Below the pieces are notes generated by a model, which was not told the origin of the DNA, did not search any database, and saw only the letters and a program-made list of their open reading frames with translations. DNA of 33,642 nucleotides, taken from the NCBI GenBank assembly GCA_001275005.1, contig JWZX01002533.1, positions 1-33,642 on the forward strand. The letters are read 5' to 3'. The position numbers and the translations under genes were made by a program. This document shows, piece by piece, positions 1 through 33,642 of the stretch (position 1 is the stretch's first letter; each line of letters begins with the position of its first letter). This stretch comes from Chrysochromulina tobinii (lineage: Eukaryota > Haptophyta > Prymnesiales > Chrysochromulinaceae).

Positions 1-255
1 CTTGAAAGAGGCTGTGAGGAGAGAGTGTGAGGAGACGATAGGACGAGAGAAAAAGTGTCCCAACTGGATACGGCCCCGGTTTACCGCGGCGGGGCGGGGG
101 TGCACGTGAGGCCCAGCCATGCGCTGTGCCGTCCGCGCTGTGTGTGCTTAGATACGCTACAGCCGTTGTTCTCGTCTACGGTCTAAGATAACCGAACCAT
201 GCGATGCGCAGACCGCAGTGCCCAAAGTGTGGAGTCCGGGCCTTTCCGCGCCGTT
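1..255. other. Leading stretch with no recognisable gene
   Basis: I see no coding region with family resemblance and no RNA gene in this stretch. It lies downstream of the minus-strand oxygenase gene, so it probably holds that gene's 3' flank. Only short overlapping frames are open. Confidence 0.4.
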
Positions 256-1528
256 TCACCCTTCTTTTTTCAAGCGAGAGGGCGTAGAGAGCGAGAGGGA
301 TTCAAGGCTCGCCACCAGCGCCAGCTTCCTTTCCCTCTCCGCCTCGACACGCGCCTCATATGCATTTCGCTGATCGCGCAGCCGTTGCTGCTTGATCAGG
401 TAGACCTCCCCCTCCGAGGCATCGCTCGAGAGCGATGCCTCGACAGGAGGGGGGGGCGGGGGGATGAGATTCCCCCCCCCTCTCCCACCCCCCTCTCCCC
501 CCCCTCTCTCCCAGTGCCTCGCCGGGAGACTCGAGGCACCGCTCGCTGTAGTGGCGGCCAGGAGATTCCAGGCTGGCGATCGCTGTGGTGGCGATCGCTG
601 TGGCAGCAACAGCAGCGGTGGCAGCTTCTGAGAGCGGGCTGAACGACGCAACGAACACGACTCGTTGTCCCCCCAAGACCCGCTGGCCCGCGTGGGTCAC
701 GGTGCCCCCGAATATGAGCGCCGAGCCCGCCGGCGGGCAGAGGGTCATCGTCGGCTCATTGACGAAGCTTCCTCGGCCTGTGTCCGGATCGCATGCAGCT
801 TTCTTGCTCCAAAACATGGTGCCGCCTCCTTGGAAATCGACGCCTGCCGTGGAGAGGTTGACCAGAACGGTGAGCGACTGCTTGTCCTCATGCGCGCCGA
901 AGCCGCCGCCCTCCGTGTAGATGTTGATCGCTGGCTCGTTCGTCGAGAAGACGAGCTTGGGGTTGTGGATGCAGGTGGTGGCGGAAAGGGTGGCGTGGAG
1001 GGGGAAGAGCGCCTGCGTGAGGAGCGGCATGGCCGCATCCAGAAGCGAGATCGCTCGGAGAAGGAGAGAGTCGCAAGTGGCGACACCGGCCGCGTCGAGT
1101 GCACCGGTTACGGGCATGCGCATCCGCCCATGCCCCATGGACTGTCGGGCCAGCAACAAGCTCAGGGGTACAAGCCGGAGCCCGTCCGTATGCCCGACCG
1201 GGCCCACAGCCTTCAAAGATTCTGCCCGCAGCTTGTGCGAACGCGATAGCATGGCTCCAGACTTGAGCTCCAGGACCTCGGCCGCTGTCGCCAGCGCTGG
1301 GAACACAATCACTGAGTGCCCGTGCGCCGTCGATGCAGCACACGTTTGCGCAGCACTTGCCTGCTCTACATTGAGAAAATGCTCTTGCCAACCATCGCCC
1401 GACGCTGCAACGCGAGGACTCGCACACTCAGGGGTGCGGCTGGCGGCTTCACAACTGCCGCCATCTTCGCAACTGCCGCGAAGCAATTGATCATTATAGT
1501 CGTGACCGAGAGGCCCACGTTCGCGCAA
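256..1528 (-). CDS. 2-oxoglutarate/Fe(II)-dependent oxygenase (prolyl-4-hydroxylase-like fold), ends unresolved
   Basis: The minus-strand frame open from about 1528 down to 356 encodes a double-stranded beta-helix dioxygenase. Counting from the codon at 1528, the iron ligands are an HxD motif (H213, D215, in GFGAHEDK) and a distal histidine (H279, in GGTVTHAGQRV). R289 in GGQRVVFVASF would bind 2-oxoglutarate. Such enzymes hydroxylate protein or small-molecule substrates; the substrate is unknown. Neither end is settled. The codon at 1528 is TTG, and there is no ATG before residue 93, although the preceding 'HSVIVFPALATAAEVLEL' segment looks like normal family sequence, so an upstream exon or a frame change is likely. 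An ATG at 1494 opens a different frame. After about residue 300 the frame becomes low complexity, while a charged helical tail (YLIKQQRLRDQRNAYEARVE and onward, stop at 256) continues in another frame beyond poly-G/C runs. An intron or a homopolymer indel near 470-520 would explain this. The domain call is solid; the boundaries are not. Confidence 0.6.
415..442. repeat. Perfect inverted repeat (hairpin) with 12-bp arms
   Basis: CGAGGCATCGCT at 415-426 is followed by CGAG and then by its exact reverse complement at 431-442. The stem can extend imperfectly into the flanking C-rich and G-rich runs. It lies in the low-complexity part near the 3' end of the oxygenase gene. No function is assigned. 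Confidence 0.7.
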
Positions 1529-1552
1529 ACGTGTTGCAGTGTGCTCGAGTTT

Positions 1553-1591
1553 CTCTCAAGTCAAGTCAAGTCAAATCAAGTTTCTCTCAAG
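1553..1591 (-). promoter_or_regulatory. TCAAG direct-repeat cluster upstream of the oxygenase gene
   Basis: On the + strand there are three tandem TCAAG units (1556-1570), then a TCAAATCAAG variant, flanked on both sides by TCTCAAG. In the direction of the minus-strand gene this reads as repeated CTTGA. A similar three-unit GTCAA run lies upstream of the PdxT-PdxS gene. A core-promoter or 5'UTR role is inference. Confidence 0.35.
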
Positions 1592-1967
1592 AATTTGAAT
1601 CGACGGGACGCCGTTTCGACCCTCGCTATTCGCGCCATGATAGATGATTCGCGCACACGAGTCACCCACAACCGACAACGACACTCTCGCCACGCAGATC
1701 AAAGTTCATCTCCTGTCACCAGCCGCACGTTACATCATACACCCGCGCGCCGCAGCGGAAGTGCACCCCATGGAGTGCACCTGGCCATTGGTCGTCGGGA
1801 CTAATGGTCGAGCGTCGATGGAAGGTGTGAGTGGACACCTTCTGCCGCGCCGCCCCAGCTGTGGAAAATCCCCGGCGGTGCAACACTGCAACGCCCCCCC
1901 CTCCGCCCCTCGCGTTGACGCGCCCGCTTTGGCGCGGCGCGCACATGTCGGCGCTCTGGTAGCGAAC
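1592..1967. other. Gap without a recognisable gene
   Basis: This interval separates the promoter side of the oxygenase gene from the 3' end of the PdxT-PdxS gene. Short overlapping frames are open, but none has a recognisable domain or a convincing start. Confidence 0.4.
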
Positions 1968-2051
1968 GACGCGTTTAGGCGGCGACGCCCGACACGACGC
2001 ACTTCGGCGGCGACGCCCGACACGACGCGTTTAGGCGGCGACGCCGGGGTC
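1968..2051. repeat. 28-bp tandem repeat, three copies, spanning the PdxT-PdxS stop codon
   Basis: A unit beginning GACGCGTTTAGGCGGCGACG recurs at 1968, 1996 and 2024 with a few substitutions. The third copy contains the stop codon (complement of TTA at 2031-2033) and the last codons of the gene. The other two lie in the 3' flank, so the array looks like local duplication of the gene end. Confidence 0.75.
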
Positions 2052-3749
2052 GACGCCGACACGTCCCTTGAGGGTGAGCTTGTCGGTCACGTAGCTGCCG
2101 GGCTCATTCTCAAGCAGGCCGACCATCGCCTTGCCCAGCCCCGTCGAGACACGCGCCACAGTGAGCGGGTTCTGGTAGTGCGTGCACGCGTTGACCATCG
2201 CGCGCGCGCGCTGGGCCGGGTTCTCGCCCTTGAAGATGCCGCTGCCCACGAAGACGCCATCGCAGCCGAGCTCCATGAGCAAGGCCACATCCGCCGGTGT
2301 GGCCAGGCCGCCGGCAGCAAAGGTGACCACTGGTAAGCGGCCCGCGTCCTTTGTCTGCTGCACCAGCTCAAACGGGACGCGCAGCTCCTTGGCGTAGGCA
2401 AAGAGCTCGTCGTCGCGCATCGTGCTCAGCTTGCGGATCTCGGAGAAGACGGCGCGCGCGTGGCGCACGGCCTGGATCACGTTGCCGGTGCCGGCATTGC
2501 CCTTGAGACGAATCATAGCGGCCCCCTCGGAGATCCGGCGAAGTGCCTCGCCCAGGTCCTGCGCGCCGCAGACGAAGGGGATGCCGAAGCTGCGCTTGTC
2601 GATGTGGTGCGCCTCGTCCGCCGCGGTGAGCACCTCGGACTCGTCAATGCAGTCGACGTCGAGCGCCTCGAGAATCTTGGCCTCGTAAAAGTGGCCGATC
2701 CGGCTCTTGGCCATCACGGGGATCGAGCACGAGTTCATCACATCGATGATCATGGCCGGGTCGGACGAGCGCGCGACGCCGCCGTCGGCCTTGATGTCCG
2801 CCGGGATGCGCTCGAGCGCCATCACCGCCACGGCGCCAGCAGCCTCGGCGATGCGCGCCTGGTGGCCGTCGACGACATCCATGATCACGCCACCCTTTTG
2901 GAAGACCGCGAAGGCGCGCTTGGCGGCGGTTGAACCGTAGCCCATGCCGTGCGCGGGCGCCGCGATCCAGGGCGCCGCGACGCTGAAGTCCGGCACCGCC
3001 GCCACCTTGGACACCTCCTTGACCTGGCACACGTCCTTGAGGAACAGCTCGAGCCATGAGTCATCGGACGAGATTTCAGGATGGAAGCACGTCGCCATGA
3101 GCTTGTTCTGGCGGACGGCGACGACGGCGCCGTTGTCGCCGAGCTCGGGCACCTCGTCGTCGGCCGCGACTTGCGCGAGGATCTCAACGCCGTTGCGCAC
3201 CTTGGTCACCGCCGGCGCGCGAATGAAGTACGCCTTGTCGCCGCAGTTGGCCGCGCTGTTGGAGACCTCCATCGGACGGAAAGCCGACTTGGACTGGCGG
3301 CCGAAGGCGTTGCGCTTGACGGAGATGTCGAGGCCGCCGAGGAGCGGCTGCGCGGCACCGTCGTCGAGGTCCTGCGCCAACAGGATCAGGCCCGCGCACA
3401 CGCCCCACGCGGGCTTGCTCTTCACGAACTTCTGCAACGGCTCCAGCAGCTTGGCGTCGACGAGGCCGTACCCGATGGCGGTGCTCTCGCCGCCCGGAAG
3501 AATGATCGCGTCCACCGTTGCGAGCTCCTTGGGCGTGCGCACCTCGACGCCCTCGACGCCCTGGTAGCGCGCAAGCGCCTGCATGTGCTCTGCGAAGCCA
3601 CCCTGAATGGCAAGGACGCCAACCTTGAAGGGCGCGCCGGCGGACGCATGCACGGCGGCGCAGCGGGCGGCGGCGGCGGCCGGGCGCGCGGCCGGGGCGA
3701 TCGTGTACGCCTCGACGGCGACGGTGATGAACAGCAGCCGGCTCAGCAT
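2031..3749 (-). CDS. Fused pyridoxal 5'-phosphate synthase: PdxT glutaminase - PdxS synthase
   Basis: A single 572-residue frame carries both subunits of the DXP-independent vitamin B6 synthase. The PdxT glutaminase domain (about residues 40-235) has LPGGEST, the nucleophile C118 in GVCAG, and H223/E225 in CFHPE. The PdxS synthase domain (about 280-572) has D291 in VIMDVVD, the first substrate lysine K348 in [10 protein letters not shown], the second lysine K416 in [10 protein letters not shown], and the family signature around [19 protein letters not shown]. PdxT releases ammonia from glutamine, and PdxS combines it with ribose 5-phosphate and glyceraldehyde 3-phosphate. I start at the ATG at 3749 because the longer frame opens on TTG. 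The first roughly 40 residues ([20 protein letters not shown], then Ala/Arg-rich) look like an organelle-targeting extension. Fusion of two normally separate subunits is the odd feature. No intron is seen. Confidence 0.93.
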
Positions 3750-3840
3750 TGCGTCTTGAGGAAGGGGGACAAAAATCGACGTGTCATCCCGATCGGCGAC
3801 TTTCCAAAGACGCTTCGCGGAATTCAACGCGTCAGATTAC

Positions 3841-3855
3841 GTCAAGTCAAGTCAA
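3841..3855 (-). promoter_or_regulatory. GTCAA x3 repeat upstream of the PdxT-PdxS gene
   Basis: Three tandem GTCAA units lie about 90 bp upstream of the ATG at 3749, inside the 254-bp region between two divergent genes. The same pentamer phase (CTTGA in the gene's direction) is repeated upstream of the oxygenase gene. A regulatory role is inference from position and recurrence. Confidence 0.35.
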
Positions 3856-4003
3856 GACAGATATGTCATGTGACGCACTCGGAATCGAAGAAGGTGCGGG
3901 GACGCCGGGGAGCCAACCCAGATGCCGCAACGTCGGATAAGTTACGAAACGAAACCTCCCAGGAACGTATTACGAACGCCGAAGACGTGTGTGCACCTCC
4001 ATC

Positions 4004-4297
4004 ATGGAGGCCGTCCGCAGCGCCATCGCCTGGCAGGAGCGGGTCAAGCACCGCATCCACAACTTCCGAATGCCGATCAAGAGCAAACGCGTGCTCTTCC
4101 TCGTGCAATGCACCTATTTTGCGGTGCCGCTCGCGATCGGGTATGGGCTGATGAAGGTGACCGTGCCGGACGCGGAGACGATGCGCGGCAAGCTCAAGCT
4201 GCCCACGCCCGAGGAGCAGGCCCAGATCGATGCGCATAAGCGCAAGCTTCAGGCGGAGATGGACGCGGCGCGGCTGGCACGCGAGGCGAGGCTATAG
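4004..4297 (+). CDS. Small single-span membrane protein, possibly a CBP4/UQCC3-like complex III assembly factor
   Basis: This is a 97-residue protein with a basic N-terminus, one transmembrane segment (about residues 30-49) and a charged helical tail. The order 'transmembrane - GYGLMKVTVPD - Leu/Pro-containing stretch - EEQAQIDAHKRKLQ helix' resembles the layout of mitochondrial complex III assembly factors of the CBP4/UQCC3 type. That comparison is weak, from remembered family layout rather than clear identity. The start is the ATG at 4004; the frame extends five codons upstream only to a GTG. The gene is divergent from PdxT-PdxS across 254 bp. A generic small mitochondrial inner-membrane protein is equally possible. 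Confidence 0.6.
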   Translation: MEAVRSAIAWQERVKHRIHNFRMPIKSKRVLFLVQCTYFAVPLAIGYGLMKVTVPDAETMRGKLKLPTPEEQAQIDAHKRKLQAEMDAARLAREARL

Positions 4298-4770
4298 TAG
4301 CATCGCGGCGTCGCTGCGGACGCATCATCGCATAGGGTAGCCTGAAATCGGAGGTGTGTTGCATGTATGTCGGCGAGCACCTCGCGGGTCTAGAGAGTTG
4401 TATTAGAGATCAAAAGAATCGTGTGATAATGCATGTCACCCGGCGTATCATCCGGCGCGCGAATCGGGCCGAATCGCTGCGCGATTTTCGTCTCTGGCAT
4501 TTTAATTTTATGACGTGCGCGATGGATAGGGTAGCGGCTTTGGCGTTTTACAAATCGATAGCGGCTTTGCGGGCCAGGAGCTGGAGCAGACGCGCAGCTG
4601 GTTCGGTGTGTGTCGCCGCCGCCGCCACAACCACATCGATCGCTCCTTGAGATGTTGCGCGAGCGCGTCAACAGGTAATCAACAGGTGTAGACCGTCTGG
4701 TAGTAAGAGCGACGTGGCACGTGCACCGTGCTGCGATCGTAGGAGAATCCCGTGCGCGTTTTCTAGTGAT
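4298..4770. other. Gap between convergent genes
   Basis: This 473-bp interval lies between the 3' ends of the small membrane-protein gene and the polycystin gene. It is less GC-rich than the coding regions. The overlapping short frames here show no domain and no continuity, and I see no RNA gene. Confidence 0.45.
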
Positions 4771-7700
4771 CTATTCGGCCGAGGACGCTGGGACCGGATG
4801 CTCAGCCCCCTGCCGCGTCGCCTTGCGCTTGCGCTTCTCGGCCTGCAGCTTGCTGTTCTGTGCCTCGATGACCTTCGCCGCTTTCTCCTGCTGCAGCTCA
4901 ACACGGCGCTTATTCTCCGAGCGGCTCCGATAATACATCCTGGCCTCCCGCTTGCGCGTCGCGTACTCATCGACCAACTTGCGCGCGTACACCCGTGGGT
5001 CGAGGCTCGGCCATGGGTCGGGCTTGAGGTCGTACCTGCATGCAATGAGGAGGGCCATCAGCATGCAATGAGGGAGGGAGGGTCGAGGCTCGGCCATGGG
5101 TCGGGCTTGAGGTCGTACGGAGGCTCGTCGTTGTATCTGCGGCCAGAGGGATCGGCATAGGGTGCAATTAGGGTGCAATTAGGGTGCAATTAGGGTGCAA
5201 TTAGGGTGCAATCTCAGAGTGTTTGGAGGCCATCAAGGGGCACTTGGAGGCCATCAAGGGGCACTTGGAGTGGCGCCATTCGTTACTTGATGAGCACGGA
5301 TGAGTACTCGGCGATGATGAGAGTCCGGTACAGGTTCGTCAAGATCCACAGCACGATGCACGTGAACGAGGTGAGGTAGATCAGGTCGATGACTGAGGGG
5401 AAGTCCGTCTCCATCGTAGGCCAGATGGTGGATGATTGCGCCATCTCCTTAAATGGAAGGGCGGTGGGCCGGCGCAGGAGGTAGATTGTGGTGCCTAGAG
5501 AGGTGATGACATTATGGAACGGGTACGCAGTCGGGTAGAGCAGATTGCCAGTCAGTGCGAAGGTGACCATCGCGATCAAGAGGAAGATGAGGGCAGGCAC
5601 AAGCTTGACGCATGCGCGGCCCATCGTGATGCGCATGAGGAAGAGCCTCTTGGAGACGATGGAGTAGTAGAGCGCGAGGCGCAGCACGCACCTGATGAGG
5701 GACGCAAACAGCGATCATCAGTGGTCATCAGCGGTCATCAGCGGTCCTTAGTGGTCGTCAGTGGTCATTAGCGGTCATCAGCGGTCATTAGCTGGCAAGT
5801 AGCAGAGCGCGAGGCGCGCAGCACGACACTAGCATCATCAGTGGGCATCAGAGCCATCAGCGGTCATCAGTGTCATCATTGTCATCAGTGTCATCAGCAC
5901 GCACACGAGCAGTGCCGCCCCAAACAATTGCGAGGAGTAGCGCATCGAGAAGAGCGTGCGCGCCATAGTGGGCATGTAGGGCGGTGGCCACGTGGCGTCT
6001 TCTTTGAATAAGACTGATGGAGCGCGTGAGAAGAGACCATCAGCGGTCATCAGCGGCCATCAGTGGTCATTAGCGGTCATCAGCGATCATCAGCGGCCAT
6101 CAGCGGTCATCCGCGGTCATCAGCGGCCATCAGTACCAATCCGTGGCGATCAGTAGCCATCAGAGGTCATCAGCATGCACACCCTGGAGAGCGTCCATCT
6201 CGGCATAATGGTAATCATCAGAGGTCATCAGCATGCACACCCTGGAGAGCGTCCATCTCGGCATAATGGTAATCATCAGAGGTCATCAGCATGCACACCC
6301 TGGAGAGCGTCAATCTCGGCGTTCTCGGTGCGTCGCACGAACCAGCCACTCACTCCGAGCGCGGCCGTGAGAAAGTGCGCGACCATCTCGGGCTTGACGA
6401 TGAACCAGACGGGGGCTCCTCCCACAGTACCGAGCGCCGCATCGACGCCGAAGAGTTTGCCGATCGTGTTCGAGGCCGCGATGCGCAGAAAGTTGATGAT
6501 GACTTGGAGGGCTCGAAGGCCGAGCCAAATGATGAGAAGGTATTCGAGGAAGTCGCCCATGAACGAATTGGACGAGAGCGAGCCTGCGATGAGGAGGAGG
6601 GCAAGTCGCAGCGGTCATTAGCGGCCATTAGCGGCCATTAGCGGCCATTAGCGGCCATTAGCGGCCATTAGCGGCCATTAGCGGCCATTAGCGGTCATTA
6701 GCGGTCATTAGGAGGAGGGCAATTCATTCGTGTGGACCTCCGCGGCAATCAACGACTGGACAGTGCTCCTCTCAGAGGTCATCAGAGGTCATCAAAGGTC
6801 ATCCTCAGAGGACATCCTCAGAGGACATCCTCAGTACCTGCAACGCAGCTAAACTGCACTTTCGCGTAGCCAGTGCGAATGAGCTCCGTCACGATCTGCG
6901 TGTTCGCAACGTGATCCGTCTGCGGGTTGTAAAAGGTCATGTCGATGCCCACCGCAAGCGTCTGGCGATCGAGCCACGAATTCTCGGTGAGCCCACGCAG
7001 CACGGTGCGCAGCTCGAAGAAGGTCAGATTCGGTGGAAGGGTAAGGGCGAAGCCGCCGGTAGCGGCTGCCTCAAAAGCCGGTACCTGAAAAGGGACGCGA
7101 TCAGAGGTCATCAGAGGTCATCAGAGGTCATCAGAGCTCATCAGAGCTCATCAGAGCTCATCAGAGCTCATCGGGACTCATCAGAGCTCATCAGGACTCA
7201 TCAGAGCTCATCAGAGCTCATCAGAGCTCATCAAAAGGCAATCATGGTTCATCGGTGGCCGCCTCCAAAGGAAGGTACCGTCGGCGACGGGAAACCATCA
7301 GAGGTCATTAGAGGCAATCACGGTTCATCTCCAAGGCAGGTACCGTCGGCGATGGAAAACCGAGCTCTTCGGCTGTTTGGTAAACGAAGGCGGGCAAGAG
7401 GCCAGTGTAGGTGGTACCATTCCAGCCAGTAAAGTTGGCAGAGCCCGCGCTGGGGCTGCCTCCACCCGATCTTGTGGCATTACTGGTACTTGTGCCGGCG
7501 CTGCCGGCGCTGTTGGCGCTGTCGGCGCTGGTGGTCAAGCGCTTCACAGACGGCCCCGGGCACGCGGGATAGCACTCGACACGTGGCACGTAGAAGGCTG
7601 CCGCGGCGGCCGTGCGCTCAGGCGGCGCATGGGGTGCCAACGGCCCGAAATTGGTCGTGACGGTGTTCTCGGAGGAGTAGCAGAGGGAGACGTTACCCGG

Positions 7701-10700
7701 GGAATCGTCAACCGCGGAGATCTTGGCGAGCTCACCCAATCCCACAGGGTCGGTCGAGTCGAGATCGGTGCTCGTGTATTCAAACGGCACCGATGATGGC
7801 TTGTACCTGCGAAGGAGGGACGTGGCGCCCTGGTGAGCGCGTGCATGCGAGGAAGGGGTGGGCTGGGGGGGCTTGTACCTGCGGGACGCGCATTGAGGCA
7901 CGGTCACCTCATTACCGCGCATGCTCGGCTATCAGAGGTCATCAGAAGCAATTAGAGGCAATCAGCGTACAGAGACTTGGGGATGGCCGTCAGAGGTCAT
8001 CAGAGGTCATCAGAGGCAATCAGCGTACAGAGACTTGGGGATGGCCGAGGAGCCATTCGACCAAGGCCACCAAATCGAGCCGCTCTCTACAAACATCATC
8101 CCCGGGCATAGTGCTCGGTCTGCGGTCGCCCCTCGGATCTGCATCAGCCGAATGCCGCCAAGCAGCAGGTTCTTGCCACGCACCACAATCGGCGCCGGCT
8201 CGATGAACTGTTGAGCTGTCGCGTTCATGAGCGGAGATACGATCTCGTCAGAGCAGAGTGGTCATCAGCGGTTATCAGCGGTCTCATCAGCAGAGATACG
8301 ATCTCGTCAGAGCAGAGTGGTCATCAGCGGTCATCAGCGGTCATCAGCGGTCTCATCAGCGGTCATTAGCGTACCGGTCTCATTAGAACAGAGAAGGAGC
8401 GCCAGTGGGCCGAGAAGGCAGTTTGGAAAGAGGACGTACGGCAATGAGTTGATGAGGAAGTCTTGGAACATGGACATCGAGTTGACGTGCGCCAGGTCGG
8501 TGAGCGAATCCGAGACGACGTATCTGCATGCAACGAGGAGGGCCATGCCATCAGCATGCAACGAGGAGGGCCATGCCATCAGCATGCAACGAGGAGGGCC
8601 ATGCCATCAGCATGCAACGAGGAGGGCCATGCCATCAGCATGCAATGAGGAGGGCCATGCCATCAGCATGCAATGAGGAGGGCCATGCCATCAGCATGCA
8701 ATGAGGAGGGCCATGCCATCAGCATGCAACGAGGAGGGCCATGCCATCAGCATGCAATGAGGAGGGCCATCAGCATGCAATGAGGAGGGCAATCAGCATG
8801 CAATGAGGAGGGCCATCAGCATGCAATGAGGAGGGCCATCAGCATGCAATGAGGGAAGGCTCTCCGCGAGACGAGACGTACTCGAAGGGCGTATTGAAAG
8901 AGTTATCAGAGGCAATCAGCGGAAGTCATCAGCGGTCATCAGCGTACTCGAAGGGCGTATTGAAAGAGTCATCAGAGGCAATCAGCGGAAGTCATCAGCG
9001 TACTCGAAGGGCGTATTGAAAGAGTCTTCGAGGGCGGAACACATCTCTCGTTGCGTCTCCACATGGGTCTTAATGAAGGCGACTTGATAGATTAAAATGG
9101 CCAGCGCGACGGTCTCAAACACCATCTTAAGCATCTCAAAGCGCGTGAGGAAGGTTGGACTCCAGGCGAAGAGGCGCGTACGAATATCGTCTTCGAAATC
9201 GCCCATGTCCTCGCCCTCCGCCCCGGCCATCCGTCTTGCGCTCGCTTTCTGCCTCGCGCGCGCCTGCAAGCAAAGGAGGGAATCACTCGGAGGCAATCAG
9301 AGGCGATCAGAGGCGATCAGAGGCAATCAGACGCGCGCCTGCATGAAACGAGGGACGCATTCGACCGTCATCAGTCGTCATCAGTGGCGCGTACCTTGAG
9401 CACGGTGTCCACCTCGTGCTCAATATTCAGTGGCCATCAGTGGCCATCATCAGTGGTCATCAGAGGCCATCAGCATGCACACCTTGAGCATCTTGTCTAC
9501 CTCAAGCCCGAGATTCCTAGCGTCCCTTGCATCGTCCTGAGCGTCCTCCTCCGCCGCGGCCACGGCGCCCACAGCCCCCTTTTGGGATGCCGAGCGCTCC
9601 TGATGAAGCGTAATCAAGAACAGCTTAGTGATAGTCCTCTGCGCGGAAAGGTCCAACGCCTCAAAGACCAACGTGCGCCGTAAAAAGTGGACGCCGTTCT
9701 GGTCGGTCACCACGTGCCGCAGAGGACTGATGTGCCAGTACTCACACGCGGTCTCAATGAGCCTCTCGAAGGTGACGTCGTACCTGCATGCAATGAGGAG
9801 GCCATCCGCATTCACACTGCATTCACACGCGGTCTCAATCAGCCTCCCGAAGGTGACGTCGTACGAGATCGGGAGCTCGAGTGACGAGATCGGGAGCTCG
9901 AAGTGACTCGGAGTCATTAGGGGTCATTAGGGGTCATTAGGGGTCATCAGGGTTCATGAGCGGTCATTACGAGATCGGGAGCTCGAGTGACTCGGAGTTG
10001 AAGTGCAGCTGCACCAACTTGTTGGGTTGCTGTGACGATCGCAGCAGGCGGTCGTCGAACAAGTTGCCTGCAAGGCGAGCGTGAGGCGTCATCACTGATC
10101 ATCAATGGCACTCGATCGCAATCAGAAGCACTCACCGGTAATCAGAGCCTCCTCGATCCGGTGCCTCTCGAGGCGTGCGTCGGCGCCCGGTGGCATCGAG
10201 ATGAGATGAGCTCGCGCAAGCTCGCGTAACAGGGCGAGCAGCGCCTTGCCATAGTCGATATGGAGCTGCGAGGCGAGCTTGGCTGCCATGAGCTCTGGTG
10301 GCTGATCCGCATCGCGCATCAGCTCCTCCGTGCGCTGCGTATGCATGCGCCCCATGTACGTGCGCAGCACCTCCTCGAGCTTGGCGGAGATGACCTGATG
10401 AGGGTGGCAATCAGAGGCTCATCAGGGGTCATCAGAGGCGCAGCACCCCCTCGAGCTTGGCGGAGATGACCTGAGGTGAGGTCGGGCGAGGTCGGCGAGG
10501 TCGGCGAGGTCGGTGAGGTCGGCGAGCAGAGGCCCGTGCGCTGATTGCGGGCCAATCAGGGGGCCATCACGGGCCAATCACGGGCTTCTCGTGACAATCT
10601 CGTGGCAATCTCGGGGCACTCCGAGGGGCACTCCGAAGGGAAAGCACTCGCCTGCGGCGGCGAGATCGGCGAGTCGAGGCCCTTGAGCTGATCCGCGAGC

Positions 10701-11140
10701 ACCGGTGCCAGCTGCTCCCGCAGCTCCTCGACGAGCTGCTTGCCGAGCGTCTTGGGCGGCAGCCGGGAGGCCATCACATCCGCCTGGATGATCGCCGCAT
10801 CCGACGGCTTCGTGGACGCCTGGAATGCCTTGGTGAGGGCGCGGAAAGTGCTAATGTCGCCGCCAGCGCCGCTCCCGCCGCCGCGACCAATTCCACCGAC
10901 GGGGCCGCCCGTCGCCGTGCACTCGACCGGCTCCGCGGAGGCGATCGGCGTGCGCGACACTGCATATTCATCCATGACGGTCTGCAGTGCATCCAACCGC
11001 GCCAGGACCGTCTCGAGCTCCTCTGCTAGACGCAGAGCCTCGTTAATGTGGAGGTCGTTGGACCCGAGGGCCTTCTCAAGCTCAAGGGCGCGTTTACGCA
11101 GCGCTACGATGTCTGTGCGGGTGCGGTAGTTGGCATCCAT
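4771..11140 (-). CDS. Polycystin (TRPP/PKD2)-like cation channel, 14 exons
   Basis: Exons in transcript order are 11140-10652, 10394-10136, 10067-9971, 9783-9483, 9263-9004, 8523-8375, 8215-8029, 7806-7344, 7084-6838, 6583-6299, 6013-5905, 5691-5287, 5136-5119 and 5035-4771. Every junction keeps frame and gives 1177 residues ending in TAG. Residues 1-425 are a cytosolic helical region. S1 is about 427-445. The extracellular TOP (polycystin) domain spans about 450-820 and includes NLLLGGIRLMQIR and the hallmark W772-x-D774 and FYNP (786-789). S2 is about 826-847, S3 about 875-897, S4 about 932-958, S5 about 980-998, a pore loop about 1003-1022 and S6 about 1050-1078. A charged coiled-coil tail occupies about 1105-1160. 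Such channels pass Na+/Ca2+ in cilia or endomembranes. Exon 13 is an 18-nt microexon. Intron 1 starts with GC. The ATG at 11140 is the first in frame, but a further 5' exon is possible because the frame is open upstream with a hydrophobic stretch. The gene is divergent from the Myb gene. Confidence 0.85.
5036..5118 (-). repeat. Polycystin intron 13 (83 nt), begins with a 38-nt copy of exon 14
   Basis: The + strand segment 5081-5118 (intron) is identical over 38 nt to 4998-5035 (start of exon 14). The remaining 45 nt of the intron are a CCCTCC/TTGCATGC/CTGATGG module ending TTGCATGCAG. Retention would repeat YDLKPDPWPSLDP and then stop, losing the coiled-coil tail. Confidence 0.85.
5137..5286 (-). 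repeat. Polycystin intron 12, 11-bp and 21-bp tandem repeats
   Basis: About five units of GGGTGCAATTA (CCTAATTGCAC in transcript sense) lie at 5160-5213. Two copies of a roughly 21-bp unit containing CTTGATGGCCTCCAAGTG lie near 5224-5270. The donor is GTAACG and the acceptor GGCCGCAG. Confidence 0.75.
5692..5904 (-). repeat. Polycystin intron 11, with 10-nt terminal direct repeat and acceptor echo
   Basis: The intron begins GTGCGTGCTG and exon 12 begins with the identical GTGCGTGCTG. A diverged copy of the first roughly 35 nt of exon 12 lies at about 5793-5828. CTGATGACCR units occupy both ends. Splicing restores one continuous S4 helix (LLVCVLRLALYY). Confidence 0.85.
6014..6298 (-). repeat. 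Polycystin intron 10, 58-bp repeat duplicating the exon-10 donor
   Basis: A 58-bp period starts at 6175, 6233 and 6291; the third copy is the genuine exon-intron boundary. Each copy carries the exon-10 end GACGCTCTCCAGG followed by GTGTGCATGCTGATGACC, so two extra donor sites are present. CTGATGACCG decamers fill 6030-6170. Confidence 0.85.
6584..6837 (-). repeat. Polycystin intron 9, perfect decamer array
   Basis: Ten contiguous 10-bp units of GCGG(C/T)CATTA lie at 6611-6710. In transcript sense this is TAATGRCCGC, so CTAAT recurs every 10 nt. Further CTGATGACC and GAGGATGTCCT repeats lie near the donor. Confidence 0.9.
7085..7343 (-). repeat. Polycystin intron 8, CTGATGAGCT array plus echoes
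   Basis: The intron opens GTACCTGCCTTGGAG and exon 9 opens GTACCGGCTTTTGAG. A second in-intron copy (CGCCGACG|GTACCTTCCTTTGGAG) is also present. About a dozen CTGATGAGCT/CTGATGACCT units follow (about 7100-7232). The acceptor is CCCTTTTCAG. Confidence 0.8.
7807..8028 (-). repeat. Polycystin intron 7, with donor and acceptor echoes
   Basis: The exon-7 end CCATCCCCAAGTCTCT|GTACGC recurs once inside the intron with its following CTGATTGCCTC unit. The exon-8 start CGCAG|GTACAAGCC recurs about 55 nt upstream of the acceptor used. The chosen junction gives IPKSL-YKPSS in frame. Confidence 0.8.
8216..8374 (-). repeat. Polycystin intron 6, with a duplicated junction-like block
   Basis: A roughly 50-nt block reading CTCTGCTCTGACGAGATCG in transcript sense occurs twice and resembles the exon-6 end. 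The last intron bases (AACGCGACAG) resemble the exon-6 terminus AATGAGACCG. CTGATGACCG units separate the blocks. Confidence 0.7.
8524..9003 (-). repeat. Polycystin intron 5 (480 nt): 28/23-bp minisatellite plus two donor echoes
   Basis: Thirteen head-to-tail units occupy about 8526-8857, with a 28-bp period that shortens to 23 bp. In transcript sense each unit contains CTGATGG, a CCCTCCTC pyrimidine run and TTGCATGC. Only the unit next to exon 6 ends in CAG; the others read TGCATGCTG. The exon-5 end (CTCTTTCAATACGCCCTTCGA|GTACG) is repeated twice inside the intron, at about 8878-8903 and 8944-8970. Confidence 0.85.
9264..9482 (-). repeat. Polycystin intron 4, with donor and acceptor echoes
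   Basis: A diverged copy of the exon-4 end (GAGGTGGACACCGTGCTCAAG then GT) lies at about 9392-9427 inside the intron. A second acceptor-like TTTCATGCAG|GCGCGCG precedes the real TGCTTGCAG|GCGCGCG. CTGATNRCC units fill the rest. Confidence 0.75.
9784..9970 (-). repeat. Polycystin intron 3, with echoes of both flanking exons
   Basis: The last bases of exon 3 (CTCGAGCTCCCGATCTC) recur twice more inside the intron. The first roughly 40 nt of exon 4 (GTACGACGTCACCTTC...) also occur once upstream of the real acceptor, with a few substitutions. Between them are CTAATGACCC units. The acceptor is TTGCATGCAG. Confidence 0.8.
10068..10135 (-). other. Polycystin intron 2 (68 nt)
   Basis: This short GT-AG intron (GTGAGTGCTT...CCTTGCAG) joins ALIT to GNLFDD in phase 1. 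It holds a few CTGAT/TTGAT-type motifs but no long array. Confidence 0.75.
10395..10651 (-). repeat. Polycystin intron 1 (GC-AG), with an exon-2 echo
   Basis: The intron starts GCGAGTGCTT and ends CCCTCATCAG. It contains a 33-nt copy (10438-10470) of the first 33 nt of exon 2 (10362-10394), with one mismatch and including its own AG|GT-like junction. It also holds GTCGG(C/T)GAG tandem repeats near 10480-10525. Confidence 0.75.
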
Positions 11141-11407
11141 GCCCTGATGCGCTGCGCTCTGATGCGCAGCGCGCTTGTGCAAGCGGAGGCCGTCACGCAC
11201 GAGCACAAAGATGGAAATGACGAAATGGAACCGTTTTGAGAAATCTGCCCGGGCTCACATGTATCGAAGGGAGAAGCTGCGAGTTTTCGCAATGCTTCCC
11301 AAGCGCCGCGCGCCTTCGGGAAAACTTTCGTGGCACGAACGCGTACGCGTCGCGTCTGGAGCCCTTCCATCCAGTCATCTATCAGCACGCGCCCCACGCC
11401 ACCCGGG
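11141..11407. promoter_or_regulatory. Divergent promoter region between polycystin and Myb genes
   Basis: This 267-bp interval separates the chosen start codons of two divergent genes and should hold both promoters. No TATA box is evident. The polycystin frame remains open up to about 11250, so part of it may be coding or an upstream exon. Confidence 0.4.
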
Positions 11408-12730
11408 ATGCCAAAGACCGAGCGCGCTCCTCTCCATCGCCTCGCCGCCGCCGCCACGCCGCTGGGACGCGCGCCCACAGCCGGCGCTCGCCCCTCGCTG
11501 CGGCCGCGCACCGACGTGAAGCACGACGAGTTGGAGACCTTTCAGTGGGGCGCGGACGACTCTGACGCGCTCGATACGTCGCCGCCACGCCAACGCCCGC
11601 GCAGCTCGCTCCAGACCCGCGACATCCTTCACGGCACGCCCTTCAACAATTGCGCGCGCTCGTGGAACCCTGAGGAGGACACGCGGCTGCGGAACGCGAT
11701 CGACGATGTGGGCTGCAAGTGGATGGCGGTGGCTCAGCTGGTGGGCGGCGGACGATCTCCCGCGATGTGCCGCAACCGGTTCCAGCGCATGCAGGCCCCC
11801 ATCCACGGCAAACGAGCTGTCAACCTCTGCTCGGCGTGCGGTCAGCCCAAGCGTGGACACACGTGCATCGCCAAACTCGACGCCAAGCTCCAGCGGCATC
11901 CCCCCTTGCCTTTCGTGGCGGCGGCCCCCGGGGGCGCGCCCGATGACGTGGTCGACACCCTCCGGCCGCGCGCTCTCCACGGGGATCAACTGCGGGCCCC
12001 CTTGCGCGATCTGCCCGTCCCTCGCCTACCCTCCTCGTCCCTCTCCGTCCCTCGCCGTCCCTCGCCGTCCCTCTCCGTCCCTCGCCGTCCCTCGCCGTCC
12101 CTCGGCCTCCCGGCGACCCTTGAGGTGCCCGACATGGCGCCCGAAGTTGGGGTGGACGCGTCATACGTGGATGAGTTCGACGCGATGACCGAGTACGATG
12201 ACGAGCCGCACATGGCGCTCGACGAGTGCCCTGCGAGCGGCGGCGCGAGCGGCGGTGGTGGCAGTGGCGGCGGCGGCGGCGGCACGGGCGCCATGTCGGG
12301 CACAGGCACAGCAGGTTGGTCGGCTTTCGAGCGCCATCTCGGGCGCCCCGGCTCCGCCACGGGCGCCATCTCGGGCGGCACGTCACTGTCTACCTCCGAG
12401 TCATCGCAGCTGGGCGGGATGATGCTCGAGCACCATGAGGCAGCCTATTCCTCGGCCTACTGGACGCTCGCGGCGCTCGGCATGGCGCTCGGCTCGCCCG
12501 CGACGACGCCCGAGCCCACCCCACAGCCGCTCGTGCCCTCTTCCTCCTTCGACGTGTCCACGGCGCTCGGCACGGCGCTCGACGGCGTGAAGACGCTCGA
12601 CACGGCGCTCGACGGCGTGAAGACGCTCGGCGGCGCCATCGTGAGCGTCATCGCGGAGCTCGACTTCACGCCCGCGTCGCATTTCGTCAGCGAGCTCCTC
12701 GGGCTCGAGCGCCATACCGAGCTGGAGTGA
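11408..12730 (+). CDS. Single-repeat Myb/SANT protein with CCHC zinc knuckle
   Basis: This 440-residue protein has one Myb-like DNA-binding repeat at about residues 85-131 (W86, W105, then the RSPAMCRNRFQRM recognition-helix region). A C-x2-C-x6-H-x-C knuckle (C141, C144, H151, C153; CSACGQPKRGHTC) follows directly. The two modules suggest a nuclear DNA-binding regulator. The rest is low complexity: SVPRRPSPSL repeats (about 208-237), a Gly/Ser run and a duplicated TALDGVKTLD block near residues 390-405. I start at the ATG at 11408 because the longer frame begins with GTG at 11330. A tandem copy of the last 49 nt, including the stop codon, follows immediately downstream. Confidence 0.8.
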   Translation: MPKTERAPLHRLAAAATPLGRAPTAGARPSLRPRTDVKHDELETFQWGADDSDALDTSPPRQRPRSSLQTRDILHGTPFNNCARSWNPEEDTRLRNAIDDVGCKWMAVAQLVGGGRSPAMCRNRFQRMQAPIHGKRAVNLCSACGQPKRGHTCIAKLDAKLQRHPPLPFVAAAPGGAPDDVVDTLRPRALHGDQLRAPLRDLPVPRLPSSSLSVPRRPSPSLSVPRRPSPSLGLPATLEVPDMAPEVGVDASYVDEFDAMTEYDDEPHMALDECPASGGASGGGGSGGGGGGTGAMSGTGTAGWSAFERHLGRPGSATGAISGGTSLSTSESSQLGGMMLEHHEAAYSSAYWTLAALGMALGSPATTPEPTPQPLVPSSSFDVSTALGTALDGVKTLDTALDGVKTLGGAIVSVIAELDFTPASHFVSELLGLERHTELE

Positions 12731-12804
12731 GTTTCGTCAGCGAGCTCCTCGGGCTCGAGCGCTGTGTCGAGCGCTGTGTCGAGCGCCATACCGAGCTGGA
12801 GTGA
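12682..12804. repeat. Tandem duplication of the Myb gene 3' end
   Basis: The last 49 nt of the gene (12682-12730, TTTCGTCAGCGAGCTCCTCG ... GAGTGA) recur at 12732-12804 with a 24-nt internal expansion of a CGAGCGCTGTGT-type unit. The second copy also ends in GAGTGA. Confidence 0.85.
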
Positions 12805-13891
12805 GCGAGGGAGCAGGCACGTGCGATGGTGGGTATCTCGTCCGCCATGCCCACGAGAGCGTCGGCGAAGCCGATGGTGGGGCATCGCATGCGTCAGCTC
12901 CACATCTCTCACCTCATGTTCATCTCTCACTCCATCTCGGACCACTAGCCCGCCCTCGCACGCCTCAAACTTCATCGCGGACGTCGTGTAGACGTGGTGC
13001 ACTCCGCCGCCTTCGGACGCTCGCCGTCAGTCAGTCGAATGACGGCGGTCATCTTGGGCTGTGGAACTGGCTCAGCACCCAAACTCGCGTGACGAGGCGC
13101 CGTCGCGGGCAGACGAGGGCACGTGTTACAACTGTGAGAGGCGCGAGAGAGAGCGCTCAAGAGAGCGCGCCCACCCTTGAGAGACCTTCGGAGAGACCAC
13201 GAGACGCGTCGTACCGGGCTTGGAGTTAGCCAGGCAGATGCGCACCTCACAACGACGCATGCTCGATTCGGATGTGTTTTGGCAGCATGCCTGGGAGCCT
13301 GGGGAGGCGCCACTTACGATGAGGGATGTAATTGCGCCTCTGGCATCATGTGCCTGCTCAATACCTGGTGCGAGCCTCTCTGAGAGTCCCGTGGCGTAAG
13401 TGAACGGGCGACCGCGGCGACGCCGCAGTCAGGCGTGTGCGTGTGCAGCGTGCGCGCGTGAGGTGCGTCTCGCCGGGCAGCCGTCACACGGTGTGGGACG
13501 GTGCTGGCGCCGGCCCAAACACGCCGTCCCCCTTGGTTTCGGAACGAACGCCAAGACGCGAGGAAGCTCGGTGTGTCGGATACGTAAGTTAACAAACTCG
13601 TCTCCGTCCGAAAACCCGTACGCGCTACGCGGCTGGGCTACCAATTGTGGGCCACACGCGAGCCCCCACTTGGCCTTGGCCCATGCATGGGCCCATGCCT
13701 TGGCCCTTGCGCTGGTCGGTTCCGGGGCTCACAGCATGTGGTCGGAAAACTGCGCCTCTGCGCCTTGCTAGCTCAATGAGATTGCACTCCGAGATCACTC
13801 TCGATCGGAAAGCTCACCAGGCGTCCCACCTCAGGCACTGTAGCGTATGTGGTGACGAAAAGAGCGCCGTCACGAGCGTGCGGGCAAAATA
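12805..13891. other. Gap between Myb and ABCG genes
   Basis: No gene is firmly supported in this roughly 1.1-kb interval. A short Cys-rich frame (DEGCNCASGIMCLLNTWCEPL, ending near 13381) and a canonical donor-like GTAAGTG at about 13395 could belong to an upstream exon of the ABCG gene, which lacks a signal peptide of its own. That remains speculation. Confidence 0.4.
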
Positions 13892-16800
13892 ATGGGGCAA
13901 GGCTTCACCCATGTCGCTGGTCCGAAGCCCCCGTCGTGGCTCTCCGACTGCGCCGTGCTAGAGCCGACGGAGTGCATCTCTCGGCCTGAGTGTGGCTTCT
14001 GCTTCACTTCTTTTTCGTGCATGCCTGGCAACGCGAGTGGGCCCGCGGTGGGAGCGCTGCCATGCATTCCGAATCCGGCCGACCCGACGATCCAACCGCC
14101 GGATCACACCTACGACCCTGCCTCGGCCCGCTTCGGCTGGCTGCAGGCCAACTGCTCGTGGGCATACGACAATGCAACCTACGATGCCATCCTCGCCAGG
14201 CACGACTTTGGCGGACCTGGTGGGGGCCCAGCTGGATACGGTCCTCTGAAGAGCTTTGACACGATGCGCCCTCCGCGCTCGCCGTCCATCGACTCGGTTC
14301 CCCCCGAGTGGGACGCGCCGTGCACAGCTGGTGGCCAGCGGCGGTGGGATCCGCTCACCAACTGCAACCCGTCCCAAAAACCGGACGATCCGTGGCTCGG
14401 GCCCTGCAAGGACAACACCTACGCGTGGGGAGGCACCCGCTGCCTGTGCCCCGAGGGGCGGGTGGGCCTCACATGCGGCGGCTGTGCCTCCGATGCCGGC
14501 TGCGGCGACGGGTTCCAGTGTGACCTGCCGGCCTTTTCCCCGGTCGAGGAAGTGCACCTCGGCTGCATAGTGCCGTCGCGTTCGAGCATCTCCTTGTCTC
14601 CGGTTGTTGACCCAAAGTACATCTTCGGCTTCACAGGCACAGATAATGCGCAGCCGTCGTTCGACTTGCGCCTCGGGCCAGGCACGTGGCAGGCGACACT
14701 CAAGAAAGCCATCCCGTGGCCCCTCGGCCAGATCGTGACCTTCCTGAGCGTCAAGCCGGCGCCGCCCCAGGAGGGCAAGTATTCGCGGCTGCTCTCCGGC
14801 ATCTCCTTTGTAGCTGCGGTGCACAGCGAGCAGTACGTCACGGCGATTTCGCACACCTGCCCAGACAAGAAGGCGCTGGGGTTCGACTCGCCCTTTGACA
14901 GCGGTGCCACGTGCCTTCGGTGGACTGTGAGCGACAAGGTGAAGAGCGACGACTTCTTCAGCACCTCGCCGAATTTCTGCCCAGCGAAAGGTCCATGCCG
15001 GCTGCCCAGCTCTAGCTCCCCCGGCGGCTGGGCACGCTTCGATCAAGACACGAAGTCGATCGCGACGTACATCAAGCCGCCGCTCTCTGTCGACTGCCAG
15101 CTGCCGCGGACGCACGACTCCACGCACACAGTCTGCTCGCTCCAGACGAATTACAAGATCCTCGGGTCTCCGTTCATCATCAACATGGATTGCGAGGTGG
15201 CGGCGGGCCGATGCAATGCCGCACGCAACTTTTCGTATCCGTCACCACCATCCGCGCCGCCGCCGCCGCCGCCGTCGCCACTGAACCTCCTCGAGCAGTG
15301 TGCACTGCCCGAGCACTCGCGCCGGTGCACCTGGGGGGCTCTGTTAGTGCCCCTCGGGCTGCTGCTCGTGCTCATGGGCTCTGTGGCCTTGTGCCACCTG
15401 CTCAGCCACTGCTACGACAGGCGGGACCACGGTATCGCACGCCGCCGCTCCGCGCGAAAGCCCCGCCCCCTTGGCAGCCGCCGCCACCGACGCGCCGCCG
15501 ATGTCGGTACGTCGTCCGCGTCGGCAGACGCCCCAATGCCAGTAGTCAGCGTCCCGCCGAGGCGGGCAGCGCGTGTGAAGTGGGCGTCGGAGAGTTCCAT
15601 CGCCATAGAGCTGCCCTCCGACGCGAGCTCGGCTGCGCTGGTGTCTAGCTGGGCCAGCCCGGCGGGTGGCAACAGAACTCAGCTGACCACCGAGTTTCGT
15701 CAGCAGACCACCCTCTCCGACGGTGGTGCATCACTCAACGCGGCGGAGGGCGGTGGTGGCGCCGCATCTCCCGCCGCCGTCGCAGAGGCGGGCGGACGAA
15801 TCGGTGCAGACGAAGCGGGCGAGTGTGGGCAGATTGCCCAGCGGTGTACGACTCTGGGCGTCCTGCCCGTTGCGGCCATCGCCACCTGGCTGCCTGTAGA
15901 GCCATCGCCTCCGAAAACCACGGCGACGGCTCCGCCGAGCTCCCTCGCCGCATCCATGCTCATCCCCCCCAACGCCTCCATCCGGCAGCTCCCCGCGAAC
16001 ACGACGTCCTCCTCGCCCGCGGCCCTGACAGCCGCCGCCGCGCAGCCGCCTCCCCCGCCGCCGCCCCTCAGCTGGCATCACGTGAGCTACCGCGCGGGCA
16101 GAAACGGCCCCCGGCTGCTCCAGCCGTGCACTGCCGAGCTCCATGGTCGCGGTGCGACCAGCAGTGGGCTCTGGGCTATGATCGGCCCGAGCGGCGCGGG
16201 GAAGTCGACACTACTCAGCGTGCTGGCCGGCCGTCGAGAAGAGGTCTCCGTCGAGGCGGGCGCCGGCGAGCGTGCCGAGGTACGCCTTTACGGCCAGCGC
16301 ATGGGGAGCGCCGCCCGGCGCGCTCGAATCGGTTTCGTGACGCAGGAGGACGTGCTGCCCCCTACCTCGACGGTGCGTGAGCATCTCGACTTCCACGCGC
16401 GCCTTCGCGCTCCATGGCTCTCGCGCCGCGCGCGCCGGCAGCTGGTCGAGGCCAGCCTAGGAGCGCTCGGCCTCGGACCGCTCGCTGATCGGTGCATCGG
16501 CGACGGCTTCATACGCGGGCTCTCGGGCGGCGAGAGGCGCCGAACGTCCGTAGGCTGCGAGCTCATCGTCGCGACTGCGCGCACGGCGCATGAGTACGAG
16601 CGCCGTGTCGAGCGCATGGCTGATCGGCATGGCACGAGCGCGAGTGCCCACATGTCGAGCGCGCCGCGCGTACCGCTGCTGCTACTCGACGAGCCCTTCT
16701 CAGGCCTCGACTCGCTCAACGCGCGGCTACTTCTCCACGCGCTCGTCAGCATGGTGAACGGCAACGGCGACGACGCGGCCGACGCGGAGGTTGGCAAGGC

Positions 16801-18202
16801 GACGAGCATTGGAAGCGGCCAGGCGGGCGTGGGCGCATGCGTGCTCCTCTCAATCCATCAGCCTACCGAACGCTTTCTGTCCTGCATGCAAGGAGTGGTC
16901 GTGATGGCGCCGGGCGGCCGTCTCGTCTACACCGGTCCGCTCCGACTGGCTGACGGCAACTGCGCGCTCGCAGCCGCCTTCGATGCGTCACGAGGCCATA
17001 CTCCACGGCTGCGCGACATCTCGCCCAATCCGGCCGAGGCGCTCCTCGAGGTGGTGAGCGCCGTCGGCGACGACGGCGGCGCGGTCGAGCGTCGGCTGCA
17101 GCAACTCTACGCCGAGTACGCCGCGTCGAGCGCCGCGTCGAGCGCGCAGTCGTCGTCGACGCGCGCCATGTTGAGCGCCTCGGCCATCACCGATCAGGGC
17201 GCCGACGCGGCGCCGTGCCTCGCGGGCTTTGGCCGGCAGCTGCTCGCCCTCGCGAGCCGCCACTCGCTTGTCGTGCTACGCGACCCCCTCCTCGTGCTCA
17301 CGCACCTTGGCTCGGGGCTATGCGTGGCGTGCGTGTGCGCGTGGGCCTTCTGGCACGTCGATCTCGAGCTCTCGTCCGGCGTGCTCCAGCGCCTCGGGCT
17401 CCTCTTCTTCCTTGGAGCCCATCTGTTGCTCACGGGGCTCGCCTCGATGGGCGCGTGGCGGCAGGATCGGCTCCTCTACGAGCACGAGAGCGGCGTCGGC
17501 TGCTACGGCGCCGCGGCCTTTGTGCTCTCACGCACGCTCGTCGCCGACGCCGTCCCGATGCGCATGCTGCCCACCTTGCTCATCGCGTGCATCGTCTACC
17601 CGTCGGCCGGGCTGGCCGGCCTCGCGTTCGAAGGCAGCAGCGAGGAGGTGCAGCTCGAATTCGGCTATAAGAAGGCGCTCATGTTCGTCGCATCGCTCTG
17701 CCTCGCCAACCTCGTCCTCGCGAGCACGTTTGCATGCATCGGCATCGTCGCGCGCACCTCGGAGGTGGCGGTGCTCCTGGGCGCGCTGTACGCCCTCTTC
17801 ACGCTCGTCTTCAGCGGCTTCTTGCCAACGTCCAGCCAGATGCCCGCGGCGCTCAGCTGGCTGCCGTACCTGTCGGTGCTACGCTACACGTTCGAGCTCG
17901 TCCTCTCGAACGAGCTGCTCGGCCAGACTGTGATGCTCGTCGAGGAGTGGCCCGGCAGCCCCGAAGCGGGCCAGCCCAAGCTCGTTGACGGAGCCACCAT
18001 CGTCAACTCGAAGGACTACCTCGGCTTCAATCCGTGGGGCGAGGGCGAGTGCCCCTGGGGCGGCGTGACCCTCGACGGCGGCGCCAATGGCCTGCGCGCG
18101 GCGTGCTGGTTCGACCTGTATGTGCCCGCGCTCTGGTTCGTGGGCGCGCTCGGCTTGGCCATCGGACTGCTCATGCTCGACGAGCACCGCAGGCGCGGCT
18201 GA
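13892..18202 (+). CDS. ABCG-type ABC transporter with Cys-rich N-terminal ectodomain
   Basis: This is a 1436-residue intronless frame. Residues 1-480 are Cys-rich, with an EGF-like knot near 186-210 (CPEGRVGLTCGGCASDAGCG). A transmembrane span follows at about 482-505 and a Ser/Pro/Ala-rich linker to about 725. The nucleotide-binding domain has Walker A GPSGAGKST (765-773), signature LSGGE (877-881), Walker B LLLLDEP with D933/E934, and the switch histidine H989 in SIHQPTERF. The C-terminal membrane domain (about 1135-1430) has some six helices. The NBD-before-TMD order is that of the ABCG (White) family, which exports lipids or other hydrophobic molecules and usually works as a dimer. The start at 13892 lacks a signal peptide although the N-terminus looks extracellular, so an upstream exon may be missing. 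Confidence 0.9.
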   Translation: MGQGFTHVAGPKPPSWLSDCAVLEPTECISRPECGFCFTSFSCMPGNASGPAVGALPCIPNPADPTIQPPDHTYDPASARFGWLQANCSWAYDNATYDAILARHDFGGPGGGPAGYGPLKSFDTMRPPRSPSIDSVPPEWDAPCTAGGQRRWDPLTNCNPSQKPDDPWLGPCKDNTYAWGGTRCLCPEGRVGLTCGGCASDAGCGDGFQCDLPAFSPVEEVHLGCIVPSRSSISLSPVVDPKYIFGFTGTDNAQPSFDLRLGPGTWQATLKKAIPWPLGQIVTFLSVKPAPPQEGKYSRLLSGISFVAAVHSEQYVTAISHTCPDKKALGFDSPFDSGATCLRWTVSDKVKSDDFFSTSPNFCPAKGPCRLPSSSSPGGWARFDQDTKSIATYIKPPLSVDCQLPRTHDSTHTVCSLQTNYKILGSPFIINMDCEVAAGRCNAARNFSYPSPPSAPPPPPPSPLNLLEQCALPEHSRRCTWGALLVPLGLLLVLMGSVALCHLLSHCYDRRDHGIARRRSARKPRPLGSRRHRRAADVGTSSASADAPMPVVSVPPRRAARVKWASESSIAIELPSDASSAALVSSWASPAGGNRTQLTTEFRQQTTLSDGGASLNAAEGGGGAASPAAVAEAGGRIGADEAGECGQIAQRCTTLGVLPVAAIATWLPVEPSPPKTTATAPPSSLAASMLIPPNASIRQLPANTTSSSPAALTAAAAQPPPPPPPLSWHHVSYRAGRNGPRLLQPCTAELHGRGATSSGLWAMIGPSGAGKSTLLSVLAGRREEVSVEAGAGERAEVRLYGQRMGSAARRARIGFVTQEDVLPPTSTVREHLDFHARLRAPWLSRRARRQLVEASLGALGLGPLADRCIGDGFIRGLSGGERRRTSVGCELIVATARTAHEYERRVERMADRHGTSASAHMSSAPRVPLLLLDEPFSGLDSLNARLLLHALVSMVNGNGDDAADAEVGKATSIGSGQAGVGACVLLSIHQPTERFLSCMQGVVVMAPGGRLVYTGPLRLADGNCALAAAFDASRGHTPRLRDISPNPAEALLEVVSAVGDDGGAVERRLQQLYAEYAASSAASSAQSSSTRAMLSASAITDQGADAAPCLAGFGRQLLALASRHSLVVLRDPLLVLTHLGSGLCVACVCAWAFWHVDLELSSGVLQRLGLLFFLGAHLLLTGLASMGAWRQDRLLYEHESGVGCYGAAAFVLSRTLVADAVPMRMLPTLLIACIVYPSAGLAGLAFEGSSEEVQLEFGYKKALMFVASLCLANLVLASTFACIGIVARTSEVAVLLGALYALFTLVFSGFLPTSSQMPAALSWLPYLSVLRYTFELVLSNELLGQTVMLVEEWPGSPEAGQPKLVDGATIVNSKDYLGFNPWGEGECPWGGVTLDGGANGLRAACWFDLYVPALWFVGALGLAIGLLMLDEHRRRG

Positions 18203-18381
18203 CCATAGAGGGGGGATGGGTTCACCCAAGTAAGGGGTCGTTCCGTCGAGGGATCGCGACGAAACTTACTAACTAACTGACCTCGACGAAACTGACTTGG
18301 AAACTTTTTGTCATCAAGCTGCGTAAAAGGCTCTAGGGCTGGAGCGCGGACACGTCCTCCTCGGAGTGCGCGCCTCGGTGG

Positions 18382-19874
18382 ATGGTTATGCTCAGGGCTC
18401 TATCGGCATTGGCGGCCGTAGGCTCCATATGCGTCACCGGCTGGCTATTCCGCAGGGTCTTGGAGCTTGAGAAGGCTCTGGCGGCCGTCGAGGCCAAGTT
18501 AGTGGCCACAACGGAGCAGCAGCGCTCGGTGCTGGAGTGGCTGACCCAGCGCGTAGGCAACATTGCGAGCCGCCCGCAGTCGCCGCGGGTGACGTCGCGA
18601 GGCATCGACACGCGCTCAAATCGCGACTCGGACAACGATTCGTCGTGCTCACGCTCTGACGTTGGCGGGTACAAAACTGCCGAGGAGGAGGACGAAGATG
18701 GGGCTGAGGTGCCTATTAAGGCCGCGCATAGCAAGATGAAAGTGTCGACCCCCGCCGCCTCGAACTTCATAGGCACCGTAGCAATGCCGTTGGTAGACGA
18801 GCCCAGCGTTCCCGGTCGGCAGGCGGATAAGGAGTGGGCCGCACAGTCGGTCTACATTGGCGACAAAAGCTCATCGTGGAGCTGCCTGAGCGAGGTGGCG
18901 AGCAGCAGCAGCAGTGCGGATCCCATGAAAGCCCCCGCCGGGAGCTCGGATGCGGCAGCGGCAGCCGAGGCGGCCGAGGCGCGTGCCGCAGTGGCGACGG
19001 CGGTGCTCGAGCGCGCGGACGCCATGTACGAGGATGGCCAGTACAGCGACGCGAGCGATCTCCTCTCGTCGCAGGAGGCGAGCGTCGAGGTACTGTGGCG
19101 GCGATGCCGGCTGCTGAAGAGCTTCGCGGACATCGCTAAGGACAAGGGCGACACCAAGGAGAATGAGCGCTGCCTGCGTGAGGCCCATAAGCTCGTGAGC
19201 GAGGCACTCGAGCGCGACGACACCAACTGGGCCGTGCATAAGTGGTATGCGATCACGACCAGCCTCGTGAGCGCATTTGGTACGCGACCCGCGCGATGCA
19301 TGCTCGTCGGAGGCCCTCCAGCGTGGCGCGTGCGCATTCGCCCTCCCTCGCTCCCTGAGCGCTCCTCTACCATAAGCTTCACTAGGCTCCTCTAGGCTCC
19401 TCTCACCCTCGTGCGCCGCCCGCCTGCGTACGGATGGCACCGTCTCACCCGCTTGCGTTCGCCGTGCGCACAGATGGCACCAAGGCCGCCATCCAGCAGT
19501 CGTTTGTGGTCAAGGAGCACTTCCTGCGCGCGTCCGAGCTCAACCCGCGCGATGCAACCACGCGACACGCCCTCGGCTGCTGGTACTGGGAAGTGGCTTC
19601 GCTCTCGTGGGCCACGCGCAAGGTGGCAGCCGCCGTCTTCGCCTCGCCGCCAACAGGAACTTATGACGAGGCGCTCGCTCATTTCACCCTGGCTGAGAGC
19701 CTCTCGCCTGGATTCTACGTACGCAACCGCCTCATGATTGCCAAGTGCCAGCAACAGCTGCGCGACAAGGGCGCGGCCAAGCGATGGGCCATGCAGGCGC
19801 TCGAGGTGCCCGTCCTCAACGTCGACGACAAAGGCGCTGCCGCCGAGGCGAAGCAGCTCCTCGCGTCCCTCTGA
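18382..19874 (+). CDS. RMDN/FAM82-like TPR protein, membrane-anchored, two exons
   Basis: Exons 18382-19279 and 19474-19874 join in phase 1 (SAF-DGTKAA) to give 432 residues. An N-terminal transmembrane helix (about 5-22) is followed by a short coiled coil and a Ser-rich acidic linker. The C-terminal TPR region (about 205-430) matches the regulator-of-microtubule-dynamics family: WRRCRLLKSFADIAKD, then AVHKWYAITTSLVSAF, VVKEHFLRASELNPRDATTRH, LGCWYWEVASLSWATRK and FYVRNRLMIAKC. In animals this family sits at mitochondrial/ER membranes and at microtubules; the role in this organism is inferred. Splicing is required because the first frame otherwise stops at 19395. Confidence 0.88.
19280..19473 (+). 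other. Intron of the RMDN-like gene
   Basis: This is a GT-AG intron (GTACGCGACC...GTGCGCACAG). It lacks the CTGATGACC array. It contains a TAGGCTCCTC tandem repeat (about 19384-19403) and, about 40 nt before the acceptor, GATGGCACC, the same as the bases at the start of exon 2, which is a faint exon echo. Confidence 0.8.
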
Positions 19875-20507
19875 TCTCAATCCAGATGACACGAGGGAAG
19901 GTGGGGCGAGGAAGAGGCGAAGGTGGTGTGCGCGCCTCGAAGACTCTTGGACGAGCGCTGGCGCTTGGAGAAAGCGCGCGCCAGAGCTCGAGACAGCCTT
20001 CTGCCCTCTGAGTCTGACTCGGACGCGGCCCGCGAAAACGGTTTGGGGTCCGCGGGGTCGCGATGTGTCTGACCAAGTGTCGGCCCGCGCGCGGAACGCG
20101 GCCGTTTGTAGTGCGTACCGGGGGCCGATTCGGATATATTTAACCTTTTCAAAATTATAGCCGGGGACTTGGGGCACGAAGCACTATAGTCACTAAGGGC
20201 GAAGCACGATCCTCGATCGCGCCGGAACTCGAGCCGCGGACGCGATGATCCTCGCGCGCGGGGGGATTACCGTTTCAACTCGCTCTCGCGCTCCGGGTTG
20301 GCCGTCTCGCGCTCGCGCTCTAGCACACCAGCACTGTGCGTCGAAGGTTCGCTCCGATAACTTCCGTCGCCGCGACCAATCAAGCGGCGCCCAGCGCGGG
20401 ACGGTGCATGGTGGGTGCATGAAGCAGCCCTCGACGTGCGACGAGTCCAGCCACGCTATGTGGAAAGAGCTCTTCGGCAGCATGTGAGTAGATTCTGCCT
20501 GGCTGCC
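19875..20507. other. Gap between convergent genes
   Basis: This 633-bp stretch lies between the 3' ends of the RMDN-like and STI1/TPR genes. An AT-rich patch (GGATATATTTAACC) sits near 20131. No convincing coding region or RNA gene is visible. Confidence 0.45.
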
Positions 20508-22064
20508 TCATGCCAGATCGAAGATGAGATCATTGGAGAGGGCGAAAGCAGGCAGCTTGGGCGGAGCTGCGGGCACACCCACACCCACCTTGGGAGGTTC
20601 GGAATTACCGTCAGCAACAGCGCCACCCTTACCGTTAGGCTGGGAGGCTGGGGCGGGCGAAGACGAGCGCGATGGTGACTCCGCGTGGACGTCCGTGTAC
20701 TCGTCCAGCCGGAACGGCGACGACAGGCTCGATTTGTCGGCGATAGACTCGACGGCGCGGCGTGGTGAAGCAGGCGCGGCGTCCAAAGAAGCAGGCGCAG
20801 GCGCGGCCACCTTCCCGGCCGGCTTGTTCAGGCTCCATTGGGCGAGTGCCGCTCCAAGGGCACTCTCGGCGTTGCCTGGGTCCTCCACCGGCTCGGCCGC
20901 TGCGTCCGTGGCGTCGGCAGTTGCGGCAGGATCGTACGCCGGCGGCAGTGACGGCCCGATGACAAGACCTGCGCCTGCCTCCTCTTCCTCTTCCTCGTCC
21001 TCGTCCTCGTCGGCGATCGCTAGCTTACGCATCGGCGGCGCCGCAGTGGAGGGAGCGACTGGCGCCGTCGCGATGTGGGCCGGAAGGGCCGGCGGAGCGG
21101 CCGGTCGCGCCGCCGCCGCCTGGCGCGCCGCCGCTGCCGCGAGCGTCTGCTGTTTCGCCATCTCGGCGTATTTCTTCATTTGGTCCTCGGTCCGCTTTCG
21201 CAGCGCCTCGGTCTCGGCCGCGAGCACCTTCTCGTCCTCCCATGTGGGCAACGGCTTGGGGGGCTTCTTCTCGGGCAACTCCGCGACGGGTGCAGCCTTG
21301 TTGGGCCCATGCACGCTGGACACGGCCGCTTTGGCCGCCGCCATGTTGTCTGTCGACGCTGCGCCGCTGCTCGGTGCGAAGGGCTTCGGTTTCGGCTTCG
21401 CCGTTTCCTTGGCCCGCATCAACCCCTTGGTGAGCGAGACACGGACGGCACCCTCCGCGCGTTTGAGGCCCGTCTCGAACACCTCGACCGCCTCGGTCGT
21501 CTCGCCCAGCTCCGTCAGCGCCTCTCCCAGACGAAGCCACGCCTTGGCAAAGCGCGGGTTGCGCCGCGTCGCCTCTCGCGCAGCGGCGGCAGAGGCCTTG
21601 GCGTCACCGCCGCGGAGCCGCGCGATCGCGAGGTTGGTCCAGTGCGGCGCGTGGTGCGGCTCAAGCTCGGTCGCGCGCTCGTACTTCTCGCACGCCGTCG
21701 GGTAGTCACCCGCCTCGAAGGCCGATGTGCCCGCCGCTCGAGCACTCTCGCACTCAAGCTTGGCCGCATCCTCGAGCGGGGGCACATCCTCCTCGACGAC
21801 GGCCGGACTGTCCATTGTCATCTTTCGCGGTGCCGCATCCTGAATGCCCTTCTCCTTCTCCTTCGCCTCCATCTTGACCTTGAGAGCCTCGAAGAGACTC
21901 TTGAGCTCTGGATCCTCAGCTACCAACTTGTGATATTTGGATTGATCCTCCTTGAGCACTTTCATGGCGCCCATCACCTTTTCGTTCTGCATGATGCCCA
22001 CTACATCCAGATCGTCGAGCAGAGCGTCTCCCACTTTCGGATCGAGAGGACCTGAGGTTGCCAT
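20508..22064 (-). CDS. STI1-domain and TPR co-chaperone-like protein
   Basis: This 518-residue protein starts at the ATG at 22064 (MATSGPLDPK). The longer frame to 22238 looks like 5'UTR and holds no family sequence. An STI1-type helical module lies at about 15-65 (VVGIMQNEKVMGAMKVLKED and DPELKSLFEALK). Three TPR repeats follow at about 100-215 (GTSAFEAGDYPTACEKYERA, HWTNLAIARLRGG, AWLRLGEALTELG). The remainder is low complexity with an acidic run (DEDEDEEEEEE) and Pro/Ala-rich tracts. The architecture resembles Hsp70/Hsp90 adaptors such as Hip/Sti1-type proteins; chaperone binding is inferred. Its 5' end is only 127 bp from the 3' end of the next minus-strand gene. Confidence 0.8.
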   Translation of the reverse strand: MATSGPLDPKVGDALLDDLDVVGIMQNEKVMGAMKVLKEDQSKYHKLVAEDPELKSLFEALKVKMEAKEKEKGIQDAAPRKMTMDSPAVVEEDVPPLEDAAKLECESARAAGTSAFEAGDYPTACEKYERATELEPHHAPHWTNLAIARLRGGDAKASAAAAREATRRNPRFAKAWLRLGEALTELGETTEAVEVFETGLKRAEGAVRVSLTKGLMRAKETAKPKPKPFAPSSGAASTDNMAAAKAAVSSVHGPNKAAPVAELPEKKPPKPLPTWEDEKVLAAETEALRKRTEDQMKKYAEMAKQQTLAAAAARQAAAARPAAPPALPAHIATAPVAPSTAAPPMRKLAIADEDEDEEEEEEAGAGLVIGPSLPPAYDPAATADATDAAAEPVEDPGNAESALGAALAQWSLNKPAGKVAAPAPASLDAAPASPRRAVESIADKSSLSSPFRLDEYTDVHAESPSRSSSPAPASQPNGKGGAVADGNSEPPKVGVGVPAAPPKLPAFALSNDLIFDLA

Positions 22065-22130
22065 GATCGCGACGGCCGTTGCAAGAGTTCTGGGGTGCTC
22101 GGGTTTTCTATCTGAACCTCTTTCGAAACC

Positions 22131-22138
22131 CTTATAAA
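22131..22138 (-). promoter_or_regulatory. Possible TATA-like element
   Basis: TTTATAAG in the minus-strand direction lies about 70 bp upstream of the ATG at 22064, in the 127-bp gap between two same-strand genes. The position is reasonable for a core promoter; nothing else supports it. Confidence 0.3.
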
Positions 22139-22191
22139 CCCGATTACAATGCGAGCGCAATACAGATGACGCGGTGCCGCGCATGTGGGCC

Positions 22192-23391
22192 CTACAGCAG
22201 CCCCGCGTCGTTGACGTACTTGAAGGCCGCGTACGCAAAGAAGAAGAAGGCCACGTTCGTCAGCCGGTCCTTGTTGCGCGCGGCGAGGGCGAGTACCTCT
22301 TGCGCGTCCGACCCCGACGCCGCGGCGCCCGCTGCTGCGGCGCCTCCTGCCGCGGCACTTCCTGCAGCTGCAGCGTCGCCCGGCGCCGCGCTCGGTGCAG
22401 GTTCCACAGCTCTCTGGGCATTAGGAGGTGCGTTGAGCGGCTGGAAGCCCTGAGCCGCGAGAACCGAGGCCGTCTCCTCGGCCGCGATGGCGGCTGTTCT
22501 GGACAGCGCCCGTGCGCGCGTGCTGGGCCCGATCGCGGCACCATCCTCGAGGGTGGCGTTGTTGGTGTTGAGCGACACGCGGCACGCGTCTGGTAGTGGC
22601 ACCTTGGAGGCCATGAAGAAGAGCTCGTCCACTTTGATGTGCATCTCCTCGAGCCGCAGCTTGTTGACCACCGAAATGTCCATGAAGAGCACCTGCGAGA
22701 TCATGCGTGCGCCGTGCATAAAGGGCGGGAAGAGCTTGTGCAGGAGCTCAACCTTCTCGTGCGCCGTCGAGCTCGGGAAGACAGGTGCGAGGTAATCAGT
22801 GTCGAGGATGCGCGTCTGATACTCGTACACGGCGAGCGCGAGCAGCCCCGAGAAGGCCCACGTGCGCCCATCCTCGGAAGCCTTGCCCATCGTGAGCAAG
22901 TAGCCCACCACCAGCCAGATCACGTAGAAGATCGAGAGCGTGCCAAGCTGGCTCGCAACGTCGCTACCCATCTGCGACTCGGTGGCGCCGAATTTGTTGT
23001 ACGACGTGCGTTTGCTCGCGTCCTTGAGCACCTCGTACGCTGTCGCTGCCTGGCGGAACTTGTCGCCCGCTGACTTGTCGTCCGGATTTTTGTCCGGGTG
23101 ATACTTGAGCGAGATATCCTTGTACGCTCGTCGGATCTCAGCGGCCGTCGCGTCGGTGCGCACTCCGAGAGTGCAGAAGTGGTTCGGATCGCGCCCGACG
23201 AGCTCAAAGGACAGCTTCGTGCCCGCGATCGCCGCAAGCAGCAAAGTGGCCAGCGCGATGCCGCGGATTGAGCCAGGCCGGCTCGGGTTGACCTTCGGGC
23301 TCTTCAAGCACCACTCGACGGCCGGGCCGAGCACGAACATGTATAGGATGAAGTCCACGATCTCGGACGTACCCTCGCCGCCCTCGGACAT
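22192..23391 (-). CDS. Membrane-anchored J-domain (DnaJ/Hsp40) protein
   Basis: This is a 399-residue protein from the ATG at 23391 (MSEGGEGTSE). Hydrophobic spans lie at about 11-29 and 43-62. A J domain follows (about 69-130) with the Hsp70-activating HPD at 98-100 in ISLKYHPDKNPDD. Another span is at about 150-168 (LSIFYVIWLVVGYLL). A conserved-looking soluble region and an Ala-rich linker precede a final hydrophobic segment (NVAFFFFAYAAFKY). The topology suggests an ER or other endomembrane Hsp40 that recruits Hsp70, loosely like Sec63/ERdj proteins, but I cannot assign a subfamily. The longer frame to 23538 lacks a convincing extension. Confidence 0.82.
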   Translation of the reverse strand: MSEGGEGTSEIVDFILYMFVLGPAVEWCLKSPKVNPSRPGSIRGIALATLLLAAIAGTKLSFELVGRDPNHFCTLGVRTDATAAEIRRAYKDISLKYHPDKNPDDKSAGDKFRQAATAYEVLKDASKRTSYNKFGATESQMGSDVASQLGTLSIFYVIWLVVGYLLTMGKASEDGRTWAFSGLLALAVYEYQTRILDTDYLAPVFPSSTAHEKVELLHKLFPPFMHGARMISQVLFMDISVVNKLRLEEMHIKVDELFFMASKVPLPDACRVSLNTNNATLEDGAAIGPSTRARALSRTAAIAAEETASVLAAQGFQPLNAPPNAQRAVEPAPSAAPGDAAAAGSAAAGGAAAAGAAASGSDAQEVLALAARNKDRLTNVAFFFFAYAAFKYVNDAGLL

Positions 23392-23927
23392 GTCGGACTC
23401 GCTGCCTCCCCGATGAGATGGGAGCTGTGCGCGTTCTCTGCTGAGCTCTCTCGTTCTTCCCACAGCCCGGGTTGGCAGCCGAGGGACCGTAAACTTGGTC
23501 GCGTTGTGGTTTGATATGCGGTTCATCAAACTATACAAACGGCAGCCTAGTGGAGAGAAGGTCCTGTGGGCGCTCTTCCTCTACCGTGGATACAAATTTC
23601 GTGGATACACGAGTCATGTGCTTTCGCGTTTCGGGGGTCTCTCAGGCGGTCAGGGCGAGGTCGGAGAGAAAAATAAGAGGGGAAATGTCAGGGAAAATGT
23701 GCTGTGTTTTCACAGTATCTAAAGTATATAAAAGTATATACATTTAGGCGTTTGCATTCAACATCCTACTTTCTCACATGAGACATGGCACACCGGCAAG
23801 CAAAAGCCGGACCAAAGCGGTTGCCTCTCGCCTAGCCGTCCTTTTGTCTATTGTGCCGCTCCGCTCACGCGTCGCGCCTCACGGTCTCGACGTGTGGCAA
23901 GGGCCCGGACTCGCGGACTAAATCCAT
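23392..23927. other. Intergenic region upstream of the J-domain gene
   Basis: This 536-bp interval lies between the J-domain start and the 3' end of the protease gene. It contains an AT-rich patch at about 23720-23747 (AGTATATAAAAGTATATAC) that includes TATAAAAG on the + strand. No plus-strand gene follows, so its meaning is unclear. Confidence 0.4.
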
Positions 23928-24518
23928 TCAAGATCGCCGGCTGGGTAGAAGGTGCCAGGGCAACGTACCCATCGATCGCGCCGCCGCACCGGCGATCGTC
24001 TCGCAATGCGCACGGTAGACGAGCCGGTCCCTGTCGGCCTCGCGCGCGCCGACGCGCCCACTCTCACTGAGAGGCCACGCTTTGTAGCAAATGCGTGCCT
24101 CGATGAGTGCGGCCGGAACCGCGCCAAAGTGATTGCTGTCTCTGCTGGCATGCTCATTGTCGCCCTCGACCCAAATGTGTCCACGTGGCACGTGGACCTG
24201 GCTCGCAGACGCATCTCGCGGCCGCACGCAATCGCCGGGCAGCCCTATGACCCGCTTGGTGAGCCACTCCTTTGGGTTGTTCGGTGATCGAAGCACGACA
24301 ACTTCGCCTCGGCTCACCTTCAGCTGCCGCGCACTCCATTTATCGAGGACGGCGAGGTCGTTGAACTGGCGGCCACGCGAGTTGAAGGTTGGTTGCATCG
24401 AACGACCGTCGACAAGCTTGAACGAGAGAACGTAGTGTTCGAGGCAGGCCCAAACGGGTATCCAGGGCGCGACTCGTCCGGCGTGGAGTAACGCTCTATG
24501 CGCCATCTCTTGCCACAT
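23928..24518 (-). CDS. Mitochondrial inner membrane protease subunit 2-like (S26 signal peptidase)
   Basis: This 196-residue protein starts at the ATG at 24518 (MWQEMAHRAL). It has the S26 Ser/Lys dyad: S40 in GRSMQPTF and K88 in TKRVIGLPGD. The family boxes RGEVVVLRSP and VPRGHIWVEGDNEHASRDSNHFG are also present. A hydrophobic stretch at about 15-33 would anchor it in the inner membrane. Imp2 removes sorting peptides from intermembrane-space proteins as part of an Imp1/Imp2 pair. The spacing and the GDN...DSN box fit Imp2 better than a bacterial LepB. The frame extends upstream to 24731 without recognisable sequence. The C-terminal tail of about 45 residues beyond the core is unusual. Confidence 0.87.
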   Translation of the reverse strand: MWQEMAHRALLHAGRVAPWIPVWACLEHYVLSFKLVDGRSMQPTFNSRGRQFNDLAVLDKWSARQLKVSRGEVVVLRSPNNPKEWLTKRVIGLPGDCVRPRDASASQVHVPRGHIWVEGDNEHASRDSNHFGAVPAALIEARICYKAWPLSESGRVGAREADRDRLVYRAHCETIAGAAARSMGTLPWHLLPSRRS

Positions 24519-24732
24519 CAGTGCGTGTTTCGGTGGCCGTGCAGATGTGGCGACCAACGAAGCACACCGCGTCGTCGGACCACATTCGAGATTCGCGAAA
24601 AAAATTTGTGCGGATGGCCCAGCTGACCTTTTCAACTGTGAGTTGGTGCCTTCTCGGGTGTGGGTACGCAAGCTCCGGCTCACAGCCGTTTTACACAGAG
24701 CTAACGCGAGCGAGAGATTGTGGGAGCGCACA

Positions 24733-24842
24733 CCGACCTAACAGCCCCTCCTTTCTCATCGTCGATTGTGAATTGGAGGGCTCAAGTTGCTCCGACCTAA
24801 CAGCCCCTCCTTTCTCATTGTCGATTGTGAATTGGAGGGCTC
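24733..24842. repeat. 59-bp-period tandem repeat, two copies, each able to form a hairpin
   Basis: A 51-nt block starting CCGACCTAACAGCCCCTCCT occurs at 24733-24783 and 24792-24842 with one substitution. Each block contains AGCCCCTCC and, about 24 nt later, GGAGGGCT, which can pair. It lies in the 3' flank of the glycoside-hydrolase-like gene. Confidence 0.75.
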
Positions 24843-24909
24843 CCCGCTCGGCGCTCACCCTGATGACCCCTCACAACATCTCACCTCCTTCCAACGTCAG
24901 CGCCACGCC

Positions 24910-27423
24910 TCATGCCCCAAGTGGACGGCCGAGCCCAAAAGGGAGCGTCTCAAGCTCGATACGGCGCTCAAAGTACTCTTCAGCGGTGATTGCGGCCCAA
25001 AGGAATGAGTGCGGCGCAAGCGACACATTGATCCGGATCGAGTAGTCCACCAGCACCCTGGCAGCCGACTGAGCGGGCACTGGCCATTTGGACGGGTTGA
25101 GCAGCGAGCCACCCCACTCCAAGGCCAGTCGCGAGCCTGGCAGAGCGCCCGCGTAATAGAGTGGCAGCCGCAGCGTGGCGACCTTCGTGGCCGCCGTGGG
25201 ATTGAAGAGGTTGAGGAACGCAATCGGCTCGCCTGCCGCCCGGGCGCTGGCGTTCACGTGCATCGCGGCTTCAACGCCCCGGCCCGTCGGCCTCGAGATG
25301 TGAATCACGTCACTCGACAAGATCGGCCGGTACCTGATGAGGGAGGCAATCAGAGGTCATCAGAGATCATCAGAGGTCATCAGAGGTCATCAGAGGCCAT
25401 CAGAGGTCATCAGAGGTTATCAGAGGGACAGGATCGACCGGTACCGTTTGTAGTGGGCCGTCCAGAGCTTCCACAGCTGCTTGGCTTGTGGGCTGCCATC
25501 GTCGTACATCTCGGGCCCACGGTAGCACGGAATATTCCCCTGCCCGAGCAGCGACGCGAGGGCCTCCTCGAGCGTCTCGAGATGGTCGTCGAGCGGCGGT
25601 GGCGTGCGGTACATCTCAAACCCCAGCCACCCCTCCGTCGTCGGACTGAAGATCGACGAGTCGTAGAGATACAGGCGCGCCATCTGCAGATACTCGGCCG
25701 TCGAGTCCACATGATTCCAAGCATCCGTGTACCCGGCAGGCTCGCGGTTGGTGCCGCCGCTATTCCAGTAGGGATCCGGAACGGTCAGGAATGTGTTGAA
25801 CTCGCGCTTGAGCTGCCGATAGAAGTCAACGTTAGCGGCGTACTGCACGAGCTGCGAGTTATTTACGTGGCGGAAGCCCGACTTGCTTGTGACCGCGCAC
25901 GTGGCGCCCTCATAGGGGCCATCAGTCTCGAGCATGGCCATGCCGGTCTTGTTGAGGAAGGAGACTATGTTGTCCCGGTACTGCTGATGGTAAGCGGTGC
26001 TGAAATCGGCAATGTCCACGCTGCTACCGGGGCCATCGGGCGAGATACACTTGTCATCGCCCGTGACGCCCCCGTACGACAATTGCATCAGAGTATACCC
26101 GCCCATCTCGATGCCCAGCGATTTTGCGAACGACGTGTCGGAGGCGACGCTTGCGATGTAGGTCGGATCGGTGGAAGCTGGATCGAAGCCTGAACCAAAC
26201 GAGAGGAGCATCGCCTCGAAGCCCACCTCCGCGGCCTGTGCGGCGACCCGACGAATGCCCGCCGAGGTTGCATTCGTTGAGTAGAAGTAGAGAAGGCTTT
26301 CGGTCACCTGGGGAAAAAGTGTGCGCATGACTCGGCGGCGGGTGAGCCATTGGCGCTCGGCCTCAGTCGTGTCGCAAATGGTGAAGAACATCGTCATGAA
26401 CCGGTAGGCACCGCCATTGGCCGCGAGCAGCTGCCACGGCCCGAGAGGGTACTGAAGCTGCAGGAGCAGCGCGGTCACTGCGAGGTTGGCGTGCAGTGAC
26501 TGGTCGTTGACGTCATCCTCATAGTCAGGATCTATCCACCACGTGGGATAGTTCATGCGGCTCCCCTCATACGATCCAACATGAGGGTCGGCAGCCGGCG
26601 GCTGCGCATACTTCCAAACGGTTTTGCGTGGCATGTAGTCGGTCTCGACCAGCAACCTGTCCTTGGCATCCTCTGCGACATGCAACTCCTCCGTGACGAG
26701 CGTCTCCACCAGCACCTCGTGATCACCGCCGTTGCTCACCTCAAGCCACTTGGAAAAGGTAGGCAGGCCGTCGTGCAGCTCGTACACGACGGTCACCCGC
26801 ACGCCGCAATAGCAGCCGCAGTGCCCCGCCGGCGGCATGAATCGCACACGGAGCTGCAGACCTAGCGGGGGCCACGCAGCCATCGAGGAGTGACGCTGCC
26901 CAGGAGTCCAGGCCCATGCCGCCTTGGGCTGCGCCGTCTCGTGAGACTCGTACACAAAATCGTCCTCGCCGACGGTCCAATTCCAACGATCTTCCTCGTA
27001 GATCGCGTAACGCATCTGACCACGGAGCCCGCCGATGGCAATGCCCGCTGAGCCGATGCTGCTGCCGGTCACGTTCGGGTCGGTCTGTCCCTCGAGCGCG
27101 TCCGCCGCGTATGGCAGCAGCCCCCGCCGATGAGCTGCACCCTCATCGGGGCAGCTCAACGTGATACGCGCCTCAGGGCTCACACCTCGTAGGACCTCCA
27201 GGACTCCTCCCGTGTCAAATGACGCCTCCGATCGTAGGGCCACTGTGGCAAAGTTGGGCGTAGTAACAAAGCGTCTTGATATCAGACCGTTGGAAAGAAG
27301 CAGGGAGCCATCCGCATCCTTGGTGAGAGTGGATGATACAAGCGGCTTATCGACGAGAAAATCCTCTGACGGGAGGTGACCGAGAGCTTGGAACGCGAGG
27401 AGCATTGCACAAGGACCTAACAT
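24910..27423 (-). CDS. Secreted glycoside-hydrolase-like protein (possibly GH36/clan-D-like), two exons
   Basis: Exons 27423-25445 and 25333-24910 join in phase 2 (KR-YRPILSS) to give 800 residues. A short hydrophobic leader (MLGPCAMLLAFQALG) suggests secretion. The N-terminal half is a beta-sandwich-like region (LLLSNGLISRRFVTTPNF...). A barrel-like region follows (VGFEAMLLSFGSGFD, LGIEMGGYTLMQLSYGG), with MAMLETDGPYEG as a possible acid-residue strand end. A C-terminal beta domain contains PIAFLNLFNPTAATKVATLRLPLYYAG. The order of domains recalls alpha-galactosidase-type (GH36/clan D) enzymes, but this is from general resemblance; substrate and family are not established. Asn-x-Ser/Thr sites are frequent. 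Confidence 0.6.
25334..25444 (-). repeat. Intron of the hydrolase-like gene: CTGATGACCT decamer array with exon echo
   Basis: In transcript sense this 111-nt intron opens GTACCGGTCGATCCTGTCC, and exon 2 opens GTACCGGCCGATCTTGTCG (16 of 19 identical). Eight CTGATNNCCT decamers follow, then CCCTCATCAG. Composition, orientation and acceptor match the polycystin introns about 14 kb away. Confidence 0.88.
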
Positions 27424-27800
27424 AGTTTTGAGGGCCTGTGGTGCAGAAGAGGGACCCTGTGACCAAGCTGGGAGCTGTCATGATGAAGTCATTATGAAAA
27501 CACACAATTCACAGTCAATGTTTATAACTCAAAGTACACGTAAACAGCATACAGGACTATCGAAATGAGACACTAGCTGGCGGAGAGCTGAGAAACAGCC
27601 AAAATAAGAAAGTGCGGTGAGACCCAGAGAATGAACTCGCGGCAGGGAGGGCGCCCGCGTCGACTTGGCGCCGGTGAACCCCCAGTTGGGCGGTGGGTAA
27701 TTTCACGGAAACCTAAGTTTGCATACACCCAGCCGATGAATCTAAAGTAAGAACCCGAGCGACCTCTGACACTCTCGCGCTCCGCCGCGAGCGAGACTAT
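27424..27800. promoter_or_regulatory. Intergenic region upstream of the hydrolase-like gene
   Basis: This 377-bp, relatively AT-rich interval lies between the hydrolase-like start codon and the 3' end of the PH-TPR gene. It should hold the hydrolase-like promoter. I see no clear TATA box and no coding region. Confidence 0.4.
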
Positions 27801-29210
27801 CTACGATATGGATGTGCTGCTGGCGCCGGAGGCGTCGGCGCCGCTCACCGCCGGGGCGTCGGTGCGGTAGATCGGCGCCTCGCCGCCCGAGGCGCGCCGC
27901 TCGTAGAGCTGCGCGCCGCGCGCGGCGACGCTGTCCATCTGCTTCGCACGCCGCTCACGCGCAACTTCGAGGTTTCGTCTCGCCACCTCGTACTCGGGCT
28001 GCAGCTCGAGCGCGTGCTCAAAGTCGGCAAAGGCCTCGGAGTACTTGCACATCTTGAGCAGCAGCGCACCGCGGTTGTTGTACGACTTCGGGTTCGAAGG
28101 GTCAAGCTCCACTGCCTTTGAGTAGTCATGCTCGGCGCCCTCTATCATCGAGGCATCACGCGCCGACAGCTTGCGATAGCAGTTGCCGCGATTGGTGTAC
28201 GACTGCGCATAGCCCGGGTCGAGAAGGATCGCCCTGTTGAAGCTCTCGAGCGCCCTCGGCACATCGCCCAGCTCGTAGTAGCACACGCCTCGGTCGTTGC
28301 ACGTCTCGGCCGACACCTGCCCCAAGTGGATCACGATCTCGAGATCGGGCAGGGCCTCGGACCACGCGCCCTGGCTGAGGTACATGCGCGCGCGGTCCAG
28401 GAGCGCCTGCCAGCAGATCGGGTCGTGCTCGAGCACCTGCGAGTAGATGGCCTCCGAGCGCGCCCCATCCCCAAGCTGCCAGTGGCACCACGCGCACTGT
28501 AGCCGTACGTGGCTCGCCACCTCGGAAGGCACGAAGGCGAGCACTTGTTCAAACTGCTCGAGCGCGGTCGCGTACTCTTGCACCTCGCAGAGCAGCTTGC
28601 CCGTCTCGTAGAGCGCGGCGAGCACTACCGGCTCCTTGCTCGTGGGCCGCTGCCCGTGCCCCGACAGCTGCAGCGCCCGCGAGTACGCGGCCCTGGCCTC
28701 CTCGATGCGCCCCTCGCGCGAGAGCATGTAGCCATCGGAAACGGCCTTCCAAGCGGCGGCGGCGGCCGGTTCGAGGCCACTCGTCTGCCCCGCCTCGACG
28801 GCGCTCACCTGCTCGCGGTACGTGTCCTCTACGCAGCTGTCTGCGCCGCTGCTTATCGCGCTCGCCGGCTTGGATGAGCGGGTCGCCGCGAGGAGAACCT
28901 GCAGCCACTCCAGCTTTTCCTTGACGGTGTCGGCGTATACGATGAAGGGTTTCTTCTCGGCTGTGTCGAAGTAGAAGGCCGTCGGCGCAAGCGTCGTATC
29001 GAGCGACGAGCCGCCCTCTGCCCGACGCAGATGCCGCACGCGCGTGATCGTTACGGTGCCCTTGCCCTTGCCCTTGCTCGCCGCCGCCTGGTCCTCGTAG
29101 TACGAAAGCTTGCAGTTGGCGCGCAGCACGAACCAGCGCCGCTTGAAGTCGGTGTTGAACGCGTGACCCTGCTTGTGCAGCCAGCCGCGATGCTTGTCCA
29201 CTTCCGCCAT
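27801..29210 (-). CDS. PH domain - TPR protein
   Basis: This is a 469-residue protein from the ATG at 29210 (MAEVDKHRGWLHKQG). A pleckstrin-homology domain occupies about residues 5-110: GWLHKQGHAFNTDFKRRWFVL at the start and EKLEWLQVLLAAT as the C-terminal helix with its invariant Trp. A helical TPR array follows at about 155-440, with clear units such as NDRGVCYYELGDVPRALESF, YTNRGNCYRKLSARD and YNNRGALLLKMCKYSEAFAD. PH domains bind phosphoinositides or proteins at membranes, and TPRs bind peptides, so a membrane-recruited adaptor is likely. A longer frame to 29519 exists, but its extra 103 residues look like divergent-promoter sequence. Confidence 0.85.
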   Translation of the reverse strand: MAEVDKHRGWLHKQGHAFNTDFKRRWFVLRANCKLSYYEDQAAASKGKGKGTVTITRVRHLRRAEGGSSLDTTLAPTAFYFDTAEKKPFIVYADTVKEKLEWLQVLLAATRSSKPASAISSGADSCVEDTYREQVSAVEAGQTSGLEPAAAAAWKAVSDGYMLSREGRIEEARAAYSRALQLSGHGQRPTSKEPVVLAALYETGKLLCEVQEYATALEQFEQVLAFVPSEVASHVRLQCAWCHWQLGDGARSEAIYSQVLEHDPICWQALLDRARMYLSQGAWSEALPDLEIVIHLGQVSAETCNDRGVCYYELGDVPRALESFNRAILLDPGYAQSYTNRGNCYRKLSARDASMIEGAEHDYSKAVELDPSNPKSYNNRGALLLKMCKYSEAFADFEHALELQPEYEVARRNLEVARERRAKQMDSVAARGAQLYERRASGGEAPIYRTDAPAVSGADASGASSTSIS

Positions 29211-29598
29211 GTCGTAGTGTGAAAACTGTGTGAAATTGAAAGGACAATCCCTAGAGCACAAGGAGGAGACAAGGGAAGTCGAGTTGAGTCGCGCGTTTTG
29301 CCGGCGATTTCGCATCGCCGTAAGTTCGACAACTTCGTCCGCGGTCAGCAAAGGGTGCGCTTCCCTGCTGTGCGCGGCGCCAGTAACACCAACCTTGCCT
29401 GACGCGCCGTCGCACTCTGGCCTGAGCACTGCACTCTGGCCCACCTGCAACGACGGCTCGCTGCTGCTGATTGCACGCGCCTGGCGCTTTGCTGTGGCAC
29501 CGAAGCCTCCACCGGCCACTTTCTCGCCTGCGCCTCAATCAATGTGCTTCAATCCTGCTGACCAGATCCCGCGCGCGCACGCCCCGTAGGTGTCCAAC
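29211..29598. promoter_or_regulatory. Divergent promoter region between PH-TPR and clathrin light chain genes
   Basis: 388 bp separate the two start codons. Frames are open on both strands but show no family sequence. No TATA box is obvious. Confidence 0.4.
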
Positions 29599-30198
29599 AT
29601 GGACGACGATGATTTCGGCTCTTCGCCCGCGCCCGCGCCCGAGGTCGGTGGTGACGAGTTTGACATGCCTGTGTCTGCGCCCAACGACATGGGCGGCGCG
29701 AACATGGGCGGCATGGACATGGGCGGCTCGAACATGGGCGGCATGGACATGGGCGGCATGGACATGGGCGGCATGGGTGGCATGGGCATGAGCGTGGCCC
29801 CAGCCCCGGCGCCTCCGCCGATGCCGATGCCGCCAATGGGCGGCATGGGCGGCGGCTTCGTCGCGCCGATGGAGATGGGTGCTGTGGCCAAATGGCGCGT
29901 CGAGCGCGACGAGAAGGTCGCGGCCAAGGCGGCCGCCTCGCGCGAGGCGGAGGCTGCCAAGCTTGCAGAGGCCAAGGCGGCGCTCGATAACTTCTACGCC
30001 GAGCGCACGAGCAAAATCGCCAAGCGTGCGGCCGAGAACCGCACTGCGGAGGCGGCGTACGCCGCTGAACGCGACAGCGCCATGATCGCCAACTCGTGGG
30101 AATCGGTCTGCAAGCTCGTCGACCTCAAGGAGAAGGCGGGCGCCATTAAGGACACGTCTCGCATGCGCTCGCTCCTCACGCAGCTCAAGCACGGCTGA
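29599..30198 (+). CDS. Clathrin light chain
   Basis: This 199-residue protein starts at the ATG at 29599 (MDDDDFGSS). The N-terminus is acidic. A Met/Gly-rich repeat region (about 30-90; NMGGMDMGGSNMGGMDMGG) precedes the heavy-chain-binding helix, which starts at AVAKWRVERDEKVAAKAAAS. The family's C-terminal features follow: LDNFYAERTSKIAKRAAENR, NSWESVCKLVDL and DTSRMRSLLTQLKHG. Light chains bind the clathrin heavy-chain hub and regulate coat assembly at trans-Golgi and plasma membrane. The Met-Gly repeat in place of the usual variable region is unusual and may be a lineage-specific expansion of an ATGGGCGGC-type unit. Confidence 0.9.
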   Translation: MDDDDFGSSPAPAPEVGGDEFDMPVSAPNDMGGANMGGMDMGGSNMGGMDMGGMDMGGMGGMGMSVAPAPAPPPMPMPPMGGMGGGFVAPMEMGAVAKWRVERDEKVAAKAAASREAEAAKLAEAKAALDNFYAERTSKIAKRAAENRTAEAAYAAERDSAMIANSWESVCKLVDLKEKAGAIKDTSRMRSLLTQLKHG

Positions 30199-30688
30199 GC
30201 GCGAGTGCCCGCAGTGGAGAGCGCCCCCCTCCCGAGCTAGCGACGAGAGGAGAGCGCGCGTGCATCGCGAGGCGGCGGTGACGCAACGCACGAGATCGGG
30301 AGGGAATTTTATGTGGAGGGGTTGGCCGGAGGAGCGTATAGTATGCCTGCCGGCTCGGCAATCTGTTGAACGAGGTCAGAACTGGGGGGGATGTCGGCAC
30401 AAAGCGTGCCAAGAAATTGAAACCCAAACCGGACGGCTCTATTCAAACACCCGGTCGCAGAGAGTGCAGACTGAGTGGCTGCCAGGGAGGTGCAGTGGGC
30501 GGCCGCGGCGAAGCGTCCGACCGCGTGGACGGGACCGGTCCGGAGACGCGGGTTGACGCGGGTTGCCGGGTCGTCCCTCCACGCCCCAGCCGCCCGCGCG
30601 CCCCACGCACCACACACCTGCCGGACGAGTTTCGTATCGCGGACTTGAACGTTTCTCCGTAGGCCGAGGGCCTGCATGGCACGTTGTC
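30199..30688. other. Gap between convergent genes
   Basis: This 490-bp stretch lies between the 3' ends of the clathrin light chain and DEK-HMG genes. Short frames are open on both strands, but I find no recognisable protein or RNA gene. Confidence 0.45.
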
Positions 30689-31624
30689 CTACTCCTCCTG
30701 GGCCTCGTCCTTTTCCTCGGCCGCAGGCTCGTCCTTGTCGTCCTCCTCAGCGTCCTCGTCGTCCTCGCCACCCTCCTCCTCGTCCTCCTCCTCCTCGTCC
30801 TCGTCGCCCTCGTTGTCCTCTTCCTTGCTCACCTTCTGTTTCTTCTTGGCGGGCCCGCTGCTGCCGCCCCCGAGCGCCGCCTTGAGCGCCGCCTTCTTCT
30901 TATCATACTCCGCCTTGAGCGCCGCCGCCTCGGCTTCGTACTTTTGCCTACGCTCATCCGAGATGCCCTTCCACTTCTCAGCGAGGATCTTCATCATGTC
31001 GGTTGCCGAGGCGTCCGGGTTCTCCTGCTTAACCTTTTCGCGCTTGTTGTTGCAGTACAGCAAGTACCCCGACGGCGGCCGCTTGAGCTCATCCTTGGCC
31101 TTCTTGCCTTTGCCTTTGGCCTTCTTCTCGGAACGTGCGCGCTTCTCGCCAGACTTGAGCGCGAGCGACTTTTTGCCGCTCTCGGCTGGTTCCTGCAGGA
31201 AGGCGACCAGCGCCTCCACGTTCTCAGCCTTCGTTCCTGACGTCGGCTGGTCGCACAGCGCGAGCAGCGTCTTGATCATCTTGCCGTCAAGCTTGGACAC
31301 GGAAGCCTTCTTTTTCTCGAGCTCAGCGCCGTCGAGAGTAAAGCCCGAAAACTCGCGCAGATTCTTCTTCACCTCGGTCTGCTTGCCCGGCCGGCCAAAG
31401 CACACCGCGTGGAACTTCTTGAGTTCCTCACTCGAGGCCGGATGCTTGTCAATGAGGATCTTCACATTCTCAATGTCGCCGAGCTTCGTGCCTGCGCCTG
31501 CGGCGATGGTGAATTCCTTCACTTCCTTCTCCTCGATCTTGAAAGTATCGACGGCCTTCACCTCACGCTTCGGGCGCTCGCGGGCGCCCGTCGCGACGGG
31601 CTCTTTCGCTGCCGCGTCGGCCAT
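30689..31624 (-). CDS. DEK-domain and HMG-box chromatin protein
   Basis: This is a 311-residue nuclear protein. Residues about 36-148 match the DEK pseudo-SAP/SAP region: FTIAAGAGTKLGDIE, the HAVCFGRPGK turn, VKKNLREFSGF, and a helical end VEALVAFLQEP. A Lys-rich basic segment (152-178) leads into an HMG box at about 180-246 (LKRPPSGYLLYCNNKREKVK, ILAEKWKGISDERRQKYEAEA). The tail (about 268-311) is almost entirely Asp/Glu. DEK proteins bind cruciform or supercoiled DNA and histones; HMG boxes bend DNA; an acidic tail can act as a histone mimic. The two modules in one short protein suggest an architectural chromatin factor. The start at 31624 is an ATG (MADAAAKEPV). It is divergent from the next gene with 144 bp between starts. 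Confidence 0.88.
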   Translation of the reverse strand: MADAAAKEPVATGARERPKREVKAVDTFKIEEKEVKEFTIAAGAGTKLGDIENVKILIDKHPASSEELKKFHAVCFGRPGKQTEVKKNLREFSGFTLDGAELEKKKASVSKLDGKMIKTLLALCDQPTSGTKAENVEALVAFLQEPAESGKKSLALKSGEKRARSEKKAKGKGKKAKDELKRPPSGYLLYCNNKREKVKQENPDASATDMMKILAEKWKGISDERRQKYEAEAAALKAEYDKKKAALKAALGGGSSGPAKKKQKVSKEEDNEGDEDEEEEDEEEGGEDDEDAEEDDKDEPAAEEKDEAQEE

Positions 31625-31768
31625 ATTTGCGTCCGCGGTGGCGCCAAAGTTGACGAAGATGATTCTATCGCTTACTCAAGCTCTCAGGCTCGGATAACGA
31701 ACTAGTTTCTTCCGGCTCGGATCCCCGAACTCTAGCGCGAATCGAGCATTCCCGCGCTTACCGGTACG
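31625..31768. promoter_or_regulatory. Short divergent promoter region
   Basis: Only 144 bp separate the start codons of the DEK-HMG gene (-) and the large secreted-protein gene (+), so the two probably share regulatory sequence. No TATA box is visible. Confidence 0.4.
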
Positions 31769-33642
31769 ATGCGGCTTTGGAAGGCGCGGACGCGCTCGCC
31801 TAGCCTGACGCTCTGGTTCTTCGCTGCACTCTTCCTGAAGCATGGCGCAGCGGACCTATGGCCCAACATGACGGCCGTTGCGTGCGATCGCGAGCCGGCT
31901 ATTTCGGGCACGACGCTCGCCCACTGCAACATCACCACGCGCGACCGCTTTGGCCAGCCAGTGGGCGGCGCTGAGGCGGACAACTTCTACATCGAACCGA
32001 CAACAGAGCTGACGCAGCAAGGCGCCATCTACGGCGGACCCATTCACTGGTACGTGGACTTTGCCACGTGTCCCGCGGGCACGCACAATGTCACGGTCTC
32101 GGTCAGGCTGGCGCCGTTCGATGAGGTCAACGTGACAGGCGAGGTGCTGGTGGTGGGTGGCCACACGACCAACTTCACGATCGACTGCGGGCGATTTCTT
32201 GCGGGAGGGGTGGCCGTAGCAGGCGATCCGGTCGCGTGCGCCATCACTACGATTGACGCGTGTTCCAACCCGACCGCGACTCCGTGGCCCCACTCTGCAA
32301 CGGAGTGGCACATCGAGCGCTACGGAAAGGCGCTGCTGGGGCCGCACGGAGACGTGGTGCTGCCCGTCGTGCAGGGCGCGCCGTTCTTCGTGGCGGCGAG
32401 CGGCGGCACCGCGGGCGGCGCCGTCGTCGTGTCCACGCAGCCGCAGACAGAGGCGTACACGACCGTCTTCGGCACTGGGAGGTACTGGGATGAAAGCCTC
32501 AATTACACAGAGGCCGGGACAGCCGGCGTGACCGTGTCGCTCGTGACGGCCAACTTCTCGTCGACGTTGAGCTCGGGCATCCTCATCCGCGCGGCGGCTC
32601 TCTCCGAGCACCAGACGGTGGTCCACTGCTTCCCCAACCCGCTGCCCATTCGGCACCAAGTCACGTGCCTCGTCAGCACCTTCGACCGATTCGGCAACCC
32701 GCAGATTGGCGCCACGCCCGACCAGCTCCAGCTCCTGTATCTGCTCGACCCAGCGGACCCGAACGAGAACACGCCCTGCTGCCGTGTGGCACCGGGTGGC
32801 CCACTCGTGGGGCTGCAGCCGACGGACCGCCTCGACACCTTCTCGGTCAGCTACATGGCCGTCGCGCGCGGGCGGGCGGGCATTCGCGTGTCGCACACGT
32901 TTACGATCGGCCAGCCTAACCAGGTGAAGAGCCACCACGTGGAGGTCGTGCGCACCGACCTGTTCTTCTCACCCGACACGGCAGTCATGCGGCTGCCGCA
33001 GACATTCACAGTGAGCCTCAGCACGTACGGCGCCGCACATTGGTCGACGATGATTCGCTTCGTACCCGGAGGCCAGTCGGCGGTGGACGCGGGTTGCTTG
33101 CAAGCGCCGAACTCGAGGCTCGCGCTCGTGGTCGACACGTTGAATCAGGCAACGTCCAGCCCGGTATTCCGATTCGACCTGCCGGGAGCGTACGGCGTGT
33201 GCTTCTTTGTGAACGCGAGCACCAGCCCCGCCGGTCAGGGCACGAGGCCCTCCGACTACCTCGACGGTGGGGCGCTCGAGGTTTTCTACCCTGTCCAGAC
33301 GATGCAAGGGGGACAGACAGGCCTGGATCTGCTCGTGAACGCGGAGCTCTCGCTCACGCTAGAGACGCCGACCATCGGCCAGAGCACATACGATCTGGGC
33401 GGTGACCTCGTGAAACTGGTGCCCGACGGCGAAAATTGCACGTTCGCGGCCAATGTGAGCGACGGCGGCCTCGTGACACGTTCTCTTGTTGGCGCCAACA
33501 CTATCTTTTCGATCCCAGTGCAGCTCATGGTGCCGGCCGTCTACACGTTGTGCCATGCTTTCAAGCACCAGTTCACCCGTCAGGTGTGCCGAATGACGCC
33601 GAAGGCGCCGCCCCCCGCGGCCCCGCCTCTGCCGCCTGCGGT
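31769..33642 (+). CDS. Large secreted protein with Ig/filamin-like segments, truncated by the window edge
   Basis: An open frame of at least 624 codons starts at the ATG at 31769 and runs off the window with no stop. A signal-peptide-like leader (SLTLWFFAALFLKHGAA) is preceded by a basic start. The body is rich in beta-strand-like, Cys-containing segments, has many N-glycosylation sequons (NMT, NIT, NVT, NFT, NYT) and carries two related strands, TTRDRFGQPVGGAEADNF and STFDRFGNPQIGATPDQL. The D-x-x-G-N/Q-P turn is common in Ig-like invasin/filamin-type repeats. It ends here in a Pro-rich run (PKAPPPAAPPLPPA), which in algae often precedes a wall-associated or transmembrane region. Extracellular surface function is inferred; the ligand is unknown. 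Confidence 0.75.
   Translation, partial: MRLWKARTRSPSLTLWFFAALFLKHGAADLWPNMTAVACDREPAISGTTLAHCNITTRDRFGQPVGGAEADNFYIEPTTELTQQGAIYGGPIHWYVDFATCPAGTHNVTVSVRLAPFDEVNVTGEVLVVGGHTTNFTIDCGRFLAGGVAVAGDPVACAITTIDACSNPTATPWPHSATEWHIERYGKALLGPHGDVVLPVVQGAPFFVAASGGTAGGAVVVSTQPQTEAYTTVFGTGRYWDESLNYTEAGTAGVTVSLVTANFSSTLSSGILIRAAALSEHQTVVHCFPNPLPIRHQVTCLVSTFDRFGNPQIGATPDQLQLLYLLDPADPNENTPCCRVAPGGPLVGLQPTDRLDTFSVSYMAVARGRAGIRVSHTFTIGQPNQVKSHHVEVVRTDLFFSPDTAVMRLPQTFTVSLSTYGAAHWSTMIRFVPGGQSAVDAGCLQAPNSRLALVVDTLNQATSSPVFRFDLPGAYGVCFFVNASTSPAGQGTRPSDYLDGGALEVFYPVQTMQGGQTGLDLLVNAELSLTLETPTIGQSTYDLGGDLVKLVPDGENCTFAANVSDGGLVTRSLVGANTIFSIPVQLMVPAVYTLCHAFKHQFTRQVCRMTPKAPPPAAPPLPPA

What the first reader, a model, noticed from the sequence alone, without database searches (positions are those of the whole stretch)
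4771..11140. Introns in one channel gene built from sense-oriented branch-point-like decamer arrays
Twelve of 13 polycystin introns contain tandem units of about 10 nt that, in transcript orientation, read CTGATGACC, CTGATTGCC, CTGATGGCC, CTAATGRCC and similar. The CTRAT core is almost invariant while the flanks vary. CTRAT fits the yUnAy/CURAY branch-point consensus, so each intron offers many candidate branch points at a regular 10-nt pitch (ten perfect units at 6611-6710). Family resemblance of the repeats across introns is visible directly. That they act as redundant branch points, or are selected for it, is inference.
Basis: partly seen in the sequence, partly recalled or inferred. Interest (0 to 1): 0.9.

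Follow-up and report, generated by a model that had tools for sequence, protein, structure and literature searches.

The report
Introns built from branch-point repeat arrays
In this single-celled eukaryote, probably a freshwater haptophyte alga, many introns look like recent insertions made of short repeats resembling the signal that starts intron removal, each flanked by a duplicated bit of exon, which suggests a recent and unusual way of making new introns.

Summary
The polycystin gene (minus strand) has 13 modelled introns; 11 of 13 carry runs of a ~10-nt CTRAT unit (112 sense against 5 antisense). Genome-wide there are 9,305 overlapping CTRAT triplets at 10-nt pitch against 137 for the reversed pattern, and 1,074 copies of a 3' module CTGATNRCNTCCCTCATCAGG against 0. 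Predicted coding sequence on at least one side runs sense to the array in 68 of 71 cases.

The start of the intron, from the GT/GC donor, often copies the start of the next exon: 33 of 62 loci, one module each, against 2 of 613 mismatched pairs. Splicing would restore the frame (18 of 18 testable loci). I read them as introner-like insertions at staggered breaks that bring branch point, pyrimidine tract and AG, while the target supplies the donor. The nearest CTRAY lies 14-16 nt from AG in 12 of 16 unselected acceptors: a likely branch point. Selection for redundant branch points is unproven. No RNA data were available. Long variable duplications with a repeat-array body look like a new variant of introner.

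The parts
4771..11140 (-). Polycystin-like channel gene, 14 exons and 13 introns, 1177 aa
   Evidence: gene model; PF20519; protein relatives P0001 (55-57% identical) and P0122 (78%)
10395..10651 (-). Intron 1 (GC-AG), CTRAT x4
10438..10470 (-). 33-nt duplicated target, intron-1 copy (32 of 33 identical to the exon copy 10362-10394)
10362..10394 (-). Exon-2 copy of the same duplicated target
10068..10135 (-). Intron 2, one CTRAT
9784..9970 (-). Intron 3, CTRAT x5, 3' end CATTGCATGCAG
9823..9864 (-). 42-nt duplicated target inside intron 3 (diverged exon-4 copy at 9742-9783)
9264..9482 (-). Intron 4, CTRAT x10
8524..9003 (-). Intron 5, CTRAT x19, includes nearly all of the 28-nt composite array 8522-8839
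8877..9025 (-). Three exact copies of a 27-nt exon-5 edge (8999-9025, 8943-8969, 8877-8903) separated by decamer units
8216..8374 (-). Intron 6, CTRAT x8
   Evidence: exon junction CSNET-AQQ matched by P0001
7807..8028 (-). Intron 7, CTRAT x7, plus a nested array-free stretch between two copies of GTACAAGCC (7870-7878, 7798-7806)
7085..7343 (-). Intron 8, CTRAT x14 (unit CTGATGAGCT)
6584..6837 (-). Intron 9, CTRAT x11, CTAATGGCCG array 6610-6711
6014..6298 (-). Intron 10, CTRAT x16; no interruption here in the 78%-identical relative P0122
5692..5904 (-). Intron 11, CTRAT x12, 10-nt duplicate GTGCGTGCTG (5895-5904, 5682-5691), tail CCCTCATCAG; no interruption here in P0122
5137..5286 (-). Intron 12, CTRAT x4, 11-nt array 5158-5212
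5036..5118 (-). Intron 13; 39-nt exact duplicate of the next exon start (5080-5118, 4997-5035) plus a 44-nt insert ending CATTGCATGCAG
25334..25444 (-). Array intron in a second gene (111 nt): donor-side duplicate 25427-25445, array 25349-25426, module CTGATTGCCTCCCTCATCAG 25334-25353, exon-side duplicate 25316-25334

Best explanation
These are newly inserted spliceosomal introns of an introner-like kind. A piece of DNA made of tandem ~10-nt CTRAT units, often ending in a fixed 20-nt module CTGATNRCNTCCCTCATCAG (branch point, pyrimidine tract, AG), is put into a coding exon at a staggered break, so that about 8-45 nt of target (median about 20) are duplicated on either side (shown as anatomy; the break is inferred). 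Where the left copy begins with GT or GC and the insert ends in AG, removal of left copy plus insert leaves the mRNA as before (shown as sequence arithmetic; splicing inferred). In other copies AG|GT lies inside the duplicate and both splice sites come from the target. Only sense insertions would splice, hence the sense bias (inferred). The CTRAY nearest the AG serves as branch point (likely); upstream units are spare candidates, spacer, or by-products of repeat slippage (open).
For: Exon-start copy at the intron start: one module per locus, repeat-free exon starts only, score >=12 in 33 of 62 loci against 2 of 613 mismatched pairs; of 43 with score >=8 the copy starts GT in 32 and GC in 4. 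Independent array set: flank duplicates in 40 of 71 against 19 of 321; of 35 ungapped ones, 25 allow a restoring GT/GC-AG junction in sense, 5 a GT-AG one in antisense. Frames join after removal in 18 of 18 loci with clear coding on both sides, in 8 of 18 without removal. Copies are perfect in 13 and at least 90% identical in 29 of 38 clean loci, so some insertions look young. A 78%-identical protein on an NCBI 14.2-kb contig, P0122, reads straight through the positions of introns 10 and 11. Arrays hold few AG (59 seen, 276 expected from composition) and GT (77, 384) in sense. Copy number.
Against: No RNA was available; no junction or lariat is shown. 27 of 95 modules have no copy at score >=8, and 10 of 35 ungapped duplicates allow no restoring sense junction. 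Outside the 20-nt module the inserts differ in units and length, so one mobile element is not proven. I did not search for a mobilising enzyme. Arrays in one locus are not significantly more alike than between loci (334 of 2000 shuffles reach the observed value), so the source of an insert is unknown. Part of the duplications are tandem copies of exon edge plus array (16 of 68 at score >=8), which is a different process. The rank decline of intact CTRAY upstream of AG is confounded, because rank 1 was fixed by the pattern used to pick the loci.
Confidence: 0.75

Rival explanations
1. Selected redundant branch points: each unit can be used, and arrays are kept because many candidate branch points raise splicing efficiency.
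For: Core constant while flanks drift between arrays: 18 of 22 unselected arrays have exact CTRAT in sense, 0 in antisense; within arrays 112 core against 177 flank mismatches in 422 units. Nearest CTRAY 14-16 nt from AG in 12 of 16. [quoted passage not shown]
Against: One branch point at the right distance suffices; introns 2 and 13 have one CTRAT each. Common descent of units explains part of the constancy. Within arrays position 5 varies like the flank and position 6 like the core. No CTRAY excess in 60 predicted introns with fewer than 3 CTRAT. In the Gomafu paper the repeats, added in trans, delayed splicing of a weak substrate.
Confidence: 0.3
2. Ordinary old introns in which a satellite grew by slippage, with local tandem duplication across exon-intron edges making the direct repeats.
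For: Edge-plus-array tandem duplications do occur (window 8877-9025 and 6158-6320, L036; 16 of 68 module copies). Some arrays are homogeneous inside and differ from others.
Against: Simple tandem duplication does not put a foreign array between two copies of the same exon start; a copy that starts at GT/GC with the AG just before the second copy recurs in 36 of 62 loci at score >=8; the relative P0122 is uninterrupted at introns 10 and 11.
Confidence: 0.15
3. Classical DNA-transposon introner with terminal inverted repeats and a fixed short target duplication.
For: Inserts often begin near CTGAT and end with ATCAG, a 5-nt inverted repeat; donor from the target copy and AG from the element occurs in known introners (PMC9860276, passages).
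Against: Copies run from 11 to 44 nt in 38 clean loci and 8 to 45 in 36 loci; insert starts are not at one fixed phase; some inserts lack the ATCAG end (L012 2917, L036, L047).
Confidence: 0.08
4. The TRA in the core is kept as a stop codon (TGA/TAA) so that unspliced RNA is destroyed by nonsense-mediated decay.
For: A 10-nt period spreads stops over the frames: 41 of 54 introns have stops in all three sense frames, 9 of 54 in all three antisense frames.
Against: It does not explain constancy of C1 and T5 or the fixed distance to AG.
Confidence: 0.08

Closest known systems
Introners of diverse protists (Gozashti et al. 2022, PMC9860276; passages read)
   Same: Many related introns at unrelated sites; target duplication in part of the families; one splice site from the element and one from the target, or both from the target; copies mostly in genes
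   Different: The passages speak of 3-9 bp target duplications and the main text has no occurrence of 'tandem'; here duplicates are about 8-45 nt and variable, the body is a tandem decamer array, and only a 20-nt 3' module is shared. Its Chrysochromulina sp. example has a 4-bp duplication and the 5' splice site on the element, mostly the opposite arrangement
Double-strand-break introns of Daphnia (PMC4202315; abstract and passages read)
   Same: [quoted passage not shown] frequent internal repeats
   Different: Repeats there are 4-12 bp; here the inserts share a sequence family and carry branch point and AG
Introner elements of Amoebophrya (PMC7789003; abstract and passages read)
   Same: Repeated introns with direct repeats at the borders
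   Different: Those have 8-20 nt inverted repeats, 3-5 nt direct repeats and largely non-canonical splice sites; here GT/GC-AG
Intron gain by tandem genomic duplication (PMC4974935; search listing with start of abstract only; the AGGT mechanism is recalled)
   Same: Two copies of an exon segment with AG|GT bound the intron
   Different: Here an unrelated array lies between the copies

Membership tests
Introners | Many related introns at non-homologous positions in one genome | tested here: met
   9305 overlapping triplets and 1074 modules genome-wide; 11 of 13 introns of one gene with arrays; intron status outside this gene rests on sequence alone
Introners | Similarity along the whole intron copy | tested here: not met
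   Only the 3' 20 nt and the decamer family recur; spacer letters, array length and insert length differ; no formal family clustering was run
Introners | Target site duplication (present in part of the known families) | tested here: met
   33 of 62 loci against 2 of 613 mismatched pairs
Introners | Short duplication of fixed length (3-9 bp in PMC9860276) | tested here: not met
Introners | Terminal inverted repeats (some families only) | tested here: inconclusive
   CTGAT...ATCAG only, start phase variable
Introners | Recent gain against relatives | tested here: inconclusive
   P0122 is uninterrupted at introns 10 and 11, the two positions inside its matching stretch; one relative, loss not excluded
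Introners | Splicing seen in RNA | not testable with these tools
   No reads; protein-level support only (P0001, P0122)
U2-type spliceosomal introns | GT/GC-AG borders, CURAY near AG, U2 snRNA with GUAGUA | tested here: met
   U12 snRNA was not searched
Daphnia-type break-repair introns | Exon-end duplicate of 4-12 bp | tested here: not met
   Same geometry, but 31 of 36 duplicates are longer than 12 nt; short ones under-detected
Tandem-duplication introns | Intron made of duplicated exon alone | tested here: not met
   Array sequence lies between the copies

The most novel reading that the evidence does not exclude
A satellite that makes introns: a self-spreading decamer family, without transposon-like ends, inserts tandem branch-point arrays at staggered breaks in genes with roughly 10-45 nt target duplications. 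The array itself is the functional body, an AG-poor, GT-poor, stop-rich platform that recruits SF1/U2 at many points, so a random fragment of it becomes a working intron wherever a GT happens to begin the duplicate.
Probability: 0.3. Interest if true: 0.9.

Novelty: new variant of a known kind. Interest (0 to 1): 0.76.

Why it matters
How new spliceosomal introns arise is a long-standing question with few recent cases to study. Here a compact genome carries more than a thousand copies of one 3' module and probably thousands of arrays, many with target duplications still readable, which give the insertion site, the duplicated length and the source of each splice site. That would allow the insertion mechanism, the fate of antisense copies and the use of many branch points to be tested directly. 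Long variable duplications are unlike the short ones described for introners, so a different mechanism may be at work.

Tried and rejected
Rejected: chance (reversed-pattern and mismatched controls); a single-gene feature; local copying between neighbouring introns (within-locus likeness reached by 334 of 2000 shuffles); a fixed-length transposon duplication; simple tandem duplication of exon as the only cause.

Led nowhere: 60 predicted introns with fewer than 3 CTRAT gave no branch-point signal and many look false. The rank-decline test is confounded by how loci were picked. A strand test on only 75 nt downstream was weak (66 of 95 in sense). The 18S search did not complete, so the organism is an inference: GC 63.3% in my sample, 53.15 Mb in 2,253 contigs, and contig lengths above 10 kb in all 100 rows, against 63.4%, 59 Mb and 3,472 contigs for Chrysochromulina tobin (PMC4580454, passages); leaving out contigs under about 10 kb would fit.

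Rows dropped: loci L004, L006, L008, L040 (overlaps) and L029 (U2 gene) from the array counts; arrays with too little flank; 5 of 40 gapped duplicates; 57 of 95 modules from the 'clean' set (score, donor, length and repeat filters); 33 of 95 modules (repeat-bearing exon starts and further modules of a locus) from the 62; loci without clear coding on both sides from the 18. The per-position entropies use 57 of 62 arrays, kept and rotated by likeness to CTRAT, so they favour a constant core; the 18 of 22 figure drops only the one mainly exonic array of 23, but is rotated the same way for both strands. The intra-array count leaves out units with more than 3 mismatches.
Full report
Check of the observation. 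The gene lies on the minus strand. Joining 14 exons gives an open reading frame of 1,177 aa and 13 introns; a near-identical hand-joined protein matches the Pfam polycystin domain at E 1e-10. A JGI protein of 812 aa on a 2,524-nt contig, P0001, aligns at 55-57% identity across the positions of introns 5 to 13 with no array sequence; it may come from a transcript or from a gene without these introns. A second protein, P0122, on a 14.2-kb NCBI contig (so probably genomic DNA) is 78% identical and reads straight through the positions of introns 10 and 11; its match ends at the donor of intron 12 and begins inside exon 10 after unrelated residues. The 13 introns hold 112 CTRAT in sense and 5 in antisense; 11 of 13 have runs, introns 2 and 13 have one CTRAT each.

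It is genome-wide. In the 53.15-Mb genome the pattern CTRAT-N5-CTRAT-N5-CTRAT occurs 9,305 times (overlaps counted) against 137 for the same pattern read backwards; CTGATGACCACTGATG occurs 749 times against 0. In 20 unselected 10-kb pieces I found 16 arrays of at least three CTRAT, 9 of them in one piece and none in 15 of 20. Scaled up this suggests some four thousand arrays, very unevenly spread; the figure is rough. Within the window the polycystin gene is full of arrays, a gene at 25.3 kb has one, and the frame at 13,856-18,202 with ABC-transporter domains shows none.

Orientation. I seeded a simple coding model with three Pfam-supported frames of the window, retrained it four times on its own predictions in the window and the 20 pieces, and ran it on the loci. 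Of 71 arrays, 61 have predicted coding sequence in the array's own direction on both sides, 68 on at least one, and 3 lie antisense. Thirty of the 71 come from the window and the unselected pieces (26 sense on both sides, 3 on one, 1 antisense); the rest were picked by pattern. One antisense case, L001, is telling: array plus a 21-nt duplicate add 57 nt, a multiple of three, inside a predicted coding stretch on the other strand, so it may simply be translated. The unit CTGATGACCT has stops in every sense frame and none in the antisense frames.

The duplications. While reading the loci I saw that the sequence before an array often returns after it. A local alignment of the 80 nt before against the 110 nt after gives a score of at least 12 in 40 of 71 arrays and in 19 of 321 mismatched pairs. 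Of 35 ungapped duplicates, 25 allow a GT/GC-AG junction that restores the pre-insertion sequence in sense; 10 do not; 5 allow a GT-AG one in antisense. I then took the 3' module CTGATNRCNTCCCTCATCAG, present with a following G 1,074 times genome-wide against 0 backwards, and asked whether the bases after its AG recur upstream. Over 95 modules in 66 loci they do with score at least 12 in 55, against 4 of 468 mismatched pairs. In 16 of those 55 the copy runs into the repeat itself or hits the 45-nt cap, so that exon edge and array seem duplicated together. With one module per locus and repeat-free exon starts only, the figure is 33 of 62 against 2 of 613; of 43 with score at least 8 the upstream copy begins GT in 32 and GC in 4, and those 36 copies are 8-45 nt long (45 is the cap), median 19.5. 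In 38 clean loci of the wider set copies are 11-44 nt, 13 perfect, 29 at least 90% identical. In all 18 loci where coding is clear on both sides the frames agree after removal of the proposed intron; 8 of 18 agree without it. Twenty-seven of 95 modules show no copy at score 8; they may be old, or made otherwise.

Two kinds of insert. Many module loci follow [copy starting GT][array][...CCTCATCAG][copy]. Others have AG|GT inside the duplicated stretch and an insert that is array alone (L012 at 2917, L036, L047). In one (L003 at 1491) the duplicate ends at the AG and the insert supplies the donor. So the insert need not carry an acceptor. In the window intron 13 is the clearest case: 39-nt exact duplicate, 44-nt insert, AG, exon. 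Introns 1, 3 and 11 and the intron at 25.3 kb show copies of the same kind.

Branch point. TRF, blind to sequence, finds 22 non-exonic period-10 arrays of at least 3.5 copies in the window and the unselected pieces; 18 have an exact CTRAT in the sense consensus and none in the antisense one (9 of the 22 are the window's own, and 9 of the other 13 are exact). Over 57 arrays from all loci, kept for likeness to CTRAT, entropy is 0.13 bit at C1, T2 and A4, 0.43 at R3, 0.49 at T5, 0.35 at position 8 and 0.95-1.69 elsewhere. Within arrays the first five positions change less than the last five (112 against 177 in 422 units; 30 against 49 in 125 units from window and unselected pieces), but position 5 varies like the flank and position 6 like the core. 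Among 16 acceptors ending CCCTCATCAG in window and unselected pieces, 12 have a CTRAY whose A is 14-16 nt from the AG. AG and GT are about five-fold rarer in the arrays than their composition predicts. A U2 snRNA is present (134 bits) and holds GTAGTA on its strand. These facts fit a branch point in the last unit. They do not show that upstream units are used. In module loci intact CTRAY falls from 34 of 47 in the second slot to 8 of 20 in the seventh and 1 of 9 in the tenth, which fits weaker constraint far from the AG, but the first slot was fixed by the search and insert ends differ. Predicted introns with fewer than three CTRAT show no excess (CTRAT 3 of 60, shuffled mean 3.2; CTRAY 11 of 60, shuffled mean 8.2).

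How it probably works. Shown as anatomy: array, duplicate, donor and acceptor geometry, sense bias by predicted coding, gene location. Inferred: a staggered break or two offset nicks, filling-in of the overhangs, and capture of array sequence by end joining, template switching or target-primed reverse transcription. Variable long duplicates and a less precise left end than right end would suit the last two; selection for a working AG would also sharpen the right end. Arrays are not significantly more alike within a locus than between loci, so the donor of each insert is unknown.

Known kinds. Introners are the closest (PMC9860276, passages only). They share copy number, target duplication and the splitting of splice sites between element and target; they differ in duplicate length and body. 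Daphnia neointrons (PMC4202315, abstract and passages) share the geometry with 4-12 bp repeats. I saw no description of such arrays: the C. tobin genome paper's main text mentions introns once, as one per gene on average (PMC4580454, passages), and the capped listings of eight library searches showed none by title or start of abstract. Supplements and subscription papers were not seen, and C. tobin may be among the genomes screened for introners.

Verdict. A real, genome-wide and probably new variant of introner.

Noticed in passing
L012:6728-6787: Ten copies of CTAACC (the CCCTAA telomere hexamer, name recalled) inside a predicted sense intron, each with CTAAC, itself a good branch-point motif.
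   Followed up: no
L001:1480-1557: Array antisense to its predicted gene with a 21-nt duplicate, adding 57 nt (a multiple of three) in a predicted coding stretch: possibly an insertion that is translated.
   Followed up: partly
window 8522-8839: About twelve copies of a 28-nt unit that joins CTGATG to CCTCCTCATTGCATG, a tandem run of branch-point-plus-acceptor-like modules, nearly all within intron 5.
   Followed up: partly
L030:786-952, L049:232-455, L039:161-201, L015:9066-9137: Sister arrays with unit CTGAGTGCNN, where the pyrimidine after the branch A is lost.
   Followed up: no
20 unselected pieces L009-L028: Arrays are strongly clustered: 9 of 16 in one 10-kb piece, none in 15 of 20; neighbouring genes in the window also differ.
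   Followed up: partly
window 27801-29534: PH-TPR protein with 95-100% identical proteins in ENA/JGI data (P0002-P0005): a near-identical organism is in public metagenomes and could give empty sites.
   Followed up: no
window 12015-12104: Nine copies of CCGTCCCTCG in a predicted coding stretch, unrelated to the CTRAT family.
   Followed up: no
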